This document shows, piece by piece, positions 1 through 42,946 of a stretch of DNA of 42,946 bases. Each line of letters opens with the position of its first letter. The stretch's first letter is position 1. The DNA lies in contig NZ_CAMKWA010000015.1 in the NCBI RefSeq assembly GCF_946476835.1, positions 1 through 42,946 of the forward strand, given 5' to 3'. The notes under the pieces were generated by a model. It was given only the letters and a program-made list of their open reading frames with translations, was not told the DNA's origin and ran no database searches. This stretch comes from an uncultured Neokomagataea sp. Its GTDB lineage: Bacteria; Pseudomonadota; Alphaproteobacteria; Acetobacterales; Acetobacteraceae. The position numbers and the translations under genes are program-made.

Positions 1-44
1 TCATAACCTGAAGGCCGTAGGTTCAAATCCTACCCCCGCAACCA
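1..44 (+). tRNA. tRNA-fMet (CAT), 3' part only
   Basis: This is the 3' half of an initiator tRNA; the 5' half lies outside the window. The anticodon CAT is at positions 2-4, followed by the 3' anticodon stem, variable loop, T arm (GTAGG/CCTAC around TTCAAAT) and an acceptor strand ending GCA-A-CCA, with CCA encoded at 42-44. An A before the discriminator A is the initiator hallmark (A72). The acceptor end is the attachment site of the element that follows. Confidence 0.88.
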
Positions 45-1719
45 ACTTTAACGAACTCTCATCCAACGCCTCAGAGCCAACGCTCGAGGCGTTTTTCGCG
101 TTCTGCGCTCTCGTCGTGCGGCCCGCATTCAAAAGCGCAACCAACTTGCCTTCTAATGCGATCCTGTGCTCCGCATGCTCGCTGTCCCAAGAGACAATAA
201 TGCGGTCGATCAGGCCCCGCATGGCCTCCGATGAATCCTGAACAGTATCAGGATGGGTGAGGCTCTCGGTCAGATTGGTAATCGTGGCACGGTAAAGCTC
301 AGCCAGATTGGGGGGTAGGGCTGGTGCAGCCGTTTGGGCTTGCGTCACAGCATCGCTTTGCTGTTTCCGCCGTGCTTCCAAGGCTTCCAGTTCGGATTTT
401 GTCGTTTCGGTGAAGATCCCGGCTTTGATGGCGGTCATCACGTTCGCGATTTCTTTTTCCGTCCGGGCGAGGGAGGTTCGCAGATGGCGCACGGTTTCTT
501 CGCGACCTGCATCCAAACTCCGCTGATGGGCGGCGTAACGGTCAGAAAATTCCTGGACGGCTTCGGGCTGCATCAAATGCTCTTTGAGGCCGTGGACGAT
601 GGTGTGTTCCAGAACGTCCTTACGCAGGCCCTTCATGCCCTGACAGACCGTGCGGCCTTTTTCTCGTGCATTGGAACAATAAAATCGGCGCACGCCGCTG
701 CCTGCGATGTTCATCGTGCCGCCGCATGCCCCACACCGGACCAGGCCCGAGAGGAGGTAGGTGGGACGACGGCTGGCATGGGTTCCACTCAGATGGGTGG
801 CGTCGCCGGTGTCTTTCTCCGCACGCGCGGCATCAATCCGCCTCTGGCGCTCTCGGGCCGTGTCCCAGGCGTCCTGGTCCACGATCCGCAAGGCCGGGAC
901 CTCTTCGATTTTCCAGTCACTTTCGGGATTCAGTCGCGAGACGCGTCTGCTCTCGCCTGGCGGATGGACGTAGCGCAGCCGGTTCCAGACGCGTCGGCCG
1001 ATATAGAGTTCATTATTGAGAATACCGGTGCCGCGTTTTCTGTTGCCCTGGATCGCATTGGCCCGCCAGGTCCCATCCCCACGACGCGCCCCGTGTTGGG
1101 GCACAGGGACTCCTTCGGCGTTTAGGGCTGCGGCGATGCTGCGGGGAGAGACACCGCGCCCATACTCCGCGAAAATGCGCCGGATCACCACGGCCTGTTC
1201 TGGAACAATTTCAAGCTGTCCGGTTTGCGGGAGCCCGTTGGGTTGGATGGGAACCCGATAGCCGTAAGACAAGCCCCCTGCCGAGCGCCCCGACTCAATC
1301 CGGCTGCTCAGCCCGCGATGGGTTTTCTCGGCCAGTTGTCGCAGATAGACCGCGTTGATCGTCGATGAAAACCCAACTTGGAGTTCGCTGATCCAGCCCT
1401 CTGATAGCGTGAAGAGACGGACTTTTCGGTAGCGGCACATCTCGTAAAGATTGGCCGTCTCTTCTTGGGAGCGGGAGAGTCGGTCCAAAGATTCCGCCAT
1501 GACAATCGTAAACTCGCCATCGTCGAGGGCGTGACGGAGTTTTTGATATTGGGGACGGTTTCTGACGGCACCTGATATGGCCTCGTCGGTATATTCGGCG
1601 ACGATGGTCCAGCCCTCAGCTTCTGCGCGACGACGGCAATGACGGATTTGGTCCTGAGCACTCGATGCGTTCTGTCGGTCATCTGAAAACCGGCCATACA
1701 GGGCAACACGTTCCGTCAT
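1..1719 (-). CDS. Large serine recombinase (element integrase)
   Basis: A site-specific serine recombinase of about 572 aa, presumed to integrate and excise the element at tRNA-fMet. The N-terminal resolvase catalytic domain carries the nucleophile in the motif YGRFSDDRQ (Ser12). The recombinase domain follows at roughly residues 160-280. A zinc ribbon has paired Cys in CGACGG and a later CSN...C pair, and a coiled-coil-rich C-terminal region comes after it. I start at the ATG at 1719, just before the catalytic domain; a GTG at 1755 would add 12 residues. The last 13 residues (VAGVGFEPTAFRL) are the antisense of tRNA-fMet, and the TGA stop at 3-1 overlaps the anticodon. That tail is therefore created by integration. 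Most tRNA-targeting integrases are tyrosine recombinases, so a serine enzyme here is less common. Confidence 0.93.
   Translation of the reverse strand: MTERVALYGRFSDDRQNASSAQDQIRHCRRRAEAEGWTIVAEYTDEAISGAVRNRPQYQKLRHALDDGEFTIVMAESLDRLSRSQEETANLYEMCRYRKVRLFTLSEGWISELQVGFSSTINAVYLRQLAEKTHRGLSSRIESGRSAGGLSYGYRVPIQPNGLPQTGQLEIVPEQAVVIRRIFAEYGRGVSPRSIAAALNAEGVPVPQHGARRGDGTWRANAIQGNRKRGTGILNNELYIGRRVWNRLRYVHPPGESRRVSRLNPESDWKIEEVPALRIVDQDAWDTARERQRRIDAARAEKDTGDATHLSGTHASRRPTYLLSGLVRCGACGGTMNIAGSGVRRFYCSNAREKGRTVCQGMKGLRKDVLEHTIVHGLKEHLMQPEAVQEFSDRYAAHQRSLDAGREETVRHLRTSLARTEKEIANVMTAIKAGIFTETTKSELEALEARRKQQSDAVTQAQTAAPALPPNLAELYRATITNLTESLTHPDTVQDSSEAMRGLIDRIIVSWDSEHAEHRIALEGKLVALLNAGRTTRAQNAKNASSVGSEALDESSLKLVAGVGFEPTAFRL
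27..45 (+). repeat. attL: left 19-bp direct repeat in the tRNA-fMet 3' end
   Basis: This 19-bp stretch in the T arm and acceptor end of tRNA-fMet recurs at 18359-18377 with a single difference (A at 32, G at 18364). The two copies bracket all the foreign-looking genes, so they are taken as the attachment-site duplication left by integration. The exact crossover dinucleotide cannot be read from the sequence. Confidence 0.85.
65..96 (+). terminator. Rho-independent terminator just after tRNA-fMet
   Basis: The hairpin has an 8-bp outer stem (65-72 with 86-93), one bulged A at 73, a 4-bp inner stem (74-77 with 82-85), a CAAC loop and a run of T at 92-96. It lies 20 bases past the tRNA CCA, inside the element and antisense to the recombinase coding region. 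It probably ends tRNA-fMet transcription after the element has displaced the original downstream sequence. Confidence 0.75.
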
Positions 1720-1807
1720 CGTTTTGTCTCGTCCGCTTCTTCTGCTCAAAACCACTCAGCGCGATCTTCCGTGACATGTCCAGACCAAGTCGCGCCAATA
1801 GGAGGCT

Positions 1808-3106
1808 CTACTGGTGGTCTGTGTTGTCATCTGGCGTGTCTGGGTCTGTTTTTGGCGTAGCTTTTGCGGCTTTCCCGCTCCAATAGAGCGTTTTTTCACC
1901 TTCAACGTACCGAACCTGATTGGACTGTTCAGTGACCCGGTCCATGACCTTGTAAAAATAAGGCTCCGAAAATGGTTTCTTACCGCTCTTACGTGCATTT
2001 TCTTTATGAGCACGCCAAATATCTGCTTTTGTGAAGGTGCCATCGCCCTTTTTACTGACAGCGAGACAGCATCGTAAGGCTTCGTTGCTGATGGCGGGAC
2101 GGAGCGCGGGGGCTCCAATCAGCGGTTCTGGAATAGTTTTGCGCGTGCGTTGTGTGTTTTTCCGCTCCGGACGGACGTGCTTGCTGGCGGCGATTTCCAG
2201 ACGTGTCGGGGCATGGCTTGGATTGGGGGCACGTCCCAATTCGACATTTTTTGACTCTCGATCTCGGGCGTTGAGGGGGCCCTGGGTCGGGTGCATGGAG
2301 AGATAAAAAAACGGAGACCGTGGCGCTTCGCGCTGCTTCTCAATGTCAAGGCAAATACGATGGGCGACTTGTCCCCCTTCCGCGTCGACAAGGTCAGCTT
2401 CGTTATGGACAGCGATATGGGTATCGACGCCGCCCCGAAGGGCTGAACTGCCGCGTTCGATCATGCGTGCATCTTTGCCGGGGTGGTGGATTACCATGAT
2501 GGAGCAGTTGAATTTTTGTCTCAGCGCGTCCATGCCGGTGATGAGGCGATCCATTTGAGTGGCATCATTTTCATCGCCTTCGAGCGCACTGATTAACGGA
2601 TCAAAAATAATGAGATCCGGATGAATGTTCATCCTTTCGAGTTCTGCGGCAAAAGTGTCGGTTTGCGTGCTCGATGTCAGTTTGACGCGGTGGGTGTGGC
2701 TCGATGCAAAAAGACCCTGTGAAATAATCGGCTGAGCCGTGACCCGATCATAATGGAAATGCTCCAACCAACCGGCAATTCTCCGACCGATGCTGTCTGG
2801 CGCTTCGGCGAGCATATACACAACCGTACGCTGTGGGGCGGCAGGTAGGGGAGGTGTCGGTGGCGTCGTCGGGGGTGGGTCTGCCGCCTCAGACGGGAAG
2901 CAATCAACCCCGATGATCAGGCAAAGCGCAATATGCAGGGCAAGAAATGTTTTCCCACAATTGGGCGCACCATAGAGGCAGATGAGGGCCTTTTGGGGGA
3001 TTACATCTGGGACAAGCCATTCCACTTCCTGAACATTGATGACGTCGATGGTTTGCCACAGCGGGGCGGGGTTCTCCGTCGCGTCTGAGGGTGTGGTTGA
3101 CTCCAT
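1808..3106 (-). CDS. RepA-like AAA ATPase (AAA_25 / replicative helicase family)
   Basis: A RecA-fold ATPase of about 432 aa. Walker A is GAPNCGKT (residues 46-53). Walker B is LIIFDPLISAL, followed by the IHHPGKD segment typical of the RSF1010 RepA / AAA_25 family, which forms hexameric helicases for plasmid replication. The C-terminal ~100 residues are basic and probably form a winged-helix DNA-binding region. The ATG at 3106 is preferred over 3115 because GGGAG lies 9 nt upstream of it. The gene follows the recombinase gene on the same strand and diverges from the small genes at 3379-4103. In an integrated element it may support replication of the excised circle. RepB primase and RepC initiator partners are not recognisable nearby. 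Confidence 0.8.
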   Translation of the reverse strand: MESTTPSDATENPAPLWQTIDVINVQEVEWLVPDVIPQKALICLYGAPNCGKTFLALHIALCLIIGVDCFPSEAADPPPTTPPTPPLPAAPQRTVVYMLAEAPDSIGRRIAGWLEHFHYDRVTAQPIISQGLFASSHTHRVKLTSSTQTDTFAAELERMNIHPDLIIFDPLISALEGDENDATQMDRLITGMDALRQKFNCSIMVIHHPGKDARMIERGSSALRGGVDTHIAVHNEADLVDAEGGQVAHRICLDIEKQREAPRSPFFYLSMHPTQGPLNARDRESKNVELGRAPNPSHAPTRLEIAASKHVRPERKNTQRTRKTIPEPLIGAPALRPAISNEALRCCLAVSKKGDGTFTKADIWRAHKENARKSGKKPFSEPYFYKVMDRVTEQSNQVRYVEGEKTLYWSGKAAKATPKTDPDTPDDNTDHQ

Positions 3107-3378
3107 TGAAGGCATCTCCCTGTGCGGACTGTGATGGTGTTTCTGACATCGCTTTGACCGCTCTGTTGAGGCGTAAAAATCTTCTCCTTCTTCTCACTGG
3201 TCAAGAACCAAATGGTTCTTGTCTAGCTTCTTCAATAGGAAAAACGTTCAGCGTCAGAAAAGGAAAAAAGGAATCGCAGTTACTGCCGGGGGAGGGCTAC
3301 GCCCCCCGGCAGCGCCTGCTTAGAAAAAGAGCAGAACAAGACGGTGGGGCGAACAAATCTCCAACAAAGGAACCCCAC
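3107..3378. promoter_or_regulatory. Divergent intergenic region with a strong G+C hairpin
   Basis: This region separates the leftward RepA-like gene from the rightward small genes and must hold promoters for both. It contains a perfect 10-bp hairpin (3283-3292 with 3303-3312) with a 10-nt loop whose own bases can form a nested GGGC/GCCC pair. No T run follows, so it is not a plain terminator. G+C-rich hairpins of this kind are common between plasmid backbone genes. I could not place promoters with confidence. Confidence 0.45.
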
Positions 3379-3552
3379 ATGTCCAAACTGACTTTCAAAC
3401 CGGCCAACGATACCCTCGACCCCGCTACGGAACTGCTCCTCGCGCTGCGTCCCTTCATAGATTTGCTGGCCCGTCAGGCCGTTCGCGAGTTCGTCGCAAC
3501 CAACGACAACGGCAACGACGCACAGCGCTTCCACGTCGCTTGCGCACGCTAA
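3379..3552 (+). CDS. Small hypothetical protein (57 aa)
   Basis: A 57-residue protein starting at an ATG with AAAGGA about 8 nt upstream. It has a hydrophobic leucine-rich middle (residues 18-31) and an Asn/Asp-rich stretch containing TNDNGND, then ends in ACAR. I recognise no domain. The next gene, 14 bp on, contains similar ANDN motifs, so the two are probably co-transcribed plasmid-type accessory genes. The good ribosome binding site and clean spacing to the next gene are the main reasons to call it real. Confidence 0.6.
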   Translation: MSKLTFKPANDTLDPATELLLALRPFIDLLARQAVREFVATNDNGNDAQRFHVACAR

Positions 3553-3566
3553 GGGGAGGACACATC

Positions 3567-4103
3567 ATGCTACTCTCCGCAAAAAGCCGTAAGCGCGTCG
3601 CCGACTACACAAACAAGATCACGGATCAGGTCATGCAGAACCTGCATCACCGACACATCAGATGCGTGATCTCAGACTGGGTCCGTGGCTGCATGACCAA
3701 CGCTGCCGCCAATGACAACGGTGCTGCCACAGCATCCGCCTCAGCTAACGATAATCATGCACCTGAGCTCCCTGCGAAACACCGTCGTCCCGCCTTTTTG
3801 GAATCGTACCTTTCGGTCGTCCAAGAACAGCAAGGGTCACCACGCGTCATCCTATCGATGAGTCAGGCTGATGCGAGCGCCCTTAACATGAAGGCGGGTC
3901 ACTATGTCCTGGTCTCCGTCATCGTGGTCACCGATCCTTACTTCGCGAAAATCGTGGAGGCCGTCAGTGTACGTCGAGTCAAGCGTGGGACGCAGGGAGC
4001 TGTTCAGGTCGAAGGGCTGCCGTATTCGCGTGCGGGATGCGCAGGCCAGCCTCTGTTCGCAAAAGCCGGTTTACCTCAGCCCCGTCCGGTATCACCCAAA
4101 TAA
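3567..4103 (+). CDS. Hypothetical protein with ANDN-rich linker
   Basis: A predicted protein of 178 aa starting at the ATG at 3567, with GGGGAGGA 6 nt upstream. The N-terminus is basic, residues ~50-70 form an Ala/Asn/Asp linker with two ANDN motifs, and the middle (about residues 80-145) looks like a folded beta-rich domain. No family is recognised. The last ~40 codons overlap the next gene in the +1 frame, and there codon third positions look more coding-like in the other frame. The true end may therefore be earlier, or this gene and the next may once have been one reading frame. Function unknown. Confidence 0.55.
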   Translation: MLLSAKSRKRVADYTNKITDQVMQNLHHRHIRCVISDWVRGCMTNAAANDNGAATASASANDNHAPELPAKHRRPAFLESYLSVVQEQQGSPRVILSMSQADASALNMKAGHYVLVSVIVVTDPYFAKIVEAVSVRRVKRGTQGAVQVEGLPYSRAGCAGQPLFAKAGLPQPRPVSPK

Positions 4104-4896
4104 AGATGAAAAGGCGGTGGACCTCTTCTTGCCGTGGCCTGGCGGGCCGCTGGCCTTGGACGATCTCCAAACGCTGGACCACCGTACCCAGACGGGGCTC
4201 GCACGACGCCTCCTGCTCGCAAAATGGACAGTTCCCAAGGCGAAAGGAGCGGGGGATGAATGCTACACGCTCGCGTTCATCTACGGATGGGGACTGAAAG
4301 CCGCAAAGAGGTCACTGTATGACATCGACCTTTGCTCGATGAGCGACACGGGCCATTACGCAGCGCCTCTGTCCCCGGCTGCACGGCAGAAGATTCCATG
4401 GAGCGCCATTCCCGCGCAGTACCGCCGCGATGACATCGAAGCGCAATTGGCTCCGGTTCCAGCGAATGATCGCTATACGGACGAGGGACCGTTTGGGGCG
4501 CTCATGCGTCCCTGGAAGGGAACGCTCTTCTGGATCAACCCACCGTATAGCCAGCGGCTCTGGGCGTGCTTCATGGAACAGGCCCTACGGAAAGTGGAAC
4601 GAGATGGGCGCAAGATCTTCGTGACGCTGGGGCCAGACGATAACTGTGGGTCTCATGCAGCTCCGCTTTACGATCGCCATGCCTATCGCATTACGTTGGA
4701 GCGGCAATTGCCGTTCTACAAAAAACGGAGTTCATCCATCGAAACGATTAGGAACAACCAAATCGTCGTCTTCGGGAGGGGGGTGAAAATGTACCGTTTC
4801 TTGCGGCGCCTTGCCACAATCATGCAGGCCGATGGCGTGATTTCGGCCGAACAAAAGGCCAAAATCATTAAGGAGTCCTGGCTCTATCTGCGCTAA
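4030..4896 (+). CDS. Phage-Dam-like DNA adenine N6-methyltransferase
   Basis: The protein resembles the phage DNA N-6-adenine-methyltransferase family. It has YDIDLCS followed by a variable stretch, then the catalytic WINPPYSQ motif (NPPY) and a helix beginning LWACFMEQA, as in family members. It likely methylates adenine in DNA, perhaps protecting the element from host restriction. The start is uncertain. No ATG lies in frame near the upstream gene's end; a GTG at 4030 gives 288 aa and a GTG at 4117 gives 259 aa. An ATG at 3904 exists in frame, but there the sequence reads as the upstream gene. A frameshift joining this frame to the upstream gene is possible. The gene is convergent with the DUF3987 gene. 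Confidence 0.62.
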   Translation: MRDAQASLCSQKPVYLSPVRYHPNKDEKAVDLFLPWPGGPLALDDLQTLDHRTQTGLARRLLLAKWTVPKAKGAGDECYTLAFIYGWGLKAAKRSLYDIDLCSMSDTGHYAAPLSPAARQKIPWSAIPAQYRRDDIEAQLAPVPANDRYTDEGPFGALMRPWKGTLFWINPPYSQRLWACFMEQALRKVERDGRKIFVTLGPDDNCGSHAAPLYDRHAYRITLERQLPFYKKRSSSIETIRNNQIVVFGRGVKMYRFLRRLATIMQADGVISAEQKAKIIKESWLYLR

Positions 4897-4902
4897 TAAC
4901 AG

Positions 4903-4924
4903 GGCGGGGAAGAAAGGCCCCGCC
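4903..4924. other. Hairpin between convergent genes
   Basis: A 7-bp G+C stem (4903-4909 with 4918-4924) with an 8-nt loop fills the short gap between the methylase stop and the DUF3987 stop. It may act as a terminator, but no T run follows on either strand. Confidence 0.35.
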
Positions 4925-4927
4925 GCC

Positions 4928-6211
4928 TTAGGCCGCCTCCGGGCGTGATGATGTATTGGCATCATGCTGCGGCGCTTGGGGGCGCATGAGCTCCTGCACA
5001 AAGCGCGCCATCGGGGCGTTTTTTATATCTCGGACGCCCGCAATGAGCTCTCGTGGGGATGGTGCGTGCCCCAGGCGCTGTGCTAGGGCTTCGGCCTTGC
5101 ACACCACTTTTTCCAAGTCCGACATATTATAGCGATCCAGGAGGTTGCGGGCGTCTTGAAGATGCAGTTCGGCGACACGGATGGCCCAGCCTAAATCCCC
5201 GGCGTCGATTTCTGGTGTCTCCTTCCCCAGGAGTACATGGTAGACGAGCGCATATTTGAAGCTCCGCCACAGGATCCGACGGAAGAAACTGGACGGCACA
5301 GTGGCATGGTCTCGAAAGAGCCTCCGAAACTGCGTGCAATAGGCCTCTATGGCCTCGGGAGAAGCGGTATAAAGCGGGTGAATGGTCGTCCTGCGCACCC
5401 TGTCCCAGGCTTCCGTTAAGGCCTTGGATGTGGGTGCGTCGTCCATGGTGTAGAGCGGCATGGGCGGCTCGGGCCTGCGTTCGGCAATGACATATTGGAA
5501 ACGCTGCATGAACCCATCCAGCATGCTTTCCAGGGTGACGTTTTGGAGGAATGTGTCTGTGACCGTTGTTCCCAAAATTACCAGGGCCGGATCTTCAACC
5601 TCAATGGTCTGGCTTCGGGTGCGGCGTGAAATGGTTTGGTTGTCATACAGGCGCAGCAGGTAATCGCGGATTTCATCCGCGTAGGTTTGGCTGTTGATCC
5701 GTTTGATCAACTGGCCCCACTCATCTTGGAACCAGGCGGCATGGTTGTGCTCTTGGAGGTCTGCGACGAATTGTGCGGCGGTTGTGACCTCGGGGAAGCG
5801 TCGAAGTGTCATAATATTTTGCAGGACGCGGGTGGCATAGGTTTTGCTCGCGCCGCTTTCGGCCAGAACCGTGGTCCAGAGGTCTGGACGGACCGTACTT
5901 CCGGCGACGGAGATCTGGACATTTTGGTCGAGGAGCCAGGCTGCAATGCCGTGCAGGGCGGTAAAGGCTGGAATTTCCAGCGGTACATCGCAGCCGTGGT
6001 GAAAGCGATCAATGACGGTCGCAAGGAATGTATCAGGTGGGACAATGTCACGGCCACGCCATTTGGTGTTGGTCGTTTTTAAATTGAGGAAGCCTTGGAG
6101 TGTTTCTCGTTGGGCTTCCGTGAGGTTTTCTGAGATCTGATCGAAGATCGAGTATTGTGAAGATGCAGGTGATTGTCGGGCTTTCTTCTTGCGAGGGGGA
6201 TGACGGGCCAT
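4928..6211 (-). CDS. DUF3987 family P-loop protein
   Basis: A 427-aa protein that fits the DUF3987 family, found on plasmids, phages and integrated elements and often paired with primase or helicase functions. A degenerate P-loop, LAESGASKT, lies at residues 116-124, followed by an acidic WFQDEWGQL segment that may serve as Walker B. The N-terminal ~20 residues are basic and Pro/Lys-rich; the C-terminal third is helical. It is transcribed alone, leftward, convergent with the methylase gene. Its role is probably in element DNA maintenance, but no biochemical activity is established for the family as far as I know. Confidence 0.68.
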   Translation of the reverse strand: MARHPPRKKKARQSPASSQYSIFDQISENLTEAQRETLQGFLNLKTTNTKWRGRDIVPPDTFLATVIDRFHHGCDVPLEIPAFTALHGIAAWLLDQNVQISVAGSTVRPDLWTTVLAESGASKTYATRVLQNIMTLRRFPEVTTAAQFVADLQEHNHAAWFQDEWGQLIKRINSQTYADEIRDYLLRLYDNQTISRRTRSQTIEVEDPALVILGTTVTDTFLQNVTLESMLDGFMQRFQYVIAERRPEPPMPLYTMDDAPTSKALTEAWDRVRRTTIHPLYTASPEAIEAYCTQFRRLFRDHATVPSSFFRRILWRSFKYALVYHVLLGKETPEIDAGDLGWAIRVAELHLQDARNLLDRYNMSDLEKVVCKAEALAQRLGHAPSPRELIAGVRDIKNAPMARFVQELMRPQAPQHDANTSSRPEAA

Positions 6212-6735
6212 CAGGGGCGCTCCTTATGCTGGATGGGGGAGGATACGGCGACGCATGCGCCGTACAGGACACCTGGGTCCAGAACGGGGGCGAGGGAAGC
6301 TGATGACGTCAAAAAAATGCCAGCGGAGCGATTTTTATTTTGAATAGGGAATAATACCCGCGACGATGGGGACCCCCGTCAGCGTCTGCATATTTTAGAA
6401 AATTCCGGGATTCTGAGGATTATAGGCCAATAAACGCGTCAGCAACCCGTCTGCAAAAAGGGCGCTGATTTATGTTTGGGGCGAGTGTTGGTGGCTTGTC
6501 AGGCGAGGGGACGGGCCAGACTACTTATCTGTGGGGCGGAGCACAGCACTTGCCATTGTTTTATAGGGGAGGAACGTTGGCCGATAGGTACGAATATACG
6601 GTAAGGAGCCAATGAGCCTCTCTTTGAAGCGGACGTGGCTCACAGCCCGCGACGATTATTTACTGTTAATTCAATGGGGCAGTATATCAGTGTAAAAATA
6701 AAATAGAATTAAGCCCTTTACGCTTGTTATCTTCA
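6212..6735. other. Intergenic region between DUF3987 gene and defence operon
   Basis: I see no convincing gene in these 524 bases. On the minus strand a consensus -10 (TATAAT, complement of 6419-6424) lies about 200 bases before the DUF3987 start and may be its promoter, though its -35 is poor. A TGACGTCA palindrome sits at 6304-6311. A hairpin-capable segment lies near 6361-6380. The region also holds the 3' flank of the defence operon with no clear terminator. A 47-codon plus-strand frame at 6471-6614 has no ribosome binding site. Confidence 0.4.
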
Positions 6736-9522
6736 TTAATTACGACACAGGTCGCTTGATCGTATGTTCCATGGTTTCGTTAAACTCTCTTCGATGTCGC
6801 GCCGCGCAACCACCTTCGTCCAAGTTTCCCATCCGTGTTCATCTTTTTCAACGCTCAGGAAGTCTCCATACCGCAGACTGAAAACATCAGCTGGACTCTC
6901 CGGCTTGGTGAAGCTCTTTAGTTCTTCTTCAACTCGCTGAATATCTTCGATCCAGTCGTCCTCGATCGTGTCGGGAAGCGAGCCGAGGATATCGTACCGG
7001 TCCTGCATCCGTTCGGACAGACGTCGATAGACCCGTTCGTCGATCGTCCCAGCATAGACAAGGTTGGCCATGTCGACCTCACGGCGTTGCTGGCCATATC
7101 GCTTGATACGGCCGATCCGCTGTTCGAGTCTTGATGGGTTCCACGGCAAGTCGACATTGATCAGGGTACCAAGCGTCTGCAGGTTCAACCCTTCACATGC
7201 AGCATCCGTCGCGCAGACCACACGCAGCTTACGCTCTTTTACTCCTCTCTTGATGTCTTCGCGATCAATGGTTCGCCATTCTCCATCTAGAAAAACGCCG
7301 GATTTTCCCACTCCGGCATAGACAGCGACAGGTTCATCCGGATGTGTCTTGCTGATTAGCTCGCCGACCCAGCGAGCGGTATCGTAGTATTGAGAGAAGA
7401 TGATGCAACCACGCTCAAGCCATTCCTCCTGATCGAGGTAATACATCACAGCGCGGCCCTTTGGGTCTTCCTGGCGTGCTGACGTGAGTATTTCCAAGAC
7501 CCGTTGCAGGTGCTGCGCCTCAACATCAACTGCTGCAGCATAGGCTTCGGCGCCCATCCCCTCAATCGCTTCCAGAAGATCTGGGGCTTCGATTTCATCG
7601 AGAAGCAAGCTCTCACGGCGGCGTTCCAACATTTTCGATGCTGTCGCCATACCCGCCGCAATCGACGAACAGATCCGCTGCATCATCAGATTACCAAGAA
7701 ACCCGGTTCCAGCCTGACGGGCTTTCATCGCAAGGGTGAAGTTTCCAACCTCTTCATAGGCGCGATCATAGAAATGCGGAGTTCGAACCGCGTTCCTTTC
7801 GAAGATGCCAGGAGCCTCGCCGAGACGCGGGTGGATATTCACTGCAATGCGCTCCATCAGTCCCGCGTTTTCCAATGTCTTCCTGCGCCGCAAGACAACA
7901 TGTCGGCCGAGCGGGTTGTGGTAGCGCATGAACGGGAGACCCCGGGCGATCTCCCCGATCTCTAGGACCTCCTCAAGGGTATCACGGGTATCCTCTTCGA
8001 GGCTTGAAACCCCCTTGTCGGTAAAGAACTCGTCCTCCGGTATCCGAAGATCGTACCGTATATCACTGAACACTGCCGCCTCGCGCGCATGCGGGAGGGG
8101 CGAGCGAAGCCAAGGCCAAGCCGTCTCCGGGTTAGGCAGAGTGGTTCGACCCGTGACCAGGTCGAGTGCTTGTTCTGGGTCCCACCAGCGCGATGCGCTT
8201 GGGCGCCCCAGAACGTGATCCTGCCCACAGGCTAGAAGCTTCATCAGATCCCAGATTTCGTCTCGGTTCGTCTGGATGGGAGTTGCGGTCCCGATCACCA
8301 GATGTCGGGTACGTCCTGCGAGCCGCTCCATAGCTTGATAGAGTTTTCCGGGCTCTGGTTCATCCATGCCGATTCCACGTTTGACACGGGCTTTGTGCCC
8401 CTCGTCAAGCGCGATCATCCCATAATTTCCGCACATCAATGCCTGTGCCTCGGGTCCACCTCGAACCAGCAGGCCCGTTGACACAATCCCGATCTGAGAA
8501 GGGCAGCGCAATATATCTTCAGGATCCCGGGATCGGTAAAGATGACCTCGATGATCCATCCATCCCTTCTGAGGTGCGCGGGCCCAAACACAAGAAGGCA
8601 GTCCAAGCTTGTCCCAAAGCTCCATCTGCCATTGCAAAGTGAGGGTTGCAGGGCAGAGGATTAGGAACGGCCCTTGCCCCATGAGGACAGTCAATGCCCC
8701 TGTCGCGGCCATAGACAAGGTCTTCCCGACGCCCACCTCATCAGCGAGCAAAAGCCGGGCCGCCCCGTATTTCTCGTCGTGCTCGACGAAGATATTCACG
8801 AACGCCTTCTGCCAAGGCGCCAGCCCTTCCCCCTGGCGCACGAGGGGGCTCTCGACCGTGACGGATTTTGCGAGCCCGACTGGGTCATCGCGCATCTGCT
8901 CGATCTGAACCTCGACTTTGTGTGCTGTCCGTCCGATCTCGTCAATCACCGCCTGAGAGAGGGGAACGCCTTTTTTCCAGAGCCAGTCGAACTCAGATTG
9001 AACCCAAGCCGCGGCCTCTTGTGACGGATCCTCCCAAATCATTTCGTAAGACTGCGCCCATCCGTTGGCCGTTTCGTTGATCGACCCGATGAAACTGGAC
9101 GTCGTTCCGTCGGGGCGGGTAATCACCCCGGCTTTGCCATGCAGAAAGGGAGCATTGTCACGCGAGACAACCCGGATCTCTACGTTCCCGGAGGTCAGCA
9201 ACTCATGGAGGCGCCGCCAGCGTGGCCGCTCCAGCAGCGCGTCGATCTCATTCCCCTGCTCATGCCATCGCTCGACCTGAGCTTGGTCCCGAGCTTTCTG
9301 GGAGAGTGTCGCAGCAGTCAGATCACGAGGATCCAGATCTGCATTGCAGACAATGCGAACTCGGCCAATCGTGCTGATCTCTTCATGAATCAGATCGAAT
9401 ATGGAGGAGCGAAAATAACCGGCGATCCGGTCATAGGTTTCTGCTCCTTTGAGCCTGTCCTTCAGGAACACATGGGACAAGCGCTGGTTGCGCGAGGAGA
9501 AGCGTGAGATCAGACCCTGCAC
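6736..9522 (-). CDS. PLD-SNF2 helicase fusion of the defence operon
   Basis: A 928-aa fusion protein. The N-terminal phospholipase D-like nuclease domain (about 1-180) has one HKD-type motif: HGK at 128-130, then a conserved SFIGSINE block at 143-150. The SNF2-family helicase that follows has motif I DEVGVGKT (261-268), motif II DEGH (373-376), GTATP, and motif VI QRIGRIKRYGQ near the C-terminal end. It should translocate on DNA and may cut it, acting as effector of the system. With only one HKD copy, it probably dimerises to form the active site. The start is a GTG 16 bases after the upstream methylase stop, so translation is likely coupled. BREX type 3 BrxHII and DISARM DrmD are SNF2 relatives in other defence systems. 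Confidence 0.85.
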   Translation of the reverse strand: MQGLISRFSSRNQRLSHVFLKDRLKGAETYDRIAGYFRSSIFDLIHEEISTIGRVRIVCNADLDPRDLTAATLSQKARDQAQVERWHEQGNEIDALLERPRWRRLHELLTSGNVEIRVVSRDNAPFLHGKAGVITRPDGTTSSFIGSINETANGWAQSYEMIWEDPSQEAAAWVQSEFDWLWKKGVPLSQAVIDEIGRTAHKVEVQIEQMRDDPVGLAKSVTVESPLVRQGEGLAPWQKAFVNIFVEHDEKYGAARLLLADEVGVGKTLSMAATGALTVLMGQGPFLILCPATLTLQWQMELWDKLGLPSCVWARAPQKGWMDHRGHLYRSRDPEDILRCPSQIGIVSTGLLVRGGPEAQALMCGNYGMIALDEGHKARVKRGIGMDEPEPGKLYQAMERLAGRTRHLVIGTATPIQTNRDEIWDLMKLLACGQDHVLGRPSASRWWDPEQALDLVTGRTTLPNPETAWPWLRSPLPHAREAAVFSDIRYDLRIPEDEFFTDKGVSSLEEDTRDTLEEVLEIGEIARGLPFMRYHNPLGRHVVLRRRKTLENAGLMERIAVNIHPRLGEAPGIFERNAVRTPHFYDRAYEEVGNFTLAMKARQAGTGFLGNLMMQRICSSIAAGMATASKMLERRRESLLLDEIEAPDLLEAIEGMGAEAYAAAVDVEAQHLQRVLEILTSARQEDPKGRAVMYYLDQEEWLERGCIIFSQYYDTARWVGELISKTHPDEPVAVYAGVGKSGVFLDGEWRTIDREDIKRGVKERKLRVVCATDAACEGLNLQTLGTLINVDLPWNPSRLEQRIGRIKRYGQQRREVDMANLVYAGTIDERVYRRLSERMQDRYDILGSLPDTIEDDWIEDIQRVEEELKSFTKPESPADVFSLRYGDFLSVEKDEHGWETWTKVVARRDIEESLTKPWNIRSSDLCRN

Positions 9523-9538
9523 GACCTATGCCCTTTCA

Positions 9539-12481
9539 TCAGATCCGCTCCGTTTGGATCGCAGTTCCGAGGATTCTGGCTGCGGCTGCTTCGGCCGAGT
9601 CCGTATGCTCCCGCTTTGCGGCGACATAGGCGATCAGCTGGCGCAAGGCATCGCGTTTGCGCATGTAGCCCGGGATCATCTCCCGAAGCTCCTCGAGCAC
9701 ATCCTCGACCTCATCCTCCTTCGCGACACGCCAGACGCCACGCAGCGCAAGGCGCACAATGCTATCCCGCCCGAAGGGAGTGCCTTCTGCCATGGAGGTC
9801 TTTCCGAGCTTGATCGCAGTCTTCAGCTTCGCATTGTTGGGCGATTTCGACGTCATCATGTCGTCGTAGTCGCCGACACGGAACGCCTTGGCGAAGTTCT
9901 GGAATTGGTCGAGCTTCGCTTCACCGGCCTCTTCGATGTCCATCATCTTCAGGTAGAACCGCTCCGCCCCATTCAGTTCGAGCCAGAGTTCCCTCTCTAG
10001 GCCTTCTGGAACCAAGAACTCGTTGGCCGTCTGAACAGCAAATTCGGTGAGCTCGTCGACGATCGTTGTCTCACCTTTCTTGCGGGGGCGCAGCGCTTCG
10101 CGGGTCATGTCGACCCCGTCGATCTTCGTGTAGGCGGTCAGAACCCGTAGCGCGGCGGCGTATCCTGCCATCTGGAGGTCGGCATCGTTGAAGATGTTCT
10201 CCCCGCGCGCGGCATCCATCTGATCATTGAGACCAATCATCTCCTTGATCTGACGTTCCACCTCATCGCGGATTTCGTGAACGATCTCGTCTTGATACCC
10301 TGATTGCTCGCCCTGACGCTTTTTCAGGATAATGATATGGGTACCTTGGACGTACCCACCCTTTTTCAGCTCGGTCATCGTCTCGGTGGAGACGTACCAG
10401 TCCTGAACCACCTGCAGGCCAGAACCCCAGAAAATCTGAGCCATGTCCGACCAGGTCTTGGCATCTTGGTGCGTAAACTGGACGATCTGGAGGCCATTTT
10501 TCGGCATATGCTCTGTCATCGCACCGTAGGCGTCAATCATCGCTACTTTGAATGACTGACCCTCACCCTTAATGGCAAGGTTTCGGCGCGAGTCCCAGAT
10601 CCATTCATTGAAAGGAACAGGTGGGTTCTTCCGAAGCCATGCAATGAAGAATTCCGTAATTTCATCGTATTGGACGGCATCTGCATAGGGAGGGTCAGTG
10701 ATGTAAAGATCAGCAGGCTGATCTGTCTCGCTTGCACGGCGACTGATCAGTTTCCCAGATGCTTTCAACGGAGAATTACCTGGCACGTCTTCGAGGTATG
10801 AGCGAGCGAAACCGTATGACCTCACACCGTAGTTAGGAAACGGGTTGAGAGCCTGATTATAGAAGGTTTGCGCAACCGACTCCCGAGCTGCACCAGTTCC
10901 ATAGCGACATAGCTTAGAATTCCAGTCGAGGAATTTTGCGGTAAAGACACGACCTTCAGGAGAATCTTTGGCAGCCGAGAGGACAAGAGCCGTGAAAAGG
11001 ATCTGCCTTGGGCTAAACAGATGATGCCAATAGGTCCAGCCGCGGGTTCGGATCGGCTCGTCTGTCTTGTTTCCAGGCTCGATTTGCATATCTGATACAA
11101 AGCCGTCCTGCTGCCAAGCAGCCAGATGCTGCTCGACGTACACGATAACTTCTTTTTCTTTCGCGACATCCTCTGCTGTAACCGCGGAAAACCAGCTTCG
11201 TGGGCTTGTTTTTCCTTTCTTGATATCCTGACCGTCCATCCATTGGATCGCGTAGAGACGCTCTTGAAAGATGTCACCGGGACGGGGGCGTATATCATGG
11301 CATTCCCATTGACGCAGGAGATTGCCCGTCGCACCATTTTCATCGCGAAAATCACCTCGAATTTCCTTCATGGAAATGCCAAGGTCATCTTTCAGAATTG
11401 GGTGGAAAAGGCGTCCATCTTGAAGCGTTCCTAATGTTGCTTCATCGACTTCTTCATCCGTTACCCCATTCAGCACCTCAATGTCATACCGTTTGTTAGT
11501 ATGATCAGGTACAAGTCGTGCAATCGAATTTCGTTTTTTGGATATCATCCACGTAGGCGAAATGGGCACCATCCATCCAGTCCGAGGGCACCGCGTTTCC
11601 AGGCAGTAGAGGTAGAGTTTAGCCCTGTTGCCAGAGGCATCATGCTCAATGCCCATGCTTATAATTTTTTTATCCACTCGATCAGCGATCTTGTGCATTT
11701 CACGTATAATTTCGGCATGTCGCTCGGGACTTGCGCCTACGATATTAAAAGTTGCCCAACTCAACATGCAAGCAATCGGATTCAGGTCTGATGCGATCAC
11801 GTCGCAACCTACCCTTGCAGCTTCGTACGGGATCGAACCGGATCCAGAAAAGGTGTCAGCCAGCAGTGGTCGACGACCAAAGCGCATGACCCCCAACTGC
11901 TCCACCAACTGAGAGATGTTACAAGCGGTTGTTCCGAGATGCCTGTTTACCTCTGACCAGATTCCGTCCAGAAGTTCTTGTTCCGCAATTTCCTCGGGTC
12001 GCTTGACCTTCTCAAGACGCTGAGCGTAGGGCATCTCCGTAAATGCTTGGGCGATCCGTCGCTGACGCTCAATAGGGGCCAGATCATCTCGCCACACCAA
12101 AGACCGCCCTGTATCGTCAGCAACTTCTAGCGCATGCTCAGGAAACAGCCTCGCAAAAGCCGTCGGCCCTCCTTCATAACGTCGCCCGAAGGTCTCATCG
12201 GCCATACCCATGAGCTTTTCGAAGATCTCGACGTCCCGCTCCAGATCGTCAGTCGCTGGGATGAGGGCGCCGAGAATGCAGGCCCGCGTCAGGATCAGTG
12301 GTTTGCGCCCCTTCCAGTAGGAACCGAGCCCCGTCAGCGTCTGCCCCTGAACTGCCTTCCGCTCTTTTTGTGTTTCCGCCGAGATCTTTGCGGTCGGCCA
12401 AGCCTTTTCGATCAGGGAAGGAGTATCCCTGAGGCTAAAAGGTGTGACGGAAGAAGTCGCGGCAGCGGTCGTAGTCATCAT
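9539..12481 (-). CDS. DUF1156 adenine-specific DNA methylase (PglXI-like)
   Basis: A 980-aa DNA methyltransferase of the DUF1156 / COG1743 class. The N-terminal DUF1156 region (about 15-75) is followed by SAM-binding motif I DTFSGSGS (209-216), a Cys pair near 293-299 that fits a zinc ribbon, and the catalytic DPPY at 596-599. It should methylate adenine-N6 in host DNA, marking self. I start at the ATG at 12481, where GAGGA lies upstream and the DUF3780 stop is 7 bases away. A longer frame to 12739 only overlaps the DUF3780 gene and is rejected. The family also supplies PglXI in type 3 BREX. Confidence 0.87.
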   Translation of the reverse strand: MMTTTAAATSSVTPFSLRDTPSLIEKAWPTAKISAETQKERKAVQGQTLTGLGSYWKGRKPLILTRACILGALIPATDDLERDVEIFEKLMGMADETFGRRYEGGPTAFARLFPEHALEVADDTGRSLVWRDDLAPIERQRRIAQAFTEMPYAQRLEKVKRPEEIAEQELLDGIWSEVNRHLGTTACNISQLVEQLGVMRFGRRPLLADTFSGSGSIPYEAARVGCDVIASDLNPIACMLSWATFNIVGASPERHAEIIREMHKIADRVDKKIISMGIEHDASGNRAKLYLYCLETRCPRTGWMVPISPTWMISKKRNSIARLVPDHTNKRYDIEVLNGVTDEEVDEATLGTLQDGRLFHPILKDDLGISMKEIRGDFRDENGATGNLLRQWECHDIRPRPGDIFQERLYAIQWMDGQDIKKGKTSPRSWFSAVTAEDVAKEKEVIVYVEQHLAAWQQDGFVSDMQIEPGNKTDEPIRTRGWTYWHHLFSPRQILFTALVLSAAKDSPEGRVFTAKFLDWNSKLCRYGTGAARESVAQTFYNQALNPFPNYGVRSYGFARSYLEDVPGNSPLKASGKLISRRASETDQPADLYITDPPYADAVQYDEITEFFIAWLRKNPPVPFNEWIWDSRRNLAIKGEGQSFKVAMIDAYGAMTEHMPKNGLQIVQFTHQDAKTWSDMAQIFWGSGLQVVQDWYVSTETMTELKKGGYVQGTHIIILKKRQGEQSGYQDEIVHEIRDEVERQIKEMIGLNDQMDAARGENIFNDADLQMAGYAAALRVLTAYTKIDGVDMTREALRPRKKGETTIVDELTEFAVQTANEFLVPEGLERELWLELNGAERFYLKMMDIEEAGEAKLDQFQNFAKAFRVGDYDDMMTSKSPNNAKLKTAIKLGKTSMAEGTPFGRDSIVRLALRGVWRVAKEDEVEDVLEELREMIPGYMRKRDALRQLIAYVAAKREHTDSAEAAAARILGTAIQTERI

Positions 12482-12488
12482 CAAATCC

Positions 12489-13061
12489 TCAGAGGTCTTT
12501 GAACAAGTCAGGGATTTTTTCCGTGGGCGTTTTCGGGCGTGGGCGGCGCGCTGCGGTCGATACTTCGTCTCCGTCCTTGACCAGGGCGTGCCGTATGGCG
12601 ACTCGCCAACCGGTTTTGGAGCTGTCCCACTCTCCTCCATCTCTGTCAATTTGCTGGAAGAGCCACCACAGCTCTTCCGGCCGGTGTGAAGACCAGCGAG
12701 TAAAGGCAATAGCTGCCTCATCTGAAGTCGCATCTTCAATAGCCCAAGCCAGCACGCAGAGCTCGCGCCCCAAGATCCGTTCCACCCGGTTGTCGCCTGT
12801 GTTGAAGCGGGACGCTTTGAGGTTCTTCTCTTTGAGACGGCGATTGAGGTGGGATTTCAATCCTTCTGCTACTTGGCACCACGCATCACGAGGCACTGCG
12901 GCACGGCACAGCTTTTGCGCTGTCGATCCGACTCCAGCCGCTCCAAAATCTTCCCAGATCTCAACAGGATCATTCCGCCCAAGAAGGATTCTCACCAGAA
13001 ACTGGTGCGGAAGCGGGTCATTCGGAACCCCGAATCCATGAGTAATCGGTTTTCCTACCAT
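12489..13061 (-). CDS. DUF3780 protein of the defence operon
   Basis: A 190-aa protein matching, from memory, the DUF3780 family that accompanies DUF499 and DUF1156 proteins in defence islands. It is Trp-rich with alternating helices and strands. I see no catalytic motif. The C-terminal ~25 residues are charged and Pro-rich. Its ATG overlaps the DUF499 stop (TGATG), indicating translational coupling, and its stop lies 7 bases before the methylase start. Its position between the ATPase and the methylase suggests a structural or specificity subunit of the complex; that is inference. Confidence 0.72.
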   Translation of the reverse strand: MVGKPITHGFGVPNDPLPHQFLVRILLGRNDPVEIWEDFGAAGVGSTAQKLCRAAVPRDAWCQVAEGLKSHLNRRLKEKNLKASRFNTGDNRVERILGRELCVLAWAIEDATSDEAAIAFTRWSSHRPEELWWLFQQIDRDGGEWDSSKTGWRVAIRHALVKDGDEVSTAARRPRPKTPTEKIPDLFKDL

Positions 13062-16000
13062 CAGATTGCCTGCTCCACGTCATCGATGGAGATGTCAATC
13101 CCGACCTGATTAGCGAAGTCTTTCATGGTGTAGCCATCCGGGAAGTCCGCTTCACGGAAGCGAAGCTGCACCTCTGCATCGAATTGGCTCAAGGCACCGC
13201 GCAGTCCTTCGATTATCGTCTCGATGTCTTCACCGGTCAGCGCGACGTCTCCACCGCTCCGCATCCGCAGACTTTTCTCGCCTTCGCCGACAGTAACACT
13301 GACACCGTGGAACAAGATGTTCTCCTTGCCCTTAGAAGCGCGGACGACACGGAGAACATCACTTTTGGAGGCGAACTGGAAGTCACGCTTCACCTTGGCA
13401 GATCGACTGTCATCGATGGTTTTCTTTGCACCAACGGCATCAAACGTGAAATCACGCCGAGCTGTCACCCCGCCCTTCTCCGCATAGACGTAAAGGGTGG
13501 TTTTCTGGCGCCCGTCGATTTCGATCGCCGTACCGTCGTAAACGGCACCTTCTTTCGGATTGATGCCCTCAGTGTTCCAGCGCAGCTCCGCCTCAGGACG
13601 GGCTGTGAGGGTCACCTGCCAGATGCCAGCGTTGTCGCGCCGTTCATGAGTTATGATGATCGCACCGGACCAACGATAAGGCTCGCTGACTTCGCTCGTT
13701 TCCGGATTGCGAGCTTGGCACCATAGTTCCACTTCTGCGGTTCGATAGGTGCGGTCCGTGATCACCTCACCGCTCTCCAAGCCTTCACGGGTCGGAGCAA
13801 TCAACACTTCCGGCGCCTTGCCTGCATTCGAGATGGCAAACTCGAGATCGCTTTCACCAGTCATCTCATTACCAGCGATCCGCGTGACGCGGATCACGGG
13901 TTGCGGCGGCGGCGGGCTCTTGTTTACGTAACCATTTTCTTCAGCCCAGCGACCGTCTGCAAGCGCGGTCGCTTTGATCTCGTCCATTCCTTTCGGAGGT
14001 AGCCAAATCCAGCGCGGGTTCGATGCGGCGCGCTCGAGCACGTCCGACCAACGTGTCCGAGACTGACCGTTGGGAAAAAGCTGATCTTCGCAGCGTTGGA
14101 TCAACCCATCCATTCGATCTGGATCAAGCTCTACAAGCTTCTTCGCGCCTCCCCCGGACAATGCAGCTTCGACAGCCTTCTCACCTTGGATCACTCCCCG
14201 CTCCTGGAAATGGCCTAAGTCGATCCGCGCACTCTTTAGTTCCTTCGTCTGGGGATACCAGACTGCGTTAAAAAGGCTTTTTACCGTGGAATTAAAGCCG
14301 ATCTCTGTCGTCTCTTGCTCTGTCTCAATCTCCTTCTGGTGTCGGGGGGTATCCGCCACGATCGTCCTCACCGCAGCAATCGCGAGAAGGCGGCGGACAC
14401 TTTCTTCCGCACTTGCCATCTTGGATCCATCACCGGCAACAACACAGAATGAGTTTTTGTAGACTACGTCATTGAAGAACCTAGCAGCTGCTGCTGGGGG
14501 AGACTTTGCGTCCGGGGAAAGGACAAGACACGTTCGCTTTGACGTAGTCAGTTTCACCTCATCGACCCGCGGTAGTACGATCAGATCAGAATACGCCAAT
14601 TTGTTAGAAGGCCGAAAAATGTCGGTCAGACGACGACGCATCTCGTCATCCACGCGGTCCTGTGGGATCTTGCCGACCTTATCCTCGATCTGCTTTCGTA
14701 CGTTGGCGATATCGGAAAAGTACCACCGATCACCGTCACGATTATGCAGGTACCAGCACCGTTTCCGGAGTTCATCAAACGCTTCGATGAAATTCGTAGG
14801 CTCCTTCCCGGGCGCGACCAGGTACTCAATCACAGTATCCCGAGGCAGGCCTCGAATACCGTCGGTGTTATCAGATAGCGAGGAAATGAACAGCAAAGTC
14901 GCCACTTGGGATGCGCATCGATCATTGCGATCTCCATCGATTCCCTGGGCATGGGCAGACCCGTCCGTGTCATAGACGTCGCTTGCGAGCGCAGATTCCA
15001 GAGATCGTTCGATTTCCTTGACTTGATCCCGGGTTTCTTGGTCGGAAAAATCAAGAAATTGGGCTCCGATTAAGAAGACCTCTTCTTGACCTTTGTTTGC
15101 CCACACCCCGCGCATCAAGTTCGCGGTGAACTGGATCAAACCGCGGGTTTGCCGGAATTTTTCGTTTTCCTTAAAAAGCGAAAGGATATCTTTATAGCTC
15201 GGATGGAAGGGGTAGGAACCGACGATTTCATCAGCCATCTGTTCCGCAGACTTTGCCAAGGCACGGCCTCGAACTGCCTCTTGGTATGCTGTCAGATATG
15301 CCTGCGCGACCTTTTCCACCTCTTCCCCAGCTGGATCAGGCAGCTTGGTGAACAGGCGTTTCCTTAGGATGTCGTAAATCTCTCCTGTGTTCAGGTCTAC
15401 AGGGGTGATAGCTTTGGCGCCGCGGCTTGTTTCCTTTTGCAGGTCAGCAAGCTGCCCACCAAGAATTCTGCGCGCATCATCATATGCGGCATCAAGGGAT
15501 GCCACCACAACGACACACCGTTGCAATTTCATCGCAGCTGAAAACAGGTTTGCTAAGGAATACTTGAGCAAATCCAACAGAGTGCCGTGCCCCACTGTCT
15601 TGGTGTGCGCCATGGCAAGGTATGGCGGAAGTTCATCCAGCATGATCAGAGTAGGGCGGTCCCCAATCAGCCGCATCCAGTCTCCTTCGCTCATTTCTTT
15701 CGGACCATTGATCCAATGGTCACGGAACTGTTCTGCCTTACCAAGTTGATCGGCGATGTCCCCCCAGATGAACTGTCGAACGTCACGGCCATTGACTGCG
15801 GCAATCACTGCGGGCTCGTTTCCCATGCCAGCAGTGATCTCGGTTGGAAGCTCATCTTTGAGTTCCGGGAACCGCGCGAGTAATCCCAGGGCGATCATGT
15901 TGTGGGTCTTACCACCGCCCATAGCCTGACGAAGTTCGAAAACTGCCTGTTGGCTTTTGCCCGCTAGTCGCTTCAACGCTCCCCGAAGGAATTCGGACAT

Positions 16001-16165
16001 ACCCGACGTCACATGGTTTCGAGTGTAAAAGGTGCGTGCAGTGTTTATATCCGCTTCGGGGATAGACGAGAGGTGTTCAACCTGTTCAGACCGACTCATG
16101 GAGAAAACGTCTGGGTTTACGTCGCAAACACTGGTTACGAGAGGAATGTTGTACCCCGAGCTCAT
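13061..16165 (-). CDS. DUF499 AAA+ ATPase (BrxC/PglY-like) of the defence operon
   Basis: A 1034-aa DUF499 / COG1483 ATPase and first gene of the operon. Walker A is AMGGGKTH (81-88), in the glycine-rich form typical of this family; Walker B is LIMLDELPPY. The N-terminal 70 residues resemble the conserved family leader. The C-terminal third is beta-rich with many charged residues and probably binds DNA or partners. The related BrxC/PglY is the large ATPase of BREX. It should supply ATP-driven assembly or sensing for the methylase and helicase. A good promoter lies about 200 bases upstream. Confidence 0.84.
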   Translation of the reverse strand: MSSGYNIPLVTSVCDVNPDVFSMSRSEQVEHLSSIPEADINTARTFYTRNHVTSGMSEFLRGALKRLAGKSQQAVFELRQAMGGGKTHNMIALGLLARFPELKDELPTEITAGMGNEPAVIAAVNGRDVRQFIWGDIADQLGKAEQFRDHWINGPKEMSEGDWMRLIGDRPTLIMLDELPPYLAMAHTKTVGHGTLLDLLKYSLANLFSAAMKLQRCVVVVASLDAAYDDARRILGGQLADLQKETSRGAKAITPVDLNTGEIYDILRKRLFTKLPDPAGEEVEKVAQAYLTAYQEAVRGRALAKSAEQMADEIVGSYPFHPSYKDILSLFKENEKFRQTRGLIQFTANLMRGVWANKGQEEVFLIGAQFLDFSDQETRDQVKEIERSLESALASDVYDTDGSAHAQGIDGDRNDRCASQVATLLFISSLSDNTDGIRGLPRDTVIEYLVAPGKEPTNFIEAFDELRKRCWYLHNRDGDRWYFSDIANVRKQIEDKVGKIPQDRVDDEMRRRLTDIFRPSNKLAYSDLIVLPRVDEVKLTTSKRTCLVLSPDAKSPPAAAARFFNDVVYKNSFCVVAGDGSKMASAEESVRRLLAIAAVRTIVADTPRHQKEIETEQETTEIGFNSTVKSLFNAVWYPQTKELKSARIDLGHFQERGVIQGEKAVEAALSGGGAKKLVELDPDRMDGLIQRCEDQLFPNGQSRTRWSDVLERAASNPRWIWLPPKGMDEIKATALADGRWAEENGYVNKSPPPPQPVIRVTRIAGNEMTGESDLEFAISNAGKAPEVLIAPTREGLESGEVITDRTYRTAEVELWCQARNPETSEVSEPYRWSGAIIITHERRDNAGIWQVTLTARPEAELRWNTEGINPKEGAVYDGTAIEIDGRQKTTLYVYAEKGGVTARRDFTFDAVGAKKTIDDSRSAKVKRDFQFASKSDVLRVVRASKGKENILFHGVSVTVGEGEKSLRMRSGGDVALTGEDIETIIEGLRGALSQFDAEVQLRFREADFPDGYTMKDFANQVGIDISIDDVEQAI

Positions 16166-16333
16166 GCTAAATACTTGCCTTCATTCAATTTCAGAAGCGG
16201 AGAAACTCTTTGAATGCTTCGACCTGAGTGATGCGACGCTCTGCGCACCACACTTTGCACTCGCGCCTCTGGCGTTCAGAGGTTTTGAGGTTCAGGCTTA
16301 TGCATTGGTTCACATGGTCTGGTTTGAAACTAT

Positions 16334-16348
16334 CATTTGTATCAAATG
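16334..16348. promoter_or_regulatory. Palindrome in the defence-operon leader (possible operator)
   Basis: A perfect 6-bp inverted repeat, CATTTG-TAT-CAAATG. It lies just downstream of the expected transcription start of the DUF499 operon, where a repressor could block transcription. No candidate regulator gene is present in the element, so a host factor would be needed. Confidence 0.4.
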
Positions 16349-16376
16349 CCTACGTGGATATTCTCCTTATAGCAAG

Positions 16377-16405
16377 ATATTAGGTGCAAGGTTGTTTTGT
16401 CTCAA
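16377..16405 (-). promoter_or_regulatory. Sigma-70-type promoter of the defence operon
   Basis: On the minus strand, TTGAGA (16405-16400) and TAATAT (16382-16377) are separated by exactly 17 bases, which fits a strong housekeeping promoter. Transcription would start near 16370 and give a leader of about 200 nt before the DUF499 start at 16165. It lies between the relaxase stop and the operon, so defence expression need not depend on the mobilization genes. Confidence 0.62.
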
Positions 16406-16500
16406 ATTCGAGGGGATTAAAGAACGGTTGGCTGGTGATGCTAGGCTTTCGGAGTGCTGATTGATTGGTGCCTTGATGGCGTTCTTCGATTGGCGTCTTT

Positions 16501-17796
16501 CTAGCGGCCCCGCTGCATGTCTGTGCGTTCTTTGCGCGACTGATGATGTTTTGGGAAACTAGGCCATGGGCTGGAAGTTGACGTTTTCTGCGGTCGCTGC
16601 GGGATGTGTGGTGCAAGGCGTGTCCAGTCTACTGCATTGATCATGTGGCGTACTCGATTGCGCATAGTGTCCCAACCATGACGCAGAAGCGCAAGCAGGC
16701 AGAGTTCATGTTCATGCAATGCTTGGGTGGAGTAGCGCCATGGGGTGGCTTTCAAGGCATCAGCCACCCACACATCATCCCAGTGAGGAATAACGACGCG
16801 CCCATCAGCGTGTGTCTCTTCCACGGTTGGGAAGAGGGCGGCACTGCTGGCTCCATTCGGGGTTGGGACAGTTGGGTCTGTGTACTGTCCAGGAGGTTCT
16901 CTGTCTGTCCCAGAAGGCGATGGCATTGCGCTGTAATGTGCTCCATTGCCGTGAGGCGCTCTCGAAGTTGAAACGCTGCACGCTCGGTGTTCTGTCGGGC
17001 ATGGTCCACGCTCTCTTGAAGGCGTAGGAAAAACTCGGTCGGATCGTCGCTCATATCCCTGTTCCTTCACTTGGCTTGCGAGCGCATTGATGCGCCGCAC
17101 GGTGGTGTTTGTTTCGCTGCGTGTGCGGCCCTCATCGATCTGGGGCCAGTCTATGGTTTTGCCGTTTCTTCTGGTCTTGTGTTGGCTGCCAGGACGCTTG
17201 CCTTGCGCCTGCATGATCCGGGCGGCTGGCCCTTCATGAAGTGTGGGGAGGAGATGGCCTTTCCCCTGATCTTCAAGAGAACGGTGATCAATCGGTGGTC
17301 CCGTTCCGGCCATGATGCGGTTATGCGTTTCGGTCCATTCTTCGCGCACCCGTTCCAGCGCCCCTTTGCGGGAAAGTCCGATGACCTTGCTGGGCCGTCC
17401 TTTTCCTCCGGTGCGGGGTTTGTTTTGTTCCAGCGCGATGAGATGGACATGGGGATTGCCCGGTCGGTCGTAATGGATGGCTGCGATCCAGGGGGCAGCG
17501 CCATGTGTGACTTTTTCTGCAAAGTCGCGAACGAGACGCTGGTGAAGCTCCGGCGTTCCTTCGCGAGGAAGAGCGATAATGAAGCATTCGGCAATTCGGC
17601 CGTTTTGGCCGGCCATCGTTTCATGGCGTTCGGCCAGGGTACGAAGGTTGGTCGTGTCATAGGCCGACAGGCCATGACGTTCTCCGAGCAGGATGAGATC
17701 CTGGCGATTACAACAGATGTAGCGCAATCGTGCGGCTGTTTTGCCAATCCCGTCAGTGGCGGCGATGCTGCTATGTTGTAAGGAATACAGGGCCAT
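16501..17796 (-). CDS. MobA/MobL relaxase (MobQ family)
   Basis: A 431-aa relaxase that should nick the oriT just upstream and lead the transferred strand into a recipient. The N-terminus fits RSF1010-type MobA. The likely catalytic tyrosine is Y26 (in RLRYI), the histidine triad is HYDRPGNPHVHLI (H108, H116, H118), and the downstream IDHRSLEDQG plus HEGP segment is also shared. The relaxase domain ends near residue 210. RSF1010 MobA carries a C-terminal primase; this protein is too short for one and ends in a low-complexity Pro/Ser/Thr-rich region plus a short helical end. The low-complexity part coincides with another gene read in a different frame (16752-17054). Confidence 0.87.
   Translation of the reverse strand: MALYSLQHSSIAATDGIGKTAARLRYICCNRQDLILLGERHGLSAYDTTNLRTLAERHETMAGQNGRIAECFIIALPREGTPELHQRLVRDFAEKVTHGAAPWIAAIHYDRPGNPHVHLIALEQNKPRTGGKGRPSKVIGLSRKGALERVREEWTETHNRIMAGTGPPIDHRSLEDQGKGHLLPTLHEGPAARIMQAQGKRPGSQHKTRRNGKTIDWPQIDEGRTRSETNTTVRRINALASQVKEQGYERRSDRVFPTPSRERGPCPTEHRACSVSTSRAPHGNGAHYSAMPSPSGTDREPPGQYTDPTVPTPNGASSAALFPTVEETHADGRVVIPHWDDVWVADALKATPWRYSTQALHEHELCLLALLRHGWDTMRNRVRHMINAVDWTRLAPHIPQRPQKTSTSSPWPSFPKHHQSRKERTDMQRGR
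16752..17054 (-). CDS. MobB-like protein nested inside the relaxase gene
   Basis: A 100-aa protein encoded wholly within the relaxase gene, same strand, shifted by one base. Evidence that it is real: GAAGGA sits 8 nt before its ATG; residues ~1-65 form a heptad-like helical segment; and the C-terminus (about 79-100) is a single hydrophobic segment (TLMGASLFLTGMMCGWLMP) fitting a membrane anchor. The relaxase frame over the same DNA is low-complexity, as expected if this frame is the constrained one. RSF1010 has the same arrangement: mobB lies inside mobA and encodes a membrane-associated protein that helps the relaxosome engage the transfer apparatus. I infer an equivalent role. Sequence similarity to MobB is not evident by eye. 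Confidence 0.7.
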   Translation of the reverse strand: MSDDPTEFFLRLQESVDHARQNTERAAFQLRERLTAMEHITAQCHRLLGQTENLLDSTQTQLSQPRMEPAVPPSSQPWKRHTLMGASLFLTGMMCGWLMP

Positions 17797-17827
17797 GGCT
17801 CACGCCTTCGGCCCGTTGGGTTCGCAC

Positions 17828-17864
17828 GCGAAAATCGTAGATTTTCGCTGAAGTGCGCCCTCCC
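17828..17864. other. oriT, RSF1010/MobQ type
   Basis: A perfect 9-bp inverted repeat (17828-17836 and 17840-17848, GTA loop) is followed at once by TGAAGTGCGCCCTCCC. The AAGTGCGCCCT core is the nic-region signature of MobQ plasmids such as RSF1010. It lies 32 bases upstream of the relaxase start, in the usual position between mob genes. I do not assign the exact nick. Confidence 0.82.
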
Positions 17865-17885
17865 ATTTTTCTGCCCTCTGTTCCA

Positions 17886-18179
17886 TTACGGCCTCGATAG
17901 GGAGGGGAGGGAAGATGTGTCTGTTGGGGGTTTAGTGCTGCCTGACGGACCCTTCAAAAGATCATACAGGGCTTTGACACGGTGCAGGTCCTGAGCGAAT
18001 TCTTTTACAGGAAGGTTCATCTGTCGCAGGACTTTGCGAAGAGCCGCGTTCTGGGCTTTTTCACCTGGGAAGCCCGCCTGGTAGAAGGCCGCGAGATCGA
18101 CTATGTCGCCTGGTGTGAGCGTGCTGGCATTTCCCAGGCGTTGGTTAAGAGTGATGAAACGATGCGCTTGAACAAGCAT
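17886..18179 (-). CDS. Small mobilization-region protein (97 aa)
   Basis: A small helical protein just upstream of oriT and the relaxase gene, same strand. AGAAGGA lies 9 nt before its ATG. It is mostly alpha-helical, with a basic middle (RKVLRQMNLPVKEFAQDLHR) and a Pro/Ser-rich tail. I recognise no family. Its position suggests a relaxosome accessory protein analogous to MobC or TraD of MobQ plasmids, but that rests on context only. Confidence 0.6.
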   Translation of the reverse strand: MLVQAHRFITLNQRLGNASTLTPGDIVDLAAFYQAGFPGEKAQNAALRKVLRQMNLPVKEFAQDLHRVKALYDLLKGPSGSTKPPTDTSSLPSLSRP

Positions 18180-18358
18180 AGGGGAGGATCCTTCTGACAG
18201 TGGATCTTCCTGACCTAGGTCCCGTGAAGCGTAACCGAAGTAAAATTGTTAAAAAATTTGATTATTTTTGCATGGCCTGTGGGCCGTGCAATGTGCGTTG
18301 CAAGGCGAGCGTTAAGCAATCAATCGTAGGGGGAGGGGATAAGTTCGCCAAAGTTGGT

Positions 18359-18377
18359 ATCCTGCCCCCGCAACCAA
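18359..18377 (+). repeat. attR: right 19-bp direct repeat
   Basis: A second copy of the tRNA-fMet 3'-end sequence (one mismatch to 27-45), ending 10 bases before the stop of the convergent regulator remnant. It marks the right boundary of the element. The 180 bases between it and the last element gene hold an A+T-rich patch (18240-18270) and an imperfect inverted repeat (18270-18289) but no gene. Confidence 0.84.
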
Positions 18378-18387
18378 TTCATATAAA

Positions 18388-18903
18388 TCATGCAAATAAG
18401 TAATCATGTGCACGCACTAAGCATGCTAATGAATTGCAAGCCATTTTGCGCATAACATGACCGCGGCGAACTTTTACCGTAATTTCACTCACGCCCAATA
18501 AACCCGCTATTTGTTTGTTCAATAAGCCACGAACAACAAGGCGAAAAACCTCGCGCTCCCCAACGTTCAAGCTCTCATAACGTTCTTGTAAAACACAGCG
18601 CTCTTGGTAACGCTCACGCTCTGCTTTGTGCCACTCGAGCGCCGAGTGAAGACTATCCAGTAAAACTTGATCCGAAAATGGCTTGGTTAAAAAATCAACG
18701 GCACCATTCTTGAGTGCACGGACAGACATAGGAATGTCTCCATGTGCCGTAATGAAAAGAATGGGAATGGAAATCTTCATCGCATTCAGCGTATTTTGAA
18801 GCTCAAGTCCACTTTGTCCTGGCATGCGAACGTCTAAAATCAAGCAGGAGGGGCAGTCGAGACGCGGCGATGATAAAAAATCGTCCGCCGTTATATGGAA
18901 AAA
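18388..18903 (-). pseudogene. 5'-truncated FixJ-type response regulator
   Basis: The remnant starts directly after the proB stop codon, in the same frame. It reads DDFLSSPRLD then the phospho-acceptor motif LILDVRMPGQSG, the rest of the receiver domain (with TKPF lysine) and a complete LuxR/FixJ helix-turn-helix (NKQIAGLLGVSEITVKVRRG). The first ~40 residues of a normal FixJ receiver, including the acidic pair that binds magnesium, are missing. No ATG or ribosome binding site precedes the receiver part; a TTG at 18843 would give 151 aa with half a receiver. The likely cause is a deletion that fused its 5' end to proB. A short DNA-binding product cannot be excluded. Confidence 0.75.
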
Positions 18904-21106
<2,203 letters not shown>

Positions 21107-21132
21107 ATATAAGACAAAGTCTGCCGGCGAAA

Positions 21133-21399
21133 TTATTCGGCAGCTTCTGCCAGCGCCACAGATACGTGGACGCGGCCTTCTGCGCGACGTTGGAAGCGGA
21201 CTTGACCGTCAACCAATGCGAACAGGGTGTGGTCACGGCCAACGCCGACGTTAGCGCCTGGCTTCATCTTCGTGCCACGTTGGCGCACGATGATGTTGCC
21301 AGCGATGACGCTTTCACCACCAAACTTCTTCACACCGAGGCGACGACCGGCGCTATCACGTCCGTTACGGCTCGAGCCGCCTGCTTTTTTTTGTGCCAT
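21133..21399 (-). CDS. rpmA: 50S ribosomal protein L27 (bL27)
   Basis: An 88-aa bL27, located near the peptidyl-transferase centre of the 50S subunit. It begins [21 protein letters not shown], the conserved basic leader, with the KKFGGE and RQRGTK blocks after it. TAGGAG lies 8 nt before the ATG. It follows rplU by 37 bases in the same operon. Confidence 0.99.
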
Positions 21400-21436
21400 T
21401 GCTGTCTCTCCTAACTAGCTCGAAAGCGGTCTATGC

Positions 21437-21751
21437 TCAGGCCGCGTTGATCGCTTCAATGCGCAGAACCGTCACATGTTGACGGTGGCCGTTTTTACGG
21501 CGGCTGTTTTGACGACGACGCTTCTTGAAGATGATCACTTTTTCCAAGCGATCTTGAGCAACGACGGTTGCCGTAACGCTTGCACCTTCAACGGTCGGTG
21601 CGCCAACAGTCAGGCCGCTTTCGCCGCCAACCATCAGGACGTCCGTCAATGTTACTGTGCTGCCAGCTTCGGCGTCCAGTTTTTCAACCTTCACGATGCT
21701 CTGAGGAGCGACGCGATACTGCTTTCCGCCTGTGCGGATGACTGCAAACAT
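21437..21751 (-). CDS. rplU: 50S ribosomal protein L21 (bL21)
   Basis: A 104-aa bL21, a 23S rRNA-binding protein of the 50S subunit. The start [14 protein letters not shown] and the C-terminal [16 protein letters not shown] segment are diagnostic. It is the first gene of the leftward rplU-rpmA-obgE-proB group. Its promoter must lie in 21752-22050. Confidence 0.98.
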
Positions 21752-22052
21752 GTCAGAAAACTCTCACTGTTCCGGACTGTAACTTTGGCGTCAGGCTGTT
21801 CGCCCACATACGCTTTATCGTAAAGCTCAGCCGCTTTTTCTACATTGGTCTTTTTGCTGCTCCATCACGCTCACGCGTAAAATAGAACAAAGACAGCGGA
21901 TGGCTACAGAGAACGGTGAAGAAGGTCAATGAAAAAACGTGGATCACGCGATTTTTTTTGCGGATCACTATGTTCTTTTCTCTTGTCATATTTTCGAAAG
22001 AGCGCCATAAGCCTGCCCATCGATCAAGGCTAAGCATAAAGTTAGCCCGCGT
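21752..22052. promoter_or_regulatory. Divergent promoter region of rplU and tRNA-Ser
   Basis: A 301-base region between the leftward rplU and the rightward tRNA-Ser. A candidate tRNA promoter is TTGTCA (21983-21988), 17 bases, then CATAAG (22006-22011), about 40 bases before the tRNA. I found no convincing rplU promoter and no gene here. Confidence 0.45.
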
Positions 22053-22142
<90 letters not shown>

Positions 22143-22184
22143 AAAACTGCCATTCCTGAGCAGCCCCCGAAAAAATACTCCTGA

Positions 22185-22790
22185 TTATTTGTGGCAATCT
22201 ATGGCAATCGAAAAGCTGGTAATCGGTCCCAAATCTGGGAGAGGTCTTCCATTTCTACCCCACCAAGACTTGCAGTTAAAGTAAATCATATAAATGTATT
22301 TATGGTATTCTCTGTAAAATTCCGTCAGGTCCTGACTGTGTCGATCTTTTCCAATATGACCGAATGTATTATTTCTAATTGTCCTAAGTCGTACCGGAAA
22401 ATCCATAGGGACATTTTCCGGGAATGATTGAAGAGAGTTTTCCCATGGTGGGGCAGTCCCATTGAGGATGGCTTCTTTCCTGTTTCTCAAAATCTTTGAT
22501 GCTTGTGAATGAATATATAACTCAATGGGTTTATGTCTTTCGTTCCATTTGAATTGCTTTACGTATTCTTTGGATAAATCGTTCTTGGCGCATTCTTTCA
22601 AGAACTCATAAAGATGATGGAGAAAGCGCGTGTATGAGTCGTAGAGACCGAAAGACCTTTGAGGCGTATCGCCAAGGATAATCTGTTCCTTTCCTCTTCT
22701 GGCGAATTCCTCGAAAGCGTTTTCACACCGTATGAATTCATGTGCCATCATCAATGTATGTGTTGCACGTCCTTCTGCTTCGTTTCTCAT
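22185..22790 (-). CDS. Orphan protein with HEPN-like motif
   Basis: A 201-aa protein with no recognised family, clearly A+T-richer than its neighbours, which suggests transfer. It is mostly helical and ends in a Trp/Arg-rich tail. The segment LRTIRNNTFGHIG (about 135-147) fits the R-N-x(4)-H form of the HEPN nuclease motif, and it is followed by a Tyr-rich helix, as in HEPN folds. HEPN proteins are RNases found in toxin-antitoxin and abortive-infection systems; none of this is shown for this protein. No antitoxin-type partner is seen beside it. It sits 42 bases past tRNA-Ser, convergent with it, a typical site for acquired genes. The start at 22790 lacks a good ribosome binding site. Confidence 0.5.
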   Translation of the reverse strand: MRNEAEGRATHTLMMAHEFIRCENAFEEFARRGKEQIILGDTPQRSFGLYDSYTRFLHHLYEFLKECAKNDLSKEYVKQFKWNERHKPIELYIHSQASKILRNRKEAILNGTAPPWENSLQSFPENVPMDFPVRLRTIRNNTFGHIGKDRHSQDLTEFYREYHKYIYMIYFNCKSWWGRNGRPLPDLGPITSFSIAIDCHK

Positions 22791-22864
22791 CGTATGCTTT
22801 CATTGGAGTGTTCAGCTACTGTCATTGAGGGATGCCCCGATTCTTATGGCAAGTAAAATGAGGA

Positions 22865-23161
22865 TTACGCTGCGTTGGCATAGAAGGCGACGAAAGCGTC
22901 ATCGTTTGCGGGGTCTGCGAAACGATGACGTGCCGGACGTGCTCTCATGACGGCCTGGGTGGCCTTTCGGCTGGACTTGTTGAGCCTCGACCTCATCTTC
23001 TTGACTACCGGACCGATAGGCCCTTCCCAGAATTGCGCACACGCGACGATCGACGCTCTGAGCTGAGCGTTATTCAGGCGTGGATTCAGGTCGCGATAGA
23101 ACGCCGAGAGAGCTCGAAGTCCTCTTGGGTGGGCTGGTAGTAGGCTCCCTGAACCTAGCCT
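22865..23161 (-). pseudogene. Degenerate reading frame, probable gene remnant
   Basis: An open frame of 98 codons on the minus strand without a start codon. Its end reads like a true protein C-terminus (SAFYRDLNPRLNNAQLR, then a Lys/Arg-rich stretch, then FADPANDDAFVAFYANAA). The frame upstream is broken by a stop, and other frames nearby also look partly coding. I infer the 3' remnant of a lost gene, possibly from a mobile element. The whole stretch 22791-23312 is G+C-richer than the preceding orphan gene and holds nothing else I can name. Confidence 0.35.
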
Positions 23162-23312
23162 TCATGTTGGACTGGTTCCGTGATGGCCTGGGCAGGCTGG
23201 CTGGCAGAGATGAGGTTGAAGGCTGGCGATTCAGGTCTTCACTCTCAGATGGTGGACTGACCCTCATGATTTCATTTGGACCACCTGGTGCCTTACTGTG
23301 GACCGTATGACT

Positions 23313-25526
23313 TTACTCGGCACGTTTGCTTTTAGAGCTGATCTCTGATGGCTGCGCGAGTTGACGGCGTGTTTTTTCACCCATGAAAAGTTGAGTAGAA
23401 TCAAGAAAATCTCGAGTGGTTCGCAAGCTATGCGCAACCACGACAAGATAGGCAATCGCTTTGGTAAGGTCGAGCCGGGTGGCGAAATCACTTTCTAGTG
23501 GGGTGAGTACACGTAATCTGCGTACGGCTGTTTCGGCAATGCGAGCAGCCTTGTCATGGTGACGTGTTGAGTATTCGATGTAATGGAGGGTGAGCTGAAT
23601 AGGGCGGCGCGCGCTTTCGGGTAGGAATTCGCGGTCTAGCAAGGTGCGTAAGCGGATAATATTGAGCCCTAAGGTTAGTGTGGTCAAAGTCCCCATAATA
23701 TAGGCTTCAACCAGTTCTGTATGGGACGGGCCGACATGACGAATTAAACGCGCAAAGCGGTCCGTATTGCGGCCAATCCATGTGTCACGAGAGGGTGTAT
23801 GGCTAAGAGTGGCGAGGGCGCGGAGTTCGCTCAGCATTGTTAGGCGTAAGCGTAAGCGCTCATCGGAAGGGTTAAATGGTAGAATCGTACGGAATACGAG
23901 CACGCTAATAATCACCGACATCATGATGCCGGTGCTATTATTGTAAAAAGCGATTTCATCGAGGACGTGATGATTTTGCGGGTTGATCATGGCGGGTAGG
24001 AGCAGACCATAAGCGCCTGCGCCGCCTGCTGTGGAAGGATTTGCTTTTGCCAAACCGCATGCGAACATTGCCGGTGCTAGGAATAAAAGTAATATTTCTG
24101 ACGTTGTGGCGCGGGGAATGAGAATGAAGGTCAGGATCCATGCGACGACTAGAGCGGCTAAGGCACCTTTTAGAAACTTCATAGTGCCTAATGCGGGATT
24201 TTCTGTGGTCGCGAAGAGGCCGCATACGAGAGTCGTAATTGCAATGAAGCCCAAGCCATTCGGCCATGCTGTCACTTCATAAATTAGGGCCGTTAGTAAG
24301 ACGGCGAGGGCACCGCGAAGGCCGTTTGATAGCGCTTCTCGGGGATCAAGGTGTGTTTCTCGCTGAAAGTGGAAGTGGTCTCCTGGGATGGAGTGTGTAC
24401 TCGCCTCATACTCCGCTATGGCTCGTTCAAGATCCCCCATTAAATCGCCAAGCGAGATGAAAAGTACACGTTCATCTAGAGTGGCGTCATCACGTAAAGG
24501 AGTTTTTGAGGTTTTGATGATTGAGTTGTCTTCGTGGGGGGCAGCGTATTGGTGGCAGACATCACGAAGGTGCTGTAGTTCGGCAAGCAGATCAGGAATG
24601 GCGTTTTGATCAGTCAGCCGTTTCGGAAACGCCTCGAGGAAAATCAACACTTCATCTGCAGCGAGTGAGAAATCTTCATGTTCATGGTTGAGAAGTTGCA
24701 GGCGCATCGCCATGCCGAAGCCACGTGAGAGTAGTGCAGAGACGGAGGCAAGGGCTGCGCGGGCATGGTCTCCTTCATGGCCATGTGGCCCCATTTCGAC
24801 TTCTGCGAATTCAATTTGGTCATTGATTTGCAGTAATGTGCCGAATTGGCGGCGTGCAGCGTTGAGGGCTCCGCGGTCTTCGCCGAGAATGCTGCCGAGG
24901 GTCTTGGTGACGAGAATAAGAGCTGATTGAATCTTTTGGCGGATTTGTTCGCGTGCATGTTGCTCTTGGGAGGCGGCAAAAATAAGGGCAACGAAGGCTT
25001 CGCACAAAACGCCTAAGGTGATGTAGGTGGTGCGTGAAACGGCAATAATAAAAACGTGGTTCGGGTTGGATGCTGCATCCATACAAATGATCGAACACGT
25101 ATAACCAGCCAGAACCAGCGCATAGGCGCGGAAGTTACTGAAGAATGTTGCAAGGCCGCTGCATAGGCCAATCCAAATAGCAATCATTGGGAAAAAGAGC
25201 CATGGAGCCTGTGGCGCGGTTCCCATAATGGCAATAGACGCAATGGCGCCAAAAAAAGTGCCGATGATGCGCCATTTGGCTTTTGATTGGCTCTCGCCGC
25301 GTGTGGGTTGTGCGACGGCCCAGACAGTCATGGCTGCCCATGCGGGGCTGTCGAGCTCCATCCATAGCGCAATCATAAGAGCAAGGAGTGAGGCTACGGT
25401 GTTGCGCAGAGCAAAGAGGAGAGCAGAGCGCGATGGGGATAGAAGCCAGCGCAAAGGGAGAGAGAAAAAGGGTTTATGAGGGTGGGGGGAGGTGCGTGAA
25501 GGGCGCAAGGCTGAAAATAGAGACAT
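23313..25526 (-). CDS. FUSC-family efflux protein
   Basis: A 737-aa inner-membrane protein of the FUSC (fusaric acid resistance / aromatic acid exporter, AaeB-like) family. Two membrane blocks of several helices each (about 35-185 and 400-530) are separated by and followed by cytoplasmic domains, as in the family. The motif AWAAMTVWAVAQPTRGES near residue 65 matches the conserved FUSC segment. It likely exports aromatic acids or similar compounds with periplasmic-adaptor and outer-membrane partners, but no such genes adjoin it. It is transcribed leftward and stands alone. Confidence 0.85.
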   Translation of the reverse strand: MSLFSALRPSRTSPHPHKPFFSLPLRWLLSPSRSALLFALRNTVASLLALMIALWMELDSPAWAAMTVWAVAQPTRGESQSKAKWRIIGTFFGAIASIAIMGTAPQAPWLFFPMIAIWIGLCSGLATFFSNFRAYALVLAGYTCSIICMDAASNPNHVFIIAVSRTTYITLGVLCEAFVALIFAASQEQHAREQIRQKIQSALILVTKTLGSILGEDRGALNAARRQFGTLLQINDQIEFAEVEMGPHGHEGDHARAALASVSALLSRGFGMAMRLQLLNHEHEDFSLAADEVLIFLEAFPKRLTDQNAIPDLLAELQHLRDVCHQYAAPHEDNSIIKTSKTPLRDDATLDERVLFISLGDLMGDLERAIAEYEASTHSIPGDHFHFQRETHLDPREALSNGLRGALAVLLTALIYEVTAWPNGLGFIAITTLVCGLFATTENPALGTMKFLKGALAALVVAWILTFILIPRATTSEILLLFLAPAMFACGLAKANPSTAGGAGAYGLLLPAMINPQNHHVLDEIAFYNNSTGIMMSVIISVLVFRTILPFNPSDERLRLRLTMLSELRALATLSHTPSRDTWIGRNTDRFARLIRHVGPSHTELVEAYIMGTLTTLTLGLNIIRLRTLLDREFLPESARRPIQLTLHYIEYSTRHHDKAARIAETAVRRLRVLTPLESDFATRLDLTKAIAYLVVVAHSLRTTRDFLDSTQLFMGEKTRRQLAQPSEISSKSKRAE

Positions 25527-25894
25527 TATTCAGTTATCTTCAGCACAATGCTCATAGGGTGCCAAGTAAGATTTAATCTTTGCTTTTTTTTGGTGAGATG
25601 AAGTTAAAAAATAAGTAAAAAAGTAATCTTTTTGCGAAAACTGAACTTGAAAAACGGCGTTGTTTTCTCAGTTATGAGTTTGTGACGTTTTGTAAGAAAA
25701 AGGTGTCGTTAGATTCGGTACTCTTTTTCTGTCTGGGGAGCGTTCATATATGGTTTTTCTGGTGAATTAATAATCATAATTTATGGGATCTTGACTATAA
25801 AATCATTGAATTATGCCGTTTATTGTGATTTTAAGTATAGTTGAGTTATCCAATAAGTTAGCTATTTTGTTTTTTCTTCCTCTTGGAGATAACC
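25527..25894. promoter_or_regulatory. A+T-rich divergent region of FUSC gene and mucR
   Basis: These 368 bases are strongly A+T-rich, hold no gene, and must contain the promoters of the leftward FUSC gene and the rightward MucR gene. MucR-family proteins bind A+T-rich DNA with T-A steps and often repress their own promoter, so autoregulation is likely. I could not pick promoter hexamers with confidence. Confidence 0.4.
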
Positions 25895-26335
25895 ATGTCT
25901 GAAGTGAAGTCTGAAAAAAATTTGCTTGAGCTGACCACTGAAATTGTTTCAGCACAAGCATCACGCGGTAATGTTGAGGCGGACAAGCTGCCGCTACTTA
26001 TTAAACAAGTGTATGATGCGTTAGCAGGTGCTGGTGCCCCGGTGGAAGAAGCTAAGCCTGAGCGCCCTCAGCCAGCTGTGCCGATTAAGCGTTCAGTATT
26101 CCCTGATTATATCGTCTGTCTGGAAGATGGTAAAAAGCTGAAAATGCTGAAGCGCCATCTGCAAAGTGCGTATAACATGACGCCAGAGCAGTACCGTGAG
26201 CGTTGGGGCCTGCCGGGTGACTACCCATTGGTTGCTCCAAATTATGCACGTCGTCGTTCAACCTTGGCTCGCGAAATTGGTTTGGGCCGTAAGATCAGTG
26301 CTAATAGTTCAGAGAAAAAGTCTTCTAAGGCCTAA
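25895..26335 (+). CDS. MucR/Ros family zinc-finger transcriptional regulator
   Basis: A 146-aa regulator of the Ros/MucR family, global regulators of exopolysaccharide, motility and cell-cycle genes in Alphaproteobacteria. The C-terminal zinc finger is present (DYIVCLEDGKKLKMLKRHL) followed by NMTPEQYRERWGLPGDYP and VAPNYA, all diagnostic. The N-terminal ~50 residues form the oligomerisation region. The ATG at 25895 follows TTGGAG; an upstream TTG at 25883 is less likely. It stands alone in a long A+T-rich promoter region. Confidence 0.95.
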   Translation: MSEVKSEKNLLELTTEIVSAQASRGNVEADKLPLLIKQVYDALAGAGAPVEEAKPERPQPAVPIKRSVFPDYIVCLEDGKKLKMLKRHLQSAYNMTPEQYRERWGLPGDYPLVAPNYARRRSTLAREIGLGRKISANSSEKKSSKA

Positions 26336-26413
26336 GTTTAGACTTTTTCTTATAAGCAATAATATTCTTGGGGCATTTTTCTGATAGGGTTCAGGCACTA
26401 TCGAGAATGAGGA

Positions 26414-27373
26414 ATGCCCGTGAATAACGATGCTGAGAAACGTGTCATGCTGTCCCTACAACGCCGCCGCTTATTGCGTTGGCGTATAGGGGCTGTGTGC
26501 AGCTTTATTGTTGCATTGTTTCTGTGTGTCATGCCGTCTTCGTTGAGGCATGCCTCTCACGCTAAATCCCCACATATTGCACGCCTCGTTATTGACGGTG
26601 TGATCGGTAATGACGTTTCCGTGCAAGAGCGCGCTATTTGTCATGCCGCGAAAGACCCATCGGTCACGGGGCTGCTTGTTGTAGTGAATAGTCCTGGCGG
26701 TGCAGTAACCGGTGGAGAGCGTTTGCATGATGCTATTGCGCAGTTTGCAGCGGTGAAGCCGGTTGCTGTGAGTATGGGGGCGTTGGGTGCTTCAGCAGCG
26801 TATATGTTGTCTGTCCCAGCTCAGCATATTGTCGCGCTGCCTTCTACGTTAACGGGGTCTATTGGCGTGATTATGGAGCATTACGACGTGTCTCCATTAC
26901 TTGGCCGTCTCGGTGTGGCGAGCGCTCCTATCATGTCTGGTGCAATGAAAGATCAAGGTGACATGACTGTGCCCATTTCACCGGAGGGGCATGAAATGTT
27001 GCAGGGTATAGTGCATGATTTGTTTGATCAGTTTGTCGTAATGGTTGCGCAAGGGCGCCATATGGATCAAGCAAAGGTGCGTGCATTGGCTGATGGTCGT
27101 CCGTACACAGGGCATCAGGCGGTGGCATTAGGTTTGATTGATGAACTTGGTAATGAGTATGCTGCACGTATGTGGCTGCGTCACCGTTTAGGTATTACAG
27201 GCGGAAAATACCCCGTATCTGAAATTGGGGTGCGCCGGGATCAGCGTAGTTTTTTTGGTATCCCGTATAAAACGATGATGAGCAGTCTTTTTGGTGAAGC
27301 GGTGGTGCGACACTTTGAAACAGCATCAGCGTTAGATACGCTTGACGGTCCAGTTGCCATCTTGTCATGGTAG
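26414..27373 (+). CDS. sppA: S49 family peptidase, SppA type
   Basis: A membrane-anchored serine peptidase that degrades cleaved signal peptides. An N-terminal membrane segment lies at residues 25-43. The catalytic Ser-Lys pair is S127 in [10 protein letters not shown] and K179 in SGAMKDQ, with NSPGG at 92-96 shaping the active site. At 319 aa it is the single-domain form, which assembles as an oligomer. GAGGA touches the ATG at 26414 and lies 6 nt before an in-frame GTG at 26420, so the true start may be two codons later. ihfB follows closely. Confidence 0.93.
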
Positions 27374-27407
27374 TTTACCAAGAGTGATATTGGGCGGTAA
27401 CGATACT

Positions 27408-27725
27408 ATGACGCGGTCTGAACTTGTAGCGGCGGTAGCGCGTATTCATGCACATCTTTTGCCAAAAGATGTTGAGCGCATCGTTGATGTGATTTTGGAA
27501 GAAATCAGTTTAGCCCTTGAAAAAGGGGATCGTGTTGAGTTGCGTGGTTTTGGGGCCTTTGCTCCGCGGCAGCGTCAAGCACGTACAGGGCGTAATCCGC
27601 GTACAGGTGAAACCGTTGACGTTGATGAAAAGGTTTTTCCTTTTTTCAAAGCCGGTAAAGAGTTACGCGAACGGGTTAATGAGGGCGTTTTGAAGCCTCA
27701 GGATCAAGACAAGTCTTCATCCTGA
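27408..27725 (+). CDS. ihfB: Integration host factor subunit beta
   Basis: A 105-aa DNA-bending protein of the HU/IHF fold that pairs with IHF-alpha, encoded at 42107. [23 protein letters not shown] is the beta-arm region, with the Pro that intercalates in DNA. The ATG at 27408 gives the normal start TRSELV; an upstream frame start at 27342 only reads the end of sppA. It follows sppA by 34 bases, probably in one operon. IHF is often required for phage and element integration. Confidence 0.96.
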
Positions 27726-27727
27726 GG
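27696..27727. terminator. Long hairpin at the 3' end of ihfB
   Basis: A near-perfect stem: 9 bp (27696-27704 with 27719-27727), one C-C mismatch, then 5 bp closed by AA. It spans the ihfB stop codon. Downstream bases are T-rich, with a run of eight T about 12 bases on (27740-27747), so it probably terminates ihfB, which is convergent with the LysR gene. Confidence 0.55.
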
Positions 27728-27745
27728 TTGTTCTGAAGGTTTTTT

Positions 27746-28636
27746 TTAGTGCTTCAGACTATTGATTTCCGCGAGTAAGAAATCTCGGAAGACTGCGATT
27801 CGTTTGGATGTTCGCAGTTCGTCTGGATAGACGAAGTAAGCCTCGACTTTTGGTGTTGGAATATTCGGAAGAATGCGCACCAGATCCGGGTATGCTGTGG
27901 CCGAGTAGAATGGCAAAGACCCAATACCTGCGCCAGAGGCGATGGCATGTGCAACAGCAGCAATATTATTGATGGCTAAGCGCATACCTTTGTAGGGAAT
28001 ATCTTGACGGCATAATTCATCATGCAGCCAGTTCACTACGGGTAATGGCAGGTGCCAGCCAGCAAAGCCGATGATTTGGTGGTTTGCTAGTTCCTCAAGG
28101 TTCTGAGGGGTGCCATGTTCTGCAAGATAGTCAGCGCTCGCATAAATCGGCATATCAAAATCTGCAAGGTGCCGCTGTACGAGGTCTGGCTGTGTCGGAG
28201 GGTGCAGGCGGATGGCGACATCGGCCTCACGCATGCCTAGATCTAATTCTTCATCTTCCAGAAGAAGAGAAACTTCGATCTCGGGGTATTTCTCCAAGAA
28301 ACGGTTTAGGCGTGGTGTTAGCCATGATGCGCCAAAGCCCGTGGTCGTTGTGATGGTGATTTTGCCCGCAGCTCGTTCTTTGCTCTCGCTCAGAAATGCT
28401 TGCGTCAACGCAAGCTTTGAAAACACATCACGTACGGTACGGTTCAAGACTTCGCCTTGTTCCGTCAAAATCAAACCCCGCGCATGGCGGTGGAAGAGGG
28501 GAACGCGTAGCACTTCCTCTAGAGCAGATATCTGGCGTGATACTGCTGATTGGCTGAGATTGAGTTTATCTCCCGCATGGGTAAAAGAGCCGGCCTCAGC
28601 AACGGCGTGAAAAATGCGTAGTTTATCCCAGTCCAT
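27746..28636 (-). CDS. lsrB: LysR-type regulator, LsrB/VtlR-like
   Basis: A 296-aa LysR-type regulator. The start MDWDKLRIFHAVAEAGSFTHAG and HARGLILTEQGE match the LsrB/VtlR group, which in Rhizobiales sits next to trxB and controls small RNAs and redox or envelope genes. The N-terminal winged helix (1-60) and an effector domain (90-296) are complete. I use the ATG at 28636; the frame extends 39 codons to a TTG overlapping the trxB stop, but those residues are not family-like. Translation may be coupled to trxB. Confidence 0.88.
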   Translation of the reverse strand: MDWDKLRIFHAVAEAGSFTHAGDKLNLSQSAVSRQISALEEVLRVPLFHRHARGLILTEQGEVLNRTVRDVFSKLALTQAFLSESKERAAGKITITTTTGFGASWLTPRLNRFLEKYPEIEVSLLLEDEELDLGMREADVAIRLHPPTQPDLVQRHLADFDMPIYASADYLAEHGTPQNLEELANHQIIGFAGWHLPLPVVNWLHDELCRQDIPYKGMRLAINNIAAVAHAIASGAGIGSLPFYSATAYPDLVRILPNIPTPKVEAYFVYPDELRTSKRIAVFRDFLLAEINSLKH

Positions 28637-28749
28637 ATGATGATCGTCCCGTCCGCTGTTGCGGCGGTCCTCTTCCTTCTTAACCATAGGTATATCGTTT
28701 GCTCGGAGTTTCGTCTTAGAGACGAAACTGTCCGAAGCTTTGACTAGGG

Positions 28750-29736
28750 TCAAGTTTTTGTCATGGCTGGTATGTTGGCGAGGAAACGTTCTGCTTCCAA
28801 AGCTGCCATACAGCCGGTGCCAGCCGCAGTAACGGCTTGACGGAAAATGCGGTCCTGCACGTCACCGGCAGCAAAGACGCCGGGGATGTTGGTTTGTGTG
28901 CCACCAGCCTCTGTAATGATATAGCCCTCTGCATCACAGGCGACTTGATCACGGAATGGGCCGGTATTGGGATGATGCCCAATGGCGACAAACACACCGT
29001 CGACATCAAGGCGTGAGAGTTCGCCGGTTGCTGTATTTTTCAGCTCTATGCCTTGTACAACTTCAGGCGCTCCACCGCCGATAATGTCGTTTACGGCAAC
29101 ATTCCAGTGCGTTTTGATTTTGGGATGTGCCAAAAGCCGGTCTTGCAGAATGCGTTCAGCGCGTAGCGTGTCACGACGGTGGATGAGATGCACGGTTTCC
29201 GCGTGGTGGGTGAGGTACAGGGCTTCTTCAACAGCAGTATTGCCGCCGCCGATAACGGCAACGGTTTTGCCGCGGTAAAAGAATCCATCACAGGTTGCGC
29301 ATGCGGAGACGCCGCCGGTCCGCAAGCGGGTCTCGGCTTCTAGTCCGAGCCACTTGGCTTGGGCGCCTGTCGCGATCACAACGGTCCGTGCAAGGTACGT
29401 ATCGCCCGAGTCGCCCTTTAAATGAAAATATCCATCAGCATCTCTACCATTTTTTAATGATGCTTCTGTGATGAGGTCATACGTAATATTCGTACCCACA
29501 TGTTCGGCTTGGGCGCGCATTTGTTCCATGAGCCATGGCCCTTGGATGGGTTCCGCAAAACCGGGGTAATTCTCGACATCTGTCGTGATGGTTAGCTGTC
29601 CACCGGGCTGCATACCGGTCACGAGGATTGGTTTCATGTTCGCGCGGGCAGCATAAATGGCTGCGGTATATCCGGCTGGTCCAGCCCCGACGACGAGAAG
29701 ATCAGTGTGGTGAAGAGCGCTCATACCCATTCCCAT
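28750..29736 (-). CDS. trxB: Thioredoxin reductase
   Basis: A flavoprotein that reduces thioredoxin with NADPH. The FAD-binding motif VVGAGPAGYTAAIYAARA, the redox-active CATC, the NADPH-binding VIGGGNTAVEEALYL and the C-terminal GVFAAGDVQD are all present. The start is chosen at 29736, with GGAGGA 12 nt upstream; 29724 is an alternative. It diverges from an Lrp-type gene, the same neighbour as in Escherichia coli, and is followed by lsrB. Confidence 0.97.
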   Translation of the reverse strand: MGMGMSALHHTDLLVVGAGPAGYTAAIYAARANMKPILVTGMQPGGQLTITTDVENYPGFAEPIQGPWLMEQMRAQAEHVGTNITYDLITEASLKNGRDADGYFHLKGDSGDTYLARTVVIATGAQAKWLGLEAETRLRTGGVSACATCDGFFYRGKTVAVIGGGNTAVEEALYLTHHAETVHLIHRRDTLRAERILQDRLLAHPKIKTHWNVAVNDIIGGGAPEVVQGIELKNTATGELSRLDVDGVFVAIGHHPNTGPFRDQVACDAEGYIITEAGGTQTNIPGVFAAGDVQDRIFRQAVTAAGTGCMAALEAERFLANIPAMTKT

Positions 29737-29822
29737 TTGGTGTTGTTGTCCTCCATATAAGGGTTTCAACGCCAGTTGCCATCTTTCCGGGCAGCTTTAC
29801 CTGCCATATATGTCGGGATGAC

Positions 29823-30305
29823 ATGAACACAACGCACACTTTGCCCTCCGCTGACCTTGATGCCATTGACCGGCTGATTATCGCCGAACTTCAGGTTGAT
29901 GGGCGTATGACAAATGTGGAACTTGCCCGACGCGTAGGCATTTCCGCTCCTCCTTGCTTACGGCGTGTACGCCGTTTGGAGGAATTAGGTATCATCCGTG
30001 GTTACCACGCAGATGTTGATCCGGCTCTTTTGGGCTGGTCTATCGTTTTTTATGCTCTGATTGGCTTAGATAGTCAGCGCAACAGCGTATTGAATGAGTT
30101 TGAAGCACAGGTGGGAGAATGGCCCGAAACACGTGAATGCCACATGATACGTGGGGGAGGGGATTTCCTCGCTCGCTTTGTGGCGCGTGATGCTGCGCAT
30201 CAGAATGTTTTGACACGCCGTTTGACCGAAAGCCCGCATGTTGTGCGTGTACAGACATTGCAAACGATACAAACAAGCCGGTCATTGGCTGGCGTTCCAA
30301 TTTAA
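29823..30305 (+). CDS. Lrp/AsnC family transcriptional regulator
   Basis: A 160-aa regulator of the Lrp/AsnC family. The N-terminal helix-turn-helix reads LDAIDRLIIAELQVDGRMTN and NVELARRVGISAPPCLRRV. The C-terminal RAM (ligand-binding, oligomerisation) domain follows (about 75-150). These proteins respond to amino acids. It diverges from trxB over an 87-base promoter region and precedes the glycosyltransferase gene by 12 bases, possibly one transcript. Confidence 0.94.
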   Translation: MNTTHTLPSADLDAIDRLIIAELQVDGRMTNVELARRVGISAPPCLRRVRRLEELGIIRGYHADVDPALLGWSIVFYALIGLDSQRNSVLNEFEAQVGEWPETRECHMIRGGGDFLARFVARDAAHQNVLTRRLTESPHVVRVQTLQTIQTSRSLAGVPI

Positions 30306-30317
30306 CGGCGTATTGTA

Positions 30318-31427
30318 GTGACCTCTCATGCTGCGGCAGCGCTTTTGCCCGCTCAGATTTCGATTGTAGTTCCGTGCTATAATGAAGTGGACAATGTCCC
30401 TGCATTGGTAGCCGCGCTGGACCGTGCTCTGGGGGCGTTAGCGTGGGAGGTCATTTTTGTTGATGACAACTCGCCGGACGGTACTGCGGCATGTGCTGCG
30501 CGTTTGGCGCAGCAGGACCCCCGTATTCGCATCGTGAAGCGCGTTGGGCGGCGGGGCCTCTCTAGTGCCGTTATGGAAGGGATACTGGCGTCATCAGCCC
30601 CCTATGCGGCTGTTATGGACGGTGATCTTCAGCATGATGAGGGTATTTTGCCGGAGATGCTGCGTCGTTTGCAGGAAGGCGCAGCGTTAGTGGTCGCGAG
30701 CCGTCATATTGAGGGGGGGGATAACTCGGGGCTTGCTAATCGTTGGCGGCATGCTTTGTCTAACACAGGCATTCGGGCTGCTCAGTATGTTATGCCGCAT
30801 CGTATTTCGGACCCGATGAGTGGTTTCTTTGCGCTACGTCGCTCGCTCTTTGATGCATTGCTTCCAAAGCTTTCAGGTGCGGGCTTCAAAATTCTTCTCG
30901 ATTTGGCGATGTCTGCTCCAGTGGGGACGCGCATCGAAGAAGTACCTTTCGTTTTCCGTCCACGCCAAGCGGGAGAAAGTAAGTTAGACATGCAGGTTCT
31001 AATTCAGTTCGCATTTATGCTGCTGGATAAAATGACGCATGGGCGCTTACCGACCCGTTTTTTATCGTTTGCGATTGTTGGACTGATCGGCGTCTTTGTG
31101 AATGTTAGCGTTTTGCACGTTAGCAGAATGGCTGGGTTGGATTTTTCACAGAGTCAGTTGCTCGGTACGTTTGCGGCGATTTTGGCTAATTTTTACTTAA
31201 ATAATCGCATCACCTACCATGATAAACGTTTGCGTGGCCGCCGTTTGTGGTGGGGGTTGGCACTCTTTGTCGTGACATGCTCTGTCGGTGCGGTGGCCAA
31301 TATTGGTATTGCTCGTATGGCGTTGCATGATTGGGGGCAAGGTCACTGGAGCCGCTCCTCGGCAGCTGGTGCCGTGATGAGTGTTGTCTGGAATTATGCT
31401 GTATCGTCGACCTTGGTATGGCGATGA
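30318..31427 (+). CDS. Family 2 glycosyltransferase with GtrA domain
   Basis: A 369-aa protein with a DPM1-like GT2 domain (1-235: IVVPCYNEVDNV, DDNSPDGT, MDGDLQH) and a GtrA-type membrane domain (about 245-365, four helices). Such proteins move a sugar from a nucleotide donor to a polyprenyl phosphate, which is then used outside the membrane. It starts with GTG at 30318. Its stop overlaps the start of the next gene (ATGA), a GT39/ArnT-type transferase that would use the lipid-linked sugar. The pair probably modifies lipid A or another envelope glycan. Confidence 0.9.
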   Translation: MTSHAAAALLPAQISIVVPCYNEVDNVPALVAALDRALGALAWEVIFVDDNSPDGTAACAARLAQQDPRIRIVKRVGRRGLSSAVMEGILASSAPYAAVMDGDLQHDEGILPEMLRRLQEGAALVVASRHIEGGDNSGLANRWRHALSNTGIRAAQYVMPHRISDPMSGFFALRRSLFDALLPKLSGAGFKILLDLAMSAPVGTRIEEVPFVFRPRQAGESKLDMQVLIQFAFMLLDKMTHGRLPTRFLSFAIVGLIGVFVNVSVLHVSRMAGLDFSQSQLLGTFAAILANFYLNNRITYHDKRLRGRRLWWGLALFVVTCSVGAVANIGIARMALHDWGQGHWSRSSAAGAVMSVVWNYAVSSTLVWR

Positions 31428-32809
31428 GAGGGCTGCGTAGCGGGTGGGGTCTCGCTTTAGGTCTCTTTATTCTGACGACCGCTCGATTGGTTCTGGCCGC
31501 GTGGTTACCTTTAACGCCTGATGAAGCCTATTACGCAGTGTGGTCGCACCATTTGCAGGGTGGATATCTTGATCACCCGTTTATGGTTGCGCTGTGGATC
31601 CATGTCGGCACATGGCTGTGCGGAGACAACCCGCTGGGTGTGCGGTTATTGGGGCCTTTATCAGTTGTCCCGGGTAGTATTCTCTTGGTGCTGGCCGCGC
31701 GGCGTCTGTGCGGTGAGCAGACCTATGGTCTGCGCGCTGTGTGGCTCTTGAATGCGACTCTCATGGTCGGGCTTGGCTGCGCTACCATGACACCAGATAC
31801 CCCGCTTGTGTTTTTTGTGACGCTGGCGCTTTACGCGTTAAGTTACGCGGTGACGGCGAAAGAACGCGTCATGCAGTGTGCATGGTGGGGTGCTGTCGGC
31901 GGAGCCTTGGGCCTAGGGTTTGATTCAAAATATACAGCAGTTTTATTGGGTGCTGCTATTGCTGGGGCTGTATTGTCTAGCAAAGAGTGGCGCTGGAAGC
32001 TTGCACCTTGGTGCGCTGTACCCGCTTTCTTGGTGTTAATAGCACCTGTAGTGCTGTGGAATGCCAATCATCATTGGGCAAGCTTTGTAAAGCAGGGTGG
32101 GCGCACGGGAGATTGGCATCCAGCACGTGCCTTGCAGTTTTTGGGTGAATTGCTGGGCGGTCAAGTCGGTTTGGCTACGCCGTTCATCTTTATTGTGTTC
32201 GCACTAGGCTTGCGTGTTGCGTATCAGCGTCGTGCTGAATTTGGGCCACGGGTTTTATGCTGGATGGCTCTCTTGCCGCTCGGTGTGTTTGTGCAGCACG
32301 CTTTTGGGGATCGTGTTCAAGCAAATTGGCCTGCGGTTATTTACCCTGTCTGGGCGTTGGTCGGTGCTTTATCGACGGTGCGCATACGTTGGGCGGTTGT
32401 TTCTGGGGTTGCAGTTTTTGGTTTGGTTATGGTGCATGCGGTCGTGCATTTGCCTCTTCTCGCGCCGACCAAAGATCCAATTATCCGTCAAGCTGGGGGA
32501 TGGGGAGAGTTTAATGCGGCAGTGCTCGCCCGTGCATATGCTTTGCATGCGGATGCTATCGCCGTGGATGATTATGGTGTTGCTGCAGAAGTGAAGCGCT
32601 CAGGCGCTTCCATGCCGATCATCGGTCTGGATCCCCGATGGCACTTTCTGGGGCAACCCTTAGACAGTTTTGGCAATGTCTTGATTATAAATGATCTTCA
32701 CCCGAATTCTCCGTCGGGCGAGAAAATATGTCGTTCCTGGCACGGGCATGCTTTGCGTTGCTATCGGGTGACGGCAGGTCCGTTGCATGATGTGGTGGTC
32801 TTGCCGTAA
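31424..32809 (+). CDS. GT39/ArnT-like membrane glycosyltransferase
   Basis: A 461-aa polytopic membrane enzyme of the PMT/ArnT class. LTPDEAYYAVWS with the acidic pair and GYLDHPFMVALWI are the family's periplasmic active-site motifs. About ten hydrophobic helices follow, and the C-terminal ~100 residues are soluble. It likely transfers a sugar from the polyprenyl carrier made by the overlapping GT2-GtrA protein to an envelope acceptor. I start at the ATG overlapping that gene's stop; an ATG two codons earlier (31418) is also possible. Confidence 0.9.
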   Translation: MRGLRSGWGLALGLFILTTARLVLAAWLPLTPDEAYYAVWSHHLQGGYLDHPFMVALWIHVGTWLCGDNPLGVRLLGPLSVVPGSILLVLAARRLCGEQTYGLRAVWLLNATLMVGLGCATMTPDTPLVFFVTLALYALSYAVTAKERVMQCAWWGAVGGALGLGFDSKYTAVLLGAAIAGAVLSSKEWRWKLAPWCAVPAFLVLIAPVVLWNANHHWASFVKQGGRTGDWHPARALQFLGELLGGQVGLATPFIFIVFALGLRVAYQRRAEFGPRVLCWMALLPLGVFVQHAFGDRVQANWPAVIYPVWALVGALSTVRIRWAVVSGVAVFGLVMVHAVVHLPLLAPTKDPIIRQAGGWGEFNAAVLARAYALHADAIAVDDYGVAAEVKRSGASMPIIGLDPRWHFLGQPLDSFGNVLIINDLHPNSPSGEKICRSWHGHALRCYRVTAGPLHDVVVLP

Positions 32810-32876
32810 GGCTGGGGCGTAAAGAAAGGGTTTCTTAAGGTTTGCGTGCCATACTTCTTCTTGAGAAGGAGGTCGC

Positions 32877-33773
32877 ATGCCTACATCCCCCCCGACAGCA
32901 AAACATAAGATTATCATCAAGCGTTATGATGTGGTGGAAGCGGCACATCATGGCGGCGCATGGAAGATTGCTTACGCAGACTTCGTGACGGCAATGATGG
33001 CGTTCTTTCTAGTGATGTGGCTGATTAACGCGACAACAGAAGAACAGCGGCGCGGTATTGCTAGTTATTTTAATCCAATGGCGATTCAAAAAGATGTACC
33101 GCCGCCCGTGGACAATATGTTGGGGACTGAGGCTTCACCTTTAGCGACAACGGCGCAGACAGTTGTAGTGCATGAAGGTGAGTTTTCAGGGCACCATGCA
33201 GATAGTGGGCGTGGAGCTGTCACAGCGAAAGCCACGGATCAAAGTACTCAGATTGTCCCGCTTCATGAGCGTGATGTCCATGTAGGAGAGACGCCTGAGC
33301 ACGCGGTGGTGGCACGGCAGGCACAGGCGGCAGATGACATTAAGAAAGCTGTTTTAGGGAATGCAAATTTGGATGTTGTTCGCACTCAGGTCTCTGTGAC
33401 GCAGGGTGATGATGGACTGCATATCCAGATAACTGATTCGGAGCGTGAACCAATGTTCGCGTTAGGGGCTGTGGCCCCAACAGCGCATGCGCGTGAGTTG
33501 TTGAAGACGATTGCTCCGTATTTGATGAAATTATCAGGAGCGATATCCGTTGCTGGTTATACGGATGCGACCCCTTTTCATTCAGGGGTGCTGTCGAATT
33601 GGCAATTGTCTAGCGGGCGCGCAACGTCCGCGCGGGATCTCCTCGTGCAAGCGGGGCTGCCGGATTGGCGCTTTCATTCCATCAGTGGGTATGCGGACCG
33701 GGAATTGGCCGACAAGGCGCATCCTTTTGCGCCTGAGAACCGACGTGTTGTGCTCATCGTCGCCACGCACTGA
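32877..33773 (+). CDS. motB: Flagellar motor stator protein MotB
   Basis: A 298-aa stator subunit. It has a single N-terminal membrane helix with the proton-channel aspartate in YADFVTAMMAFFLVMW (D35) and a C-terminal OmpA-like peptidoglycan-binding domain (about 195-298) with GYTDATPF, NWQLSSGRA and NRRVVLIV. GAAGGAGGT lies 5 nt before the ATG, a very strong ribosome binding site. motB precedes motA here, the reverse of the common order, and no other flagellar genes lie near. Confidence 0.95.
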   Translation: MPTSPPTAKHKIIIKRYDVVEAAHHGGAWKIAYADFVTAMMAFFLVMWLINATTEEQRRGIASYFNPMAIQKDVPPPVDNMLGTEASPLATTAQTVVVHEGEFSGHHADSGRGAVTAKATDQSTQIVPLHERDVHVGETPEHAVVARQAQAADDIKKAVLGNANLDVVRTQVSVTQGDDGLHIQITDSEREPMFALGAVAPTAHARELLKTIAPYLMKLSGAISVAGYTDATPFHSGVLSNWQLSSGRATSARDLLVQAGLPDWRFHSISGYADRELADKAHPFAPENRRVVLIVATH

Positions 33774-33805
33774 CATTTCATTGTGATATTAGAATTGAGA
33801 TCAAC

Positions 33806-34675
33806 ATGTTTGTATTGATTGGCCTTGTCGTTGTTTTGGCCTGTGTCTTTGGTGCGTTTGCAGCCTCTGGTGGCGCTATAGGGCCACTCTTTGCATCGAT
33901 GCCTTTTGAACTCCTCACTATTCTAGGGGCCGCTGTGGGGACGTTTTTGATGGCGAACCCGATGTCTGTCGTGAAGCATGCCGTTCAGGACGTGAAAAAG
34001 GCGATGAAAGGGAGCCGTTATACCCGTGATGATTATGTGCAGTTGCTCGGTGTTTTGTTTCATTTGTGCAAAATCGCGGCAGCGCGTGGGATGGTGGCTG
34101 TAGAGAGCCATATTGAAGAGCCACAGGGGAGTACTATTTTTAAAGCACATGATCGGGTGGCGCAAAACGAAGATGTGTGTGTGTTCATGTGTGATTATTT
34201 GCGTATGGCCGGGATGAATGCCACGGACCCTTATCAGATGGATGATGTGATGGGTGGCGAATTGAAAAAGCGCGCCCATGAAGAGCTGCATATGGCTCAT
34301 GCATTGCAGTCTATGGCAGATGCGTTGCCTGCTTTGGGAATCGTTGCCGCTGTACTGGGGGTGATTAAAACCATGGCTGCAATTAGCAAGCCGCCTGCAG
34401 TGTTGGGAGAGATGATCGCCGGGGCGCTGGTGGGCACCTTTCTAGGGATTCTCTTAGCTTATGGCATGGTGGCCCCACTTGCGGGGCGTTTGAAAGGGGT
34501 GGTGGAAGAAGAAGGAGCGTATTTCAATGTCGTACGGGCCATGATTATTGCCCATTTGCAGGGCAATGCACCACAGGTCAGTGTAGAGATCGCACGTAAG
34601 AGTATTCCAACGGGGATGATGCCGTCTTTTAAAGACGTCGAAGATGCCGTTAATCAGCCATTGCCGGGTGCATAA
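33806..34675 (+). CDS. motA: Flagellar motor stator protein MotA
   Basis: A 289-aa proton-channel subunit with four predicted membrane helices (about 3-25, 33-50, 168-190, 200-225) and the cytoplasmic loop that contacts FliG. The segments LPALGIVAAVLGVIKTM and GEMIAGALVGTFLGILLAYG are the conserved MotA family motifs. It follows motB by 32 bases and is closed by a bidirectional terminator. Confidence 0.96.
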   Translation: MFVLIGLVVVLACVFGAFAASGGAIGPLFASMPFELLTILGAAVGTFLMANPMSVVKHAVQDVKKAMKGSRYTRDDYVQLLGVLFHLCKIAAARGMVAVESHIEEPQGSTIFKAHDRVAQNEDVCVFMCDYLRMAGMNATDPYQMDDVMGGELKKRAHEELHMAHALQSMADALPALGIVAAVLGVIKTMAAISKPPAVLGEMIAGALVGTFLGILLAYGMVAPLAGRLKGVVEEEGAYFNVVRAMIIAHLQGNAPQVSVEIARKSIPTGMMPSFKDVEDAVNQPLPGA

Positions 34676-34704
34676 TTTGCGTTACTGACCTGAAAACAGG
34701 GCAC

Positions 34705-34741
34705 AAAAAAAGCCGCACTCCCGAGGGAGGCGGCTTTTTTT
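34705..34741. terminator. Bidirectional terminator between motA and rpsU
   Basis: A G+C stem (GCCGC/GCGGC plus an inner CTCC/GGAG) is flanked by runs of A on the left and T on the right, so it works on both strands. It separates the convergent motA and rpsU genes. Confidence 0.85.
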
Positions 34742-34756
34742 GTTGGCGTCAGCGAA

Positions 34757-34960
34757 TTAGAAGCCTTCACGCTCCAGACGCTTACGCTCCATCTTGCGAG
34801 CGCGACGCACAGCTTCAGCAGCTTCACGAGCGCGACGCTCTGAAGGCTTTTCAAAGTGGCGACGCAGCTTCATTTCGCGAAATACGCCTTCGCGTTGCAT
34901 CTTCTTCTTAAGCGCTTTGAGCGCTTGATCAACATTGTTGTCACGAACGAGAACCTGCAC
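34757..34960 (-). CDS. rpsU: 30S ribosomal protein S21 (bS21)
   Basis: A 67-aa bS21 of the 30S subunit. The sequence [20 protein letters not shown] and the basic tail rich in [20 protein letters not shown] are typical of the alphaproteobacterial form. It uses a GTG start at 34960, with AAGGAG 11 nt upstream; a longer frame to 35041 is not conserved. It is a single-gene unit. Confidence 0.96.
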
Positions 34961-35130
34961 GGTGTCGTCAACTCCTTGTATAGGGCGCTTGTCATTGACG
35001 CCCGTGAAATGGCATTTCCGTTGGGATCGAGCCCTTAACACATTCCCGGCGGCGGGCGCAAATCATTAGGTGCACTTGAACCGTTTTTTGTCTCAGAGCA
35101 GTCTATATTTTCGAAAAGACTGGAAAAAAC

Positions 35131-35643
35131 ATGGCTGTTTTAAAGATTTTACGCATGGGGCACCCGGTTCTGCACCGTATTGCTGATTCTGTCGTTGAGC
35201 CGGACAGCGCGGAAGTGCGGCATTTGGTGCGTGATATGCTGGAAACAATGCATGATGCACGAGGCGCTGGACTGGCTGCGCCGCAAATTGGGAAGTCTTT
35301 GCGTCTTTTCGTTTATCATGTGCCGTCTGCGCGCTGTCAGGACGGAGAGGCGGCTATTGAGCCATGTGCCTTGATTAATCCGGTTCTAGCGCCTGTCGGT
35401 GAGGAGCAAATGATCTGCCGGGAAGGGTGCCTTTCGATTCCCGGGTTGCGTGCGGATGTGCCGCGTTACAAGCGCGTGCGGTACAGTGGATTGAATGAAA
35501 ACGGCGTGGCGGTCTCAGGTCTTGCGACTGGATTTCATGCGAATGTTTTGCAGCATGAGTATGACCATTTGGACGGTATTCTTTACCCGGAACGGATTGA
35601 AGATTTTACCCGCTTCGCTTTTATGGATGAAACGCCTGCATGA
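35131..35643 (+). CDS. def: Peptide deformylase
   Basis: A 170-aa metalloenzyme that removes the formyl group from nascent proteins. All three motifs are present: GAGLAAPQIG, EGCLSIPG (metal-binding Cys) and QHEYDHLDG (two metal-binding His and the catalytic Glu). It starts an operon; its stop overlaps the next ATG (ATGA), so the MarR gene is translationally coupled. Confidence 0.97.
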   Translation: MAVLKILRMGHPVLHRIADSVVEPDSAEVRHLVRDMLETMHDARGAGLAAPQIGKSLRLFVYHVPSARCQDGEAAIEPCALINPVLAPVGEEQMICREGCLSIPGLRADVPRYKRVRYSGLNENGVAVSGLATGFHANVLQHEYDHLDGILYPERIEDFTRFAFMDETPA

Positions 35644-36128
35644 GTATGCGTGGAACTGAGCCTCCGTCTATTGCGGCGCATTTATATTTGCGCGAGGAGC
35701 AACTGCGTCAGTCGTTCGAAGCGCAGATGATGGCGTGGCGTCGTCTCAATGCGGAGTGTGGTGCGTTACTGCGGAGCAAAGGGTTAGGCCATTCGCATCA
35801 TCGGATTTTATTCTTGGTTGGTTCGCATCCGGGCATGACGCCGGGTGAGTTGCTAGAAGCATTGAACATTACCAAGCAGTCCTTAGGGCGTGCGCTGGGG
35901 GACCTGAAAGATCAGGCGTTATTGGTGCAGGAGCGAGATGCACGAGATGCACGACGGCGCCCCTTACGCTTAACGGCGGAGGGCGATTCGTTGGAAAAGG
36001 CGCTCTTTCAATTGATGCGTGAGGTCATGATTAAAGCGTATAGAGAGGCTGGCTTCACATCCGTGGAAGGTTTTCGGCGTGTGTTGATGGCGTTGCAGCA
36101 TGTGGAGGCATCGCAGCATGACAGATGA
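35640..36128 (+). CDS. MarR family regulator (PetP-like)
   Basis: A 162-aa winged-helix regulator. Residues 45-115 form the MarR fold, with HHRILFLVGSHPGMTPGELL and NITKQSLGRALGDL as the recognition region and a DARRRPLRLT wing. Together with the following response-regulator gene it matches the petP-petR pair known in Rhodobacter. It overlaps def by 4 bases and the next gene by 11. Confidence 0.9.
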   Translation: MSMRGTEPPSIAAHLYLREEQLRQSFEAQMMAWRRLNAECGALLRSKGLGHSHHRILFLVGSHPGMTPGELLEALNITKQSLGRALGDLKDQALLVQERDARDARRRPLRLTAEGDSLEKALFQLMREVMIKAYREAGFTSVEGFRRVLMALQHVEASQHDR

Positions 36129-36813
36129 ACATATTGTTGTTGTCGATGATGATCCGCGTTTGTTGCGTTTGCTTCAGCGTTATCTCTCTGAGAATGGTTA
36201 TCGTGTAACGACGGCGGTAGATGCAGAGCAGGCACGTGAGATTTTGCGGCACATTCAGCCGGATGCGGTGGTTTTGGATGTGACCATGCCCGGAGAGGAC
36301 GGTTTGTCTTTAACGCGTGGCTTGCGGGAGGCGGGGCTGCAATTTCCTATCTTGCTTTTGACGGCCAGAGGAGAGGCGGCAGATCGCATTGATGGCTTAG
36401 AGGCCGGTGCAGATGATTATCTTGGTAAGCCGTTTGAGCCGCGTGAATTGCTATTGCGCTTAAGGGCGCATTTAAGGCGTTCGGTTCCGGCTGCGTCCTC
36501 TGATACGCAAACTCAGATTATCCCTTTAGGTGTTTTGCAGTTTGATGTTGGGCGTGCGCTTTTGTCTGGCCCAGATGGGCCAATTTACCTGACAGGCGGA
36601 GAGGCCGCACTTTTGGGGGTATTGGCTAGTCAGATTGGTCAGGTCATGTCCCGTGAGGCGATTGCTGAGGCGTTGGATGTGAATGAAATTGGTGAGCGGG
36701 CTGTTGACGTGCAGGTGACGCGCTTGCGCCGACGTATTGAAGTAGACCCAAAAGAACCACGTTTTTTGCAGACGGTGCGAGGGAAGGGCTATGTCCTCAA
36801 GCCAGGAAACTGA
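36118..36813 (+). CDS. OmpR-type response regulator (PetR-like)
   Basis: A 231-aa two-component regulator. The receiver domain has the acidic pair VVVDDDPR, the phospho-acceptor in VVLDVTMPGEDG and the conserved Lys in LGKPFEPRE. A winged-helix DNA-binding domain of the OmpR/PhoB type follows (about 140-230) with DVQVTRLRRRIE and VRGKGYVL. GGAGG lies 10 nt before the ATG. Its 3' end overlaps the sensor kinase gene by 23 bases, so the pair is co-expressed. Confidence 0.94.
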   Translation: MTDEHIVVVDDDPRLLRLLQRYLSENGYRVTTAVDAEQAREILRHIQPDAVVLDVTMPGEDGLSLTRGLREAGLQFPILLLTARGEAADRIDGLEAGADDYLGKPFEPRELLLRLRAHLRRSVPAASSDTQTQIIPLGVLQFDVGRALLSGPDGPIYLTGGEAALLGVLASQIGQVMSREAIAEALDVNEIGERAVDVQVTRLRRRIEVDPKEPRFLQTVRGKGYVLKPGN

Positions 36814-38164
36814 TCCTTTAACGACATCTGAGAAAATTGATCGCTCTTTAAGGCGATTTTTGCCCCGTTCGTTATGGGGGCGCTCGATGTTGATCGTTCT
36901 TGTGCCGCTTCTTGTGACGCAAACAATTGTTTTAGCGTTATTTTATGGAACGTATCTTCATCTCGTTTCTCGCCGGTTATCTAGTGGGGTTACAGGAGAA
37001 ATCATGCTGGTGGCGGCCTCGATTTCGATGCCTCTATCGGATGATTTGCGGGCGCAGCGTTTGCGTGATGAAGGGAACATTACGCGTTTGAAGTTACGTT
37101 ATCTGCCTGCGCAGCATTTAACACGAGAGGGCACGAATCATATTTTTGGCCCAATCGACGATGTTTTTGCTCATACGTTGCGGCAGCGTCTGGGACGTCC
37201 GTTTTTTGTGGAGTGGTTCCCACGGCAGCATGTTGTGAATGTGATGATCCAAATGCCGGATGGTATTTTGGGTGTGTTGGTACCGTCGAAGCGTTTGAGC
37301 ATTGGGCCTATTTGGGTTTTTGTCGTTTGGGTGTTGAGTACGTCGGTTCTGCTTTTTGTGATTGCGGGTATTTTTATGCGCAATCAGGTGCGTGCCGTGC
37401 GGCGCTTAGCGCAGGCTGCGGAGCTTTTTGGGCTTGGACGTGATGCTGGCGCTATCCGCCCACAAGGCGCGCGTGAGGTGCGCCAAGCGGCTGTTGCCTT
37501 TAACCGTATGCGGGCGAGGGTGAATCGCTTTGTCGCGCAGCGTACATCGATTCTGGCGGGTGTCTCGCATGATTTGCGGACGCCACTTGCACGTTTACGT
37601 TTGTCTTTGGCGATGCTGCCGACAAAAGGCACGGTTCAAGCTGCGGATATCCAAGCGGATGTTGTGGATATGGTCCAAGACCTCGCGGATATGGAGCGTT
37701 TGATTGAAAGTTACCTCTCTTTTGCGCGGGGCGAAGGGGCGGAAAAGCCAGTGCTGACCGATATTCGTAGCGTGTTGGATGATGTCGCTATCGCGGCTGA
37801 ACGTAGTGGTGGGCGCGTTCTGAGTGTCTCCGGTGACGAAGGGCAGGAAGTGCTGATCCGTCCGGATGCGATGTGGCGTGCGCTCAATAATTTAGCGGAT
37901 AATGCGCGCCGTCATGGTGGCGCTATTCGTCTTGGTGTTCGCCTGACCCAACGTTGGGTTGAAATCACTGTGGAAGATGCAGGGAAAGGGCTAAGCCCAG
38001 AGCGTTTGCGCTATGCGGAGGAGCGGCTTGCAGCGGGTGAGCGGCCAGGCAGCGGCTTAGGTCTTACGATTGTGCGTGATGTTGTGCAGGCGCATGGTGG
38101 TTCCATGCGGCTAGGGCAAAGTGAACTAGGTGGGCTGAGCGTTATGCTCAGCCTACCACGTTAA
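36791..38164 (+). CDS. EnvZ-like sensor histidine kinase
   Basis: A 457-aa membrane sensor kinase, partner of the upstream regulator. Two membrane helices (about 30-52 and 172-195) flank a periplasmic sensor. A HAMP linker is followed by the phospho-acceptor H in GVSHDLRTPLARLRL and an ATPase domain with NLADNARRHG (N box), DAGKGL (G1) and GSGLGLTIV (G2). The organisation is EnvZ-like. The signal sensed is not evident. Confidence 0.93.
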   Translation: MSSSQETDPLTTSEKIDRSLRRFLPRSLWGRSMLIVLVPLLVTQTIVLALFYGTYLHLVSRRLSSGVTGEIMLVAASISMPLSDDLRAQRLRDEGNITRLKLRYLPAQHLTREGTNHIFGPIDDVFAHTLRQRLGRPFFVEWFPRQHVVNVMIQMPDGILGVLVPSKRLSIGPIWVFVVWVLSTSVLLFVIAGIFMRNQVRAVRRLAQAAELFGLGRDAGAIRPQGAREVRQAAVAFNRMRARVNRFVAQRTSILAGVSHDLRTPLARLRLSLAMLPTKGTVQAADIQADVVDMVQDLADMERLIESYLSFARGEGAEKPVLTDIRSVLDDVAIAAERSGGRVLSVSGDEGQEVLIRPDAMWRALNNLADNARRHGGAIRLGVRLTQRWVEITVEDAGKGLSPERLRYAEERLAAGERPGSGLGLTIVRDVVQAHGGSMRLGQSELGGLSVMLSLPR

Positions 38165-38173
38165 GGGGTTAGG

Positions 38174-38761
38174 TTACGGCAGGGTGTTGCCAGCGCCGCC
38201 CTGACCAGTGCCTTGGTTGCTCATTGGGCCGGAGCTGCCGCCGAAGGTGCTGCCCATATTGCTCATTGGGTTATAGCGACCGACATTGCCCAGCAGCTGT
38301 TGGAGAACCGAGGTCTTTGTGCCTGGTGCAGGGGTTGTGCGGCCAACCATACCGACATCAATAGCTTGTTTTTTATCAAGCGTATTGAGTTTGCGTAGGA
38401 CACCGGTGTTGTCAAAGTTGAGAACAACGACTTGCTGCTTATCGATTCTCGGGAAATTGAGAGGACGTGGTGACGTCACCATGGAAACGTAAATCCATGT
38501 GTTATCATCAAACGTCGCATGAGCAGTTGGTGAGCCGAGGACGTCCATTACGTCGGACTGTGTGCTGGTTCCCGGGATAAGCTGGCTATAATCCTCTTTT
38601 TCAATGAGGGAGCCACGTGGCTGCGGGATGGGGCTGAACAACGAGCATCCTCCCACCAGCAGGGGGGCGCATAACAGAACTGCCGAGGCAAAAAGTGTTC
38701 TGTGATGACGTGTTCTTTTTTGGGCTGATGGATGAGATGCGCTATTCATGAAGCTGTGCAT
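38174..38761 (-). CDS. bamE: BamE-like (SmpA/OmlA) outer-membrane lipoprotein
   Basis: A lipoprotein of about 195 aa. The signal peptide ends in lipobox LLVGGC, followed by the SmpA/OmlA domain (IPGTSTQSDVMDVLGSP, TWIYVS, VVVLNFDNTGVLRKL), as in BamE of the outer-membrane assembly machine. The C-terminus is a Gly/Ser/Asn/Met-rich tail not found in Escherichia coli BamE. I use the ATG at 38761; 38749 is also possible, and a frame back to 38944 would overlap the divergent gene. It diverges from yceD, a common alphaproteobacterial arrangement. Confidence 0.88.
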   Translation of the reverse strand: MHSFMNSASHPSAQKRTRHHRTLFASAVLLCAPLLVGGCSLFSPIPQPRGSLIEKEDYSQLIPGTSTQSDVMDVLGSPTAHATFDDNTWIYVSMVTSPRPLNFPRIDKQQVVVLNFDNTGVLRKLNTLDKKQAIDVGMVGRTTPAPGTKTSVLQQLLGNVGRYNPMSNMGSTFGGSSGPMSNQGTGQGGAGNTLP

Positions 38762-38870
38762 ATCCTGTGCGGGAAGGGCGCTCAACCCTGCGCGTGCCGC
38801 AAAGCGAGCATCCTTGTCAACGATTACGCTTCCTTTCTGCAAGGAAGCTAGGCTTTTTGAGTGTTTTTTG

Positions 38871-39476
38871 ATGTCCGATCGGATCGAATTTTCTCGCCGT
38901 TTTCTTTTCAATCGCTTGGGTTCAGGTGCTGAAGAGACTATCACGGCGAATGAGGCTGAGCGTCAAGCGCTCGCACGCCGCTTTGGTATTCCAGCGGTAG
39001 ATGCGCTGCGGTGCCACTTTCGTCTTAAGCCTATGGGGAATGGGCGCGTTGTAAGGCACGTACATGCAGAAGGGACGCTGGAAGCCCGTGTGACGCAGAT
39101 GTGCGTCATTACGGCAGAAACGTTTGACGTTTCTTTGTTCGAGCCATTCCAGCTGAATTTTGTACCTGAGAGCGAATTGCCAGATGATGATTTGGAGTTC
39201 GACATCGATTCTATCGATTTGGATGCACCGGACGATGTGCCACATGATGGAAAAGCGTTGGACCTGGGTGAGGCTGCTGCTGAGCAACTGGCGCTGATGT
39301 TAGACCCTTATCCGCGTAAGCATGGTGCTGAGTTGGACAATGCTGTCGATGTCACCCCCAGCGATGAGGAGTTGAAAGCTGCGCAGGAAAACGGCAAAGG
39401 AACGGGCGAAGGAAGTGGCCGTCCGAATCCGTTCGCGGCTCTGACTTCCCTTCGTAAGGGTGGTAAACTTGATTAA
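38871..39476 (+). CDS. YceD family protein (DUF177)
   Basis: A 201-aa DUF177/YceD protein, linked to 23S rRNA metabolism and usually encoded just before rpmF, as here. The conserved block runs VHAEGTLEARVTQMCVITAE, then FEPFQLNFVPE and an acidic segment. The C-terminus (NPFAALTSLRKG) is also typical. It starts at 38871 with a weak ribosome binding site. Confidence 0.9.
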   Translation: MSDRIEFSRRFLFNRLGSGAEETITANEAERQALARRFGIPAVDALRCHFRLKPMGNGRVVRHVHAEGTLEARVTQMCVITAETFDVSLFEPFQLNFVPESELPDDDLEFDIDSIDLDAPDDVPHDGKALDLGEAAAEQLALMLDPYPRKHGAELDNAVDVTPSDEELKAAQENGKGTGEGSGRPNPFAALTSLRKGGKLD

Positions 39477-39639
39477 AATGCAAGCTTTGTCTTGCGAGTT
39501 TGCGTGCTGTCTGCTAGAGCCGCCCGCCTGAACTCGGCGTGATGACGAGCCGAAGGAACACATGTAAACCCAGCGCACCATGCTCCCACGGGAGCGGGTC
39601 ATTGGTGCCGATACAGCAGTAAGAGAGAGGCATAACGCC

Positions 39640-39843
39640 ATGGCCGTCCCTAAAAGAAAGACCACGCCGTCCCGTCGTGGCATGCGTCGTAGCCACCAAG
39701 CACTTCAGGTTGAAGCACATGCAGAGTGCGGCAACTGTGGTGAGCTGAAGCGCCCACACAATGTTTGCAGCAGCTGCGGTCATTATGACGGCCGTGAAGT
39801 CGTTGCCGCTGGCAAGACCCTGAAGACTGCCGTTCGCGCCTAA
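39640..39843 (+). CDS. rpmF: 50S ribosomal protein L32 (bL32)
   Basis: A 67-aa bL32. [18 protein letters not shown] is the conserved N-terminus, and two Cys pairs (CGNC, CSSC) form a zinc ribbon. AGAGAGG lies upstream of the ATG. The 163-base gap to yceD probably holds its own promoter. Confidence 0.98.
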
Positions 39844-39939
39844 TTGCGCTGGGCGATGTGCCTTGGTTTAAATTGAGGCGCATCGCCACGTTGGGCAAAG
39901 GTGCTGAAGTCTAAGTGATGTTGTCTGGGAACTGTTTTG

Positions 39940-41058
39940 ATGTCTGAAGCGCCGATCACGTCTAATGCGACCGTAGAGCCTCCAGAGGTGTATACGCTTG
40001 CCGTTGATGCGATGGGCGGTGATCAGGCACCTGATATTGTTCTAGCTGGCTTAGAGCTGGCAGCAGACAGGCACCCGCAGGCACGGGTTTTGCTGATTGG
40101 CGATGAGGCATTGCTTCGTCGTTCGCTGATGGCATACCCGAAAGCTGCGAGTATTTGTGATATTCGGCATGCTCCTGCCAGTATCTCAATGGATATGAAG
40201 CCGACATCTGCTTTGCGTGTGAGGGGTTCCTCATTACGTATGGCCATGGAAGTCGTGGCTTCTGGTGGGGCGCAAGGTGTTGTGTCTGCTGGTAACAGCG
40301 GTGCGATGCTGGCTCTTGCTAAAATTATAGTTCGTACTCTTCCCGGTATTTCCCGTCCGGCTATGGCTGCTGTTCAGCCTTCAGGGCGTGGTGATGTGGT
40401 GATGCTGGATCTTGGTGCAAATATCGCCTGTGATTCGCGCAATCTCGTTGAGTTTGCGGTGATGGGTGAGGCTTTTGCACAAGCGGCTTTAGGGCTTTCA
40501 AAACCGACAATTGGTCTTTTGAATGTTGGCTCTGAAGAGTTGAAGGGTGATGAACGTTTGCGTCAGGCGGCAGAACGTCTGCGCGAAGGTGTACTCTCCG
40601 AGCAATTCCACGGTTTTGTTGAAGGCCATGACATTACGGCCGGAACGACTGATGTGGTGGTTACGGATGGGTTCACGGGAAATATTGCTCTCAAAACAGG
40701 CGAAGGTGCTTTGAAGCTTGCCTTTGGCCTTTTGAAGCGTGTTTTTCAAACAAATCTTATTACGCGCTTGGGCTATCTTTTGGTTCGTCCAGGGCTTGAG
40801 CGTATGCGTGAGTGGATCGATCCACGCCGTTATAATGGTGCTCTTTTCGTCGGTTTGGCTGGGATTGTGGTTAAATCTCATGGCGGAGCGGATGGTGAAG
40901 GTTTTGCCGCGGCTGTGGATGTGGCGATGGATGCTGTTGAGCATAAGCTGAATGATAAAATTCGCCATCGTCTTGACCAGCTTGGTATGCTGAATGATGA
41001 GTCCACCAAAGCTGGGGTTTCGTCGGATACGGCTGCTGAAGCACAACCCGTAGGCTGA
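39940..41058 (+). CDS. plsX: Phosphate acyltransferase PlsX
   Basis: PlsX makes acyl-phosphate from acyl-ACP for phospholipid synthesis. At 372 aa it shows the family motifs VDAMGGDQAPDIVL, SAGNSGAMLALA, LNVGSEELKGDE and TDGFTGNIALKTGEG. The ATG at 39940 is preferred over the TTG at 39937. The rpmF-plsX-fabH order is conserved, with fabH starting 4 bases after the stop. Confidence 0.97.
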   Translation: MSEAPITSNATVEPPEVYTLAVDAMGGDQAPDIVLAGLELAADRHPQARVLLIGDEALLRRSLMAYPKAASICDIRHAPASISMDMKPTSALRVRGSSLRMAMEVVASGGAQGVVSAGNSGAMLALAKIIVRTLPGISRPAMAAVQPSGRGDVVMLDLGANIACDSRNLVEFAVMGEAFAQAALGLSKPTIGLLNVGSEELKGDERLRQAAERLREGVLSEQFHGFVEGHDITAGTTDVVVTDGFTGNIALKTGEGALKLAFGLLKRVFQTNLITRLGYLLVRPGLERMREWIDPRRYNGALFVGLAGIVVKSHGGADGEGFAAAVDVAMDAVEHKLNDKIRHRLDQLGMLNDESTKAGVSSDTAAEAQPVG

Positions 41059-41062
41059 AGTT

Positions 41063-42034
41063 ATGTCTTCTTCTGTTCGTGCCCGTTTGGCTGGTGTCGG
41101 CGGCTATTTGCCGCGGAATGTTGTCACTAATGATGAGTTGGCGACGCGCATTGATACATCGGACGAGTGGATTCGTACTCGCACCGGTATTACGCAGCGG
41201 CATATTGCAGAACAAGACGAAACGACGGCTTTTATGGCTGCGGAAGCAACCAAGAAGGCTTTGGAGCATGCCGGCTTAAAGGCTTCTGACTTGGATGTGG
41301 TGATTGTTGCGACCGCGACACCGGATCGTGCTTTCCCGTCTGTCGCAGTAGAGGTGCAGGCCCTTTTGGGTATGACGTCAGGCTTTGGTTTTGACCTCAG
41401 TGCTGCGTGCTCAGGGTTTGTTTATGCTTTGTCTGTTGGTGATTCGCTGATTAAGGCCGGTAGTGCACGCCGTGTTGCGGTTGTTGGCAGTGAAGTTTTC
41501 TCCCGTCTGTTGGATTGGAATGATCGCACGACCTGCGTGTTGTTCGGTGATGGTGCTGGGGCTGTAATCCTTGAGGCTGGAGCTGCTGAGGGGGAAGGTA
41601 TCCTTTCGACGCACCTGCACGCGGATGGAACAATCGGTGATATTTTATATGTCGGACATTCTACGCAGGAAGGCTGTACAACGAATCCCGCTGTAAAAAT
41701 GCAAGGGCGAGAAGTGTTCCGGCATGCCGTGGTGAAGCTTGCTCAAGCTGTTGATGAGGCGCTTGAAGCCAATGGTTTGCAGGGGCAAGACGTTCAGTGG
41801 ATGGTTCCGCATCAGGCAAACCTGCGGATTATTGAGGGGATGGGCAAAAAGCTTAATCTTCCGGCGGAACGTGTGGTTGTTACGGTTGATCAGCATGCGA
41901 ATACCTCGGCGGCGTCTATTCCTTTGGCATTGAATGTTGCTGTGCATGATGGGCGCATCAAGCGAGGTGATTTGGTGTTGATGGAGGCTCTCGGAGGAGG
42001 GCTAACATGGGGATCTGCCTTGCTGCGTATGTAG
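41063..42034 (+). CDS. fabH: 3-oxoacyl-ACP synthase III
   Basis: FabH starts fatty-acid synthesis by condensing acetyl-CoA with malonyl-ACP. The Cys-His-Asn triad is C116 in AACSGF, His in PHQANLRI and Asn in HANTSAAS. The 323-aa length and GGGLTWG end are normal. It is probably transcribed with plsX. Confidence 0.98.
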   Translation: MSSSVRARLAGVGGYLPRNVVTNDELATRIDTSDEWIRTRTGITQRHIAEQDETTAFMAAEATKKALEHAGLKASDLDVVIVATATPDRAFPSVAVEVQALLGMTSGFGFDLSAACSGFVYALSVGDSLIKAGSARRVAVVGSEVFSRLLDWNDRTTCVLFGDGAGAVILEAGAAEGEGILSTHLHADGTIGDILYVGHSTQEGCTTNPAVKMQGREVFRHAVVKLAQAVDEALEANGLQGQDVQWMVPHQANLRIIEGMGKKLNLPAERVVVTVDQHANTSAASIPLALNVAVHDGRIKRGDLVLMEALGGGLTWGSALLRM

Positions 42035-42106
42035 TCGAATCGTGTCTTTTATCGGGGTATGGTAAGATTTATTTGACTGCGTCGTTATTCATGATACGCA
42101 AAACAC

Positions 42107-42433
42107 ATGGATACTGTGACGCGTTCAACGCTCGTTGAAAAAATTCATGCTCATGTTGGGTTATCTCGGCATGATTCCTCCTGTGTGCTTGAGACAATGC
42201 TAGAGCAGGTGAGCGAGCAATTGTCTCAAGGTGAAACCGTTAAGCTTAGCGGCTTCGGTACATTTTCGGTGCGGCGCAAATCAGAACGTATTGGCCGCAA
42301 TCCGAAAACGGGTGTTGAAGTGCCCATTTTGCCTCGTGCGGTCTTGGTGTTTCGCCCATCTCAGCTTTTGCGTAATCGGCTTAATAATGACACAGTGACG
42401 TCAACAAAGCATGATCAGCAAGGCAATGACTGA
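42107..42433 (+). CDS. ihfA: Integration host factor subunit alpha
   Basis: A 108-aa partner of the IhfB encoded at 27408. TRSTLVEKIH and KLSGFGTFSVRRKSERIGRN fit the alpha subunit, with the DNA-intercalating arm (GRNPKTGVEVPI). It follows fabH and its stop overlaps the ATG of the MerR gene by one base (TGATG). The place between fabH and merR is usual in Alphaproteobacteria. Confidence 0.96.
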   Translation: MDTVTRSTLVEKIHAHVGLSRHDSSCVLETMLEQVSEQLSQGETVKLSGFGTFSVRRKSERIGRNPKTGVEVPILPRAVLVFRPSQLLRNRLNNDTVTSTKHDQQGND

Positions 42434-42946
42434 TGGATTTAAGTGAACACCACGATCATGATGGGGGCGCAGGCGTAGAGCAGTCGTCCGTTATTGTGCA
42501 AAAATCGGATGAAGCGTACCGGACAATCAGTGAAGTCGCGGATGAACTGCATGTCCCCCAGCATCGTTTGCGCTCGTGGGAGACGGCTTATCCGGGTGTA
42601 AAGCCATTTCGTGGTGAAGGTGGGCGACGTTATTACCGCCCAGAAGATGTCGATATTTTACGGAAGATATCGCATTTTTTATATATAGACCGTCTGACAC
42701 CAGCAGAAACTGTTCTTCGTCTACAAGCTGAACTTAATGCTGTTGAGGGAACGCCGCTGAGCGCGGCAGCTGAGGAGTCTGAACAGCATAATGTGGTGAT
42801 TTCTGAGGTTGGGTCTGTTGAGCACGAAGGTGTTTTCTCTGAAGAAGAGAAAATGCTTGAGGTTGATGCAGTGGTGCCCGAGCATGATGCCCATGATGCC
42901 CATGATGCCCATGATGCCCATGATGCCCATGATGCCCATGATGCCC
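42433..42946 (+). CDS. MerR family regulator, 3' end outside window
   Basis: The first 171 codons of a MerR-type regulator (the gene runs off the right edge). The DNA-binding domain is at residues 33-101: YRTISEVADELHVPQHRLRSW and GRRYYRPEDVDILRKI. An acidic linker follows and then a run of His-Asp-Ala repeats reaching the window end. It is coupled to ihfA by the TGATG overlap. Confidence 0.88.
   Translation, partial: MDLSEHHDHDGGAGVEQSSVIVQKSDEAYRTISEVADELHVPQHRLRSWETAYPGVKPFRGEGGRRYYRPEDVDILRKISHFLYIDRLTPAETVLRLQAELNAVEGTPLSAAAEESEQHNVVISEVGSVEHEGVFSEEEKMLEVDAVVPEHDAHDAHDAHDAHDAHDAHDA
42883..42945 (+). repeat. In-frame 9-bp tandem repeat (7 copies) in the MerR gene
   Basis: Seven perfect copies of CATGATGCC, each encoding His-Asp-Ala, run into the window end, so the full copy number is unknown. 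The 9-bp unit means copy changes keep the reading frame and only alter linker length and metal-binding His/Asp content. Confidence 0.95.

Follow-up and report, generated by a model that had tools for sequence, protein, structure and literature searches.

A Type-2 BREX-related operon on a probably mobilisable element of a Neokomagataea genome, with a candidate clamp-binding tail in its DUF3780 subunit

The four-gene operon at positions 6736-16165 of the window, as we call the whole stretch of 42,946 nucleotides analysed here from an uncultured Neokomagataea sp., is almost certainly a Type-2 BREX-related (BR) restriction-modification-like system, judging by its protein families, and is of a kind already described. 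The explanation that we find reasonably probable as a whole is a Type-2 BR system carried on a mobile element, with a target set by the methylase and a DUF3780 subunit that would dock on the sliding clamp. The gene content is no different from that of the described type. What the present analysis adds, and what is new here, are the element around the operon with its insertion site, the swap pattern of the methylase (hypervariability in this protein only, with the role in the system-wide target that it suggests), and a conserved clamp-like short motif read in the DUF3780 tail.

An ORF check found four closely packed minus-strand genes in this interval, in the order DUF499, DUF3780, methylase and PLD-SNF2, joined by a TGATG overlap, a 7-base gap and a 16-base gap, respectively (Table 1). 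All four proteins exceeded the NCBI equivalog cut-offs (bits/cut-off: NF042962, 1274/1200; NF042961, 208/200; NF042963, 1330/1000; NF042964, 1157/1100). Coordinates, overlap and gaps, and profile scores all agree with the tight leftward operon of the original prediction, and the NCBIfam and profile matches bear out the gene families as it had named them. The DUF499 protein matched PF04465 and gave no match to DUF6079 (BrxC) at E<=0.001; the DUF3780 protein matched PF12635 (2.7e-68) and the methylase PF06634 (DUF1156). The profile search placed PLDc_2 at residues 21-182, SNF2 at 238-433 and Helicase_C at 705-810 of the PLD-SNF2 protein, with no match to TUDOR at E<=0.001. Among 57 aligned full-length four-protein sets, the window's included, Walker A (GGGKT) of DUF499 was present in 56, the remaining sequence being cut at that point, and the DE of Walker B was conserved. 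The methylase motifs FxGxG and DPPY, the PLD motif HGK...GSxN, and the SNF2 motifs GxGKT and DExH were each found in 57/57.

The TTG at 12739, given as the methylase start in the ORF list, very probably produces a spurious extension into DUF3780, since in that frame the alignments to the profiles and to most homologues begin only at about residue 97-110. Two exceptions, L018 and L022, align further out. The ATG at 12481 has GAGGA upstream and yields the 7-base gap to DUF3780.

Table 1. Features of the operon and of the surrounding element (window positions)
Feature	Position	Strand	Basis or remark
Integrated mobile element with operon, 18.3 kb	33..18377	.	13-bp direct repeat CCCCCGCAACCAA at 33-45 and 18365-18377
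tRNA-Met (anticodon CAT), 3' part, integration target	1..44	+	By eye; contig begins inside gene
Large serine recombinase (integrase)	1..1755	-	Resolvase, Recombinase and Zn-ribbon domains
AAA_25 (RepA-like) ATPase of element	1808..3115	-	PF13481, 7.3e-31
DUF3987 protein of element	4928..6211	-	PF13148, 4.5e-14
PLD nuclease-SNF2 helicase, 928 aa, GTG start	6736..9522	-	NF042964
DUF1156 adenine methylase, 980 aa from ATG 12481	9539..12481	-	NF042963
Methylase hypervariable block, about residues 441-600	10682..11161	-	Putative core of target-recognition domain
DUF3780 protein, 190 aa; globular 1-161, predicted disordered tail 162-190	12489..13061	-	NF042961, AlphaFold
Degenerate clamp-type motif IPDLF, DUF3780 residues 183-187	12501..12515	-	Position of family motif
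DUF499 AAA+ ATPase (BrxC-like assembly ATPase), 1034 aa	13061..16165	-	NF042962; PDLC02192 and HmaC matches
MobA/MobL-type relaxase (mobilisation)	16501..17796	-	PF03389, 2.5e-18; NCBIfam MobQ 4e-13, below its cut-off

All four genes were present in the same order at 65 of the 80 named-genome loci and at 10/10 loci from the same taxonomic order. The set was found repeatedly across several phyla, and in identical order on Methylocystis and Halomonas plasmids. The co-occurrence of the four genes, whose conservation had been anticipated, is not chance. All four proteins also matched the NCBI 'anti-phage-associated' set NF042961-NF042964 and the PADLOC entries DUF499, DUF3780, DUF1156_MTase and PLD_Helicase, with no difference found; we take this four-gene set to be the restriction-like candidate of Gao et al. 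2020. It is probably also the Gao_RL of DefenseFinder, a name given in the part of PMC12278908 that was available.

Type-2 BR systems were described by Rakesh and Krishnan in 2026, in 1120 taxa (PMC12839542). As given in the available part of that survey, they have a DUF499 ATPase, a stand-alone DUF3780, a DUF1156 adenine methylase and an HKD(PLD)-Snf2 protein in one operon without PglZ, as in the window; absence of PglZ is normal for the type, and DUF3780 is its standing extra subunit. The window's proteins indeed showed a DUF499 distinct from BrxC, a stand-alone DUF3780, an N-terminal HKD on Snf2 with no TUDOR, and a DUF1156 predicted adenine methylase with a target-recognition insert or variable block between FxGxG (at 211) and DPPY (at 596). 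The Hma system, or Type-1 BR, has a helicase, a methylase and a DUF499-type ATPase as well, but DUF3780 is missing from it and, in place of an N-terminal PLD, its helicase has an REase and a TUDOR at the C-terminus (PMC8565338 and PMC12839542, available parts). The literature searched, a scope outside which Gao et al. 2020 lay, held no experiment on the Type-2 BR subtype.

Type 3 BREX shares with the operon a homologous ATPase, the BrxXI methylase and the BrxHII helicase, a kinship that the original prediction had recognised and that PMC12839542, as far as available, also reports. The prediction went further and saw a BREX operon stripped of its core, with DUF3780 taking the place of the missing genes; this part is not supported, the Type-2 BR system being separately described with DUF3780 as its own subunit. 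Its equation of DUF499 with BrxC/PglY holds as a distant kinship and fails as an equivalence, as the same survey keeps DUF499 apart from BrxC (DUF6079 there). The predicted absence of PglZ was confirmed in the window's whole genome (0/1; control set positive in 2/14), and the operon is without brxA, brxB and brxF. Descent from a type 3 BREX that lost PglZ, BrxA, BrxB and BrxF and gained DUF3780 in their stead would account for the homologous parts, yet it is already disfavoured and, in our judgement, highly improbable: no pglZ was among the annotated neighbours listed for the four-gene set in several phyla, PglZ occurred in 3 of 21 carrier genomes but never inside the examined surroundings of the operon, the outcome named beforehand as refuting the original prediction (pglZ linked in relatives) thus not being observed, and Type-1 BR is described as having neither PglZ nor DUF3780 (PMC12839542, available part). 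The proposed restriction-modification-like self/non-self mode with a helicase-nuclease effector remains a reading that the protein families support.

The element carrying the operon was inserted at the 3' end of the tRNA-Met gene, and the serine recombinase ORF crosses the left repeat into the tRNA. An empty site was found in G001, a genome of the same genus (L057 12-56 continuing into 38-561), and the tRNA-Met stretch had no second exact copy in the genome (L057 1-56 compared). With integrase, relaxase, direct repeats and empty site all present, the element is integrative and probably mobilisable. The operon occurred in 1/26 genomes of the genus, and a neighbouring response-regulator gene was truncated, as might be expected of a decayed passenger locus that is functionless in its present host. 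We consider such decay very unlikely, however, as the four frames are open, the catalytic motifs are intact, and identity of the four proteins to their counterparts in Novosphingobium, Roseovarius, Litoreibacter and Sandarakinorhabdus is 78-90%, which fits recent transfer under selection.

To compare variation among the four proteins, we used 14 disjoint pairs of close relatives (DUF499 88-98% identical) and 40-aa windows. The methylase was the least alike in 14/14 pairs, with 69-91% identity, as opposed to 84-98% for the other three proteins. Within the methylase, mean identity per 40-aa window was 34-61% at residues 441-600 (34-45% at residues 481-600) and 86-96% at residues 601-960. The lowest window means never fell below 84% in PLD-SNF2 and in residues 1-160 of DUF3780, or below 83% in DUF499. 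Individual minima near 0 at the DUF499 N-terminus came at least partly from L062, a copy truncated by its contig. Within the clade of the window itself, block identity was 37-52% with L065 and L066, 35-47% in 3/4 windows with L063, and 70-95% with L061. Because the hypervariable block is found in the methylase only and the other three proteins are alike, we consider it very likely, from these comparisons, that the methylase fixes specificity, and thereby the target, for the entire system.

The AlphaFold model of DUF3780 had a mean pLDDT of 86.7, with tail blocks at 56-64 and no secondary structure there, and the C-terminal tail (162-190) is predicted to be disordered. A sequence search for solved relatives gave 0 matches at E<=1; a fold search with the globular domain against the PDB gave nothing at E<=0.001 (best 50 listed of 117 matches at E<=10), and the 2026 survey, in its available part, reports no definitive homologues (PMC12839542). 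Conserved across the family and without a PDB match, the globular domain must have a function of its own.

The family tail carries QLSLF, QLNLF, QMNLF or QLxLxL, the bacterial DnaN motif, in several clades, and a degenerate motif (LxLF) in most proteobacterial copies examined, the window's IPDLF among them. The clamp-binding consensus is QL[S/D]LF or QxxLF, with tight binding of a QLSLPL peptide (PMC12309361, available part), and clamp motifs often sit at protein C-termini (PMC4549789, available part). L.LF occurred in 41 of 67 non-redundant tails, against a mean of 0.8 and a maximum of 5 in 2000 shuffles; the strict Q-anchored rule was matched by 5/67 tails only in this first set. In 30 tails from three further phyla, gathered after the clamp idea was written down, a Q-anchored penta- or hexapeptide was found in 11 (10/27 excluding tails of the first set), in the forms QLSLF, QLNLF, QIDLF, QMNLF, QMELF, QMTLF, QLDLPL and QLSLL. 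QLALSL-type C-termini were present in 7/10 viral-contig tails, all 7 from one clade; these 10 tails were known before the pattern was fixed. As controls, the C-terminal 40 residues of the three remaining operon proteins gave 0/72, 0/79 and 0/66 for the Q-anchored motif, and the end of the DUF3780 body gave 0/93. The Q-anchored state required 9 parsimony changes on a tree of 106 DUF3780 domains. Against clamp binding, position 1 was Q in only 12 of 82 LF-anchored tails (T in 23, S in 14), and 17 of the 108 tails classed had no motif even under the loose rule (Chloroflexota L202, L204 and L205, a Thermomicrobium copy, and L225, L227, L228 and L230, which have QLDF without LF, among them). On balance, we consider it likely that DUF3780 tails of the family bind the sliding clamp DnaN.

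For the window's own tail, EKIPDLFKDL, the Q-anchored motif is not matched: position 1 is not Q and position 2 is not L, and the xPDLF of its clade fits only D3, L4 and F5. The Q is reported to be important for binding in E. coli (PMC12309361, available part). Whether this degenerate tail would still bind the clamp appears evenly balanced on its residues.

The viral-contig copy L179 has a PIP-box-like tail end (QMTLDQFL followed by six residues) but was set aside as clamp evidence because it could not be tied to a host and its neighbours were defence genes. DUF3780 without a tail was found on phages (L141; Proteus phage Pm34 gp4). L143-L147 were rejected as phage-borne solo copies, other operon genes being present too (in L143, a cut DUF499). 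Neither search for archaeal DUF3780 listed an archaeal name among its 20 plasmid records, and in the one haloarchaeal plasmid examined the middle position is taken by another gene, which lacks a tail of this kind.

The tail motif could bind another subunit instead of the clamp. More broadly, DUF3780 might be a reader of modified bases that substitutes for TUDOR, its tail being a linker end or docking on DUF499 or PLD-SNF2. A methyl-reader role was proposed in PMC12839542 (available part), which describes fusions of some DUF3780s with RAMA or ASCH/PUA reader domains and proposes recognition roles for the DUF499 C-terminus; a globular domain that must act on its own agrees with this, as does L119, whose 359-aa DUF3780 has a long C-terminal addition. 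Partner contact, however, leaves unexplained why separate clades reach the clamp consensus at the same place in 5- and 6-residue forms, and L119 keeps an LFLF stretch in the linker ahead of the added part. We therefore regard the reader explanation as rather unlikely to be the better account, although reader and clamp roles of DUF3780 can coexist. There is a precedent for the clamp-docking explanation in the T4 DNA-modifying alpha-glucosyltransferase, which co-purifies with the clamp gp45 (PMC13216743, available part); in both cases a DNA-modifying activity would be carried to the sliding clamp, in the present one through a separate adaptor of a restriction system. A clamp role for DUF3780 was not found among the titles listed from the literature within reach, which excluded most subscription papers and bioRxiv outside PubMed Central, and the words clamp, DnaN, PCNA and replisome are all absent from the main text of PMC12839542.

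With clamp docking included, the DUF1156 methylase would mark host adenines at a site chosen by its target-recognition block and would also direct the entire complex to the site that has to be checked. The DUF499 ATPase, from its family and intact Walker motifs, may assemble or move the complex on DNA, and PLD-SNF2, likewise from family and intact motifs, may be the DNA-degrading effector. DUF3780 would act as an adaptor, its disordered tail attaching to DnaN and linking both marking and checking to DNA in replication: newly copied host DNA could receive its methyl groups in the wake of the fork, or the complex could inspect phage DNA that is replicated by means of the host clamp. That DUF3780 ties BREX-related restriction to the sliding clamp in this way, with self-marking and attack decided at the fork and the tail-less phage DUF3780 perhaps serving as a decoy, has in our view about equal chances of being right or wrong.

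One more copy of a catalogued system is ordinary; what would matter is a function for the DUF3780 subunit, by which the Type-2 BR subtype is set apart. If the methylase-block reading is true, swapping the block would shift methylation and restriction together. A clamp-docking tail, if true, would explain how a restriction-modification-like complex locates DNA that has just been made, would connect restriction with replication in a system reported from >1000 taxa, and would give bacteria a counterpart of clamp-guided maintenance methylation.

The original prediction of four tightly coupled leftward genes was borne out by the reading frames, which are joined by a TGATG overlap and then by gaps of 7 and 16 bases. 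The window is the entire contig C15 (42,946 bases), from a genome of 2.44 Mb. All four proteins scored above the NCBI equivalog cut-offs in profile searches and also matched the corresponding PADLOC models, confirming the gene families that had been named. The methylase most likely starts at an ATG, and the listed upstream TTG start reflects how far the frame stays open. The catalytic motifs were intact and were conserved across 57 full-length sets including the window, with one DUF499 protein cut in the Walker A region. The operon is real, but the system had already been described: the same gene set appears in a January 2026 survey as the Type-2 BREX-Related system, reported from 1120 taxa, with DUF3780 present in 98% (PMC12839542).

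Coordinates of the features (window positions, or positions in the locus named)
Sequence	Position	Strand	Feature	Content
Window	1-1755		Recombinase frame	
Window	33-45		Left direct repeat	Last bases of the tRNA plus one
Window	18365-18377		Right direct repeat	Same as left
Window	between the repeats		Integrative element, 18.3 kb	Large serine recombinase, AAA_25 ATPase, DUF3987 protein, defence operon, MobA/MobL-type relaxase
Window	6736-16165	minus	Four-gene operon	Consecutive ORFs: DUF499 ATPase, DUF3780, DUF1156 methylase, PLD-SNF2 helicase
Window	12481		Methylase start, ATG	
Window	12739		Listed methylase start, TTG	
Window	18388-18900		LuxR-type response regulator gene	
L024	9389-10477		gp5-gp4 of Proteus phage vB_PvuS_Pm34	
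L068	8254-9974		DarT-type and macro-domain genes	
L068	13036-16225		Three inserted genes	139 aa, ParA-like ATPase, 459 aa
L141	9974-10492		Solo DUF3780	
L179	6444-6989		DUF3780	

The predicted co-occurrence of the four genes also held in a neighbourhood survey. All four were found in the same order in 65 of 80 named-genome loci (the best 80 of 462 methylase matches), and the other 15 had two or three genes, each with a contig end at most ~3 kb away on the missing-gene side. Within the window's order, 10 of 10 loci from eight genomes had all four genes in order, some genes in two of them being split across several frames. The operon also occurs on Methylocystis, Halomonas and Thermomicrobium plasmids, and most of its genes carry an anti-phage label at NCBI; a Deinococcus plasmid kept DUF499 and DUF3780, with the remainder disrupted. 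DUF3780 was rare: with the window's own genome counted in, it was found in 1 of 26 genomes at the genus level, 9 of 395 at the order level and 2 of 398 at the phylum level. The closest operons among the 80 best loci (78-90% protein identity) belonged to Novosphingobium, Roseovarius, Litoreibacter and Sandarakinorhabdus, and those of Novispirillum and Phaeovulum were equally close save for the methylase (67-70%). In Gao et al. 2020 the system is reportedly the restriction-like candidate.

By eye, the left contig end holds a partial tRNA-Met gene, its 3' part, and the end of this gene recurs as a direct repeat beyond the operon. In an empty site of a same-genus genome, the tRNA end was joined directly to the sequence right of 18365 in the window. 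The element between the repeats is integrative and probably mobilisable. Its recombinase and relaxase were not found in the examined flanks of the six closest loci, which for some spanned only between a few hundred bases and a few kb, and the operon and the element therefore probably have separate histories. One locus, L065, had a 27% match to the element's AAA_25 ATPase. The recombinase frame crosses the left repeat and stops within the tRNA antisense strand, which means that the target site supplies the final residues of the recombinase. The response regulator gene adjoining the element is without its N-terminal part; the empty-site genome has ~105 bp more there and an open frame that includes that part.

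We compared the 57 sets at DUF499 identities of 85-99.5%, which gave 111 pairs, and drew from these 14 pairs with no locus in common. The methylase was the least conserved of the four proteins in all 14 disjoint pairs. In these pairs its residues 601-960 shared 86-96% identity and residues 121-440 were intermediate (59-80%, except 92% at 201-240), while residues 441-600 had means of 34-61%, with a low of 18% in one pair. No comparable variable block was present in DUF3780 residues 1-160 (90-94%) or PLD-SNF2 (84-98%); DUF499 means were 88-98% beyond the first 120 residues and 83-88% within them, a stretch truncated in at least one sequence (L062). The variable block falls between the SAM motif (211) and DPPY (596), the region in which PMC12839542 places the target-recognition domain (TRD) insert. 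Since the effector and the ATPase do not vary along with this block, the simplest reading of the alignments is that site recognition by the complex runs through the methylase. The same pattern weakens, for this subtype, the idea of the DUF499 C-terminus as the fast-evolving recognition part. Rapid change of the TRD region among close relatives, confined to the methylase block, is new beyond that survey.

Residues 1-161 of DUF3780 were confidently predicted to form four strands and five main helices, and a predicted disordered tail (residues 162-190) comes after them; a fold search gave no PDB match at E≤0.001. A constant ending stood out among the C-termini of 93 copies. The tails were reduced to one for each 90% identity group, with the window's added and two tail-less phage copies excluded; of the resulting 67, L.LF occurred in 41 versus a shuffle mean of 0.8, and LF inside the last 15 residues in 59 versus 4.0. 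The motif persists where extra genes follow DUF3780 (e.g., locus L068), so we rejected an overlap with the next gene as its origin.

Several loci departed from the common arrangement. In Proteus phage Pm34, DUF3780 ends at the globular domain and neighbours a fragment matching the DUF499 C-terminus only (residues 847-1031 of the Halomonas protein), either a remnant or a decoy. The viral contig IMGVR_UViG_2885094732_000013 (L141) carries a solo tail-less DUF3780 with 50% identity to the window's and a phage-type exonuclease nearby; no further operon gene was found in the 11 kb examined, the contig stopping 0.7 kb downstream. In L068, DarT-type ADP-ribosyltransferase and macro-domain genes lie between DUF3780 and the methylase, and three more genes separate the methylase from PLD-SNF2. 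DarT homologues occurred anywhere in the locus in 13 of 80 loci, with no mention in the main text of PMC12839542, and homologues of the ParA-like ATPase and the third inserted gene in 7 of 80.

The tail resembles motifs that bind the bacterial sliding clamp, which are often C-terminal (PMC4549789): the consensus is QL[S/D]LF or QxxLF, QLSLPL binds tightly, and some polymerases use xxxLF forms (PMC12309361). The clamp idea was formed before copies from viral contigs and three further phyla were examined. The viral-contig copies had HSQLALSL, HSQLSLNL and similar endings at the extreme C-terminus (seven loci, all of one deep clade); another had QYSLF. Chloroflexota, Cyanobacteria and Bacillota (of L109, L072 and L127) gave 30 readable tails after exclusion of L201 and L209 (no match), L206, L208 and L231 (tail not found or too short) and L234 (fragment); L206, dropped by the tail rule, ends in GQLSLFA. 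A Q-anchored five- or six-residue form was present in 11 of the 30, or 10 of 27 without three duplicates of first-set genes: 8/16 in Bacillota (QLNLF twice, QLSLF, QIDLF, QMNLF, QMELF, QMTLF twice), 1/8 in Chloroflexota and 2/6 in Cyanobacteria. Under the strict rule the first set had 5/67. Across 36 non-redundant tails (phyla, viral and plasmid groups), 14 were Q-anchored versus a shuffle mean of 0.23 (maximum 3 in 5000 shuffles). Such patterns were absent from the C-termini of the other three proteins (0/72, 0/79, 0/66) and from a DUF3780 body control (0/93), and the Q-anchored state required nine changes on the domain tree.

Other features count against clamp docking. LF-anchored tails mostly have T, S or others at position 1 rather than Q, the window's EKIPDLFKDL keeps just 3 of 5 clamp-motif positions, and 17 of 108 tails had no recognisable form even by a loose rule. 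Possibly, the tail contacts another subunit rather than the clamp. For archaeal copies, whose clamp is PCNA, a PIP box would be expected. The DUF3780 tail of the viral-contig locus L179, which lies among defence genes and was set aside as evidence, reads QMTLDQFL and resembles an archaeal PIP box.

From the features observed directly, namely the parts, their motifs, the variability confined to the methylase and the tail motif with its predicted disorder, we propose a mechanism. The methylase would mark DNA and recognise the site, the DUF499 ATPase would assemble or move the complex, and PLD-SNF2 would degrade unmarked DNA. To judge from its tail, DUF3780 may keep the complex at the clamp, for fast marking of new host strands or for inspection of phage DNA using the host clamp. 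T4 glucosyltransferase, which co-purifies with its clamp, serves by analogy as a precedent for quick marking, though its share of marking is set mostly by expression, not by clamp contact (PMC13216743). A clamp-type tail would provide a specific, testable idea on DUF3780, the sole subunit without a role.
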